A stretch of DNA of 64,000 nucleotides from Phyto melanocephala (Eukaryota; Arthropoda; Insecta; Diptera; Rhinophoridae). The DNA lies in NCBI GenBank assembly GCA_941918925.1, contig OW799233.1, forward strand, positions 71,947,578 to 72,011,577, read 5' to 3'. Under the pieces are notes generated by a model. The model was not told the origin of the DNA, searched no databases, and was given only the letters and a program-made list of their open reading frames with translations. Positions 1 through 64,000 of this stretch are shown here, one piece after another. The stretch's first letter is position 1. The number at the start of each line of letters is the position of its first letter. Both the position numbers and the translations under genes were made by a program.

Positions 1-1217
1 GTTTCATTAGTTACAACACCTATCTAGAAAAAGTTTAACACTTGCAAATTATGCAATAACGGATGTTATTAATTATCTCATTGCAACAAATTCCTCATTG
101 ATACTTACACCAGATAGATTAAAGTGGATCCAACAACATTAACTCTGATTCTGCTGCTTTAAAATGGGCAAACGGTAAAAACTTGTAACTCAAGCTGTTG
201 CAGAAAATGCAAGTGGAAACACAATACCTTATTGCATTTAGAAAGGCAACACACCACTTCTAGCAGTGCATCTAATTTTATCAAACCACAGCACCATCCA
301 CAGTTGCATCAGTACATTATTTCTGCGGCCGGCAGGGCTACGTACTGTTAGCAACGTCTCGTATTAGAGTCACGGTCAACAACGAACAATTTGGTGTATT
401 CAAGGCGATCCTAGACTTAGGATTGTAAATCAACAAAGTAACCAACAGGTTAGTTAATCAGTTATACATTAAGCCGTCAGAAACAACCCTATGTATACAA
501 GGGATTGTCAATCAAGCCAAAAGGACAACACGGCGTCATCAAACTTTAATCAACGACAAGCAGTTTCAACACTAGATTCGAAGCATTCCTACTTCTCAAA
601 ATAATTCCAGCTCAACCTTCTAAGGAATTCAATTCTTCATTTGACCATTTCCCAAAAATATTTAACTAGCAGATCCGGGCAATACCAGTCATATTGACAT
701 TCTATTTGGGGCGGAATATTATCTTGAATTAGTGAAAATTTTGAATCAGACAACAACTTCACAATGCATGAACAAAAATGTGAGATCCACTTTGCTCCAA
801 ATACACCAATAAACCCAGATGGTCGGTTTATAGTCCGACTGCCATTTTCGGAAAATCCAAGAGCTCTAGGTGAGAAGAAGTGTGTAGCACTTTCAAGATT
901 ACAGCGGCGACTATCCAAGGATCATCGGTTAAGAGTTCAATATCAAGACTTTATTGACCAACACTAATCGTTGGGTCACATGAGAGGCATTAACAGCAAT
1001 GAAGTAGCCTACCTACACTGTTACATCCCGCACCGGGTGTTGGCGTCGATGCAAAATCTTGGAGCCCCAAACTGAATCGCAATTTTCACATGAGGTTTAA
1101 GAAATCCCTAGATAAATCAAAGGAATTGCCGAAGTTTGAGCACCTACTATCATTCCTCGAGCTCCAGTTCCAATCTATGGAGGTACTCGTTCAGAAAGAA
1201 AAGTCATATACAAGACA
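1..1217 (+). pseudogene. BEL/Pao gag-protease-RT fragment (content of one array unit)
   Basis: Read forward in shifting frames, the unit shows a zinc-knuckle-like stretch with CRKCKWKHNTLLH near 200-240, then a protease-like block (AILDLG near 405-425, followed by a region resembling the segment after the active site in BEL proteases), then the linker into RT ending with YIPH-like residues near 1030. The tail (about 1085-1217) encodes gag residues such as LPKFEHLLSFLELQFQSME. Many stops and frame changes make it non-functional in all seven units. Open frames of 93 and 67 codons inside each unit are chance frames, not genes. The BEL/Pao assignment rests on domain order and motifs recognised by eye. 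Confidence 0.75.
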
Positions 1218-4200
1218 GTTTCATTAGTTACAACACCTATCTAGAAAAAGTTTAACACTTGCAAATTATGCAATAACGGATGTTATTAATTATCTCATTG
1301 CAACAAATTCCTCATTGATACTTATACCAGATAGATTAAAGTGGATCCAACAACATTAACTCTGATTCTGCTGCTTTAAAATGGGCAAACGGTAAAAACT
1401 TGTAACTCAAGCTGTTGCAGAAAATGCAAGTGGAAACACAATACCTTATTGCATTTAGAAAGGCAACACACCACTTCTAGCAGTGCATCTAATTTTATCA
1501 AACCACAGCACCATCCACAGTTGCATCAGTACATTATTTCTGCGGCCGGCAGGGCTACGTACTGTTAGCAACGTCTCGTATTAGAGTCACGGTCAACAAC
1601 GAACAATTTGGTGTATTCAAGGCGATCCTAGATTTAGTATCGTAAATCAACAAAGTAACCAACAGCTTAGTTAATCAGTTATACATTAAGCCGTCAGAAG
1701 CAACCCTATGTATACAAGGGATTGTCAATCAAGCCAAAAGGACAACACGGCGTCATCAAACTTTAATCAACGACAAGCAGTTTCAACACTAGATTCGAAG
1801 CATTCCTACTTCTCAAAATAATTCCAGCTCAACCTTCTAAGGAATTCAATTCTTCATTTGACCATTTCCCAAAAATATTTAACTAGCAGATCCGGGCAAT
1901 ACCAGACATATTGACATTCTATTAGGGGCGGAATATTATCTTGAATTAGTGAAAATTTTGAGTCAGACAACAACTTCACAATGCATGAACAAAAATGTGA
2001 GATCCACTTTGCTCCAAATACACCAATAAACCCAGAGGGTCGGTTTATAGTCCGACTGCCATTTTCGGAAAATCCAAGAGCTCTAGGTGAGACGAAGTGT
2101 GTAGCACTTTCAAGATTACAGCGGCGACTATCCAAGGATCATCGGTTAAGAGTTCAATATCAAGACTTTATTGACCAACACTAATCGTTGGGTCACATGA
2201 GAGGCATTAACAGCAATGAAGTAGCCTACCTACACTGTTACATCCCGCACCGGGTGTTGGCGTCGATGCAAAATCTTAGAGCCCCAAACTGAATCGCAAT
2301 TTTCACATAAGGTTTAAGAAATCCCTAGATAAATCAAAGGAATTGCCGAAGTTTGAGCACCTACTATCATTCCTCGGGCTCCAGTTCCAATCTATGGAGG
2401 TACTCGTTCAGAAAGAAAAGTCATATACAAGACAGTTTCATTAGTTACAACACCTATCTAGAAAAAGTTTAACACTTGCAAATTATGCAATAACGGATGT
2501 TATTAATTATCTCATTGCAACAAATTCCTCATTGATACTTACACCAGATAGATTAAAGTGGATCCAACAACATTAACTCTGATTCTGCTGCTTTAAAATG
2601 GGCAAACGGTAAAAACTTGTAACTCAAGCTGTTGCAGAAAATGCAAGTGGAAACACAATACCTTATTGCATTTAGAAAGGCAACACACCACTTCTAGCAG
2701 TGCATCTAATTTTATCAAACCACAGCACCATCCACAGTTGCATCAGTACATTATTTCTGCGGCCGGCAGGGCTACGTACTGTTAGCAACGTCTCGTATTA
2801 GAGTCACGGTCAACAACGAACAATTTGGTGTATTCAAGGCGATCCTAGACTTAGGATTGTAAATCAACAAAGTAACCAACAGGTTAGTTAATCAGTTATA
2901 CATTAAGCCGTCAGAAGCAACCCTATGTATACAAGGGATTGTCAATCAAGCCAAAAGGACAACACGGCGTCATCAAACTTTAATCAACGACAAGCAGTTT
3001 CAACACTAGATTCGATGCATTCCTACTTCTCAAAATAATTCCAGCTCAACCTTCTAAGGAATTCAATTCTTCATTTGACCATTTCCCAAAAATATTTAAC
3101 TAGCAGATCCGGGCAATACCAGTCATATTGACATTCTATTTGGGGCGGAATATTATCTTGAATTAGTGAAAATTTTGAATCAGACAACAACTTCACAATG
3201 CATGAACAAAAATGTTAGATCCACTTTGCTCCAAATACACCAATAAACCCAGATGGTCGGTTTATAGTCCGACTGCCATTTTCGGAAAATCCAAGAGCTC
3301 TAGGTGAGACGAAGTGTGTAGCACTTTCAAGATTACAGCGGCGACTATCCAAGGATCATCGGTTAAGAGTTCAATATCAAGACTTTATTGACCAACACTA
3401 ATCGTTGGGTCACATGAGAGGCATTAACAGCAATGAAGTAGCCTACCTACACTGTTACATCCCGCACCGGGTGTTGGCGTCGATGCAAAATCTTGGAGCC
3501 CCAAACTGAATCGCAATTTTCACATGAGGTTTAAGAAATCCCTAGATAAATCAAAGGAATTGCCGAAGTTTGAGCACCTACTATCATTCCTCGAGCTCCA
3601 GTTCCAATCTATGGAGGTACTCGTTCAGAAAGAAAAGTCATATACAAGACAGTTTCATTAGTTACAACACCTATCTAGAAAAAGTTTAACACTTGCAAAT
3701 TATGCAATAACGGATGTTATTAATTATCTCATTGCAACAAATTCCTCATTGATACTTACACCAGATAGATTAAAGTGGATCCAACAACATTAACTCTGAT
3801 TCTGCTGCTTTAAAATGGGCAAACGGTAAAAACTTGTAACTCAAGCTGTTGCAGAAAATGCAAGTGGAAACACAATACCTTATTGCATTTAGAAAGGCAA
3901 CACACCACTTCTAGCAGTGCATCTAATTTTATCAAACCACAGCACCATCCACAGTTGCATCAGTACATTATTTCTGCGGCCGGCAGGGCTACGTACTGTT
4001 AGCAACGTCTCGTATTAGAGTCACGGTCAACAACGAACAATTTGGTGTATTCAAGGCGATCCTAGACTTAGGATTGTAAATCAACAAAGTAACCAACAGG
4101 TTAGTTAATCAGTTATACATTAAGCCGTCAGAAACAACCCTATGTATACAAGGGATTGTCAATCAAGCCAAAAGGACAACACGGCGTCATCAAACTTTAA

Positions 4201-7200
4201 TCAACGACAAGCAGTTTCAACACTAGATTCGAAGCATTCCTACTTCTCAAAATAATTCCAGCTCAACCTTCTAAGGAATTCAATTCTTCATTTGACCATT
4301 TCCCAAAAATATTTAACTAGCAGATCCGGGCAATACCAGTCATATTGACATTCTATTTGGGGCGGAATATTATCTTGAATTAGTGAAAATTTTGAATCAG
4401 ACAACAACTTCACAATGCATGAACAAAAATGTGAGATCCACTTTGCTCCAAATACACCAATAAACCCAGATGGTCGGTTTATAGTCCGACTGCCATTTTC
4501 GGAAAATCCAAGAGCTCTAGGTGAGAAGAAGTGTGTAGCACTTTCAAGATTACAGCGGCGACTATCCAAGGATCATCGGTTAAGAGTTCAATATCAAGAC
4601 TTTATTGACCAACACTAATCGTTGGGTCACATGAGAGGCATTAACAGCAATGAAGTAGCCTACCTACACTGTTACATCCCGCACCGGGTGTTGGCGTCGA
4701 TGCAAAATCTTGGAGCCCCAAACTGAATCGCAATTTTCACATGAGGTTTAAGAAATCCCTAGATAAATCAAAGGAATTGCCGAAGTTTGAGCACCTACTA
4801 TCATTCCTCGAGCTCCAGTTCCAATATATGGAGGTACTCGTTCAGAAAGAAAAGTCATATACAAGACAGTTTCATTAGTTACAACACCTATCTAGAAAAA
4901 GTTTAACACTTGCAAATTATGCAATAACGGATGTTATTAATTATCTCATTGCAACAAATTCCTCATTGATACTTATACCAGATAGATTAAAGTGGATCCA
5001 ACAACATTAACTCTGATTCTGCTGCTTTAAAATGGGCAAACGGTAAAAACTTGTAACTCAAGCTGTTGCAGAAAATGCAAGTGGAAACACAATACCTTAT
5101 TGCATTTAGAAAGGCAACACACCACTTCTAGCAGTGCATCTAATTTTATCAAACCACAGCACCATCCACAGTTGCATCAGTACATTATTTCTGCGGCCGG
5201 CAGGGCTACGTACTGTTAGCAACGTCTCGTATTAGAGTCACGGTCAACAACGAACAATTTGGTGTATTCAAGGCGATCCTAGATTTAGGATCGTAAATCA
5301 ACAAAGGAACCAACAGGTTAGTTAATCAGTTATACATTAAGCCGTCAGAAGCAACCCTATGTATACAAGGGATTGTCAATCAAGCCAAAAGGACAACACG
5401 GCGTCATCAAACTTTAATCAACGACAAGCAGTTTCAACACTAGATTCGAAGCATTCCTACTTCTCAAAATAATTCCAGCTCAACCTTCTAAGGAATTCAA
5501 TTCTTCATTTGACCATTTCCCAAAAATATTTAACTAGCAGATCCGGGCAATACCAGACATATTGACATTCTATTAGGGGCGGAATATTATCTTGAATTAG
5601 TGAAAATTTTGAGTCAGACAACAACTTCACAATGCATGAACAAAAATGTGAGATCCACTTTGCTCCAAATACACCAATAAACCCAGAGGGTCGGTTTATA
5701 GTCCGACTGCCATTTTCGGAAAATCCAAGAGCTCTAGGTGAGACGAAGTGTGTAGCACTTTCAAGATTACAGCGGCGACTATCCAAGGATCATCGGTTAA
5801 GAGTTCAATATCAAGACTTTATTGACCAACACTAATCGTTGGGTCACATGAGAGGCATTAACAGCAATGAAGTAGCCTACCTACACTGTTACATCCCGCA
5901 CCGGGTGTTGGCGTCGATGCAAAATCTTGGAGCCCCAAACTGAATCGCAATTTTCACATAAGGTTTAAGAAATCCCTAGATAAATCAAAGGAATTGCCGA
6001 AGTTTGAGCACCTACTATCATTCCTCGGGCTCCAGTTCCAATCTATGGAGGTACTCGTTCAGAAAGAAAAGTCATATACAAGACAGTTTCATTAGTTACA
6101 ACACCTATCTAGAAAAAGTTTAACACTTGCAAATTATGCAATAACGGATGTTATTAATTATCTCATTGCAACAAATTCCTCATTGATACTTACACCAGAT
6201 AGATTAAAGTGGATCCAACAACATTAACTCTGATTCTGCTGCTTTAAAATGGGCAAACGGTAAAAACTTGTAACTCAAGCTGTTGCAGAAAATGCAAGTG
6301 GAAACACAATACCTTATTGCATTTAGAAAGGCAACACACCACTTCTAGCAGTGCATCTAATTTTATCAAACCACAGCACCATCCACAGTTGCATCAGTAC
6401 ATTATTTCTGCGGCCGGCAGGGCTACGTACTGTTAGCAACGTCTCGTATTAGAGTCACGGTCAACAACGAACAATTTGGTGTATTCAAGGCGATCCTAGA
6501 CTTAGGATTGTAAATCAACAAAGTAACCAACAGGTTAGTTAATCAGTTATACATTAAGCCGTCAGAAGCAACCCTATGTATACAAGGGATTGTCAATCAA
6601 GCCAAAAGGACAACACGGCGTCATCAAACTTTAATCAACGACAAGCAGTTTCAACACTAGATTCGATGCATTCCTACTTCTCAAAATAATTCCAGCTCAA
6701 CCTTCTAAGGAATTCAATTCTTCATTTGACCATTTCCCAAAAATATTTAACTAGCAGATCCGGGCAATACCAGTCATATTGACATTCTATTTGGGGCGGA
6801 ATATTATCTTGAATTAGTGAAAATTTTGAATCAGACAACAACTTCACAATGCATGAACAAAAATGTGAGATCCACTTTGCTCCAAATACACCAATAAACC
6901 CAGATGGTCGGTTTATAGTCCGACTGCCATTTTCGGAAAATCCAAGAGCTCTAGGTGAGACGAAGTGTGTAGCACTTTCAAGATTACAGCGGCGACTATC
7001 CAAGGATCATCGGTTAAGAGTTCAATATCAAGACTTTATTGACCAACACTAATCGTTGGGTCACATGAGAGGCATTAACAGCAATGAAGTAGCCTACCTA
7101 CACTGTTACATCCCGCACCGGGTGTTGGCGTCGATGCAAAATCTTGGAGCCCCAAACTGAATCGCAATTTTCACATGAGGTTTAAGAAATCCCTAGATAA

Positions 7201-8340
7201 ATCAAAGGAATTGCCGAAGTTTGAGCACCTACTATCATTCCTCGAGCTCCAGTTCCAATCTATGGAGGTACTCGTTCAGAAAGAAAAGTCATATACAAGA
7301 CAGTTTCATTAGTTACAACACCTATCTAGAAAAAGTTTAACACTTGCAAATTATGCAATAACGGATGTTATTAATTATCTCATTGCAACAAATTCCTCAT
7401 TGATACTTACACCAGATAGATTAAAGTGGATCCAACAACATTAACTCTGATTCTGCTGCTTTAAAATGGGCAAACGGTAAAAACTTGTAACTCAAGCTGT
7501 TGCAGAAAATGCAAGTGGAAACACAATACCTTATTGCATTTAGAAAGGCAACACACCACTTCTAGCAGTGCATCTAATTTTATCAAACCACAGCACCATC
7601 CACAGTTGCATCAGTACATTATTTCTGCGGCCGGCAGGGCTACGTACTGTTAGCAACGTCTCGTATTAGAGTCACGGTCAACAACGAACAATTTGGTGTA
7701 TTCAAGGCGATCCTAGACTTAGGATTGTAAATCAACAAAGTAACCAACAGGTTAGTTAATCAGTTATACATTAAGCCGTCAGAAACAACCCTATGTATAC
7801 AAGGGATTGTCAATCAAGCCAAAAGGACAACACGGCGTCATCAAACTTTAATCAACGACAAGCAGTTTCAACACTAGATTCGAAGCATTCCTACTTCTCA
7901 AAATAATTCCAGCTCAACCTTCTAAGGAATTCAATTCTTCATTTGACCATTTCCCAAAAATATTTAACTAGCAGATCCGGGCAATACCAGTCATATTGAC
8001 ATTCTATTTGGGGCGGAATATTATCTTGAATTAGTGAAAATTTTGAATCAGACAACAACTTCACAATGCATGAACAAAAATGTGAGATCCACTTTGCTCC
8101 AAATACACCAATAAACCCAGATGGTCGGTTTATAGTCCGACTGCCATTTTCGGAAAATCCAAGAGCTCTAGGTGAGAAGAAGTGTGTAGCACTTTCAAGA
8201 TTACAGCGGCGACTATCCAAGGATCATCGGTTAAGAGTTCAATATCAAGACTTTATTGACCAACACTAATCGTTGGGTCACATGAGAGGCATTAACAGCA
8301 ATGAAGTAGCCTACCTACACTGTTACATCCCGCACCGGGT
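1..8340 (+). repeat. 1217-bp tandem array (7 units) made from a BEL/Pao element
   Basis: Units start at 1, 1218, 2435, 3652, 4869, 6086 and 7303; the last stops at 8340, where ordinary element sequence resumes. Each unit holds the end of gag, the protease region and the start of RT, so it is an internal slice of a retrotransposon amplified head to tail. The join has short homology: GGGTG leads into RT at 8337 but back into gag in every earlier unit. Diagnostic sites (CTTACACC/CTTATACC, AGAAACAACCC/AGAAGCAACCC, TTCGAAGC/TTCGATGC) order the units A-B-C-A-B-C-A, a trimer of 3651 bp. The array starts at the window edge and probably continues upstream. Collapse or expansion in assembly cannot be excluded. 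Confidence 0.95.
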
Positions 8341-9590
8341 GCTAAGGCCATAAAGCAGCACCACCGAACTCCGGGTCGATTTAATGCTTCAGCAAAATCA
8401 GCATCAGGTTTATCACTTAACGACATTTTATACACCGGGCCCACAATTCAAGGTGACCTGTTTGGCACGTTACTACGGTTCCGGATGCCAAGGTTTGCGT
8501 TTTGCACTAACATCGAAAAAATGTATCATCAAATTCTGATACACCCAGCAGATCGGCATATGCAGGTAATATTTTGGAGGAGAAACTCAACAGAACCAAT
8601 TCAAAAATACATGCTGTAATTTACGGTACATCCGCAGCTACTTATCTAGCAACAAAATGTTTGCAACAATTAGCTGAGAAAAACATGATTCCTATGTAGA
8701 CGATGGCATGAGCGGATCTGACAGTTTAAGAACAGCGGTCGAGACAACGCACCAGTTAACTAAATTACTTCATGAAGCCGGGTTTAAATTAAGAAAATGG
8801 TGCGCAAACCATTCACAGTTATTTAAGGGCATCCCATCTAAAAACCTGGAGGTAACTCGATTTTTCTAATCAATCAAACAAGGTTTTGGGATTGACTTGG
8901 ACTCCCAAATTAGATTTCTTTTGCCTTAAAATAAACGTTTAGAACAATACGAAAATAACAAACCGCTCTGTCATATCTGATGCATCAAAGATATTTGACC
9001 CACTAGAAATTGCAGGACCCGTAATTGTCGCCCTAAAAATCGTTATACAATTGTGGGAACAAGAATTCGCATGGAACGATCCGCTGGCAGAGAAACTGAG
9101 GTTACACTGGACATCTTTTCGTTAAAACTTAAGAGGTCTAAGCAATGTACGTACAAAAAGACACAAATTCGACTGTCAAATACCTAGTTACACGCAAATA
9201 CACACATTTGTAGATGCATCCGAAAGGACGTATGGCGCAGCGGATTATGTAAATAAACGTAAATTCAAGGTTACAGGATGGCAGAAATATTGTCCGTTAT
9301 GCGCCAAATCTCGAGTTGCTCCTCTTAAGAAGTAACTTTCCCAAGATTGAAATTTTTTGCTGTTGTACTTGGAGCCGACTGCACTTCGAAAACAATCAAA
9401 CGTATCTTCGGTTCTTCAATGGATTAACTCAAAATCATCGTCACTTCGCACCTTTTTATCATATCGAATCAGTAAAATATAAGAGTTGAGTATAAGCAAA
9501 TTAAAGAGAATACATCAACTACATTAACGGTGACCGGAATCTACGATTTCGCATACAATATACTTACAACACAGAAGCTCATTTAAAATT
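8341..9590 (+). pseudogene. BEL/Pao reverse transcriptase and RNase H remnant
   Basis: Directly follows the last array unit and continues the same element. Recognisable pieces are the RT entry (SAKSASGLSLNDILYTGPT near 8390-8445), a disrupted catalytic block with YVDDGMSGSDS near 8692-8725 (the usual BEL YVDD box), a thumb-like stretch LLHEAGFKLRKWCANH near 8765-8815, and an RNase H start FVDASERTYGAA near 9206-9243. Several frameshifts and stops separate them. The order is normal for BEL pol. No part could give a working enzyme. Confidence 0.8.
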
Positions 9591-9593
9591 ATA

Positions 9594-10925
9594 TTAGCTT
9601 ACTCGCCTCGGTTTGTTAAAAACGTGGAAATAGAAAAATCTCTCCGACCGCACTTCAAGGCGCTTGGTCCTAAGAAACTCTACTCCGCACTCATAATAAT
9701 AATACGCGCAATACAGAGCACTGAATTTTATGTTGAGTGAGGGAAACTGAAAAGGCACCAAGATGTTGGCAATCAAAGCTCCACAAGCAGTTTATTTTCC
9801 TTCATTGAAGAAAAGGGGATCATTCGGGTAGGAGGGCGATTAGTAGAATCTTCAATGCCGTACGATGCAAGGCATCCAATGTTGCTTCCATACAATGACA
9901 TCCTCGTCAAATGCTGTTAAGGTCAGTCCACAAGGAAAAAAAAAACACTGCTCTTCAGAGACTCTACTAACAATCATGCGACTAAGGATTGGCCAGTAAA
10001 AGTTAAAATAACAGCCAGATCCTTTGTCCAAAAATGCATACGATGTAACAAAGCTCGCCCCCTACTTTGTGAACAGATCATAGGAAACCTTCCAGGTAAA
10101 AGAATTAGTCCATCAAGACCTTTCGTCAGCACAGGTTTTGATTACTGTGGCCCGCTGTGAATCCACTATATTAGAGAAAAAAGGCCAACGAATGCATAAA
10201 TTGCTGTATTTTGTTGTTCCGCAACATAGGGTATTTATCTCGGGCAAGTAAGCGACCTATCCACTGATGCCTTCATTAAAGCACTAAAGAGGTTTGTAGG
10301 AAGAAAAGGACGTTGTCACAACATATACTGCGACAACGCAACAAACTGTCAAAACTGGTTAATTCAATTTCTTCCAAAAACGCACAAGAATCTATTATCA
10401 GAACATGTAGCTCAAATGGAATAAAATTCAATTTCATTCCGCCTAGAGTACCCCGTTTCGGAGAATTGTGGGAGACTGCAGTAAAATCAGCAAAATACCA
10501 TTTGCTTCGGAGTGTGACATGAGCTTTTCTAACATATAAAGAATTAGAGACAGTAATTGTGGAAATAGAAGCAATCCTAAATTATTGACCACTGTATCCC
10601 CAATCTAATACGCCTGCCGATATAGCAGCACTGACCTTAGGACATTTACTGATTGAAGATTCTCTACAGATCAGGTTGACTGTGAAAGGAGCGATAAAGA
10701 AACGTCACTTCTATCACGATTGCGATTGGTATCTCCAATTAAAAACACCAATTCTGAAAGCAGTGATCCAGTGAATACCTGCACGAGTTACTACAAAAAC
10801 ATAAATGGAAAACGTCGTCTCCTTACATCAAGCCAGGAGACATGGTCATCGTAAAACACTCCACTCATGAAGTGACTGCATGTCGCTGTGTTAGAACTGC
10901 AGCTTGCTCTTTTAAAAGGGCGATA
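9594..10925 (+). pseudogene. BEL/Pao integrase remnant, duplication copy 1
   Basis: Contains a VGGRLVES block near 9828, a degraded zinc-binding stretch (KCIRCNKA-like near 10030), RPFVSTGFDYCGPL near 10120-10160 carrying the likely first catalytic Asp, IYCDNATN near 10323 with the likely second, and FGELWETAVKSAKYHLLRS near 10458-10515 with the likely Glu. The longest open piece is 69 codons. Frameshifts and stops throughout. Position 9672 onward is repeated at 18545 onward with few differences, so this is one of two paralogous copies made by the local duplication. Confidence 0.8.
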
Positions 10926-11228
10926 CATGGCCTCTCGCTACTTCCTATTGAGAACGACCAAAACTCAGAGATAGAACAGAAAAGAACCTAAACGACCCAA
11001 TCAACCACCACCTCTGACGAATATCAAACAACCAACCTGAAGCCAAACGGGCACCCCTTTCACATAATCTTACCTTCGTAATGAATGATTTCAAACTAAA
11101 TTAGGAATTTACTTCGAAAAAATTGGTAACACTGCTGTGGCCACGAGCCAGTGGAACTTTTTTGTATATTACGATCTCTCGACGTATTGGGCCAATACAG
11201 CTCTCATACTTAATGGGAGCTTCTCATA

Positions 11229-12190
11229 GCAACAATTTCGTAAGAGAATAGAGCAGAATACAGCATGTCTAAGTACCATAGACCACTTCCAAGAGATGGT
11301 AACTGACTTAACATTTGAGAACAGGTTTCTACACAATCGCCAAAAAAAAAGAGGAGCAGTTAATTTCGTCCCAAATATTGCATTACTATTTTGAGTTCTT
11401 AACTCCGAAATTCCAAGCAAATGTCAGCCATCATAATAAAACTACAACAAAACGATTTATTTATGCTGAGACTTCTAAACGATCAAACTTCGGTAATTTA
11501 CTATACGATGAACATTTGTCAAATATCCTCTAAGCTCAACTTCGACAATTTTCTTACAAAAATAAACGAAATAACTAAGAATCAACAGGAAAGAAACAAA
11601 AATGAAGTAAACTCAATTATTCAATTCAGGCATAAAGCAGTTATCACTCGTTTCCAACAATTTGAGAAGAACGCAAAAATGTGTTTTGAACGCGCTGATT
11701 GATATTCATCACGGAAGGATCAATCCACCGTTACTAACGCCAAGGAAACTGGAAGCTGAAATCAGGCAAATCAAATTTCATGTCTCAATTTTTGAAGTTA
11801 CTTGCACCTGAAAATGATTTATTGAAATTGTATAACTTGATGGAAAATAAGGGTGGACTTACTCAGAATCATGCAGTATTTAACATAACATTACCATTAA
11901 AAAGTTATAAGAAATTTAAGCTTTACAACTTAATTCTTTTCCCCAATGATATAAATCACACGATGGTAAAAATAGAACCATGGGACTACATGCTATACAT
12001 GCTAGTCATAAACCCCAGACGTGAACATTATTTTTTGGTTTCATCATTGCAATTGAAATCTTGTGATGATATTCTACAACATTCAGTTCCAATATAATTT
12101 TGATGCAGAAATCAACCTATTCAACAACGTTAATTGCTTTCTAAAAACACTTTCAACAAACGTCTCCTGGATATCCCTCCCCAACAAAAA
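11229..12190 (+). pseudogene. Envelope-like (F-type) gene remnant of a BEL element, copy 1
   Basis: Retroelement envelope relic following the integrase. Visible parts are a basic cleavage-like motif with a hydrophobic start (KKRGAVNFV near 11346-11375), a predicted helical stretch at 11421-11702 rich in Asn, Gln and Lys, a motif HHGRINPPLLTPRKLE near 11709-11755, and a C-terminal ectodomain piece at 11780-12097 with two Arg and a Cys near its end. Baculovirus-F-like envelopes of insect LTR elements have this order. Frames are broken in several places and the mariner element begins at about 12199, separating it from its C-terminus. The same gene resumes at 30504 in the other copy. Confidence 0.65.
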
Positions 12191-12198
12191 ATAATGGA

Positions 12199-12629
12199 TA
12201 TAAAGTGTCCGCCATCTAACGGGTTTTTTTTCAACTAGTGATTATTTCGTGAATGGTAACACTTAGCTCATGTCTGATTTCACAGATAATTAGTTTTATC
12301 CTTCCGTTGAACGAATATGGTTCTGTATACGCTTGAACAACGCTGGGAAATATTGCGACATTACTTTGGCCGATTTTGCAAAAAAAAAAATCATCTTTTC
12401 AGATGAAGCTCATTTTGATCTTGGCGGGTATGTAAACAAGCAAAATTGTCGCATTTGGGGCACAGAAAACCCGCACGCATACATTGAAAAGCCGATACAC
12501 CAAAAACGAGTCACTGTTTGCTGCGGATTTTGGTCCAGAGGCAGTAGCCGTAGTCAGTGGAGATCGTTATCGGGCCATGTTGAACGAATTTTTGTTCACA
12601 AAAATTGAAGAGGAGAATACTGGCAACAT
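12199..12629 (+). pseudogene. Tc1/mariner-like transposase 5' part, copy 1
   Basis: A terminal repeat (TATAAAGTGTCCGCC at 12199) is followed by a start codon at 12317 and a broken transposase: MVLYTLEQRWEILRHYF at the N-terminus, then after a deletion KIIFSDEAHFDLGGYVNK (likely second catalytic Asp in SDEAHF), RIWGTENPHAYIEKP, and DRYRAMLNEFLFTKIEEE near 12560-12612. The normal continuation is cut at the 13-bp target site ATACTGGCAACAT (12617-12629) by a jockey-type insertion. Two frames are used. Dead copy. Confidence 0.8.
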
Positions 12630-12756
12630 ATCGAAGATGGATATAGGCACAGGGGCAGGTGTCTATATTATGGGAGAGAACATCAGGAGGTATTACAAAC
12701 TTTCTGATAACTGTAGTGTGTTCCAAGCGGAGAAAGAGGTAGGGAGGTTACTTTAT
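12630..12756 (+). pseudogene. Jockey-type non-LTR element RNase H fragment, copy 1
   Basis: Begins right after the target site in mariner with SKMDIGTGAGVY and continues to KLSDNCSVFQAEK, the N-terminal half of the RNase H domain found at the end of pol in jockey/I-type elements. Compared with copy 2 it has an internal deletion after QAEK (near 12735). It is broken at 12757-12760 (ACGT) by an LTR insertion. 5'-truncated, no start codon of its own. Confidence 0.75.
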
Positions 12757-12760
12757 ACGT

Positions 12761-15140
12761 TGTAACGATCCAAACTGGTTTGGCCTAACTCTCATGAGAC
12801 TATCGCTACCTATTCTTCCGATCGTGCTCAGGGTTTGGGGTGGTGTTTTTGTCTCGCAAAGAGATAGTCTAAGAATCGTTTTATAAAATTAAAAAAAGGA
12901 GCTAAACTATAATAATAACTAGCAAAAATAAAAAAAATTAAAAATAAAAAAAATTAAAGTTAAGTCAAACAGAAGATGGTGTCATTTCCTCTTATTCGAA
13001 TACCCTCCCAACCATACTATCTTAAAAGAATGTGTTGTTAAAATAGCCCTAAAATGATTCCCTAACTATAACTTAGTAACTGTTCGTAGAACTAAAGAAA
13101 ATTTAGAAAGACATGTTTAAAATATAAAAGTTAATCAACATTTATTAAACAATTAACAATTGAAAATAACATTTTTTCTTTTATGTTTAATTTTTGTAAC
13201 AAATTTAAAAAAAAAAAAATTATAGAAAACTATAAATAGTGTTGCTAGTTTAGAGATGTAGTGTGATAGTGAGGTGTTATGTATTTATTTATTTTAATGT
13301 TAGTAACATTAAGTTTTAAAATCTTATGTTAATAACATTTTAATTTTAAAATATTAAAAAAATTTCAAATAAAATTTGGTGCAATAGAGAATTTAGACAA
13401 AAAAACTTATTATCAAAAACTTAAAATAATATAAAACAAAACTCACCAAAATTTATCCAACGATGACAGCAGGCCTGATGTGCTGTTGAATTTGGTTTTG
13501 AAAAATTCGCCGAATATTTTTTTTCTACACAAACATATTATTTCAAATTCTCACACTTTAAAATTTAGTTCTGTTATATTTTATGTATGTACTAGAAAAG
13601 CCCGACGCGCGTTGCTACGCCCCTTAATGAATAAAAATCCATTCTAAATTAAAACTGAATATCAAATGCAAAAAGCTAAAAATTATATCTTTTTTTAATG
13701 GGCGTGGCACTGCCCACTTTTCTCATTACGTAGCTGTATAGTCATGACAGCTCAATATGTGTGTGCAAAGTTTTAGGAAAATCGGTGAAGTTCAGGTAGC
13801 TGAAAATGATAACTTTTTTTATGGGCGTGGCACTGCCCACTTTTCTAATAACGAAATTGTAAAGTCATGACAGCTCAATATGTGTGCAAAGTTTCAGAAA
13901 AATCGGTCCAGTGCAAGTACCTCAAAATTATAATTTTTTATGGGCGTGGCCCTGCCCACTTTTCTAATCACGAAATTGTATAATCATGAGACCTCAATAT
14001 GTGTGAGAAAAGTTTCAGTAAAATCGGTAAAGTTCAAGTACCGCCAAATGATAACTTTTTTATGGGCGTGGCCCTGCCCACTTTTCTTATCACAAAATTA
14101 TTTAGTCATGACACCTCGATATGTGTGCAAAGTTTCAAAAAAATCGGTCCAATGCAAAAACCTCAAAATTTTAACTTTTTTGTATGGGCGTGACCTTGGC
14201 CACTTTTTTAATCACGAAATTATAAAGTCATGATAGCTTAATATGTGTGCAAAATTTCAGAAAAATTGGTCAAGTGCAAGTAGCTAAAACTGATAACTAA
14301 TTTTTTATGGGTGTGGCCCCGCCCACTTTCTTCCACCCATAAACACTTCCTGGTATGTGTACAACAACTTACCAAAGTTTGAGCCCATCGGTTTTACAGT
14401 TTCAGAGTCTATAGCTAACACACACACACACACACACTGAGTTTCACTTTTATAGATATAGATGTATGTCTATCTGAGTAGTTATATGAATGTATAAATC
14501 TTTGTGTGTTTAAATGAATATGTGTTTATATTTATACGTAAAAATAAATATGTGTTATGTTGTTTATATGTATGTACGTAAAAATGGCTGAGTATAAGAA
14601 TAAGTTTGAATTAAGTTACTAAATAACATAAAGAAATGTGCATGAATTAATATTTTTTTTTTTTAACATATTCAATTTAACACAAAAAAAAATGTAATGT
14701 AACAATTCAGCCAAAAGCTAATTCGCTGAATTAAAAATTAACAAAATTTATATTTAAAATTAGTTTAAATATGAGTATAGTTTTAGTATGGTGTTGAGCA
14801 AAATTTTAAGTTACGTTTAGTTAAACAAAAAAAAAATTAAATAAATTTTGATCAGAATAATATGTAGATCCCAGAATAGAAGGTAAGTTCAGCTCAATCT
14901 CGGATAACAACGTTGATTTATAAAAAAAAATATTGAACTTTGATACTATATAATAATTAAGGAAGTGATTCCACGTGTATAATATTTCAATGTTACGGTG
15001 AATACCACAATGGCAGTCAGGAAAGCCTTGTTCTTTATCCCTTATTATTCTTCCTCTTATTTATCCTTCATTTCTTATACGTATATGTATGTTATTTTCC
15101 TTTCTTTATTTTAAACAAAACTATAAATCCCAACACTTAT
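12761..15140. mobile_element. Solo-LTR copy 1 (truncated), interrupted by a Helitron-like element
   Basis: Begins TGTAACGATCC at 12761 after ACGT, exactly as at 21357 in copy 2, where the other end and the matching ACGT are preserved. The copy 1 LTR includes long A-rich stretches and is interrupted at 13592-14462. It is cut at 15140 by the start of a mariner terminus, so its 3' end is missing. No coding sequence seen. Confidence 0.8.
13592..14462 (-). mobile_element. Helitron-like non-autonomous element with internal ~122-bp repeats
   Basis: On the minus strand it starts TCTATATCTATAAAAGTG after an A (14463) and ends in a GC-rich hairpin-like stretch, then TTTTCTAG before a T (13591). These are Helitron rules: 5' TC, 3' CTRR after a hairpin, insertion between A and T with no target duplication. 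Inside are about five tandem units of ~122 bp built around ATGGGCGTGGC...GCCCACTTTTCT (about 13699, 13822, 13939, 14062, 14183 and a last partial one at 14305), plus a (CA)n run at 14418-14438. The architecture resembles DINE-1/INE-1-type elements. The empty site is visible in copy 2 near 22165. Confidence 0.8.
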
Positions 15141-15540
15141 ACAGGGTGGGCCAAAAGAAAGCAAGGGGTGTAAAAGTTCAATAACTTTTTTGTTTATTAT
15201 TTTTTTTTAGTTTTTCTTTCAGATTATATAATATACAAAAGGGAAATTTTTTTACACTAAGTATGAAAAATGATGTCTCTTAAATGACCACCGTTTTCAG
15301 CTTCGCACTGATGGGCTCTTTTTAGAGCATTTTCCATAACATCTTTCAAAACTTGTGGCTGTAGCGTTCGAATTTCTGCAACAATGTTTGCCTTGAGTTC
15401 AAGGATTGTCTCTGGCTTGTTCACATAAACTCGCTCCTTCAAATAACCCAAAAGAAAATAGTCGGGTGCTATCAAATCTAGCGATCGCGCAGGCCAAATA
15501 TTTTCCAAATTTCTGAAAATTATTCGCCCTCCAAAAATTT
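15141..15540 (-). pseudogene. Tc1/mariner-like transposase 3' end with terminal repeat (second family)
   Basis: A terminus ACAGGGTGGGCCAAAAG starts at 15141 beside TA. On the minus strand an 83-codon frame (15508-15257) encodes IWPARSLDLIAPDYFLLGYL, the segment with the third catalytic Asp of mariner transposases (APDYF), then VYVNKPETI and a C-terminal region ending near 15257. The rest of the transposase is missing: gypsy sequence starts near 15541. Its termini and sequence differ from the mariner at 12199 and 20778. Confidence 0.75.
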
Positions 15541-15543
15541 GAC

Positions 15544-16306
15544 TTAAGTGCCATTTGTGTCAAAAGTCTGTGAAACAACAAGAAAGTCATCTAAATAAAC
15601 AAAAACATGAGTTTTCAAATTGTACGGAATAACCATGTCCATTAGTCTGCACAACGTTTGCGGTGCAAACAGCATTCTTGTAAATTGATACAAAGGCCGA
15701 TTAGGGACTGTAAAAGCTGTTTTCAGTTTAGAGCTTTTCTCCAGTTTAATTTGCCAAAAAGCGTCCTTCAAATCAATCTTCGAAATGCAATTCCGTCAAT
15801 GTTCGGTATTGGGTAGGCGTCCTTAACTGTCACTGAATTTAATTTACGACTGTCCACGCACATCCTAACTTTTCCAGGTTTGACCACAACGACTGTTGGA
15901 GATGACCAAGGGGAATGCGGAGCCTCTTCTATCACACCTAGAGAAAGCATACGATCCAATTCTCCACAAAGTTGTTTCTCTACGGCTGGAGAAATTGGAT
16001 AGCATCACCGGTATCCATGCAGTGTTCCATTAAGGTAGTACAACCCAAGCCATCTACATCAGAACTAGGAAACGTTGCAATAATTTTGTCAAGCTGTTGT
16101 CTTTGTTCCACTGTCAGTTGAAGCTTGTCTGAGTCGGTTTCAGTAAAGTCAAGTGCACTAACATTTGGTAAAGAAATTCCAAGTCCGAATTTTGTCCAAA
16201 AATCAAATCCACATATAATGTCTTGTCGTATTGTCGGTACCACCAAAAATTCAAGCTGTCTTGTCTGACCCTGAAAAGTTATGTCCAAAGTCACTGTTCC
16301 TAACAC
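15544..16306 (-). pseudogene. Ty3/gypsy reverse transcriptase fragment (element 1)
   Basis: Minus-strand pieces in different frames: 16306-15980 (linker after protease, with a GFDFW-type box), 15959-15768 (RT start: MDRMLSLGVIE, SPWSSP, then CVDSRKLNSVTVKDAYPIPN) and 15771-15544 (MKDAFWQIKLE, a Phe-rich palm segment, then VYLDDFLVVS with the catalytic YLDD box). The sequence stops at about 15541, beyond which RNase H and integrase are absent. Frameshifts at about 15770 and 15970. Closely related in RT to the complete element at 55345-60527. Confidence 0.85.
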
Positions 16307-16369
16307 ATTCTGTCGTTGTCCGTCTGCAGTACGTACACTACCAACATATTTTCTAAAATGAGGTCCACC

Positions 16370-16705
16370 CTAAATTTCTATTACTAAATTTCCTCCAATT
16401 ACGCTCTTATTTGCTCCACTATCTAAAAAAACCATATAAAATTTTTCAATAGCCTTGATGTTAATGTAGGGCCTAGAATCAAACTCTTGAGAAATAATTG
16501 GGGAAATTGAATAAATTTTGACCGATTTAATTTTGCGGTAAAATTCACGAATTCGTTTAGAAGATCTAGATATCTTTTTATTTTCGCCAAAAATTCTAGC
16601 TCGAGCCTTCATATAATCAGCTAAACGAATGTGACATGGCTTCATCAATGGATGAACGTTCTCTATATTGTCAACGTCTGTATTAGTCTTACTAAATTGG
16701 TCCAA
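16370..16705 (-). pseudogene. Ty3/gypsy protease fragment (element 1)
   Basis: A 111-codon minus-strand frame ends in a retropepsin-like block, FLDSGANKSVIGGN, where DSG is the active-site triad. Upstream is a basic linker. It sits between the gag frame and RT, the normal order. Stops separate it from both neighbours, so this copy is dead. Confidence 0.8.
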
Positions 16706-16724
16706 GGTTTTCTGTCCTTTAACG

Positions 16725-17898
16725 TCAGATGTTCTTAGTACGTCCGACGAACATCCCTCTGTCCGTTTCCCGAAAGTTTCCTAGAACACTTGGTACAATT
16801 TGGCTTATACACATTTTTCGCACCACAACCATACAAAATTTTGTTCTAATTTCGACACAATCAAAATATGTATGACCCTCTTTGTCACAGTTCCAACATT
16901 TTATATTTTGTTGTAATGCACAAATTTCATCGTGTTCTTCTGTCCTGTCAAGTTTCATGTCCTTGTCGTCAATTTCCTCTATACGTCCTTTTGTCGATTT
17001 CCTTGTCTCATACATCTGTAAATCTTTCATGAATTTTTTATGTTTCCGTACTTCTTTACGAAGTTCGGAAACACTATTAATTTCCAGATGTAAAAGTTCA
17101 TGTCGAACTTCTGTCTTCAAATTCCTAATAAGTGTATCACATAAGTCCCGGTCAGAAATTGGTGTCCTCAATTTGTCAGTCATAGCCAAAATTAAGACTA
17201 GGTATTCGTCAAAATTTTCACAGTGTCTTTGTCTTCGTCGACGAATATCATCAAGTATGACAAAGTCGGTATAATCTTCCTTGTATTGATTGCGTAAAGC
17301 AGTTGTAAGAGCATGCCAGTCTATGTCGTTTGTTTGTCGGTGGTATCTCCAATACCATTCGAGGGCTTAGCCTTCGAAAAGGCTGTGAGCATGTTTACAC
17401 AAAATCTCCTTGAAGATTATTTGTCGTCAAAATATTTATCCGATAAATAAATTCGTCCACTGTCATATGATTGTCGTGTCCTGTAAATTGTATACTCCAA
17501 TTTGTAATAATATTCAAAACCTTGTCAGGTGTGTATCGATCTGAGTTATTAGTAGGTCTAGGTGAAATATTCACATTATTGTCCTCTTGTCTAATCCGGT
17601 TTATGTTAGATTGCAAATTAATATTCTGAACCAAAGAAATCATTTCAGAATTTATAAAACTCATCATTTCATCTCGAAATGATCCTAAAGATTATGTCAC
17701 AATACGTCTAATTTGAGTCTCGTCGTTATGAATTGAACTGTCAGAGTTACCGTTCTGTACAACTTTTGCAGTTCGTTTTCTGTTTGTTCTTGTCTGTGTT
17801 CCCTGGTTATCATTTGATGAAGCCATATCCACCGTAAAGCTAACATTAGCTGGCTCATCAATATTTAATAAACTATCGCGGCTACGTGTTAAAGGCAT
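16725..17898 (-). pseudogene. Ty3/gypsy gag remnant (element 1)
   Basis: Starts at about 17898 (MPLTRSRDSLLNIDE) and is broken into frames 17898-17692, 17667-17395 and 17189-16725. The middle has WYWRYHRQ near 17345-17370, a landmark of this gag type. The C-terminal part has one zinc knuckle, CWNCDKEGHTYFDC (C-x2-C-x4-H-x4-C). Unlike the related gag at 59424-60527 it shows no RING finger at the N-terminus. Frame breaks make it non-functional. Confidence 0.8.
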
Positions 17899-18544
17899 AT
17901 TAAAAAAATGTTATATAATTTCAATAATAAAAATTATATTCTACTACTAGGTTAAACTTTGTTATAGTTAGGAATCAGATAAAACAAAATTGTTGACTTA
18001 AAATCATAAAAACAAAAAAATAAATATCGTTTTAAAGCATCATAAGAGTTAAGTATTGACATTAATATCAATATGTTAAATCTCATTATGAAAATCTAAA
18101 AAAAAAACAAATAGTGAATAAATAAAAATAAATAATCTCAATAATAATATGAGGGTAAGTATTAGAATATAAAATCCATTTACGAAAATCCTACTCATAA
18201 TAAAAAAAAGATTGAGCAAAAATTTTTAAAACATAAGATGTACCAAAAAAGAAGTGTTATTTTCGTGAGTAAGATCTCAAAGAAACCCAAGATCAGAAAT
18301 CTCAAACAAAATAAAACACACAAGAAAAATTTAGTTAAAACATTTGGTTCAGAATTTTATGCAAAAAAAAAATACCCAGAAAATCCAAAATTCTCAGTAC
18401 AAGAGGAAAAATAAAATAATATAAATAAAATTAAAAAAACTAGTTACTACCACGAGACAACATTATATTTATATTTGGAACCTCAACTTAGATGTAACAA
18501 AAGAAACTGTCCTATTTAAGTATCATAAACAAAAATGTGAAAAT
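17899..18544 (-). other. AT-rich leader of gypsy element 1
   Basis: About 650 bp of very AT-rich sequence between the gag start and the start of duplication copy 2 at 18545. The related complete element has about 680 bp in the same place between gag and its primer site, so this is likely the 5' leader, cut off before the primer-binding site. I see no gene or repeat in it. Confidence 0.5.
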
Positions 18545-19797
18545 GAAGAAACTCTACTCCGCACTCATAATAATAATACGCGCAATACAGAGCACTGAAT
18601 TTTATGTTGAGTGAGGGAAACTGAAAAGGCACCAAGATGTTGGCAATCAAAGCTCCACAAGCAGTTTATTTTCCTTCATTGAAGAAAAGGGGATCATTCG
18701 GGTAGGAGGGCGATTAGTAGAATCTTCAAAGCCGTACGATGCAAGGCATCCAATGTTGCTTCCATACAATGACATCCTCGTCAAATGCTGTTAAGGTCAG
18801 TCCACAAGGAAAAAAAAACACTGCTCTTCAGAGACTCTACTAACAATCATGCGACTAAGGATTGGCCAGTAAAAGTTAAAATAACAGCCAGATCCTTTGT
18901 CCAAAAATGCATACGATGTAACAAAGCTCACCCCCTACTTTGTGAACAGATCATAGGAAACCTTCCAGGTAAAAGAATTAGTCCATCAAGACCTTTCGTC
19001 AGCACAGGTTTTGATTACTGTGGCCCGCTGTGAATCCACTATATTAGAGAAAAAAGGCCAACGAATGCATAAATTGCTGTATTTTGTTGTTCCGCAACAT
19101 AGGGTATTTATCTCGGGCAAGTAAGCGACCTATCCACTGATGCCTTCATTAAAGCACTAAAGAGGTTTGTAGGAAGAAAAGGACGTTGTCACAACATATA
19201 CTGCGACAACGCAACAAACTGTCAAAACTGGTTAATTCAATTTCTTCCAAAAACGCACAAGAATCTATTATCAGAACATGTAGCTCAAATGGAATAAAAT
19301 TCAATTTCATTCCGCCTAGAGTACCCCGTTTCGGAGAATTGTGGGAGACTGCAGTAAAATCAGCAAAATACCATTTGCTTCGGAGTGTGACATGAGCTTT
19401 TCTAACATATAAAGAATTAGAGACAGTAATTGTGGAAATAGAAGCAATCCTAAATTATTGACCACTGTATCCCCAATCTAATACGCCTGCCGATATAGCA
19501 GCACTGACCTTAGGACATTTACTGATTGAAGATTCTCTACAGATCAGGTTGACTGTGAAAGGAGCGATAAAGAAACGTCACTTCTATCACGATTGCGATT
19601 GGTATCTCCAATTAAAAACACCAATTCTGAAAGCAGTGATCCAGTGAATACCTGCACGAGTTACTACAAAAACATAAATGGAAAACGTCGTCTCCTTACA
19701 TCAAGCCAGGAGACATGGTCATCGTAAAACACTCCACTCATGAAGTGACTGCATGTCGCTGTGTTAGAACTGCAGCTTGCTCTTTTAAAAGGGCGAT
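18545..19797 (+). pseudogene. BEL/Pao integrase remnant, duplication copy 2
   Basis: Same content as 9672-10925: a zinc-like stretch, FVSTGFDYCGPL near 18993-19032, CDNATN near 19203 and FGELWETAVKSAKYHLLRS near 19331-19388. The open pieces are 82 and 69 codons. It starts abruptly inside the integrase because the duplication breakpoint lies there. Near 19797 it jumps directly to the env-like region, skipping 303 bp present in copy 1. Short ATA matches at that junction suggest a simple deletion. Confidence 0.8.
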
Positions 19798-20777
19798 AGC
19801 AACAATTTCGTAAGAGAATAGAGCAGAATACAGCATGTCTAAGTACCATAGACCACTTCCAAGAGATGGTAACTGACTTAACATTTGAGAACAGGTTTCT
19901 ACACAATCGCCAAAAAAAAAGAGGAGCAGTTAATTTCGTCCCAAATATTGCATTACTATTTTGAGTTCTTAACTCCGAAATTCCAAGCAAATGTCAGCCA
20001 TCATAATAAAACTACAACAAAACGATTTATTTATGCTGAGACTTCTAAACGATCAAACTTCGGTAATTTACTATACGATGAACATTTGTCAAATATCCTC
20101 TAAGCTCAACTTCGACAATTTTCTTACAAAAATAAACGAAATAACTAAGAATCAACAGGAAAGAAACAAAGAATTGTCAAATGAAGTAAACTCAATTATT
20201 CAATTCAGGCATAAAGCAGTTATCACTTGTTTCCAACAATTTGAGAAGAACGCAAAAATGTGTTTTGAACGCGCTGATTGATATTTATCACGGAAGAATC
20301 AATCCACTGTTACTAACGCCAAGGAAACTGGAAGCTGAAATCAGGCAAATCAAATTCCATGTCTTAATTTTTGAAGTTACTTGCACCTGAAAATGATTTA
20401 TTGAAATTGTATAACTTGATGGAAAATAAGGGTGGACTTACTCAGAATCATGCAGTATTTAACATAACATTACCATTAAAAAGTTATAAGAAATTTAAGC
20501 TTTACAACTTAATTCTTTTCCCCAATGATATAAATCACACGATGGTAAAAATAGAACCATGGGACTACATGCTATACATGCTAGCCATAAACCCCAGACG
20601 TGAACATTAATTTTTGGTTTCATCATTGCAATTGAAATCTTGTGATGATATTCTACAACATTTAGTTCCAATATAATTTTGGTGCAGAAATCAACCTATT
20701 CAACAACGTTAATTGCTTTCTAAAAACACTTTCAACAAACGTCTCCTGGATATCCCTCCCCAACAAAAAATAAGTGA
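19798..20777 (+). pseudogene. Envelope-like gene remnant, copy 2
   Basis: Parallels 11229-12190: KKRGAVNFV near 19916-19945, the helical stretch at 19991-20281 (here with four extra codons), and the ectodomain piece at 20371-20610, which ends at a TAA that copy 1 lacks. Interrupted at 20778 by the mariner terminal repeat; the env C-terminus resumes at about 30504 on the other side of the nested block. Confidence 0.65.
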
Positions 20778-20895
20778 TATAAAGTGTCCGCCATCTAACG
20801 GGTTTTTTTTCAACTAGTGATTATTTCGTGAATGGTAACACTTAGCTCATGTCTGATTTGACAGATAATTAGTTTTATCCTTCCGTTGAACGAAT

Positions 20896-21179
20896 ATGGT
20901 TCTGTATACGCTTGAACAACGCTGGGAAATATTGCGACATTACTTTGGCCGATTTTGCAAAAAAAAAATCATCTTTTCAGATGAAACAAGCAAAATTGTC
21001 GCATTTGGAGCACAGAAAACCCGCACGCATACATTGAAAAGCCGATACACCAAAAACGAGTCACTGTTTGGTGCGGATTTTGGTCCAGAGGCAGTAGCCG
21101 TAGTCAATGGCGATCGTTATCGGGCCATGTTGAACGAATTTTTGTTCACAAAAATTGAAGAGGAGGATACTGGCAACAT
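20896..21179 (+). pseudogene. Mariner-like transposase 5' part, copy 2
   Basis: MVLYTLEQRWEILRHYFGRF, then KKIIFSDE (catalytic Asp region) and, after a short deletion that removes the segment following SDE, RTHTLKSRYTKN in a shifted frame, ending with DRYRAMLNEFLFTKIEEED. The frame then runs into the jockey RNase H at 21180, giving a 162-codon chimeric open frame (20896-21384) that is an accident of insertion, not a gene fusion. The remaining catalytic residues are missing from this part. Confidence 0.75.
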
Positions 21180-21356
21180 ATCGAAGATGGATATAGGCAC
21201 TGGGGCAGGTGTCTATATTATGGGAGAGAACATCAGGAGGTCTTACAAACTTTCTGATAACTGTAGTGTGTTCCAAGCGGAGAAATTGGCTATCTATAAG
21301 GCGACGGATCTTATATTGGAATATGTCCCAAGGGGTAGGGAGGTTACTTTATACGT
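21180..21356 (+). pseudogene. Jockey-type element RNase H, N-terminal part (copy 2)
   Basis: Starts after the 13-bp target site (21167-21179). Encodes SKMDIGTGAGVY, RRSYKLSDNCSVFQAE, AIYKATDLILEYVPRGREVT and LYV, then breaks at ACGT (21353-21356), where an LTR is inserted. The next codons of the same domain (DSQAA) are at 27021-27036, and the rest at 28911 onward. Residues fit the RNase H that ends pol in jockey/I-clade elements. 5'-truncated. Confidence 0.85.
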
Positions 21357-22736
21357 TGTAACGATCCAAACTGGTTTGCCCTAACTCTCATGAGACTATC
21401 GCTACCTATTCTTCCGATCGTGCTCAGGGTTTGGGGTGGTGTTTTTGTCTCACAAAGAGATAGGCTAAGAATCGTTTTATAAAATTAAAAAAGGGAGCTA
21501 AACTTTAATAATAACTAGCAAAAATAAAAAAAAAAATAAATAAAAAAAAATTAAAAATAAAAAAAAAATAAAGTTAAGTCAAACAGAAGATGGTGTCATT
21601 TCCTCTTATTCGAATACCCTCCCAACCATACTATCTTAAAATAATGTGTTGTTAAAATAGCCCTAAAATGATTCCCTAACTATAACGTAGTAACTGTGCA
21701 TAGAACTACAGAAAATTTAGAAAGACATGTTTAAAATATAAAAGTTAATCAACATTTATTAAACAATGAACAATTGAAAATAACATTTTTTCTTTTATGT
21801 TTAATTTTTGTAACAAATTAAAAAAAAAAAAATTATAGTAAACTATAAATAGTGTTGCTAGTTTAGAGATGTAGTGTGATAGTGAGGTGTTATGTATTTA
21901 TTTATTTTAATGTTAGTAACATTAAGTTTTAAAATCTTATGTTAATAACATTTTAATTTTAAAATTTTAAAAAAATTTCAAATAAAATTTGGTGCAACAT
22001 AGAATTTAGACAAAAAAACTTATTATCAAAAACTTAAAATAATATAAAACAAAACTCACCAAAATTTATCCAACGATGACAGCAGGCCTGATGTGATGTT
22101 GAATTTGGTTTTGAAAAATTCGCCGAATATTTTTATTTTTTCTACACAAACATATTATTTTAAATTATGTATGTATGTGTGTATGTATGTATGTATGTAT
22201 GTGTGTATGTATGTATGTATGTATGTCTATCTGAGTAGTTATATTAATGTATAAATCTTTGTGTGTTTAAATGAATATGTGTTTATATTTATACGTAAAA
22301 ATAAATATGTAAATATGTGTTATGTTGTTTATATGTATGTAGGTAAAAATGGCTGAGTATAAGAATAATTGTTGAATTATAAAGAAATGTTCATTAATTA
22401 CACTACTCAGCAGCAAAATCCTCCATTAATTAAAACTATGTGGACTATATGGATTTTAATGCGCTGAACTCAAATTCGTTGTCGGTTTTTTCCATCAGAT
22501 CGGGATTTTTTTTTATGGGCGTGGCAAATTTTTTCCCCTAAATTAGTCAGGTACGGAGACATATTACATCCTAACTCGAGAACCAGTCATCCGATTTTAA
22601 CAACACCAGTAGATGTCTAACAAAATTCTATTTATTTTAGTTGAATTGAGTTTTTCTCTATCTCTTATCGTTTTGGAATTATTCAAAAATTAGTGGAGAA
22701 AAAAAATTTTTTTTGTGCAAAATTCGTAATATTTTT

Positions 22737-23491
22737 ATACCCTTCACCTGTGGTGCACAAGGGTATATATAGCTTTGTCATTCCGTTTGTAATTTCTACA
22801 ATTTTCATTTCCGACCCCATAAAGTATATATTTTCTGAAAGCTTATGAATAGAGGAGTCGATTAAGCCCTGACCGTCTGTCCGTCTGCCCGTCTGTCCGT
22901 GTGTTGGTTGAAATCAACTTTTAGAAGCAACTATATGTTCCTCAGATCTGTATATGGTATCAATCTCTTGGAAATATCCAGGAATGAATCGCTATTGAAA
23001 TTCTGCACAATCGCCCCATAACTTTCTGAGATATGAGCAAAAAACCACGACCACCTCGTTTTTTTTCACAATTACAACAACAACATACATACATAGATAC
23101 ATGTAAAAAACATACCAAACAAAAAAAAATACAAAAAAAAAAAAATATTAAAAATAAGAAAAAAATAATAAAAAAAACTACAAAAAAAAATTTTAAAAAA
23201 ATTTAAAAAAAAATTTAAAAAAATTTTTTAAAAATTTTTCTAAAAAAATTTTTTAAAAAAATTTAAAAAAAATATAAAAAAAAAATTATAAAATATAAAT
23301 ATTATATTAAATAAAATAAAATAAAATTTTTTTGGCTCAGCTGGGATTCGATGCCACATTTATTCTAACGTGTACGTATGCACGTATTTTATATGGGATG
23401 AATGGTGATACAAACAATTGTTATTGCATGACTACACGTTGTGAAGGGTATATAAGATTCGGCACGGCCGAATATAGCACTGTTACTTGTT
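22737..23491 (+). repeat. Dispersed fly repeat with tRNA-like box, copy 1
   Basis: Inserted in the left arm of transposon 1; the other arm shows the uninterrupted sequence. Starts ATACCCTTCACC and ends GGCACGGCCGAATATAGCACTG...TTACTTGT. It has a run of TGTCCGTCTG-type repeats near 22872-22900, long oligo-A sectors, and TGGCTCAGCTGG at 23333 followed at once by GATTCGATGCC. Those resemble the A and B boxes of a tRNA promoter, here joined without the usual spacer. Members also lie at 25899-26656, 44605-45240 and in part 33717-33860. Confidence 0.75.
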
Positions 23492-23968
23492 CAATTTAAA
23501 AATGAAATTAAAAAAATATAAAGCAAGTATTCAACATTTTAAACTTTTTTCTGAAAGCTACTTATCTTAGAAAAAAAAACAATAAACCGTAAAAATCGGT
23601 TAAAAAATGTATATTTTATTGTCAATTTACCGCAGGTACCCAATATTGACCAAATACGTGTAATATAGCAATCAACGTCAGAGTGGGCGCACTAAAGCGC
23701 CTTTTAGTAACAATGAATGACAACTATTTACTTCTATCTATTTTCGAATAGCAAAATCAAATACAAGCAAAAAAATTTTTTAGATTGTAATTTTGTAGCA
23801 ACGCCTCGCATAAAGCACCCACCCTGTCGCCACCCGTATATAACTTTAAATTACAATAAAAAATTACAATATTTACAGCCTCTATATTTTTTATTTTAAA
23901 TAACACAAAATTTTTGTTAATAATTATTAATTTTTATTTAGGAAACATTGTTAAAATAAAAAAGTAGC

Positions 23969-24640
23969 TTAAGCTGTCAATGTTCTTTCTTCCACATCAT
24001 TCAATTTCGTTCTAAAGACCTCGTCCTTCGTAATTTGTCGTATTTGTGGACCTACAAATATGTCTTCTTTTACCTTAGCATCTCTGATTCTAGGAAATTT
24101 GCTCTTAATGTATAGAAAACCTTCACCGTCCTTGTTCATTGTTTTGACAAAATTTTTCATTAGGCCTAGCTTTATATGAAGAGAAGGCAGAAGAGTTTGT
24201 TCTTTTTGATTTAAAGGCTCTTCTGCTGAATTTTTTTCTCCTGAAATAAAATTTACTCTTTTCGGCCAAATTTTAACATTGTAGTGTTTTTCTTTCGCGC
24301 GGCTATCCCATTCACATAAGAAGCAACAAAACTTGGTATATCCACTTTGCAATCCATTTAACATTGCTAAGACTTTCAAATCTGCACATACGTTCCATGA
24401 GTAATGGGAATATAAAAATTTTTTGTAGTATCATCTTCATGCTACAATAGTTTTCTTTCATATTTCTTGCATACGCGAGTGGGACCGATGGAAATTTGTT
24501 GCCATTGTGAAGTAAAACGGCTTTCAAACTTGTCTTGGATGAATCAATAAAAAGTCGCAAATCCTCAGAATTATGACTGAAACACAGTCCATCAGCATTA
24601 TCACAAAATTAATTCGGAAAATAAGGGGCCTGTTCGTAAA
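23969..24640 (-). pseudogene. Unassigned RNase H-fold-like transposase candidate, partial (transposon 1)
   Basis: Two minus-strand frames, 24560-24312 and 24379-23969, meet in a frameshift near 24380. In order they show RLFIDSSKTSLKAVLLHNGN, then (second frame) a CADLKVLAMLNG block, CCFLCEWDSRA (a C-x2-C-type pair), LPSLHIKLGLMKNFVKTM, FPRIRDAKVKEDIF and GPQIRQ. The frame stops at 23969 before the HGERFHQ block seen in transposon 2. I recall this family as uncharacterised proteins scattered in arthropods and Hydra; I do not know a named superfamily. The Asp residues in FIDSS and DLKV are plausible catalytic residues (inference). Confidence 0.7.
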
Positions 24641-25898
24641 TGCATCACATCTCTATTATCGATAGGAAACCCAAAATAACGGAGATAAGCATTTTAAAGT
24701 TAGGTCGCCACATACGTAACAAAATAAATTTGGAGATTTGTTACAAATCCTTGACATTTTGTAATATGAAAGCGTTTGTGGATTCTTTAATTTCTTTATT
24801 TCTTTACACAATAACGAAGAACACTATAAGATATATTTACTGTTGCCGATTTTAACCGCACGATATTCAATATAAAGTGACTTACTTATTGTCCATCAGC
24901 TTCTATACATTACAATAAATACTAGAATCTACCCTAATGTTCTTAATTTGAAATCACAGGTAATTGAAAAATACTGTTATAAATTTTAATTCCAAGAACT
25001 ATGCAAAATACCGTTGTACTTCAGTTCCATTACCTGCTCACCTAACGAAATGTTACATATATCATATGTAAGGCTGGTTGCATTACAATATTGGGTATCT
25101 GCGGTAAATTGACAAAAAAATCTACATTTTTTAACCGATTTTTATGGTTTATGCCTTTTTTTATTTTTAAGATAAGTAGCTCTCAGAAAAAAGTTTAAAA
25201 TGTTGAATATTTGCTTCATATTTTTTTTAATTGAAAAATATTACGAATTTTGCACGAAAAAAAATTTTTTTTCTCTATTAATTTTTAAATAATTCCAAAA
25301 CGATAAGAGATGGAGAAAAATTCTATTCGACTAAAATAAATAGAATTTTGTTACTGGTGTTTTATTTTTGAAAATCGGATGACTGGTTCTCGAGTTAGGA
25401 TGAAATATGTCTCCGTACCTGACTAATTTAGGGGAAAAAATGTTACGCCCATAAAAAAAAATCCCGATCTGATGGAAAAATACCTACAACGGATTTGAGT
25501 TCAGCGCATCAAAATCCATATAGTCCACATAGTTTTAATTAACGAGAAGACAAAAAATAATTTTTTGTAGAGCAGTGTTATTATTATTTTTTGTTTTTTT
25601 TTAACAAATTCAATTTAACACAAAAAAATGTAATGTAACAATACAACCAGAAGCTAATTCGCTGAAATAAAAATTAACAAAATTTATATTTAAAATTAGT
25701 TTAGATATGAGTATAGTTTTAATATGGTGTTGAGCAAAATTTTAAGTTACGTTTAGTTAAACAAAAAAAATAAAAAAAATAATAAATTTTGATCAGAATA
25801 ATATGTAGATCCCAGAATAGAAGGTAAGTTCAGCTCAATCTCGGATAACAACGTTGATTTATAAAAAAAAAGTATTGAAGTTTGATACTATATAATAA

Positions 25899-26656
25899 CA
25901 AGTAAGAGCGCTATATTCGGCCGTGCCGAATCTTATATACCCTTCAGAACGTGTAGTCATGCTATAACAGTAGTTTGTGTCACCATTCATCCCATACATA
26001 CATACATATAAAAACATACATATATAAAAACATTCCATTGTAAAATTATAAATTCACGTATGTATGTTAAAAAAACAAAAAAAAAATAAATTTAAAAAAA
26101 AAATTATTATATATATAATATATATAAAACACAAAAAATAAAAAAAAAAATAAAAAAAAATTAAAAAAATAAAAAATAATAATAAAAATATAAATAATAT
26201 GTTAATTAAAAAATAAAAAAAAAAATAAAAAAAAAAAAATTTTAAAAAAATTAAAAAAAATTTTTTGTTGGCTCAGCTGGGATTTGATGCCACGTTTTCT
26301 CTAACCAGTATACACGTTTGTATGTATGTATGTTGTTTTTGTGAAAAAAAATCGAGGTGGTCGTGGGTTTTTGCTCATATCTCAGTTGTTTATATACCGA
26401 TGTTTCTGATTTTCAATACCGATCTACTCCCGAATATTTCTGATATTTTTATACCTTAACCGGGTCCAACCCATGTCGGTGGGCTTCAAAAAGTTGATTT
26501 CAACATACACACGGACAGACTGACAGAGCTTAATCGACTCCCCTATTCATAAGCTTTCAGAAAATATATACTTTCTGGGGTCGGAAATGAAAATTGTAGA
26601 AATTTCACACGGAATGACAAATCCATATATACCCTTTTTCACTGTGTGAAGGGTAT
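25899..26656 (-). repeat. Dispersed fly repeat with tRNA-like box, copy 2 (internal inversion)
   Basis: Inserted in the solo LTR; copy 1 of the duplication shows the empty site near 14954. It starts CAAGTAAGAGCGCTATATTCGG and ends GAAGGGTAT, thus reversed relative to the member at 22737. The central TGGCTCAGCTGGGATTTGATGCC segment (26269-26292) nevertheless runs forward as in that member, so this segment is inverted relative to its flanks. Oligo-A/T tracts fill the rest. No coding sequence. Confidence 0.75.
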
Positions 26657-27020
26657 AATAAAGGAAGCAATTCCACGTGTATAATATTTCAATGTTACGG
26701 TGAATACCACAATGTCAGTCAGGAAAGCCTTTTTCTTTATCCCTTATTATTCTTCCTCTTATTTATCCTTCCTTTCTTATACATATATGTATGTTCTTTT
26801 CCTTTCTTTATTTTAAACAAAACTATAAATACCAACACTTATATTTTTAAGTTCAAATTATTTTCCATATTTGTTTTATTTTTGAATAAACAAAAAATTT
26901 TGAAATATCAAAAAAAAAATGAAACAATATTTTTAAAAGCTATTATTAGAAATTCATATAATATTATAAAGAACGTAAAACCTACATAACAATTTCAGTT
27001 ACATATAGCCTTCACAACGT

Positions 27021-27036
27021 TGACAGTCAGGCGGCG
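27021..27036 (+). pseudogene. 16-bp piece of the jockey RNase H between two insertions
   Basis: TGACAGTCAGGCGGCG joins upstream LYV (21356) to the downstream ALKALK (28916) as V-D-S-Q-A-A-L-K. It is what remains between the right target duplication of the solo LTR and the left target duplication CGGCG of the next element. The reading frame across all three pieces confirms both insertion sites. Confidence 0.85.
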
Positions 27037-27949
27037 CACAGAGGAGTATTTGGCCTGAAAAGCTGGTCAAAAAGGCAAAACTGAATTTTAAGAAATCTTA
27101 AAAACTAAGTACGCAGCTCGATAGACAACAATATTTTACACTATATTGTAAATTTTGAAGACTTTTAGTTGCGATTTGTAGCTCTGAGACCCTGCTAAAG
27201 TCAGGAAAGTGAAGAAAATTATATGAGATTTAAATGTTTCTTTCGGTTTCTGGATGTTTTTATGATATTTTTTTTAAGGCTAAACAAATAAGGGTTTAAC
27301 AATGATTTTTTTTCGCTGAAAAGTTTGATCAAAAGTTATTTAAAAAAGAAAACAAAATTTTAAATATGTTGAATATTTATGTTGAAACAATTCGTTCAAA
27401 AGCTAAAAACAAAAAAAATTATACACTTTTTTTGCAAAAAAAGAAAAAGAAGAGGTTTTTAAAAACGAGGTTAGCATATCTAAGAATTATGTTTGTTATC
27501 ACAATAAAATTTGAACCTCTAATTTTAGAAACAAAAAAAGTGTGCGCAAGTTTGCGCCATTTTTTTGACGTTTTTTTTAAATTCTTACATTTCTTCTATT
27601 TTTGCTCATCAGGCACTTTTTCTTATAAATTTATATCGTCATTAACTTTTATGTATTTTGAATTATTGATTTCAACTGTTATTTACATAATTTTTAACAC
27701 TTCACAATGTTAATACCTGCCTATAATTATAAATTTGAAAAATTCTTTATTATCGATAATAGTTATTAGGGAATGTCCCACACATCCCCATAAAAGATAT
27801 TTTTATATACCTGTTCTACAAAATATTATTTGTTAAAAAAATAAATATACGTACCTAATAAGAATAATTATTAAAAGCATTAATCACAAAAATAAGTTTA
27901 TAAAAAATAAATACAGGTACATAAAAAATCAGATGGTATCAGGCTACCA

Positions 27950-28175
27950 TCCAATTGTCAGAAGAAGCTGCCGAGGCCAGAAATAAGCACTTACGATTAT
28001 ATCGTACGAATTATTCGAGGAAATTCAGCAGAAGCGATACAAATCGAGGTGTCTTGAATAGGTTATTTCTGAGCAGTGACCCTTTTATAAGTTGCAGTAC
28101 ATAAAGAGAACGGATTAATAAAAAAGCTTTTTCATCAGAAACCATCACAATTCTTCTTCCTGACACCGATAATGC
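27950..28175 (+). pseudogene. Transposase C-terminal remnant in the Transib-like element
   Basis: One frame reads IQLSEEAAEARNKHLRLYR, then NYSRKFSRSDTNRGVLNRL and FLSSDPFI. This is a conserved C-terminal block that I associate, with moderate confidence, with Transib/RAG1-type transposases. It lies in the expected 3' third of the element and points the same way as the element. Stops lie close downstream (near 28090) and no catalytic core is visible. Confidence 0.45.
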
Positions 28176-28374
28176 ATCTAATAAGGATATACGTACGACA
28201 TAATAATTATTAAGGAATTTCTATATGTTTATTACAATTTTCAAAAATGTTTTTTTTTTAATTAGACCGTAAATCAAATGTATGTATGCATGTACATACA
28301 GTCGTCAAGAATGAGTTTAAACCTTTAAAATCAACATTTGTTAATTGAATTTTACTATTTATACCGTCTTTTAT

Positions 28375-28778
28375 TCCTTAGGAATATGGCTTTTGGAATA
28401 ATCTTAAAAAATTAAACTTTTTGGTTTTTTACTTTTTTTTTATTGAAAACAAAAAATTTTATGAATTTTGCAGGAAAAAATTTTTTTTTCGCCATTAAAT
28501 TTTTAATAATTCCAAAATTGTAACAGATAGAAATGAAACGTGTTTAGTTAGCAGAATTTTCCGGTGCATATTTTGATTCTCCTGCTATTAAAATCGGAGA
28601 ACCCGTTTTCAAGTTATGACAAAATATTTTAGGTAACCCAATGATTTTAACCTTTAAAAGAAAATCCTTACGTTTTAGAAAAAAACGGAAAACAGATTTG
28701 AATTAAGGGCATCAAAAACCATATAGTGCACATACTTTTATTTCTAGGGCAGACAACATTTTTTTTTGTTGCGCAGTG
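28375..28778 (+). repeat. One-ended fragment of a long-TIR transposon arm
   Basis: Diverged match to the right arm of transposon 1 (25200-25577): AATTTTGCAGGAAAAAA, AATAATTCCAAAATTG, AAAATCGGA, ATCAAAAACCATATAGTGCACAT, ending TTGCGCAGTG, that is CACTGCGCAA read inward, followed by TAA. Only one end is present. It shows that a third, older lineage of the same CACT-terminus family inserted here. Confidence 0.65.
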
Positions 28779-28910
28779 TAATTTTTTAAAATCTGCTACT
28801 AGACTCTTTATATCATACTACACCTATAACTATCAAAAAATTAAAACTTTTAATTAAAAAAACACGTTTAATAATTTTGGCCAGCTTTTCAGGCCAAATA
28901 CTCCTATGTG

Positions 28911-29522
28911 CGGCGCTCAAAGCCTTGAAGATACATTATGTCAAATCTAGGTTGGTTGAGAAGTGTAGGAGGGCACTCGATAGTATCATGAACCTTTTCG
29001 ATGTCAGACTGTGTTGGGTACCAGGGCACAATGGAATCGTCGGCAATGAAATTGCTGACGAACTTGCGCGCGGTGGATTGGCATTGGTTTCGACGACCGA
29101 AGAGGACATGGTGAGACCTCCGTTAGGATACTATTTTGGGCGTATCAGGGCGTGGGTATCTGGCAGGACCGATATGGCGTGAAGGGACAGAAGAGACTGC
29201 AGGGTGTCAAGGGCTTTATGGCCTAGGTTGAACTCAGCGGACTCTACAGTTCTTCTGGGCCTGGGTAGGGTATGCCTGAGGGCCACTATTGGGGTTTTAA
29301 CAGGGCACTGTCCTGTGAGGGCTAGGAATAGTAAATGGGATCGCGACACTCCGGAATATTGCAGGATGTGTCACTGCCCAAGACTACAGAATCACAGACT
29401 AAAGTGGTTAGGTAAACGATTCCACGATGAGTTGGGTAATGTTTCAAAGTGTAAGCTGGGGAATATTATCGGATTCATCATGGGGATCGGGTGGCTAGTG
29501 AACATGCAGTGGGGCTCGTAAA
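28911..29522 (+). pseudogene. Jockey-type element RNase H C-terminus and Cys-rich tail
   Basis: Continues the domain from 27036: ALKALKIHYVKSRLVEKCR, then RLCWVPGHNGIVGNEIADELA with the conserved HxG and D of RNase H. After a frame break near 29180 it reads CLRATIGVLTGHCPVRARN and CRMCHCPRLQNHRLKW, matching the C-terminal Cys/His motif of such elements, and ends at the stop near 29519. 3' UTR follows, interrupted by a Helitron-like copy; the element ends at 30390 before the second ATACTGGCAACAT (30391-30403). Confidence 0.85.
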
Positions 29523-29563
29523 GAATCTATTTTTCTTTCTTTCTTCTATTTTATTTCCTACTA

Positions 29564-30291
29564 ACTAAAGTGAAACTCTGTCTGTGTGTTAGCTATAGAC
29601 TCCGAAACTGTAAAACCGATCGGACTCAAACTTCGGCAAGTTGTTGTACTCATACCAGGGAGTGTTTATGGGTGGAAAAAAGTGGGCGGGGTCACGCCCA
29701 TAAAAAATTAGTTGTCGTTTTTAGCTACTTGCACTTGACCGATTTTTCTGAAACTTTGCACACATATTCAGCTGTCATGACTATATAATTTTGTGATTAG
29801 AAAAGTAGGCAGGGCCACGCCCATAAAAAAAAATTATAATTTTTAGGTACTTGTACTGGACCGAGTTTTCTGAAACTTTGCACACATATCGAGCTGTCAT
29901 GACTTTACAATTTCGTGATTAAAAGTGGGCAGAGCCACGCCCATAAAAAAAAGTTATCATTTTCAGCTACTTTAACTTCACCGATTTTCCGGGAACTTTG
30001 CACACACATATGGAGCTGTCATGGCTATATATTTTCGTGATTAGAAAAGTGGGTAGGGCCACGCCCATAAAAAAAGTTAGTTTTGAGGTCCTTGCTCTGG
30101 ACCGATTTTTGTGAAACTTTGCACACATATTGAGCTGTCATGACTTTACAATTTCGTGATTAGAAAAGTGGGCAGTGCCACTCCCATTAAAAAAAATTAT
30201 AATTTTTACCTTTTTGCACTTGATATTCAATTTAAATTCTGAATGCATTTTTATTTATTAAGGTGTAGCAACGCGCGCCGGGCTTTTCTAT
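29564..30291 (+). mobile_element. Helitron-like element, second copy (opposite strand)
   Basis: Reverse-complement relative of 13592-14462. The 5' TC end is lost (starts at TAAAGTGAAACTC) and the 3' end reads GCGCGCCGGGCTTTTCTAT, with a changed CTAG. Five ~122-bp internal units are visible near 29685, 29811, 29931, 30055 and 30175, each with a GGC(C/A)ACGCCCATAAAA core. It lies in the 3' UTR of the jockey-type element. Confidence 0.8.
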
Positions 30292-30390
30292 CTTTAATAT
30301 ATAAAAGGGTAACGTAATGGACCTTATTGGTCTCCGAGTGTGGGTGTAGGAGGCAGATACTGCTTTCTGCATCCCCCTTTCCTACCTACC

Positions 30391-30503
30391 ATACTGGCAA
30401 CATTTGGTTTCAACAGGACGGTGCTACGTGCCACACAGCCGAAGCTACACTTTTTTTGTATAGCATTTTCAAAACAAAAAAAAGTTATTTGGCGGACCCT
30501 CTA
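30391..30503 (+). pseudogene. Mariner-like transposase fragment beyond the jockey insertion
   Basis: After the second ATACTGGCAACAT the mariner frame resumes as WFQQDGATCHTAEATL, the segment that directly follows the break at 21179. It carries the QDG...H motif around the second catalytic Asp. It is fused after about 50 bp to the terminal repeat, so a large internal deletion removed the rest. Confidence 0.8.
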
Positions 30504-31179
30504 TAAAACACTATCGTCCACGCAAGCCACTGCAGTATGTGAAAAGGAAATCATACCATTAAATCTGGATTTTTCTGCGTTATTAACTATTAAGCCAAAT
30601 TGCATCTTTAAACATGATTTCACACATATGTCCGGCCAACGATCGATATTCACCACATTAATATCATCTTACACAAGCCTCGGAAATGTGTCGAATTTAT
30701 CAACGCAACAGTTTTGAAGAATCCAATCCAAGGCAACTAACTTTTCAACGCCAATATCGGACCAGTATGCACCACAACTCCAAGAACTAATACACATGCA
30801 GAACTATCTAAAGGCAATCTAGAAACAACTAAATAAGTCAAGATTTCTTCAAACACCGGAACTCATTAACGCGAGTAGCCAACATCTTTACGCAGTTAGC
30901 TACACGGTGCTCGTTTTCTCCGCCATGCCGCTACAGCACTCACAAAAGAGTTGATCAGGAAATCGTTACGCCAATTCCTTGGCCAAGATCCATAGATATT
31001 GACGTCATAAACACCTGACAATTCATCAAGAAGATAGTTGTGTTGATACACAAAATAGCAGTAAGCATATAATTAACATACACTGCGATTCATATTTCAA
31101 TACAGCTTATTAATTCACGTCCATTTAGCTTTAACTAGCCAAACTCAACATTTGTGACGAGGTTCAATGCGCGGGAGAA
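30504..31179 (+). pseudogene. Envelope C-terminus and polypurine tract of the BEL element
   Basis: Beyond the mariner right end the sequence has an env-like C-terminal tail in several frames: Cys-containing short motifs near 30530-30600, a conserved-looking VEFINATVLKNPIQGN near 30690-30735, and a hydrophobic stretch near 30900-30940. A purine-rich GCGCGGGAGAA at 31169-31179 lies directly before TGTTCAG, as expected for the polypurine tract and LTR start. The env assignment of the middle part is tentative. Confidence 0.5.
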
Positions 31180-31304
31180 TGTTCAGTATCGCAAAGGGTT
31201 AATTTACTAAACATAATCCACTTATTTTGTTTATTGCACAATTGCATTTGCTAACAATGCATAATATATGTATACATAGGTCAAGAATTAAATGTGTCAT
31301 TGGC
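31180..31304 (+). mobile_element. Start of the BEL 3' LTR
   Basis: TGTTCAGTATCGCAAAGG begins right after the polypurine tract. The LTR of the other BEL element, at 43724 on the minus strand, also begins TGTTCAG next to a purine tract. Only about 125 bp can be assigned before the hAT-like element starts, and I cannot see the LTR end. Confidence 0.55.
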
Positions 31305-32139
31305 CGCTTAGTCGAAGGTCACACACGACGATTTTAATTGCCCAACTTTTTCCATTTTTTCTTTTGAACTTGCTTTTATGTTCACACACGACGATTTCTT
31401 TGGCGATTTTTCTGTTTTGGTTAGCTGTTATTTTCTTACAATTTGTCATTTGTGCCCAGCGTTGTCATATTCATGATTTTGTCATATTTTTAAAGATTTT
31501 TTTTGCTAAAATATGATTTACGATTTTTTCCCCCAATATGATTTTTATTTTTAGAAATTTTTTTTTTGTTTGTTTTAAGTTGTAGATAGGAAACATAATT
31601 TTTCTACAATTCTTATCAACAATCAATTTTTAAACCAATAAAGTTTTATATCAGCTTGTCACAGGTCTATTAAAAACAGGTCGAACCCTATCTGTGTTTT
31701 TAAAGAATATTCTCAACATAATAAACAAAATTAACATAATTTCTTAAACCACATCCTCTCAAATACAAAGAATTTATGATGAAATGCAATGTCTTTATCT
31801 TAAAATTTTAGATAATTTTATAAAAACAAATTACGTTAACATCAATTTATTTAATGAACTTGATTTTTAAATTGTTTCGTTTACAAAACGAAGATATTTA
31901 TTTGGGCGTGTTGGTAAAACAAAAAATTTCCAATCTTAAACTTGGAGAAAATAAAAAATTTTTGAAAATTGTACTTCATTTTACATTGAGTTGTGTAAGA
32001 AAATACTGAAACAATTTGATTTTAACCATAATTATTTTAAAGAATTTTTTTTTTCAATATTTTGTCTTGACCCTTTAAAATAAATTAATAGAAAAGTAGC
32101 TTCTATAACAGGTTTAATACAAAATTTTTAAAATTTATT

Positions 32140-32490
32140 CAATTGATGAAAATGATGTTCAAAACTTAGAAGACGAGTTTAGAGAACTACGTCTTCTCCA
32201 CTTTGACGAACACTTTACAAAATTAGATAATCTAAGTTGTGAAGAATTTTGGTCAGAAGTCTCAAAAATAACTCGAGCTGACAAAATCTTAGCTTTTTTG
32301 ACCCTGTCAAAATTTGTTAAAACCCTAATATATCTTCCAATTTCTTCTGAAAATGTTGAACGAATATTTTAGGTTTTAAATTTAAATAAAACAAAATATA
32401 GAAATAGATTAGATTACAGCACTCTTAAGGGTATATTATATACAAAAGAATATTTAAACTTAAACAATATTTATGTTATAATTTAAAAGT
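32140..32490 (+). pseudogene. hAT transposase C-terminal dimerisation domain remnant
   Basis: One frame with one internal stop reads DEFRELRLLHFDEHFTKLD, then FWSEVSKITRADKILAFLTL, LIYLPISSENVERIF, a stop, then VLNLNKTKYRNRLDYSTLKG and LYTKEYLN. The P-x-S-x-E-N-V-E-R-I-F box and the following Lys/Arg-Asn-Arg-Leu are hallmarks of the hAT C-terminal dimerisation region. The N-terminal BED finger and catalytic core are not recognisable upstream. Confidence 0.75.
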
Positions 32491-33383
32491 AGATCAAGAT
32501 ATAACTAAAAATATAAAATCTTTTCTGTATTATAATAATGATGATTCCTAAAATACTTTAATTCATATGTAATTGTTAAATGTATGATTGTTTTTTATAT
32601 TAAAACATTCGTTTTTTATGTTTCTACATTTCGAAAGATAGATATGCAATTTGAATATATAAATATACTACAGAGCATCTGTCAATTTGATTTTATTCAC
32701 AAGTTGCTATATAAATATGTATATTTATTTAAAACAGTTTTCTAAACAAATTTTTATTGTTTTTTTTGCGATTGTAATGAAATGTTTGAATTAAAATAAT
32801 TTGATGATTTTCTTCTTTTTTTTTTGCTCTAAGTTATGATTTTTGCTCGGCGCACAATTGGGACGAACGACGAATTTTTCGTTGCGAATATTCGTCTTAG
32901 AAAATAAAACACATTTGTGTATATGAAAATGCACACAAACAGTGCGTCGACTAAAATTCGTCATGCGCAACGAACTCTGCGATAGGTTTATTTCTATTTC
33001 TTACGCCGACGAATTGCATTTGGTACAGAGTAACCATTTTTCTTTGATTTGTTTTTTATTTTTTTATTAAATAATGATATTTTATACTTAAAGAATTATT
33101 TTCACTTTTTATTTGTTGCATATAATAAACTTAATGTATTTTTAATGATATATTTATATTTTTAATTGTATTTTTTTAAATTAATATTTTTTTTCAATTA
33201 GTGCTTCTTTTTTATGAAATATGGTTACTCTATCAGCTGCTACATGTAAACAATAACTAAATACATTTGAAGCAAATAAAATTATCAATGCAAATTTATG
33301 CAATTTTTTAAAAAATAAATATATAAAAGAAATTATCATCGAAGAGGTACCTGCAGAAAAATTAATGTTTGTGTAATCTTGCA

Positions 33384-33669
33384 TCCAAACATTAGAAAAA
33401 TGTACAGAAAAAAACTGAAATTTGGGAAAGAATTGGTAGTTTGTTAAATTTACCCGGTAAGTAGAAATTCAAGTTACTTTGAAGCATTTTTAAATCTTTT
33501 TGTATGCACATAAACTGAAATTTTTAGGTGATTCATGCAAAAAACGTTGGCGAGGACTTCGTGACACATATAAACGACATAAACGAGCTGCTCAACTTGC
33601 CTCCGGTAGTGGTGCACTAAGTCCGGCAAAAAAAATGGAAGTACGTAAAGTCGATGCATTTTTTTGATA
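33384..33669 (+). pseudogene. MADF-domain protein, partial, two exons
   Basis: Exon 1 ends EIWERIGSLLNLP-G; a 71-bp intron (33457-33527) with GTAAGT and TTTTTAG borders follows; exon 2 reads DSCKKRWRGLRDTYKRHKRA then a Ser/Gly-rich stretch, PAKKM and a terminal KVDAFF before a stop at about 33667. W...IG..L..P...C.KRWR.LRD.Y.R is the signature of MADF (Adf-1/Myb-SANT-like) DNA-binding domains. The N-terminal helix upstream of 33384 is interrupted by a stop, so the gene is partial. The frame stays in phase across the intron. Confidence 0.65.
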
Positions 33670-33716
33670 AATATAAGGATTTCTGACCGTATGTGTATAC
33701 CTAAAACTAAGTTTTT

Positions 33717-33860
33717 TATACCCTTCACCATGGGCAGTATCATTTCAGTTGTAATTTCTACAATATGCATTTGCGACCCCATAATATATATATTTTTGAA
33801 AATCTTGTGACTGTGGAAGTCGATTGAGCGATGTCCGTCTATCCATGTGTTTATATAAAT
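33717..33860 (+). repeat. Relic of the dispersed fly repeat
   Basis: TTATACCCTTCACCATGGGC, TAATTTCTACAATATGCATTTGCGACCCCATAA and CGATTGAGCGATGTCCGTCT follow the order of the member at 22737, but diverged and cut short. Confidence 0.6.
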
Positions 33861-34478
33861 CACTTTTTTAATGTTAATTATTTTAATAATTTGTACAAAG
33901 CGCAAAATTCTTTGATTAATATTATTTCATTTATTTATTTTTTTTTATAATTTTACACAATTTGAAATGACGTACACAGTTGTTATTATTCGTTCTAAAT
34001 GTGTTTCAGTTGACGAATTTACGCAACGAATTTCAACAGTCGAATTCGTCGTGTTGTGCGAAATTCGTCGTTCGTCCCAGTTGTGTTTAGAGCTTTTCTC
34101 TCCAAAGCTTCTGGCAACGCTGCTTTAGCCGTAAATAACAATAAGAAAAATAAAAACATACATAAAATAATATAATTGATTTTTAATAACGCTTTTATTT
34201 AAAATATTTTTACTATTTTTTATTTTTAAATATTTTAAACGTTTAATTTGTGACGTGTTTTATTCCAATTTTAAATTACTTACACGCCAAGATGCGAAAC
34301 ACCGAATGAAAAGAATGTCAAATATTAAAAAAAAAATGCTTCAAATAGCCGAGTACCGGCGATTATTTTTCCCTTCGCTTTCTCCTCACCTCAAACGGTA
34401 AAAACATCTATAAACTCAAGAATTGCCCAACTATAATCGTCGTGTGTGACCATCGACTTATAGACGTTAACTAAAATT

Positions 34479-37235
34479 GAGGCGCCCAGCGCCAAAACGG
34501 CCTAACCCTCTTTTTAAAAAAAATCAAACTGACTATGCTGATATAACCGGAACCTTTTGAAATAAATATTAAAAAAGTCCCTATTGCATAGTATTACACT
34601 AGGTTATACTACCTGCTAAAAACTGTTTTTCCTCTATGCAAAGTTAAAAAAAATGTGGATGCCATAATGGCCTAAGCCACTTAGGTCAAATCGAATCCTA
34701 GAAATAAAAAATATGTGTGGGTTAGGCCAAAAACGCATGTTACGTTTAAATTTTTTAAAAATCAACTTTCTTTTTATATTCTGTGCTATTATTGTAATTT
34801 GCACTAGTCTGTGTAGGCACTGCATTTCTTGTTGTTTGTGTTTTCATGTTTTTTCGAAGTGCGTTATCAGTTTTTTAATTGAAAAAGTATTAGCAAGAAA
34901 AAATGAATAGTACGTGCATAAACATGTCTGATGCTGACTCGATGAGTTTACAAGACTTCGAAAATTCTGGATCGGAGTACGTCCCAACAGCAAGGTCATC
35001 AATTTCATCGGGCTCTTCCGAAGATACGTGGCCTGGGCCATCGGTACTTGCGGCAACAGAATCCCAGATCGGAATAACAGAAAATGATAGCAAGTCAGCT
35101 GAACTAGAGATCGACGTTGAAAGCAGCAATGAATTGAAAATATCTACTAGAAAACGGATTGCCAAAAAATCTAACTGGAAAAAACACGTAAGTAAAGTTC
35201 AGAGAAATTCCGGAAAATCTTATAAAACTGTTGAAGGAGTTATGAAGCCAGCCAAAACACTTAATGCACTTGAATGTCCATGTCCGTTAAAATGCCATCA
35301 GCATTTCAGTGAAAATAATTTGCGAAGTATTTTTGAAAATTTTTATAAAATTGGTGATCATGATTTGCAAAATGCTTATATATGTGGACAAATTGCAGTA
35401 ATTGAAACAAGAAGATCTTATAAGAAGTCTATTGGCGAAAGCCGAAGATCAAGTACAAGAATTTACAAACTTCCTGGAGTAAAAAATCTCGGAATGAATG
35501 TCTGCAAAAGATATTTTAAGCAGATCTTACAAATAACCGATGGTCGTATTACACGTGCACTTAATCATAGAGCACCTGGAAGTGTCACAACTACACCAAA
35601 ATTGGACCAAAGAGGAAGACACCCACCTCATAATAAGACCAGCGTTGAAGCTACAGAAATCGTGAAAGAATTTGTCAATAAATTTCCGAGATATAGCTCC
35701 CACTATTCAAGAAATAAGAATATTCAAAGAGAATTTCTCGCACCTACCTTAAACATATCGATTATGTACAAGCTATATCGTGGAACTGTAGAAATGGGCA
35801 AAGTTGTATCTAAATTCGTTTTCACCAAAATCCAATTTCCGACAGCTGCAAAAAATGTGATTCTTTTAAAGTAAAAATCGAAGCCACAGGTGATCCTTCT
35901 GAAAGGAAAAGGATTACGAGCGAAAGAGATTTGCATCACCGAAAAGCTGAATCAGCTAGAACTGGGATGCAATTGGACTCGCAACTTAACAAGGAAGAAT
36001 ATGCAGTTATAGCATTCGATCTTATGAAAACTCTGCCGACACCAGTCATTTCCACAGGGGTAGCATACTACAAAAGACAGCTATGGACCTATTGTCTTGG
36101 TATTCATGACCTTATCACTAACAAGTCATTTATGTATACCTGGAATGAGGGAATAGCTTCACGTGGCCCAAAGGAAATAGGGTCTTGCATTATGCATTAC
36201 GTGAAAGCCAATGTCAAATGTAAGAAGTTAATAATGTATAGCGATCAATGTGGTGGCCAAAACCGGAACATAAGAATGAGCAGTATTTGCACATACATGG
36301 TCAATAATTCGACCTTTCCGGTGAAACAGATAGATCACAAATTTTTAGTATCTGGCCACTCATTCCTACCATGCGATCAAGATTTTGGTCTCATAGAAAA
36401 GGAAAAAAAATATTATCAGGACATTTTTACGCCTGATGATTGGGATTGTGTAATCATCACGGCAAAAAAAAGGGAACCATTTCACTTGGTAAAGATGACG
36501 GCAGATGATATTAAAAGCATATCCTTAATCGAAAAACTAGTGACAAACAGAAAAATCTCCGCAGACAAGACTTCAAAAGTTGAATGGCTTAAGATTCTGT
36601 GGCTTCGATTCCAAAATGTGAAGTCATTTATAATTCAATTCAAATATTCAAATAACATAGATGTTTTATTTGAAGAAGTTGATATTTCAAAGAGGAACTC
36701 CAGTAAGTTTGTAAATTTTGAATTAAAACCGCTTTATCCTGGAGGACGATTCATTGAAGCTGCAAAGTTTAAGGATTTACAGGAACTCATAGAGTTCATA
36801 CCTCCTATAAAGCATGCATTTTACAATAATTTAAAAACAAATTCGAGAGCCGAAGAAGAAGATATTCAGGAAGAAGACGACTAATTATTATTATTAATTT
36901 ATATTATTTATTATTTTACTATTTATCTGAAGAAATTTTTTATGTTTTAATAAATGGAGCCAAAATGGCCTAACCCTCAGTTCCTATCAATATATTTTTT
37001 TTAAATGGATTCCAAAATGGCCTACCCCACTTTAATTTTTGTAATAACTATTCAAAACAGTCTTTATCTAAGTTAAATAAGACCTAATGATTAACCTAAA
37101 ACAAATATTACAACTAATATTTATTTACGATTAATAAAAAAATAATACAAATATTTTAAAAACTTATTTTCTTTTAATTTCGTTTTTCTCAGAACCATTT
37201 TTTTGGGCTTAGGCCGTTTTGGCGCTGAGCGCCTC
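34479..37235 (+). mobile_element. Sola-like DNA transposon, complete, TSD AATT
   Basis: Ends GAGGCGCCCAGCGCCAAAAC (34479) and, read inward from 37235, GAGGCGCTCAGCGCCAAAAC form a ~27-bp inverted repeat with one mismatch. AATT at 34475-34478 and 37236-37239 is the 4-bp duplication. Length 2757 bp. A GGCCTAA/GGCCTAC motif recurs near both ends (34499, 34667, 34719 reversed, 36969, 37018, 37211 reversed), likely transposase binding sites. It encodes one transposase gene with a single frameshift. Four-base duplications and the protein type suggest the Sola superfamily. Confidence 0.85.
34903..36884 (+). pseudogene. Sola-like DDE transposase with one frameshift
   Basis: Two long frames, 34903-35874 (323 codons) and 35931-36884 (317 codons), overlap in homology near 35817-35860, where a one-base shift separates them; downstream frame reading open through the gap shows C-x2-C followed by ERDLHHRKAESAR. 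The first part is acidic at the N-terminus, then basic, with a Cys-rich LECPCPLKCHQHF motif and KNLGMNVCKRYF. The second has FDLMKTLPTPV (likely first Asp), YKRQLWTYCLGIHD, MYSDQCGGQNRN (second Asp), DHKFLVSGHSFLPCDQD and LIEKEKKYYQ (Glu), and an acidic tail. Otherwise intact, so inactivation looks recent. Alternative: programmed frameshift, less likely. Confidence 0.8.
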
Positions 37236-37466
37236 AATTGTGATATGAAACGTAGGCAATTAATTTTACAATCAATATTAAACATTTTCAAATTCTGAAA
37301 TTTTTTAATTTTTATTATTATGATTAATTGTTTAGTACATAAGCAAGAAAAAATAAAGTTGACTGACACCGACTACAAGGTTTGGCTGATTTTTTTAATT
37401 ACGTCGGTGTCTTTTAAATTCCAAGTGTTTGAAAGAGCATTTTGGTTTGTAAAAAAAAAACATAGT
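37236..37466. other. AT-rich non-coding stretch between Sola-like element and hairpin MITE
   Basis: Flank of the Sola-like element after its AATT duplication. No gene, repeat or splice-like signal that I can support. Confidence 0.4.
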
Positions 37467-37716
37467 AGGGTAAATAACCCTTCGTTGCATACAGATCATG
37501 CAAATGTTGTAGATCTTGCAGGTCTAGTATATATATTCTTAAGTTTGCAACAACACAAAAACAATATACACTAAAATTACATTTCCCACACAAGCACATA
37601 TTTCCAATACTAAAAACAGTTGGAAATTTTTAAAGCAACGTTTGCAATAGAATATATATGTATGACGTGCAAGATCTGCAACATTTGCATCATGTTTACA
37701 ACGAAGGGTGATTTCC
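37467..37716. repeat. Hairpin MITE (~250 bp)
   Basis: The left arm (ACCCTTCGTTGCATACAG..., then CAAATGTTGTAGATCTTGCA) and the right arm (TGCAAGATCTGCAACATTTG...ACAACGAAGGGT) are inverted over about 75 bp with a ~100-bp loop. It could fold into one long hairpin, as short non-autonomous DNA elements do. No target duplication identified. Confidence 0.65.
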
Positions 37717-37778
37717 GCACAAATACCAAATATGTAAAATAATAATAGAAACATTTTTCTTAATCATAATAAACATTA

Positions 37779-37779
37779 T

Positions 37780-37831
<52 letters not shown>

Positions 37832-37850
37832 AATATATATATAATGTATT
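37779..37850. repeat. (TA)n microsatellite
   Basis: Near-continuous TATATA run with a few C/G interruptions. The flanking 37851-38168 is AT-rich without gene features apart from the intron side of the exon that follows. Confidence 0.9.
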
Positions 37851-38168
37851 TTTAAATTTTCAATAAATAAACGTAATAAGAAAAACTTTATACATATAAA
37901 TATTACTTTGCAATGGTTTTGCGTTAAGTTCATTTGAATTGATAATATTAAAAAAAACTTTTACTTCACAACCCTTATTAATAATCATTTTAATTAAATA
38001 TGTGTTGTAATTATAACAATCATTTTTGTTAATTAAAGACGTGCCAGTTTATGTTATTACTTGACTATTAACAATTAAGATACAAAACTTGTATTTACAA
38101 AATCTGTTGCTGATTGAATTTTAACTAAACCTTCAATTGCATTAACGAAAAACCCTTACCACCCTTAC

Positions 38169-38346
38169 CATTTGATATAACCATATTTGCTTGTAAGCCT
38201 GGGTCGTCAGGCATTAGCCTAATACCTACACCCATTGGTCCTTCATGTACATTAAGAAAATGACCAACTCCATGTCCAGTGCCATGTCCGTAATCCAAGC
38301 CAATGTCCCAAAGAGATTTTCGGGCTATTGTGTCTAAAACTTGTCC
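38169..38346 (-). CDS. ApepP: Xaa-Pro aminopeptidase (M24B) internal exon
   Basis: The only host-type gene piece in the window. The minus strand reads GQVLDTIARKSLWDIGLDY, then GHGTGHGVGHFLNVHEGP and MGVGIRLMPDDPGLQANMVISN, 59 codons plus one base with no stop. GHGTGHGVG...HEGP is the metal-binding core of the cytosolic proline-specific aminopeptidase that removes N-terminal residues before proline; the first His of GHGTGH and the Glu of HEGP fit metal/catalytic roles. The acceptor is TTTTTATAG before GGACAA and the donor is G|GTAAGG, leaving phase 1. The expected next residues (EPG...) are not in the adjacent sequence. Flanking exons are not seen, so the gene must have very long introns or this is a stray copy. 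A retrocopy is excluded by the splice sites. Confidence 0.8.
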
Positions 38347-39439
38347 CTATAAAAAGAAAATACAAGTAATAAAATATTATAATTTTTAATTTGTATTATT
38401 TAAACATAAATAAATTTAAATTTTATGATTTTTTTTATTCTTTTCGATAAAGAACTAACTTCCACATGTTGGAATATTTTATTATATTTTTATTATATTC
38501 TTTGTTGTGAATGTTGAACCATAAAAGAAACGATGAACTTTGATTTACAGTTAATTACACTATGCTAGTTAAAAAAACAGACAAGCCGGGCACCTAGCGT
38601 TTTAACATAATTCGGGTACGCTGAATCGAGTGGTGCCCGAGGTTTTTTAAGATTGGCTCTGGTTTTCGAGATATACCGTTATTTCGAAAATGGAGGAGGT
38701 TGCACAACATATGTTCGCGTAATTCAAAAACGCTTTAGCTTATTGAAAAAAACTTAAAAAACCGAAATTCCGCAATAAAATTTCCTTTAAGAAAAATAAA
38801 ACTTCTTTCTAATATCCGCAGTCGTTTTAGAAACATAATTTTTTTTTTGAAAAAAATTAATTTTTTTACCAAAATTTCGAAATTTTTGTTTTTAAAAATT
38901 CAGCTAGGCTTCTAATTTTTTGCAGAAATATAAAAAACGAAGCTGATAACAAAACAAGCCGTAAATGTTAGCAACTTTTGATTTTATTCACAAAAGTCGA
39001 CCAATTTTAATTAATTTAAGAATTTAATAAAACGCAAAACCCCTAAGGGATGGTGATAAAGGGAAAGTATTATTTGAGAAAATGTTAAGAACAAAAAACA
39101 TTGGAGGTCGGTCATACATTTTATCCCCCTAGGAGTGAATCCTAGGCCTTAGAAAGAAATGATGGGTATGAAAAATAAAATTGCGCTGGTCATTTGGCCC
39201 GTCTAGAGGTATCTCAGGCGCTGCAGGTGCAAAATTTAAGGCTAGAGTTCTACGCGTATAAAAAACAAAGTTCCAAAAAAAATAAGCTGTTAATGATTAA
39301 AGTCTGTCTACAACTTTTGATTTTTTCAGAAAAGATGAAATTTTTTAATTTTTTATAATAACCAAACTAAAAAATTTTTGTTGTTAAGTAGCTAAAGTTA
39401 AAGTTTTTATTTAGAAATGTATTCTTCTTTCTCCTGCAG

Positions 39440-40619
39440 ATTCCAACAAATATCCCCTAATAGCGAATCAAGTTATTTGCCGCTATACCAGTGTCCGAGC
39501 CTGGCCGTTACTTGGTGAAATCTCTCGCCATGTTCATCAGACTCGGCTGGTGATTGTTCATTAAATTTTTCGGCATGGTAATGCAAAAAATGTATTTTCA
39601 ATGGCATTCTAACGTTTAAGTTTTTAAATGCGGTCAGCATATTTTTGATTAAAATTCACCAGTTTTAATACATTTTCTATTACTGATTTCACACAATTCC
39701 AGGCCAATAGCTCGATATCATTCAATGCAACCTCAAATTCATGGTCCTTCATAAGACGAATGTCCGGTCCATTAAGAGTTACACATTCCACATTATGATA
39801 TTAAATATAAATCTAATTTAATAAAGTAGTTAGAGTTCATACCTTTTTTTACTTTCATGCCGCTTAATCGTGGAAAAATTCGGTGCAATTCGGTAAAAGC
39901 AACACCATCTGGGCTCAATGCTTTTATAAGATTTTTTACAATACCCAGTTTGATGTGGAGTAGAGGAAACAAAATCTTTTTCATCGGCACAAGTGGTAAT
40001 TCAATAACATTGTTTCTATGCAATCTGCTTTCCTCACGTAAAGTCCAGTCCCGTTTATTTTACTGGCCGCCATCGAGACGCGTATTCCATAAGCACATAA
40101 AGCACATATTTTTAGTATAGCCCAATTGCATGCCTCTTAAATGTGCTACCACTTTTAAATCTCTGCATATTTTTCACTTGTGGTCTTTATATTTAATTAA
40201 CTGCATTATTTTTTCATTGATGCGTATGTCTCTTTAGTATTTGTGCTTAGTGCTATCGGAATATGACTTTTTAAATTAGTGACATGTAGCAAAACTGCTT
40301 TTAAGCTACTTTTGGAAGAATCAATAAATAAGCGCCAATCTCCAGGATTATATTCATTTTGCATTGTTAAAACCAAGCCGCGGATGTCAGTACAATACGC
40401 GATAGAATTATTCTCAATAGATTTTAAAAAAGTCGTAAAGCGTCTATGGCGATTGTATATTTGTACACCTGGTGCTAAAATATTAGCTCGTTTTAACTCT
40501 TTTGCCAAGAGAATGCTCTGTCTTGGAGATAATTTTAGACGCCGTACCATTATATCCAGACGATATTGCATGATCTCATTGTGACTGCATGGAACCGTGA
40601 TACATGACGGTTGATACAT
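39440..40619 (-). pseudogene. Unassigned RNase H-fold-like transposase candidate (transposon 2)
   Basis: The fuller member of the family. The minus-strand frame 40619-40206 gives an N-terminal region (MVRRLKLSPRQSILLAKELK, then NILAPGVQIYNRHRRF) and DWRLFIDSSKSSLKAVLLH. After a break: CRDLKVVAHLRGMQLGYTKN, CFMCLW, PLLHIKLGIVKNLIKALS, FPRLSGMKVKKG. Then GPDIRLMKD and near 39500-39560 SDEHGERFHQVTARLGHWYS. Asp in FIDSS, Asp in RDLKV and Glu in HGERFHQ are a possible D-D-E set (inference). About 70 bp inserted after KVKKG (39773-39845, begins GTATGA) may be an intron or an insertion. Several stops: dead copy. Confidence 0.7.
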
Positions 40620-40970
40620 TTATACCATATATAACACTTAAAGAAAAATATGATTCATACAAGGTACTTCAGTACTTCTTCAGTTTCAGTAGTGATTTTA
40701 CGTCGACTTGGCATATTTTTATATTTACCACACACATAACAAAAGTAATTAAACTTTTTACATGCCTCCATCTTAGATATTTCAATGTAACTGATTGGAT
40801 TCAAGACTTTCAAAGGCTTTTAACTTCACTAATCACTTTCGCAAGCACTTTCCATATGACAGTGAAGGGGTTTAGGAACTCTTATTTATACTGTAATTGT
40901 TTTAATCAAAGTACCTGTCGAGACCTTCATGACCATGTTTTTAAAAAAAACCAGGACGAATAATATTTCT

Positions 40971-42441
40971 ACCTGTTCCAGTGCCCATGTTCTGTAACTC
41001 TCGCTACGAGAAACTTTTCACTTGAAACATGTAAATTGGTACAGAAATACAACAAATCGAAACAAACAGCTGTTTTTTCTCACTGTACTGTTTCTGTAAC
41101 TATTCATGCGAGAAATACCTGTCACGTAAGAAAAATACTCGTAAGCCATTAAAAAAGTGTTTCTGTAAAGTTTTCAGGCGAGAACTTCTCACTTTGAACA
41201 GTCAAAATAAGTCACAAACAAAAAGACCGCGAGATTGCAAAAACTTTGAGCCAAAAAATATAAAAAGTCAAAAATCAGTGACAAAAACATGGAAAATGTA
41301 AAGTTTAAATGTTTTTTTTTATTATTAATGCATACATATGTATGTATTAATATTATAAATTTGTTATCGTTAAGAAAAATATGCGGGTTTCAAAGCAACA
41401 AAAAGGAAAATTAGATATTGAGTTTAAACTATCGAACCTTCTATAAAATATTTTGTAATTGAAATAATGTTTTTTTTTTGTGCTTTAAACTTTTATGTAT
41501 GTAAAAGAAAGAAATTAGGAAATGAAAAATTAATTACTTTAAATTTGAGGTTATAAATTTTCTTACTACGGGAAATAATTTATGGTAACTATCTTTGTTT
41601 AATTTACAAAAGTTTTTATATTTCTAAAAAAGATAGATTTTTTTTTATATTGATTATATTTTTACAATCATCAAAGTCATTTAAAGTTTAAAAAAACTAA
41701 CTAACTAAATAAAATTGCTAAATTCTTTTCATTTATTTTTTTTTATTTCAATTTCGAAATAATTTTTATTATTTTTTTATTCCTTTTTTATTTAGACCTT
41801 AAATATTTACAAAAAGTGTTTATTGTTTAACCAAATTGTTTAATTTGTATGTCGTGTGTCCTAAACAAAAATCCTAAATACACCACCATCATCATTATGT
41901 TTTTCATAAAAAGGAAACAATGTTACCAATGTCTTGGAAAGTGAAGGCAAATTTGTATTCCTTACACATTTTCTCATAAAAGGTGCCTTCAAGCAGAACC
42001 ATTGCTGATGATCTGCTTAAGCGATATAGTTCCTTAAATCAATTCTCCGGCATTTCAAAAGAGTCTGTTGAATCGCACAACCTTTTGCGATGAATCCGCA
42101 ACATATTCCTTTCATCATCCCCAACCGCTCTAACTAAAGCTGCATTGTACATTTTATTTCTTTCTTCTGCACTTATTTTTTTAAACACTTTTATTTTCTA
42201 AATTTTATATGTATTATTATTTCCGCACTTCTAAAGTTTATTTTTTTCTTCTTCTTCTTCTTATAATTAAGTATAATTTTTGATAGCTCTAACGTAACAA
42301 CGTAATCATAAATGGTATTTTTCGCCATGAGTTACAGATACACTTTTTTCTCACACATCGAGAAACGGTGGGATATTTTGTTTCATGACTTTTCGATGCG
42401 AGAAGTTCTCACTAAAGTTACAGAACATGGGTACAGGTATA
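40971..42441 (-). mobile_element. Harbinger-like element nested in transposon 2
   Basis: Inverted ends ACCTGTTCCAGTGCCCATGTTC (left) and ACCTGTACCCATGTTC (read inward from the right). A subterminal motif TTCTGTAACT...GCGAGAA...TCTCAC recurs near both ends (about 40985, 41090, 41160, 42335, 42385). A transposase N-terminal remnant lies at 42010-42190. Target duplications not resolved. The rest (41300-41900, 42190-42290) is AT-rich and non-coding. Confidence 0.6.
42010..42190 (-). pseudogene. PIF/Harbinger transposase N-terminal remnant
   Basis: The minus strand reads, with one stop and a frame change, ERNKMYNAALVRAVG, then DSFEMPENxFKELYRLSRSS and MVLLEG. The F-x-P-(E/D)-x-x-F-x-x-x-(Y/F)-R-L-S block is typical of HARBI1-type transposases just before their catalytic domain. 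No DDE core found downstream. Confidence 0.55.
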
Positions 42442-43142
42442 ACAATAGAATATGTTATTTAAGTTTTTTACAAGACCGATTAGTGCGGTTTTGACTGCAC
42501 AATAAAAGACCGATTTGCATGGTTTTGTAAGCACAATAAAATACAAAGATGTAAGCATTTATGACTTTATTTCTTAATTCTAAGAATTTTTTAATCGGTA
42601 ACTTCACTTCTTAGGGGGGCTCCCATACAAATATTGCGTTATATGAAATTCTTAAATTAACTAAAATTTGTCGACTTTTGTGAATAGAATCAAAAATTGC
42701 TAACAGATTTTAAAGATTTATGGCTTGTTTTGTTATCAGCTTCGTTTTTTATATTTCTGCAAAAAATTAGAAGCCTAGCTGCATTTTTTGAATTTTTAAA
42801 AAACAAAAATTTCGAAATTTTTTTTTTACAAAAATAAAAATATGTTTCTAAAACGACTGCGGATATTTTACTTTTCTTAAAGGAAATTTTATTGCGGAAT
42901 TTCGGTTTTTTAAGTTTTTTCAATAAGCTAAAGCGTTTTTGAGTTACGCGAACATATGTTGTGCAACCTCCTCAATTTTCGAAATAACGGTATATCTCGA
43001 AAACCAGAGCCATTCTTAAAAAACCGTGGGCACCACTGAATTCAGCGTACCCGAATTATGTTAAAACGCCAGGTGTCCAGCTTGTCACGAAAAAAAAGTG
43101 TAAATTTCTTGCACAGTGTTATGTTACTAGCTTAAAGTCTTA

Positions 43143-43515
43143 GGGCCATTATTACAACTTGCCGACAAAGTTCATGTTAATAAAAGGTAACTTTTGTTAA
43201 CGTGAGCAATAAACTGACCATTAAGTATTTTTCGTTATTACAACCTGCCTGTAAAATAAATTGTATTTATTTTAAATTTATTAGTTTTTTAAAACCAAAG
43301 TGGCAACGACAAGCAAATAGTAAACAATTCCCTTATACGGTAGAAAATATGGTAACTTTTAATTATAAACCTCACGTTAAAAGTTAAAGGTAGAGTGATC
43401 TTCCCTTTAACTTATCGGACACTTTTAGGTTAAAGTGAAGTTGTAATAACGAAAAACTAGTTATCTGTCCGATAACATCCTAACTTTAGTTATTGGTAAG
43501 TTATAATAATGGCCC
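43143..43515. mobile_element. MITE with TA duplication inserted in a BEL LTR
   Basis: Ends GGGCCATTATTACAACTT and, read inward, GGGCCATTATTATAACTT; TA at 43141-43142 and 43516-43517. A second inverted pair inside (TTTTCGTTATTACAACCTG near 43228; AAGTTGTAATAACGAAAAAC near 43438) gives a nested palindrome. No gene: the 61-codon frame inside is a by-product of the repeats. Confidence 0.75.
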
Positions 43516-43724
43516 TAAGAATGTTAAAGGAATGCAATCCCGTTATTATTTTATGTATTTATTTTGAGTATGTACATTTGTATAAAAACCAAGTGTATGA
43601 ATGTATGTATATTATATAAACGAAAAGAGCAACATGAGATTTAAAGGAGCTAAATCATTGAAAGTTAGAGTTACAAAATATTTAGTTAATAATAAAAAAT
43701 TTTAATTAGTATTTTGACTGAACA
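43516..43724 (-). mobile_element. BEL element 2, 3' LTR
   Basis: About 209 bp nearly identical to 49957-50170. On the minus strand it starts TGTTCAGTC directly after the purine tract AATGGGGGCAGTA (43725-43737). The far end is disturbed by the MITE. Confidence 0.8.
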
Positions 43725-44604
43725 TACTGCCCCCATTGAAAGGCACTTTCAATCGGCTTCGGTAGGTAAGTTTATGAATGGATCGTCGAACAACCCCTTT
43801 TGATGTTTTTAGATCAACTACTCTCACCTTTTCGTCACGACCTGGGATAGCTTTGATGATACGCGCTAAGAGCCAATTCTGAGGTGGAATATTGTCTTCA
43901 TGAATAATAACAATATAGTATGCCACGACGACCTATAAACCTTTCAAGACATAAAAGAAATGTATTAGTTCAATATGAACAGCTTTAGATAAGAAGTAAA
44001 CGAAAATAGCAACATAACTTTTATAAGGAGCCTTTCCCCTTATGCGATAAGAGGTGTAGAAAGGACCGAAAGAGTTTACACCTGGCACGAGAAAAGGACG
44101 TGGAGCCTTGAAGCGATCTTCTGAAGATTAACCATTAATTGTTGGAATAACCGAGGATTGTATTTGAAACAGTGTACAAAATTTCTAACGATTTCTCTGG
44201 CATTTACTCCCCATATTTGTTGGCGAAGAATACCAAGAAGCGCCTTGGAGCCAGCGTGTAAATATTCGATAAAAAGTTTCGTGAATCGATGATCCTTTGG
44301 TAAAATTACTGAAATTTGGTTTCATATTATAACGGTGGATTTGCTAGCCGACCACCCACTCGAACGATGACTAAAGTTGAATTACAACGGGGCTAATTTT
44401 TAAAAACTAGGTTTTAAGTTTTCTCCTTTGTTGGGAAAGTCAATTTCTTCTCTAAATTATGATTATTGAATATTGTGTACAATTCGTAAAATGATGATTG
44501 CAGTTCTTCAGAGGTTACAAAAATGTTACGATTTTGCTTGTTGAAGACTCGATGAATGTAAGCGACAATGCGAAGAATACGAAGAATGCCTAGAAATTAA
44601 ATAA
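43725..44604 (-). pseudogene. BEL/Pao integrase remnant (element 2)
   Basis: On the minus strand, in changing frames: RVGGRLANPPL near 44350, a degraded zinc region, and the C-terminal domain (43926-43702) with EDNIPPQNWLLARIIKA, KVRVVDLKTSKG and a final GGSMFS, typical of the end of BEL pol. Stops throughout. It lies immediately inside the 3' LTR, as expected. The RT and RNase H that should precede it are missing; the dispersed repeat at 44605-45240 sits at the deletion point. Confidence 0.8.
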
Positions 44605-45240
44605 TCCACCTGTGGTGTACAAGGGTATATATAGCTTTGTCATTCCGTTTGTAATTTCTACATTTTTCATTTCCGACCCCATATACACATATACAATATA
44701 TACATTTATTTTCTGAAAGCTTATGAATAGAGGAGTCGATTCAGCCCTGACCGTCTGTCCGTGTGTTGGTTGAAATCAACTTTTAAAAGCAACTATATGT
44801 TCCTCAGATCTGTATATGGTATCAATCTCTTGGAAATATCCACGAATGAATCGCAATTGAAATTCAGCACAATCGCCCCATAACTTTCTGAGATATGAGC
44901 AAAAAACCACGACCACCTCGTTTTTTACACAATTACAACAACAACATACATACATACAAAAAAAATATATTAAAAATATAAAAAAAAAATAAAAAAATTT
45001 ACAAAAAAAAAAATTTTTAAAAAATATATAAAAAAATAATAAAATATAAATAATATATTAAATAAAAAAAAATTTTTTTGGCTCAGCTGGGATTCGATGC
45101 CACATTTATTCTAACCAGTATATACGTATGTACGTATTTTATATGAGATGAATGGTGATACAAACAATTGTTATTGCATGACCACACGTTGTGAAGGGTA
45201 TATAAGATTCGGCACGGCCGAATATAGCACTGTTACTTGT
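44605..45240 (+). repeat. Dispersed fly repeat with tRNA-like box, copy 3
   Basis: Same order and orientation as 22737-23491: CCACCTGTGG, GTCATTCCGTTTGTAATTTC, GACCGTCTGTCCGTG, CACGACCACCTCG, oligo-A, TGGCTCAGCTGGGATTCGATGCC (45079-45101), CACGTTGTGAAGGGTATATAAG and GCACTGTTACTTGT. Slightly shorter, with fewer CCGTCTG repeats, and the first ten bases (ATACCCTTCA) are lost. Confidence 0.8.
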
Positions 45241-45780
45241 TTTATTTCTTGTTGTGGTATTACACGATAATGCACGATGTGAACTTTGAGTGTTCACGCT
45301 GCCACCGATGATCCACCCGAGAGTTGTGTTAATGAGACACGGTAATCCATTTCCGAGAGAAATTTTGCCATCAAAAAGTAACTCAAAGAAAATCTCAGAA
45401 CTAATTCAAATATCAATATGTTGAGCTATGTGAAATTGTGGGTCTGCTAGTTCAATGCCATTAGGAATGTTCCAATTGGCTGCCTTAATATGTTCAGCTG
45501 GATGTTGAGACGAAATTGATTTTGTAACCAAAAAACATGTTGTCCATTCAAACTCAGAAACACGAGACTTAATAGTAGCTTGTGCCATATATTTCATCTG
45601 GGTTAAAATGTCAGAAACGCCCGAAATTTCTTGAAACGATTTGTTTTGTTTCAAACGAAGACGATTTACAGCTTCTTGCGTGATAAGGTTAACTTCTGAG
45701 CAAGAGTCTAATAAGGTCCGAAGAGGTTGCAGACAACCAAACGAATCATTACGAAAACTATAGCTGTTGGAAGCAAATAG
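45241..45780 (-). pseudogene. BEL/Pao protease region (element 2)
   Basis: The minus strand has LLDSCSEVNLITQEAV near 45665-45710 (active-site-like D-S with the usual Gly replaced by Cys), then in frame 45654-45406 NKSFQEISGVSDI and HIKAANWNIPNGIELADPQF, and beyond a stop DGKISLGNGLPCL. This is the protease and following conserved region of BEL pol. A frameshift near 45750 separates it from gag. Confidence 0.75.
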
Positions 45781-47219
45781 ATGCGACGACTACGTGTGAA
45801 AAATGACGAAAATTTTGTAAGATGAGTAGTAGAAGGATTAGGTTGTGTTGGCAACACTGATTGTTGTGACGACGAAAACTTAGGTTGAAAAGATGGAGGA
45901 TATGGTTGTTGAAAAGATGAATTCAGCGATGAATTCAGATGTTGCAGCGAAGACTTTAAAGGCAAATGCTTTTGAAGCGATGAGTTGGAAGAAGTACTTG
46001 TATTACTTGTTGATTTAAATTGTGAATTGTGTAAAGATGTGTGGCGCGAAATCCGAAAAGTGCGACAACGAGATTTTGATTGGCATTGAGAAACTAAATG
46101 ACCTTTTCTAAGGCAATTTATGCAAAGCTTTGAACTTTTAACGAAATCGAAGCGACGAGCTATAGGTAACGAAAAATAGCTAGAGCAGCTTCCAATAAAA
46201 AGATCTTTTGATTTGCAATATTCACAAAGTGTACTTGAAACTACGAAAGATGACCCTGTAGGTTTTGATATTTGCTTGGAGTGTGTTTCTGTAGAACGAC
46301 TTTCTAGAAACTGGCAACGACGACTTAGAATTGAGTGGCACTGGTCCCATGATGGTAGGGATTTAAAATCTTGTTTTTCATCATAGACTTTTTTTGACTC
46401 TCCATCAATTTTCGACAAAACAATATGAATGATGATTGCATTCATGACATCAAGTTCAGAACCCAAAGAGAGCAATGAACTACGAAGAGCCGAAACATTA
46501 TCAATAATTGCGCGCAATGAAATAAAGTTCGGTTTACTTATAGGTGTTATTGAAAATAATGAATTGATATGATCGATAAAAATTAATGATTTGTTATCAT
46601 ATCTTTCGATTATGCTATCTAAAGCCTTTTGGTAGTTTGACTCGATAACTTGAAACGGTTCTATGACTGCTAGTGCTTGGCCAGATAAACAGTTAAGTAA
46701 ATAAAAATTGTCAATTGTAGGTATGCTTGATTCATTGTGAGCCAAAGTATTAAATGTACTTAAAAAACGAGAAAACTCCACATACTTCCCATCGAATTTG
46801 GGTAATTTAATTTGTGGCAAACGATTTTGAAGCGACATTAATGGTTGAGTTATATTTAAAAAGCTTTGCTCAATATCACTAGAACTACGTTTGTTATTCA
46901 TAAAACTTACTTAAGGAGCCTTGGCAGACATAAAAAGTTCTTCAATGTCTGATCGACTGGTATCAAACTCATCTAACTTCTCAATTTGTGATTGAATATG
47001 ACTGATTTGTTTAAAATACGATTCGAGGATTTGAAGTCTGCATTCAAGAATTGTGTAATCTGATGAACTACCATCTTTTTCTATTTTAGTTTTCATTTGG
47101 GTGATGTTTCGTTTCATTGTTGCTCGTTGTTGTTTTAAAGAAGAAAGCATGTTGGCTCCAGTATCGGCGTTCATACCGTCAGTTTTATCAGTACTCAATT
47201 TGCAATAAAAATTTGACAA
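45708..47219 (-). pseudogene. BEL/Pao gag (element 2), one in-frame stop
   Basis: Frames 47219-46911 (102 codons) and 46901-45708 (397 codons) are in the same phase, parted by one TAA near 46911. The N-terminal piece is helical with coiled-coil-like spacing (LKQQRATMKRNITQMKTKIE). The second has the gag core (IKLPKFDGKYVEFSRFLSTF; FYLLNCLSGQALAVIEPF), a Cys pair CEYCKSKD, then a zinc knuckle CINCLRKGHLVSQC (C-x2-C-x4-H-x4-C), and ends in a Ser/Gln-rich tail. The best-preserved part of this element. Confidence 0.85.
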
Positions 47220-47547
47220 ATGTTTCCTAAGGTGGGCTAAAGCTGGATTAAAGTTGATTTAATTTTAATTAAAGTTGTTTGAAGTTGATTTTAATTCCTT
47301 AAATTTCCATTAAAGTTGATAAAATTCGATAACAATCCATTAAATTTCAAAATACTTTAATTTACAACGAAAGTACCATACGTTGCTAAACAGTACCAAA
47401 TGTGTTTCAGGTGGGCCAACACTGATGACAAGTGCCAACACTAGTTGTTTAATTCATGTACCAACAAAAAATGTATGCTTGTGAATATGTTCGTATGTAT
47501 GTACATACAATGTACCAAAAAGACAAAATTATTATGAGTGCAGACAA
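47220..47547 (-). other. 5' leader of BEL element 2
   Basis: About 330 bp between gag and the foldback insertion, with repeated TAAAGTTGATT-like words near 47240-47330. No gene. No clear primer-binding site was found here or in the 35 bp beyond the foldback (49921-49956). Confidence 0.45.
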
Positions 47548-49920
47548 TCTATATATATAAAAGAGTAACGTGACTGACTGACTGACTGACTGATTCATCA
47601 TCGCATAGCCCAAACGCTAAGAGCTAGAGACATGAAATTTGGACAATCGGTTCCTCTTTCGATGTATAGCTTCACTAAGAAGGGATTTTCGGAAATTCGT
47701 ACTTTAAGGGGGTAAAAAAGGGTAAAAACGGGTAAAATCGGTAATCTTATATCTGCTAAACTAAAAATGATACAAATTAAATTGAAAAAGTATTGTAATT
47801 TGCACAAAAAATAAGCTGACAGGTGTCTGGCCTTTTTTGGAATTTTCAACCCCTCAGGGGAAAAAACGGGTAAAAACTATAATTTGGTACTTTTTTGGTA
47901 CCCTATGTAACTTCCAAACGCATAAAGCTAGGAAAAAAATTTAAACTGCATTAAGTAATCCGCGAAAAATTATTAATAAGAATTTGGCACTTTTTTCAAA
48001 TTCATATGTATAAGGGGTAAAAATTTTCCCTTTTTTTTTGGTACTTTTTTTAAAATAAACTTTTCTTATATTATTCAATGGGACAAAATTTGACAATTAT
48101 TATTTCCTAATAGAATATGGACAACTATTTAGGTGAAATTTTTGGAAACTTTTCGGGGGACAAAAAAGGTACCAAAAGGGGAAAATTCCGGAAAATGTAT
48201 GTAATTCCTAATTAGACGGTCAATTTTCACAAAATTTTTAATTGGGATTTCACTAGACATAAAAAATTATGTAATTTAGTAAAAATTGAAACACATTCAT
48301 AACAGGGTAGAAAAGGGAATAATCGAGAAGAGTTTGGTACTTTTTCGAACATAATTACTTTTATGCAAAAAAGAGTAGATTTACTGACTTTAAATCATGT
48401 CTATTAAAATATTTTGTTACATAGATATTTGAACATTTTAAACTTGGAATTTGGAACTTGGACCAAAAATGTACTTTTTCGCTTTTCTATGGTACTTTTT
48501 GTATTTTCTACGTTTATAAAGGTAGAATTGTAAAATAAAGGACTATTGATTCCAGGTAAGACTAAAAATGTTATGGGTGACCAAAAAGGTACTTTTTTGA
48601 ATTTTTATGGTACTTTTTATATATTCTACGTTTGCGAAGCTAGAATTTTAAAATTAGTGGCTATTGATACAAGGTGAGACCGAAAATATTATGGTCGACC
48701 AAAAAGGTACTTTTTTGAATTTTTGTGGTACTTTTGGGTTTTTTCTACGTTTATGAAGGTAGGATTGTACAATCAAGGACTATTGATTCCAGGTGAGACT
48801 AAAAATGTTATGGGCGACCAAAAAGGTACTTTTTTGAATTTTTGTGGTACTTTTGGGTTTTTTCTACGTTTATGAAGGTAGGATTGTACAATCAAGGACT
48901 ATTGATTCCAGGTGAGACTACCTTCATAAACGTAGAAAATACAAAAAGTACCATAAAAATTTAAAAAAGTACCATCTTGGTCGCCCATAACACTTTCAGT
49001 TTCACCTGGAATCAAAAGTCCTTCATTGTACAATCCCACCTTCATAAACGTAGAAAAAACGTAACAATCAAAAAAGTACTTTTTTGATTAAAGTCAGTAA
49101 ATCTACTCTTTTTTGCATAAAAGTAATTATGTTCTAAAAAGTACCAAACTCTTCCCGATTTTTCCCCTTTCTACCCTGTTATGAATGTGTTTAAATTTTT
49201 ACTAAATTACATAATTTTTTATGTCTAGTGAAATCCCAATTAAAAATTTTGTGAAAATTGGCCGTCTAATTAGGAATAACATAAATTTTCCGGAATTTTC
49301 CCCTTTTTAGTACCTTTTTTGTCCCCAAAAAAGTTTCCAAAAATTTCACCTAAATAGTTGTCCATATTCTATTAGGAAATAATAATTGTCAAATTTTGTC
49401 CCATTGAATAATATAAGAAAAGTTTATTTCAAAAAAAGTACCAAAAAAAGGGACAATTTTTACCCCTTATGTATATGAATTTGACAAAAGTGCCGAATTC
49501 CTATTAATATTTTTTCGCGGATAATTTAATACAGTTTAAATTTTTTTCCTAGCTTTATGCGTTTGGAAGTTACATATGGTACCAAAAAAGTACCAAATTA
49601 TAGTTTTTACCCGTTTTTTCCCCTTAGTGGTTGAAAATTCCAAAAAACGCCAGACACCTGTCAGCTTATTTTTTGTGCAAATTACAATACTTTTTCAATT
49701 TAATTTGTATCATTTTTAGTTTAGCCGATATAAGATTACCGATTTTGCCCGTTTTTACACTTTTTTACCCCCTTAAAGTACGAATTTCCAAAAATCCCTT
49801 CTTAGTGGAGCTATACATCGAAAGAGGAACCGATTGTCCAAATTTCATGTCTCTAGCTCTTAGCGTTTGGGCTGTGCGATGATGAATCAGTCAGTCAGTC
49901 ACGTTACTCTTTTATATGTA
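47548..49920. mobile_element. Foldback element with Helitron-like 5' end
   Basis: Two inverted arms (about 47553-48920 and 48921-49916) share about 1 kb: TATATAAAAGAGTAACGTGACTGACTGACTG on the left, its complement on the right, and mirrored 83-codon frames at 47598-47849 and 49631-49882 that differ at a few residues. The left end A|TCTATATATATAAAAGAG matches the start of the Helitron-like element at 14462 (TCTATATCTATAAAAGTG). The left arm has about 3.7 tandem units of ~119 bp near the centre (CTACGTTTAT at 48508, 48628, 48746, 48866); the right arm has two. No transposase. The mirrored frames are unlikely to be genes. Confidence 0.75.
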
Positions 49921-49956
49921 TATGTACATATGTATATATGTAGATGAATATGGCAG

Positions 49957-50170
49957 TAAGAATGTTAAAGGAATGCAAAGAATGCAATCCCGTTATTATT
50001 TTATGTATTTATTTTGAGTATGTACATTTGAATAAAAAACAAATGTATGTATGTATATAATATAAACGAAAAGAGCAACATGAGATTTAAAGGAGTTAAA
50101 TCATTGAAAGTTAGAGTTACAAAATATTTAGTTAATAATAATAAATTTCAATTAGTATTTTGACTGAACA
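49957..50170 (-). mobile_element. BEL element 2, 5' LTR
   Basis: Direct repeat of 43516-43724, with a 9-bp AAAGAATGC tandem duplication. On the minus strand it starts TGTTCAGTC at 50170. Small differences between the two LTRs indicate an old insertion. Confidence 0.8.
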
Positions 50171-50392
50171 GTGAGTACAACGCTGTTACATATTATATTT
50201 AAATACACATATATTTTCTTAAACCTTTTTTATGCTAGTTTGTTTTTTAATAACAACGTTTAAAATTTATTTTAAGTCAATCGTAATAAGATTATTTTCA
50301 CTATATTTCTCCTAGGTAAGCTAGGTAAATGCATGCATGAATAGGGGACATCCGCTGAGTGTTGTATATTAAAAAAAAACAATGAATCAACA
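50171..50392 (+). mobile_element. Probable copia LTR
   Basis: TGTTACATATTATATTT starts at about 50184 and the stretch ends AATCAACA just before the primer site at 50393. No second LTR in the window to confirm the borders. Confidence 0.45.
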
Positions 50393-50402
50393 GGTTATGG
50401 GC
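50393..50402 (+). other. Copia-type primer-binding site
   Basis: GGTTATGGGC after ...AACA matches the primer site of copia elements, which pair with the anticodon-stem region of initiator tRNA-Met. Ten bases, so supported mainly by the gag that follows. Confidence 0.6.
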
Positions 50403-50474
50403 TAAGGAGAGCTTAATTAAAATAAAATATATTGTGAATACTAAGGTTAGAAGATAAAGAAGAAAAAATTAGTT

Positions 50475-50945
50475 CTTTAATGTACAGTATTGACAAATTA
50501 AATGAGACAAATTATGACTCATGGAGTCTGCAAATAAAAGCAGTCTTAATACACCAAAATTGTGGTCAAACCTACAGCAGAGGATGAAATTGCCGTATGA
50601 ATAAGGAAAGATGAAAAGGCCAAATCAACTATTATTTCAAAAATTACAGCACTGAAAATTTCATGTATCAAGATTGCCCTACTGCAAAAGATGAATGGAT
50701 CACTATACGTGACCTAAATTACAATTATTTATACCGACCTAAAGGCTGTGTAAGGAAACTATCGCTCTTCAAACAATTATTCAACATGAAAATGACTGAA
50801 ACAGATTATGTTCAAAAATATGTCTGTAATTTAACGTAAGTTGTGAAAAGCTAGCCGAAGCTGGTATCGAGCTGCCAGATGAAGTATTTTCAATAAGTGT
50901 ACCTAAATTCATCTACCTAAATTTATCCACCACCTGGATGACTAT
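50475..50945 (+). pseudogene. Copia gag fragment
   Basis: Reads YSIDKLNETNYDSWSLQIKA then VLIHQN at the N-terminus, and after frame breaks AKDEWITIRDLNYNYLYRP, LFKQLFNMKMTETDYVQKYV, the standard copia gag order (N-terminal Leu/Asn-Tyr-x-x-W box, then the UBN2-like region). Stops and shifts make it dead. It ends near 50945, where sequence unrelated to copia starts. Confidence 0.8.
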
Positions 50946-50968
50946 CTTGCAGCGATGTGGTGGCTTAA

Positions 50969-52186
50969 GTGTCAACTGTGGATCTATCTTGGGGCTTGAC
51001 TGCTAATAGTTGGGCCATTACAGCTCCTCTATGGACAGTCATTCTATCAAGATATATTACTAATAATCCGATAATTCTATGTCAACAAGTGACGTACACC
51101 CAAATCACCAGCAACCCTGGCTTACATTTCGAAAATATTGTCCAAGTTAAACCTGTCATCGCTGAATGGAAGCTCCTTATTTATTTTGAACTGACACCGT
51201 TCTATAACGAATTAGAGCTTTTAATAAACGGTACATCTGCGTTGAAAAGGGCCTGCGATTTCTCATCCCTTAATCATCAATGCAACGGACTTTTATCCCA
51301 TTTTCAAGTTATCAGGAATGAAATGGAGCACGGTTTGGAAAACTTTATAAAAAGAAAGCGACGAGGAGCAATAGACATCGTTGGAAATATAGCAAGCTCC
51401 TTGTTTGGCGTTCTAGACTCCAAATATGCAGCAGAAATGACCGATACTATAAATAGTATAAAAGCCAACGAAGCCCATTTGCAGAGCCTTCTGCGGAATC
51501 AAACATCGTTTCTCGACTCAACCCTCAATCTAATGAAGAAGTCTGACCAACGCACTCAAGATAACTTCGAAAAAATGAACGACAAAATAAACAAACTACT
51601 CTACCTCACAACCAATGACAGCTACCATCGATCGGAAGTAATTTTATCACTGAGTGTCCAGTTACTTACAATTACTAATAACTTGCAAAAAATGCACACA
51701 GCGATGATCACGTTGTTAGCGGATACTTATCATGGTCGAATTAGTCCGGTTCTACTGACCCCACAACAACTTTCGAAGGAAGTTGATAACATAAAGGCAA
51801 ACCTTCCCACAGATCTAACACTACCAGTTGCAGACATTATTCATTTATATGGTGTAGTCACCGCTCGCGCAGCAATCTCAACTCAGCACATAATTTGCAC
51901 CTTGTTCATCCCTCTAGCCCATCAAGAGCAATTTGACCTCTTTTATATAACTCCAGTACCACAGCTAATGAACAACTCGTTAGTGGCTATCATACCAACC
52001 ACTAAAATGATGGCTCTCAATGCTCATCGTGATGAATATTTCCCTCTAGATGATTCGAAGCTAAGTACCTGCAATAAACTTGAGCATAACACTTTCTTAT
52101 GCCCACACATTCAAGCTGCATATCATAAAGGCTCTCCAACTTGTCGCTGTGAGATACATTTATTCAACAATGAATCCGACTTGTAA
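50969..52186 (+). pseudogene. Envelope-like (F-type) ORF, C-terminally truncated
   Basis: An open frame of 405 codons resembling envelope fusion proteins of insect LTR elements. Seen: possible hydrophobic leader within residues 10-38, an ectodomain start (NPGLHFENIVQVKP), a Cys-containing region (about residues 93-108), a dibasic cleavage-like site FIKRKRRGAIDIVGNIAS near 125-142 with a hydrophobic segment after it, a long helical region (about 155-230) and a Cys-rich end (370-395). No transmembrane segment: the frame runs into the LTR inserted at 52182, whose TAA supplies the stop. Related to the broken env at 11229. Upstream is copia gag, which normally has no env, so the parent element is unclear. 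No sign it is expressed. Confidence 0.65.
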
Positions 52187-54950
52187 TGGACCTGTGTGTA
52201 TTCTATCCTAAGCAAGTTTTGATTTTCAAAACTAAACCCTCAGGAAACTATCGATGATTTTCATTCGGAGATGTAGAGACTATCGGGAGCCATTTATGCC
52301 GCTAGCTAGCAGTCGGGAGGGGGGTTGTTGTCTCTATTAAGCTCTATGGTTGATAGCTACAGGCACCACATAAATAATTGTTATAGACTCCCTTACTAGA
52401 TAAAAAAAATGAACTAAAATGTTGAGTTACAAAATAAACGATGTTAATTTTACCCCCATATATGTACTATCAACACGTAAACTGAAAAACTATGGTCATT
52501 TATATTCCAAACTTGTGTACAAACTCATTTCCCAGATGGTACTGGAAGAGCGCCTCTAATGATCCTATGGCGTAAAATATGGTGTTTATTAGGATCCCTC
52601 TTCATACTATTCTGAACCGATCACATTATGTAAGAAATGATAATATTTTTAAAGTTCCATAATACCAATAATGTATTTATTCACAATTTCAATAAAAAAT
52701 AATAATCTTCATGAATCTTATAACTATACATTTTAAATATATTAATTCTCAATACAAATTTATTTTAAAAGAATTATTTCTACCAAAATTTCAATATATT
52801 GTTTGTCTTATATTATATAATAAAAAAACTACTTGCAGTTATTTGCATGCGTATTACCTATAGTAGAGTGTAATTAAATTCAAATAATTTGTACAATATA
52901 TATATACCAACAAAGGTAAACAAAATTTATCCAAGAAGAAGAGAAAAAAAATCTTTACTTTACCATAGCATTATTTATAAAATTCTTACAACAAAAAATA
53001 TTCAATGATTGTAATCGAGAGAAGAAGAAGCAAACCAACAAAAAAATATTAAAGATACCAAAAAAAATTGTCTCATTCAATAGTGGATCATATTATGAAT
53101 GAGCGTAGTAGAATGAAATCTAAAAATAGATCTGCAATATTTTTGAAGAAAATAAATAAGCAGACATAAAAAAACAGACCAAAAAAGCTTATATATACAT
53201 ATAAGTATATGTGTATATATATATTTACATATGTTTGTTGATTTGTCTTTTGTAAAAGAACAGACATCCCTTTTAAATCAGGGCTTAATAATAAATAATT
53301 GAAGAAATAATGTTATGGTAAATATAAAATTTTTCCCTTAGCTTAACGTTAATTAATTTTTAAAGGGATATGAAGAATTTCAAAAAAAAAGGAATATATG
53401 TAATTTAACTTATATAATTTATATACCAATTGCGAAACAAAAAAAATGTATTATGGACTCACCCAAAAATTAAACAATTCTGCAACCGTAGAATGATGAG
53501 GCCTCGTCAAACTGCTGCGGGCTGCCGACTGTAGGGTATTGAAAGACTTGATTTCTGCTTTGCAATTGTACATACAGCTAATCATATCACCACTTATTAA
53601 ACACTAATTATGTATATATAGGTATAAAGTTTTAATAAATAGCTAGGAAATAATTATATCATTTTTGCAAAATAATTCTTTGAGTTACAATTTGCATTTT
53701 ACTTTTGGGAAACAAAATTTTTGTTAAATTTTAAGTTACGAACCCTTGATTATTTTGTCTTTTTAAATTAACATTTTAACCGAAAGTAGGTACAAAATAT
53801 GTAAGCAATTTAATATTATTTTAACAATTTTAACATTATTTACGTGAAGGAAAAAATGCAGCACTAGTATCTAGTACACTTTTTCCTTTGGGTTGGAATT
53901 AACCACTTAGGCCAAAGCCAGGTGGCTTACCCCTCACTTTACGAATTGAACTTATTCCACAACCTGATTCTCAAAGAATTATTTGATGTACAAACTTGAA
54001 TAAACTAATAGTTTCTTAAAACACTTTGAATGTGGCTCCAACGTCCACACAGCGTTCACAACAAAGTTATCCGGTGGAGTAGTTTCGGACACTTCCTCAC
54101 AAATTTGACACTGAGACTTAGAATTTTTTGTGCAATTTTCTCCACAGTTATTTGCGTCACAATTAGGTTGATTTCTGATCTAGCTGCACTGAATTATTGA
54201 TATGGTACCAAATTTTTTGTTTTGTCTCTTTTTCTGTCTTTTTCTTGATGTCAAATTTTAGTTTGCTAGCTTTAACACGAGGCAAATAAATTGTGTTTTG
54301 CAGTGGACTTTCACCTTTATGCTTATTTCTTTTTTCTCAACTACACGAATCAATTATCTGCCAAGCTGCTTGTTGAAATTATGACAAAAACGGATACAGT
54401 GGTGGGTCTAGAATTAACTCCACCACTTTTTATATTTGACAACAATGAGCTCTTCGTAGCAATTTTTACCAACATAAATATTTCAAACCCATTAAATTAA
54501 TTATATGAAGTATATAATTTTAGTGATTTCCACCAATTATATAAATGGATTCGTTTAAAATGTTTAATGTTGAAAAAAAAAATATTTTATTCAACACGAA
54601 GTTGGTCCTATAGAAAAAAAAATTTTCTACTTTAAAAAAATTTAAAGGAAAATATAACTAAATAATTTAATAATTTACCTTTAAGCGGCAATATTTTTTC
54701 ATGAAAAGATTACACTTTGGTTAACGATGAGATGTAAAGACTTTACTTTGGTTTATAAGTAGATGAAGGCACTTCTATTCTGGCGGAAGGTTAGATGAAA
54801 AAGAACTTTTAATCGCCATTATAAAACTAAAGAAGCCCTAATCCGCGTGCATATCTTCGTTAAGTTACAAGATAAATAGACAGCACTTTACAAAAATGGG
54901 TTTAAACAACAATGCGTCATCATGCGTCGACCTGCGTTTCGTTACGATCT
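52182..54950 (-). mobile_element. Gypsy element 2, 3' LTR (at least 2.77 kb)
   Basis: TGTAATGGACCTGTGTG (52182) to about 54950 repeats at 61233-64000 in the same orientation with only scattered differences and one 14-bp indel (after GCGCCTCTAA, 52560). The outer end on the minus strand is ...CCATTACA. The inner end lies between 54950 and 55344 and cannot be fixed because the second LTR runs off the window. Frames of 69 codons inside it (54291, 63355) are chance. Very long for an LTR. Confidence 0.85.
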
Positions 54951-55344
54951 TTTGCATTAACCGGTTATTAAATATTTTGACATAAGTCAGAAGGTAGAAT
55001 ATTTTCATGACTTTTTAAACAACTATTTTTTCTGTCACATTGATATATGGTATGTAGCAAATTGAAGTGTATATGGTATTTTTTCTAACGAAACTTCACA
55101 AAAATATAAGTACAACAGTTGGTCAACAATGCATGTACTCACACTTACGTTAGGTAGGTAAATCAATTAAATTTACATAAATAAAATTTCAGTAGGATCA
55201 CAATTTGAAATATGGTATCAATCAAAGAAACAAATAAATTATTTCGTTGAAATTTTAAATAATAAAAAACTTATCAAGATCGCTCACTACAAACCACATA
55301 ATACTGGTTTAATAAACAACAGTATTTTGGGGAAATAAATTTTG
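54951..55344 (-). other. LTR inner end and 3' untranslated region of gypsy element 2
   Basis: AT-rich, no gene. It should contain the polypurine tract and the LTR start on the minus strand. The best purine run I see is GACAGAAAAAATAG near 55023-55037, not convincing. Confidence 0.4.
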
Positions 55345-58300
55345 TTAAGGTCGAATGTCTTTGGCATGGTAGGTGCCTAATATTTTTCCTTCGGTATCCT
55401 GTAATACGTAATAATTATTTCCTACTTTCTCTTTGATTATAGATTTTAAAAATAATGGGGCCAATTTGGCTGTAAATTTCCTTTCAAAATTACTTTGTGC
55501 AAAATTGCGTCTATATACTTCCTGGCCAACTTTGAATGAAATTGGTCTTGAGCGCAAGTTATACTGTGTTTTATTTGTTTCATAGGCCTTGGCAATATGG
55601 TGTTTCAAATCTTTTCTAATAAGATAAAGTTCATCGTCTCTATTTAGCTTTAAATGTGGCTCCTCACCCATTTGAAGATTTTTCAATAACGAATATGAGT
55701 TGCCATGAGTAATCATGTCAAAACCAAAAACGGCATGGTATGGAGAACATTGAATTGTCTGGTGTAACGAATTTCTGAGTGCACAGCTTATGGCGCTAAG
55801 ATTTTGATCCCATAACGTTTGATCTTTCTTTAAATATGATCGAATTCCAGCTAATATAGAACGATTTACTCTCTCCGAAGCATTAGACTGGGGAGAGTAA
55901 ATAGCAGTGTACTTGTGTGTAATGCCTAACGACGTAAGAAATGCATTGAACTCATTTGCTTTAAATTGAGATCCGTTATCACTTAACAGAATTTCTGGGA
56001 CACCAAAAATATGAAATATATTTTCTAACATTAATTTCTGTATAATAGCAGAAGTAAACTTTTTCAATGGAAAAAGCCAATGGAATTTAGTCATATGGTC
56101 CAAGACAATTAATAAACCTATGTGTCCCTGTTTGCTACGTGGATATGGTCCTAAAAGGTCAACATACATCAGTTGAAATGGCCTCGAAGTTTTAGTGAGC
56201 TTACCCATCTCGGGTTTTGTAATAAAATTAGGTGCCTTAGTAGTTTTACAGGTTTCACATGAGCGAATGTATTCTCGTACGTCTCGAACCAAACCTGGCC
56301 AAAAGAAGTGACGTCTAATGAGTTCTAGCGTTTTAGCAATACCACCATGGGCGGCTGTGGGGATATCATGTGATCTTTGAATAATAGGTTGCCTTAATTT
56401 ATAGGGTACCCAGAGTTTCCAACAATTGTTTTCTTTCCCAATATTACCATCATAGTGTTCGGTGCGAATATAAACGAAATTATCGATAATTTTCATATCA
56501 GGGTATTTAGAAATGTTTTCGTTAATTTTAGCTATTAATTCTTTGTAATCGTTGTCAGAAAAATGAGGTGAAGTTAAATCTATTTCTGGAACAGAAAATT
56601 CTATGCTATAGATTTCATCACCTGGTATTCTAGAAAGGGCATCAGAAACGATGTTCTCCTTGCCTTTTCTATGTGAAATTGAGAATTTAAAGCCTTGTAA
56701 TTTAAAAACCCAACGGGCAAGTCTACCTGACAAATCAGGCTGTCTCAATAACCAAACAAGCGACGAGTGATCAGTAATAACTTCAAAATCTTGTAATTCA
56801 AGATAACATCGGAATTTCCTTATAGCTTCAACGGCCGCCAAGCATTCCCGCTCTGTGACGCTATAGTTGCGTTGTGCGCTATTTAATTTTCGCGACATGA
56901 ATGCTATAGGACGTTCATTATTCTCTTCATCCAGTTGAACTAAAACAGCTCCGATGCCTACATCACTAGCATCGCAGTGTAAGTAAAATTTTTTCTCAAA
57001 ATTTGGATTTATTAACACAGGCGCTGAAGTTAAACGTTCCTTTATTCGTTCGAATGCCATTTGTGCCTCCGTTGTCCAACAAAATTTTCTTTTCGTAGTC
57101 AATACCTCAGTGATAGGATGTACAATCGTAGAAAAATTGGAAATAAATCGGCGGTACCAGCCAGCTAAACCGAGAAAACCGCGGACTTGTTTTATGTTTT
57201 TAGGCACTGGCCAGTTTCTTATTGAAATAACTTTTTCCGGGTCAGTTTTTATACCACCATTACCTATAATGTATCCTAGGTAATTAACTTCGGTCACACA
57301 GAATTTAGATTTAGCAATGTTAAGGGTAAGATTGGCATTTCTGAATGCATCTGCAATTCTAACTAATATTGACAAGTGTGTAGAAAAATTTTCAGATACT
57401 ATTATTAGATCGTCCAAATAGCCAAATACGCAGTGTCGCAAATCTGCAGGTATTAACTGATCCATCAGGCGACACATAGTAGATGGAGCGTTGCAGAGAC
57501 CAAAAGGCATGACAACAAATTGATATAAGGGGCGGCCGGGGACCGTAAATGCAGTTAATGGCCTGGAATCTTCTGATAACGCAATCTGCCAGTAAGCATC
57601 TTTCAGATCCAGTTTAGTTATTATGTTTGCCTTCGGCAGCCTTGAAAATATACCCTCGATATTCGGTAGGGGATACGCGTCTTTCACTGTAGCTTGATTT
57701 ACTTTTCGTGCATCAAGACACAAGCGAATTTTGTTTGGTTTAACGACCAATCTCATAGGCGAGCTCCAGGGTGAGTTTGACGGTTCGATAACTCCTAGAG
57801 CAAGCATTCTGTCAATTTCCTGAAACATAAGTTTCTCCACTGCAGGAGACACAGGGTAGAAACGCTGTTTCACAGGAGCACTATTGCCGACGTCAATTTC
57901 GTGTTCTATAAGACTTGTTCGACCTAATCCCTTTTCCTCGAAATTTGGGAAGAGTTGAATAACAGTAGACAACTGTTGTTGTTGATCTATATTAAGCGGA
58001 TATTCGATATCTGCAGTCAAATTATCTGATCTTCCATTAACATCACTTAAAACGTCAGATTTTAAAACAGATAATTCTGAAAAGGTTTCTGAAACATTTT
58101 CATTTGTTGATGTAACAACGATATCTCCAAATACTTTAGGAGCTAAGTTAAATGATTGCCAAAAATCTAGTCCTAGAATTAATCGTTGGCTAATTGATGG
58201 TACTAATAAAATTTTTAGTATTTTCCTCTTGTCTTTAAAGAAAACCTCTACGTTTAGATAGCCAATAACTCTCTGAGGATTGCCATCTGCAGTTTTTACA

Positions 58301-58833
58301 TAGGTGTTTAATGGAAAAAATTCTTTAAAAGTAGAAAAATCAATACAGGCTAAATCTGAGCCTATACAGGATACGTTAGCGCCAGTATCTAGTAAACCTA
58401 GTTCTTTAAATGATAAAAATTTTACTGATGCATAAAACCGCTTGTCAGACGAATTTGCTACTATTGACGACAGTATGAATTTAGAAGCAAATTTTCGATT
58501 TTTATAATATTTTCGTAAGCGAAGTGTTGACCGCTTTTGTTTTTTAGAGACTGTAGAAATTACAGAGGTATTAAACAGAATATTACGGACTTTCATATAA
58601 TTTTCCCATTTTTTGTGGTAAGGTACTATTGGGTACAGTTTTGGGTAATTAGTTTTATCATGTGCAAGTGGTTTAAAATCAGTTTCCAATATTTCGATTT
58701 TTTTCTCTGAAACTATATTACAAGCCGGGGGTAAATTTGACAAATCAGGGTTTAAAGGTATGGATTCTACGGTCGATTGCAAGGAGGGTGTTGGGGTTGA
58801 AAGTTTTTTGAAGCCAGTTTCTTTGATGAACAT
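55345..58833 (-). CDS. Ty3/gypsy Pol polyprotein, apparently intact
   Basis: 1162 codons counted from a Met at 58833, though translation probably enters by -1 frameshift at 58803-58809. Domains in order: basic linker; aspartic protease with LLDTGANVSCIG (D149); RT with KLDLKDAYWQ (D409), MPFGLCNAP and YLDD (472-475); RNase H with D621, E663 and D688; integrase zinc module H829-H842-C859-C862 and catalytic set VDLLG (D892), SDNGSQFK (D952), NASERVN (E987); C-terminal tail ending KDIRP. No stop or visible loss of key residues. Acts in the cytoplasmic particle to copy and insert the element. Near-identical LTRs agree with a recent insertion. Confidence 0.93.
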   Translation of the reverse strand: MFIKETGFKKLSTPTPSLQSTVESIPLNPDLSNLPPACNIVSEKKIEILETDFKPLAHDKTNYPKLYPIVPYHKKWENYMKVRNILFNTSVISTVSKKQKRSTLRLRKYYKNRKFASKFILSSIVANSSDKRFYASVKFLSFKELGLLDTGANVSCIGSDLACIDFSTFKEFFPLNTYVKTADGNPQRVIGYLNVEVFFKDKRKILKILLVPSISQRLILGLDFWQSFNLAPKVFGDIVVTSTNENVSETFSELSVLKSDVLSDVNGRSDNLTADIEYPLNIDQQQQLSTVIQLFPNFEEKGLGRTSLIEHEIDVGNSAPVKQRFYPVSPAVEKLMFQEIDRMLALGVIEPSNSPWSSPMRLVVKPNKIRLCLDARKVNQATVKDAYPLPNIEGIFSRLPKANIITKLDLKDAYWQIALSEDSRPLTAFTVPGRPLYQFVVMPFGLCNAPSTMCRLMDQLIPADLRHCVFGYLDDLIIVSENFSTHLSILVRIADAFRNANLTLNIAKSKFCVTEVNYLGYIIGNGGIKTDPEKVISIRNWPVPKNIKQVRGFLGLAGWYRRFISNFSTIVHPITEVLTTKRKFCWTTEAQMAFERIKERLTSAPVLINPNFEKKFYLHCDASDVGIGAVLVQLDEENNERPIAFMSRKLNSAQRNYSVTERECLAAVEAIRKFRCYLELQDFEVITDHSSLVWLLRQPDLSGRLARWVFKLQGFKFSISHRKGKENIVSDALSRIPGDEIYSIEFSVPEIDLTSPHFSDNDYKELIAKINENISKYPDMKIIDNFVYIRTEHYDGNIGKENNCWKLWVPYKLRQPIIQRSHDIPTAAHGGIAKTLELIRRHFFWPGLVRDVREYIRSCETCKTTKAPNFITKPEMGKLTKTSRPFQLMYVDLLGPYPRSKQGHIGLLIVLDHMTKFHWLFPLKKFTSAIIQKLMLENIFHIFGVPEILLSDNGSQFKANEFNAFLTSLGITHKYTAIYSPQSNASERVNRSILAGIRSYLKKDQTLWDQNLSAISCALRNSLHQTIQCSPYHAVFGFDMITHGNSYSLLKNLQMGEEPHLKLNRDDELYLIRKDLKHHIAKAYETNKTQYNLRSRPISFKVGQEVYRRNFAQSNFERKFTAKLAPLFLKSIIKEKVGNNYYVLQDTEGKILGTYHAKDIRP

Positions 58834-59306
58834 TTAACACATTGGGGCTTATAAGTGTCTTTTTCACCACATCCGTAGCAAAACACATTTCTCTTTTCCA
58901 AGCAATCTTCCCAAAAGTGACCTACTTGTCCACAGTTCCAGCACTTAGGAGGTCGCTGTTCTGCGTCTATAGAAAAAGTTGATTCGTTTTTAGAGTCACA
59001 AATTGACGGTTCCTCTGAATATTCGATTTCAGCAATCTGACGACGACCACTAGCATGAGAACCACTTTTTGCAGAGAAATTTCTACGGAAATAGTCATCA
59101 CCTAAAAGGTTTTCCCTCATCTGAACCAGTTTCCGTAAATGAGCCAGAGAGTAAATGGGGACATATAACAGTTCATGCCTGATTTCAGGACGAAGGTTGC
59201 GAGTAAGAATTTCAACTAAATCCGATTCTGGAATGGGATTTTCCAGCCTATCTAAAATTGTTGAGATTGACTCATAAAACATTTCAAAAGTCTCGTTCGC
59301 CTTCAT
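58767..59306 (-). CDS. Gypsy element 2 Gag, C-terminal part
   Basis: The frame is in phase with 60527-59424; only a TAG at 59424-59426 separates them, with 39 open codons between the TAG and the Met at 59306. Contains LVEILTRNLRPEIRHELLYV, a charged middle, and zinc knuckles CWNCGQVGHFWEDC (C-x2-C-x4-H-x4-C) and CYGCGEKDTYKPQC (variant, Tyr at the usual His). It overlaps pol by 67 bases in the -1 phase, with A AAA AAC inside the overlap. Confidence 0.88.
   Translation of the reverse strand: MKANETFEMFYESISTILDRLENPIPESDLVEILTRNLRPEIRHELLYVPIYSLAHLRKLVQMRENLLGDDYFRRNFSAKSGSHASGRRQIAEIEYSEEPSICDSKNESTFSIDAEQRPPKCWNCGQVGHFWEDCLEKRNVFCYGCGEKDTYKPQCVKCSSKKLASKNFQPQHPPCNRP
58803..58809 (-). promoter_or_regulatory. 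Gag-Pol -1 ribosomal frameshift heptamer
   Basis: A-AAA-AAC read in the gag frame (TCA AAA AAC): gag codons start at 58811, 58808 and 58805. Slipping by -1 gives AAA AAA CTT, which enters the pol frame at KKLSTPTP. The site lies within the 67-base gag-pol overlap. The 3' sequence is C-rich then GC-containing (TTTCAACCCCAACACCC), and could support a downstream structure, not modelled. Confidence 0.85.
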
Positions 59307-59423
59307 TTTTCTATTTCTTAGCTCCTCCTGAATATCAAAGCTAGATTTAAAATCCTTATACTGGTATTTCAGAGCTTCACAGAAGTCATTCCAACTTATA
59401 TTTTCAGCCTGTTTATGGTATCT

Positions 59424-60527
59424 CTAGTACCAGTCTCGAGCACGACCACTTAACAAAATGTGTAAATTCTTGCAAATGAGTGTAAAATCATTGTTAAAAT
59501 GTTCACGCGTTAAAACTTTTACTCTGTATAAAAATTCATCAACGCTTATACCTGAAGTAGACCCATCGAATTTTATATGCCAATTTTGTATAATAGTGGT
59601 TACCTTTTCGGATTTAACAGAAAAATGTTCCACATATGGACTACTACCATTTCGCTGCGAATTGGCCATATTGTTAGACATATTGATTGAGGGTTGAAAA
59701 TTTGGTATCTGACATGAACGGGGATCAGACACATATTGTCGTCGATTCTGAATTTGGGGCTCAAACTGTACTTGTTGTTGATTTGGTATGGGACAATTTT
59801 GCAATAAGGGGTGTCGATTTTGTACCCGACATCCTAATTGATATTGTGACGCATTTTGAACTGGGAAATTTTGAGATGCATTTGGTATTATATTTAGGTT
59901 ACTCAGTAAACGAGATACTGTGTTTTCGATCATGTGACTAACCTGGGAATAGTCAACGGTTGGTTGAATTGGTTGCACATTTCTGATAGAATTATTTTGT
60001 TGTACACTTTGATTTAAGTTCACGGGATTTTGTGTACGATTCGGAGTAACAGAATTTTCTAATTCATTTTCCGGATTTATACTAACATCTATTAACTGAT
60101 TGCTATCTGAATCGGCAAACAAATTACGGACGTAACTTCTTGTATTATACTGCTGAGTCATAGCGCCACGAGATCTACCACGACTTATTTTCCGTTTAGG
60201 TAAATGTTGAGTTTTAGGATTAATTGAAATTTTCCTTAGTTCCGATAAGTCACATGACCTCTTGCACACAGGACATTCTGAAGACTGAGATAAATATTGC
60301 TCAATGCATTGACTGTGAAACAAGTGAGTGCATTCAGATATTATCATACAATCCTGACCTTCACATATTTTTTCATTACAAATTATGCAAAACTTATCAT
60401 TCTTTGAAGACTGTGGGGCTGATGCCTTCGAAACAGATGCATTACCTACTAAAGGTTGAGAGGCTGAGGCCTGAGAACATGGAGGTGAATGTTCCATCAT
60501 ATTTACAATAAAAAAATTCACTTTCAA
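59424..60527 (-). CDS. Gypsy element 2 Gag, N-terminal part with RING-H2 finger
   Basis: 367 codons. Residues 47-88 fit C-x2-C-x15-C-x-H-x2-H-x2-C-x10-C-x2-C (C47, C50, C66, H68, H71, C74, C85, C88), a complete RING-H2 (zinc-binding, usually E3 ubiquitin-ligase) pattern, at 60389-60264. Then a basic segment (KRKISRGRSRG), a long Asn/Gln-rich region (about 140-285), and the start of the gag core (IIQNWHIKFDGS; SVDEFLYRVKVL) ending ARDWY at a TAG. Related gag 1 (16725-17898) has Trp at the TAG position and no RING. Met10 or Met11 are alternative starts. Ligase activity is inference. Confidence 0.88.
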   Translation of the reverse strand: MKVNFFIVNMMEHSPPCSQASASQPLVGNASVSKASAPQSSKNDKFCIICNEKICEGQDCMIISECTHLFHSQCIEQYLSQSSECPVCKRSCDLSELRKISINPKTQHLPKRKISRGRSRGAMTQQYNTRSYVRNLFADSDSNQLIDVSINPENELENSVTPNRTQNPVNLNQSVQQNNSIRNVQPIQPTVDYSQVSHMIENTVSRLLSNLNIIPNASQNFPVQNASQYQLGCRVQNRHPLLQNCPIPNQQQVQFEPQIQNRRQYVSDPRSCQIPNFQPSINMSNNMANSQRNGSSPYVEHFSVKSEKVTTIIQNWHIKFDGSTSGISVDEFLYRVKVLTREHFNNDFTLICKNLHILLSGRARDWY

Positions 60528-61208
60528 AAGTGTACAAAAATTTATCAGAGTATGATATTTAAAGCAAGACTCAAAAAGTCGAATAGATTAAACTTGAATA
60601 TTTATAGGTATGTATACGCACAATAAAAAATAATAAAACTCAAAAATGTTTGTTACAAAAAAAAAATCCAATATCAAATTTTTATCTTTCTTACATATAT
60701 ATGTGATTCGGTTAGAATAGTTACACAAGTACAAAAAAACTAATGACCTAGAAATTTTAATTTGGGCTATGGAGTTTTTTAAAAGCCTATAATATTAAAT
60801 GATATTTTCACAAACCGATATGCGTTTGTTATTCTATACTAAACTGATTTTGATTGGACAAAAACTACTTTCAGCAGATATTTGTAAATCCAAATCAAAA
60901 CAGGATATCGATAAAACAGTGACAAATATAAAAAGTATTAAAAGTCTTAAAAAGCTGACACAAATTATAAAACTTTACCTATTCATCTAGCTATTCAAAA
61001 AAAAATAACTCTAAATTAGTCTTCGGTCGATTTAATCGAAATTATCACTCAACTAAACGAAAATCCAGAAGGAATTTAAAATTTATTCGCTAAATAACCT
61101 TTAAAATATGTGAAGCCTTACAATTGTGAAAAAACATGAAAACAAAATTTAATGTGAAATTTTCCTAGAGCCATGAAATCTTATTGTTGTCTTCAACTCA
61201 GATTTTCT
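60528..61208 (-). other. Leader of gypsy element 2
   Basis: About 680 bp between gag and the primer site, AT-rich, with a 63-codon chance frame on the plus strand (60799-60990). Packaging signals would lie here, but none can be recognised by eye. Confidence 0.5.
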
Positions 61209-61227
61209 GGCCCCACGTTGGGCGCCA
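61209..61227 (-). other. Primer-binding site, tRNA-Lys type
   Basis: The minus strand reads TGGCGCCCAACGTGGGGCC, five bases (TAAAT) inside the LTR end ...CCATTACA. This matches the 3' end of tRNA-Lys(1,2), including its CCA-complementary TGG. Confidence 0.9.
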
Positions 61228-61232
61228 ATTTA

Positions 61233-64000
61233 TGTAATGGACCTGTGTGTATTCTATCCTAAGCAAGTTTTGATTTTCAAAACTAAACCCTCAGGAAACT
61301 ATCGATGATTTTCATTCGGAGATGTAGAGACTATCGGGAGCCATTTATGCCGCTAGCTAGCAGTCGGGAGGGGGGTTGTTGTCTCTATTAAGCTCTATGG
61401 TTGATAGCTACAGGCACCACATAAATAATTGTTATAGACTCCCTTACTAGATAAAAAAAATGAACTAAAATGTTGAGTTACAAAATAAACGATGTTAATT
61501 TTACCCCCATATATGTACTATCAACACGTAAACTGAAAAACTATGGTCATTTATATTCCAAACTTGTGTACAAACTCATTTCCCAGATGGTACTGGAAGA
61601 GCGCCTCTAAACCCACCCTACCTATGATCCTATGGCGTAAAATATGGTGTTTATTAGGATCCCTCTTCATACTATTCTGAACCGATCACATTATGTAAGA
61701 AATTATAATATTTTTAAAGTTCCATAATACCAATAATGTATTTATTCACAATTTCAATAAAAAAATAATAATCTTCATGAATCTTATAACTATACATTTT
61801 AAATATATTAATTCTCAATACAAATTTATTTTAAAAGAATTATTTCTACCAAAATTTCAATATATTGTTTGTCTTATATTATATAATAAAAAAACTACTT
61901 GCAGTTATTTGCATGCGTATTACCTATAGTAGAGTGTAATTAAATTCAAATAATTTGTACAATATATATGTACCAACAAAGGTAAACAAAATTTATCCAA
62001 GAAGAAGAGAAAAAAAATCTTTACTTTACCATAGCATTATTTATAAAATTCTTACAACAAAAAATATTCAATGATTGTAATCGAGAGAAGAAGAAGCAAA
62101 CCAACAAAAAAAATATTAAAGATACCAAAAAAAATTGTCTCATTCAATAGTGGATCATATTATGAATGAGCGTAGTAGAATGAAATCTAAAAATAGATCT
62201 GCAATATTTTTGAAGAAAATAAATAAGCAGACATAAAAAAACAGACCAAAAAAGCTTATATATACATATATATGTGTATATATATATTTACATATGTTTG
62301 TTGATTTGTCTTTTGTAAAAGAACAGACATCCCTTTTAAATCAGGGCTTAATAATAAATAATTGAAGAAATAATGTTATGGTAAATATAAAATTTTTCCC
62401 TTAGCTTAACGTTAATTAATTTTTAAAGGGATATGAAGAATTTCAAAAAAAAAAGGAATATATGTAATTTAACTTATATAATTTATATACCAATTGCGAA
62501 ACAAAAAAAATGTATTATGGACTCACCCAAAAATTAAACAATTCTGCAACCGTAGAATGATGAGGCCTCGTCAAACTGCTGCGGGCTGCCGACTGTAGGG
62601 TATTGAAAGACTTGATTTCTGCTTTGCAATTGTACATACAGCTAATCATATCACCACTTATTAAACACTAATTATGTATATATAGGTATAAAGTTTTAAT
62701 AAATAGCTAGGAAATAATTATATCATTTTTGCAAAATAATTCTTTGAGTTACAATTTGCATTTTACTTTTGGGAAACAAAATTTTTGTTAAATTTTAAGT
62801 TACGAACCCTTGATTATTTTGTCTTTTTAAATTAACATTTTAACCGAAAGTAGGTACAAAATATGTAAGCAATTTAATATTATTTTAACAATTTTAACAT
62901 TATTTACGTGAAGGAAAAAATGCAGCACTAGTATCTAGTACACTTTTTCCTTTGGGTTGGGATTAACCACTTAGGCCAAAGCCAGGTGGCTTACCCCTCA
63001 CTTTACGAATTGAACTTATTCCACAACCTGATTCTCAAAGAATTATTTGATGTACAAACTTGAATAAACTAATAGTTTCTTAAAACACTTTGAATGTGGC
63101 TCCAACGTCCACACAGCGTTCACAACAAAGTTATCCGGTGGAGTAGTTTCGGACACTTCCTCACAAATTTGACACTGAGACTTAGAATTTTTTGTGCAAT
63201 TTTCTCCACAGTTATTTGCGTCACAATTAGGTTGATTTCTGATCTAGCTGCACTGAATTATTGATATGGTACCAAATTTTTTGTTTTGTCTCTTTTTCTG
63301 TCTTTTTCTTGATGTCAAATTTTAGTTTGCTAGCTTTAACACGAGGCAAATAAATTGTGTTTTGCAGTGGACTTTCACCTTTATGCTTATTTCTTTTTTC
63401 TCAACTACACGAATCAATTATCTGCCAAGCTGCTTGTTGAAATTATGACAAAAACGGATACAGTGGTGGGTCTAGAATTAACTCCACCACTTTTTATATT
63501 TGACAACAATGAGCTCTTCGTAGCAATTTTTACCAACATAAATATTTCAAACCCATTAAATTAATTATATGAAGTATATAATTTTAGTGATTTCCACCAA
63601 TTATATAAATGGATCCGTTTAAAATGTTTAATGTTGAAAAAAAAATATTTTATTCAACACGAAGTTGGTCCTATAGAAAAAAAAATTTTCTACTTTAAAA
63701 AAATTTAAAGGAAAATATAACTAAATAATTTAATAATTTACCTTTAAGCGGCAATATTTTTTCATGAAAAGATTACACTTTGGTTAACGATGAGATGTAA
63801 AGACTTTACTTTGGTTTATAAGTAGATGAAGGCACTTCTATTCTGGCGGAAGGTTAGATGAAAAAGAACTTTTAATCGCCATTATAAAACTAAAGAAGCC
63901 CTAATCCGCGTGCATATCTTCGTTAAGTTACAAGATAAATAGACAGCACTTTACAAAAATGGGTTTAAACAACAATGCGTCATCATGCGTCGACCAGCGT
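61233..64000 (-). mobile_element. Gypsy element 2, 5' LTR (runs off the window)
   Basis: Same sequence as 52182-54950, including the TGTAATGGACC end. It has 14 extra bases (ACCCACCCTACCTA-like, after GCGCCTCTAA at 61610). Contains oligo-A and TATATA tracts; on the minus strand the promoter would be here, not localised. Continues past 64000. Confidence 0.9.

Follow-up and report, generated by a model that had tools for sequence, protein, structure and literature searches.

The window analysed here, a 64,000-nucleotide stretch of Phyto melanocephala DNA on contig OW799233.1, contains two degraded DNA transposons, hereafter elements 1 and 2, and the orphan arm of a third (Table 1). Element 1, preceded by AATTA, opens with CACTACTC at 22401 and closes with GAGCAGTG at 25577, followed by TTATT; element 2 lies between AATTA and TTATG and runs from CACTATGC at 38558 to GCACAGTG at 43118. 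Both are CACT...AGTG-ended. The flanks, ATTA on the left and TTAT on the right of both elements, have TTA in common and no 4-bp word in place, and the duplication is 3 bp only, as opposed to the 5 bp of Transib.

Table 1. Transposon features in the window (positions within the 64,000 nucleotides)
Feature	Position	Strand	Remarks
Element 1, degraded transposon, very probably Chapaev3-type	22401-25577		Protein on minus strand; ~2.41 kb without later insertion
Left TTA duplication, element 1	22398-22400		Preceded by A
Left inverted repeat, element 1	22401-23648	+	~480 bp, split by insertion 22737-23505
Foreign repeat in left arm, element 1	22737-23505		~769 bp; arm resumes at 23506-23510
Transposase remains, element 1	23969-24721	-	tblastn and motif search
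LHIKLG	24164-24181	-	
CFLC	24314-24325	-	
DLKV	24371-24382	-	
RLFIDSSK	24534-24557	-	
CYVCG	24707-24721	-	
Right inverted repeat, element 1	25086-25577	-	492 bp
Right TTA duplication, element 1	25578-25580		Followed by T
Orphan third arm	28327-28778	-	Right end of element-1-kind element; 66% over 481 columns to right arm of element 1
Element 2, degraded transposon, very probably Chapaev3-type	38558-43118		Protein on minus strand; ~3.1 kb without nested element
Left TTA duplication, element 2	38555-38557		Preceded by A
Left inverted repeat, element 2	38558-39060	+	~480-500 bp
Transposase remains, element 2	39422-40771	-	Broken by stops and frameshifts
SDEHGERFHQ	39512-39541	-	With the E
HFLHYH	39575-39592	-	H(4)H
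LHIKLG	39943-39960	-	
CFMC	40093-40104	-	
DLKV	40150-40161	-	Second D
RLFIDSSK	40311-40334	-	First D
CYVCG	40727-40741	-	
Apparent nested element in element 2	40978-42437		22-nt inverted repeat CCWGTRCCCATGTTCTGTAACT
Right inverted repeat, element 2	42610-43118	-	~480-510 bp
Right TTA duplication, element 2	43119-43121		Followed by T

Inverted repeats and neighbouring repeats

The arms of element 1 align in two parts, 22426-22736 with 25234-25542 (286 of 319 columns identical, 95% without gaps, score 474) and, further in, 23510-23648 with 25086-25227 (129/142, 93% without gaps, score 218); in element 2, 38580-39037 pairs with 42634-43086 (410/479, 95% without gaps, score 672). Shuffled controls, 50 for each alignment, reached maxima of 29, 33 and 30, respectively. 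The terminal 20-35 bp match less well, CACT excepted. With arms of ~0.48-0.5 kb and the flanks described above, the original prediction of two transposons with ~490-bp inverted repeats, CACT ends and TTA duplications is confirmed. It had also claimed that the arm sequences of the two elements differ greatly, and this holds: when each of the four arms was searched against the window with blastn (E up to 1e-3), no match linked elements 1 and 2, and the highest-scoring local alignment between the left arms (first ~340 bp) consists of 26 A/T-rich columns with a score of 32, above the maximum of 25 from 100 single-base shuffles.

Within the foreign repeat that splits this left arm in element 1, the segment 23392-23491 has an inverted 93% copy at 25897-25996, to the right of the element. 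Both copies in the window are dead: their frames are broken, each carries a nested insertion, and neither can now encode an intact transposase.

The orphan arm terminates in GCGCAGTG and adjoins TAAT, a one-sided TAA-T that fits TWA-T; no partner arm was recognised for it within the window. Just to its right, at 28790-29182, lies an RNase H domain (Pfam RNase_H, 29 bits against a cut-off of 25.8), probably from a LINE-like element.

The window also holds other repeats. A transposon-like unit at 34475-37239 has an inverted repeat of ~31-34 nt (TTGAGGCGC...) around frames at 34894-36884, which give a near-threshold match to DUF7869 (25.2 against 26 bits); a clear target duplication was not seen there. 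Exact 300-nt direct repeats, ~9.05-9.07 kb apart within 52182-54873 and 61233-63936, enclose a 1162-aa frame (55345-58833) that is gag-pol-like by eye, and the unit 52182-63936 is probably a young LTR retrotransposon. A 405-aa frame at 50969-52186 resembles, by eye, an envelope-type protein of insect endogenous retroelements.

Transposase remains in the two elements

The window was compared with ten homologues by tblastn, and the remains lie on the minus strand. In element 2, most of the protein is covered, with stops and spread over several frames; in element 1, coverage is confined to the middle, with the N-terminal CYVCG visible by motif search. Neither tblastn with the ten homologues nor motif search recovered the C-terminal region of element 1, where H(4)H and the catalytic Glu would lie. 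On the minus strand of the window, which was the strand searched, RLFIDSSK, DLKV and LHIKLG are present in both elements and nowhere else, and SDEHGERFHQ in element 2 only, just as first described. Further motifs are CYVCG in both elements, CFLC or CFMC after DLKV, and HFLHYH in element 2. The element 2 protein is without ~110-125 residues of its N-terminal part, after the first 30-45. Towards the end of the protein, homologues P0002 and P0004 carry a short in-frame insert that by eye resembles an intron; element 2 apparently carries one too.

Among the ten homologues, P0001 is closest to element 2, with 92% and 86% over two 140-residue stretches, whereas element 1 is nearer to P0043 and P0071 (54-60%) than to P0001 (37-50%). 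The elements therefore represent two different families of one protein group.

Conserved residues and predicted fold

Homologue searches returned 1129 and 2385 matches; literature searches on the family's motif words returned no paper. Alignments A1 (19 members) and A2 (61 members, 539-595 aa) were picked by hand from the 120 homologues listed of 1129, and P0015, P0031, P0072, P0109 and P0117, all within 530-610 aa, were left out of A2. The DDE residues and the motifs C(2)C, LH and H(4)H occur as an ordered set in 138 of the 148 homologues of 530-610 aa, the other 10 failing the spacing pattern; within the window it is complete in element 2 and complete up to LH in element 1.

Three acidic residues, D257, D311 and E508 in the numbering of homologue P0009, do not vary among the 61 aligned homologues (61 of 61), and the same holds for E511 and E521. 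We prefer E508 as the probable catalytic Glu, since a late helix of the predicted core (508-523) starts with it, just after H(4)H, a position like that of E962 in RAG1; E511 and E521 were set aside, though both are invariant. Given this conservation, the D-D-E set suggested as possible by the original prediction is very probably right.

The proteins of the window are too fragmentary for modelling, and the fold was therefore taken from P0009, which is 50% identical to the element 2 protein. Structure prediction had been proposed as a check for an RNase H fold, and the predicted fold of P0009 does match the RNase H-like core of RAG1 and Transib. Together, the conserved DDE residues and this predicted fold support the claim that the shared protein is the transposase of the CACT-ended transposons. 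At the level of sequence, the full-length family profile had RAG1 as its best match among PDB sequences, with an E of only 0.84. The viral structure library gave no match at E <= 0.001. Viral contigs, which might include a Chapaev3 family copied into a bracovirus, were scanned with alignment A1 and with P0071, and no encoding contig was found among them.

Probable assignment to Chapaev3

Chapaev3 was described in Repbase Reports of 2007 and 2008, as cited in PMC4411706. In the portions of PMC4079192 that treat the group, its elements have CAC/GTG ends and transposases with the motifs C(2)C, LH and H(4)H, and a TWA duplication with A before and T after it is given for all Chapaev3 elements that the authors of that paper examined; for Chapaev at large, duplications of 3 to 4 bp are given. 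The motif definitions for CMC transposons follow the corresponding parts of PMC4079192 and PMC12730594.

The inverted repeats of elements 1 and 2 end in 5'-CAC...GTG-3', and both elements sit between A-TTA and TTA-T, in agreement with the Chapaev3 ends and TWA context. The homologues have a median length of 560 aa among the 120 listed of 2385, which agrees with the 556-562 aa of the Chapaev3 families Garfield and Merrow; their contigs have a median of 2433 bp and 93 of 117 are 2-3 kb long, only a hint of the repeat-unit length. On the basis of the published descriptions, we assign both elements, with a probability of about 0.92, as inactive, diverged copies of two Chapaev3 families and their shared protein as a Chapaev3 transposase. 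The claim that the family was unassigned, and would define a new CACT-terminus superfamily, does not stand, as Chapaev3, so far as it is described in these sources, has the same ends, duplication, site context, protein size and motifs. An already named transposase superfamily with the same termini was the very finding that the original prediction had named as speaking against it; Chapaev3 is such a superfamily as regards its ends, the match of the protein having been drawn from descriptions rather than from a protein alignment. The assignment ties a large set of unnamed animal proteins to a named transposon group and would help to clean up gene annotations.

It is improbable that the elements form a new, undescribed CACT-ended superfamily, with a transposase lineage of its own beside Chapaev3, although the domain libraries would allow it: the Pfam column is empty for the 120 homologues listed from each search, three of the four window transposase pieces are without a Pfam match and the fourth has two sub-threshold matches, and in NCBIfam P0009 has no match and six families are each weakly matched by 1 of 19 members. 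Names in the source databases ('uncharacterized', 'hypothetical' or 'unnamed' throughout the named homologues listed) leave room for it as well, and Chapaev3 was compared by description. Against this reading, the ends, duplication, A/T context, protein and element size, motifs and, weakly, the N-terminus all agree with Chapaev3 as far as it is set out in PMC4079192 and PMC4411706.

Membership of another CMC or RAG-type group, namely classical Chapaev, EnSpm/CACTA or Transib, is less probable still. The predicted catalytic core is of the type shared by RAG1, Transib and CMC transposases, but Transib duplicates 5 bp and classical Chapaev 4 bp, as opposed to 3 bp here. Likewise, CA..TG ends are common to these groups in most cases, according to the relevant part of PMC12730594, whereas a 3-bp TWA within A-TWA-T is the Chapaev3 pattern in PMC4079192. 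The EnSpm transposase domain is absent among the 25 of 30 Pfam families listed for the 61 homologues (E up to 1). A PIF/Harbinger origin, considered on the TWA duplication alone, was set aside; the predicted fold goes to RAG1, and no Harbinger profile is among the same 25 of 30 families. A host gene or a domesticated protein might also happen to lie near inverted repeats, and some homologues are predicted genes in chromosome-scale assemblies. This reading can be dismissed: two complete elements, each bordered by target duplications, enclose degraded frames, an orphan third end is present, the repeats score far above shuffled controls, and the homologue contigs are mostly of Chapaev3 size.

The putative N-terminal zinc domain

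In the part of PMC4411706 that deals with the domain, Chapaev3 carries a Chapa zinc domain that is also found at the RAG1 N-terminus. We studied the first 135 residues of P0009 with alignment A3. The N-terminus of the homologues resembles that of RAG1 at modest significance: the RAG1 N-terminal chain is the best of 3 matches of the N-terminal profile to PDB sequences (E 0.0033, best single stretch E 0.056), and Pfam RAG1_imp_bd appears in 7 of 18 N-terminal fragments, at E 0.086 or worse.

The zinc-finger factors of the insect ZAD group dimerise through the ZAD. The predicted fold of the N-terminal domain has ZAD as its top 3 Foldseek matches and in all 5 VIA entries listed, and the homologues have two CxxC pairs, as in ZAD; in sequence the likeness is weak, with zf-AD (PF07776) at 25.1 bits on the P0009 fragment, below the Pfam cut-off of 28. 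Unlike ZAD, the transposase has the further conserved residues H87, C92, C95 and H124. We tentatively suggest, at odds slightly short of even, that insect ZAD and the Chapaev3 N-terminal zinc domain (Chapa, which is likewise the N-terminal region of RAG1) are homologous. If so, a transposase pairing module, the insect ZAD dimerisation domain and the RAG1 N-terminus would go back to a common source, and insect ZADs might be derived from transposons of this kind, or the transposon domain from ZADs. The likeness gives a tangible starting point for tracing where ZAD and the N-terminal domain of RAG1 come from.

Proposed mechanism

For RAG1 and Transib, pairing of the ends, nicking beside CAC and hairpin formation are established. 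By analogy with these proteins, we propose a hairpin cut-and-paste mechanism for the elements described here. The transposase would comprise an N-terminal, presumably zinc-binding domain of Chapa type, followed by a RAG1/Transib-type core of RNase H fold with the putative catalytic D, D and E and a candidate C(2)C...H(4)H zinc site. A dimer may synapse the two long inverted repeats through their arms, cleavage beside the CAC/GTG ends could proceed by nick and hairpin, and the 3' ends would be joined across a 3-bp TWA target in A-TWA-T, giving TTA duplications such as those seen.

Comparison with known transposons and RAG1

RAG1 and ProtoRAG differ from the transposase in their longer chains (541-623 residues in RAG1, 553 in BbRAGL), of which 361-374 residues align at 11-14% identity, and Transib differs in its 5-bp duplication. 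The predicted core shares its RNase H fold with RAG1, ProtoRAG and Transib, along with the D-D-E residues and C(2)C...H(4)H; Chapaev3 counts as a distant relative of RAG1, which recombines antibody genes. Among Chapaev3 elements, Chapaev3-1_CV and Chapaev3-2_CV of the blowfly Calliphora vicina, known by their description in PMC3630058, are short, with longest copies of 1075 bp and 302 bp, and indicate that the group has already been annotated in a fly. From Merrow, Garfield and Conan, as presented in PMC4079192, the window elements differ in their ~0.5-kb arms, for which the portions compared give no family norm, in the length of element 2, in the broken state of both copies and in the intron-like insert described above. 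They are alike in CAC/GTG ends, A-TWA-T context and the C(2)C/LH/H(4)H motifs, and the family further resembles Merrow (2451 bp, 78+484 aa) and Garfield (2289 bp, 78+478 aa) in a transposase of 556-562 aa, full-length elements of 2.3-2.5 kb and animal hosts that include insects.
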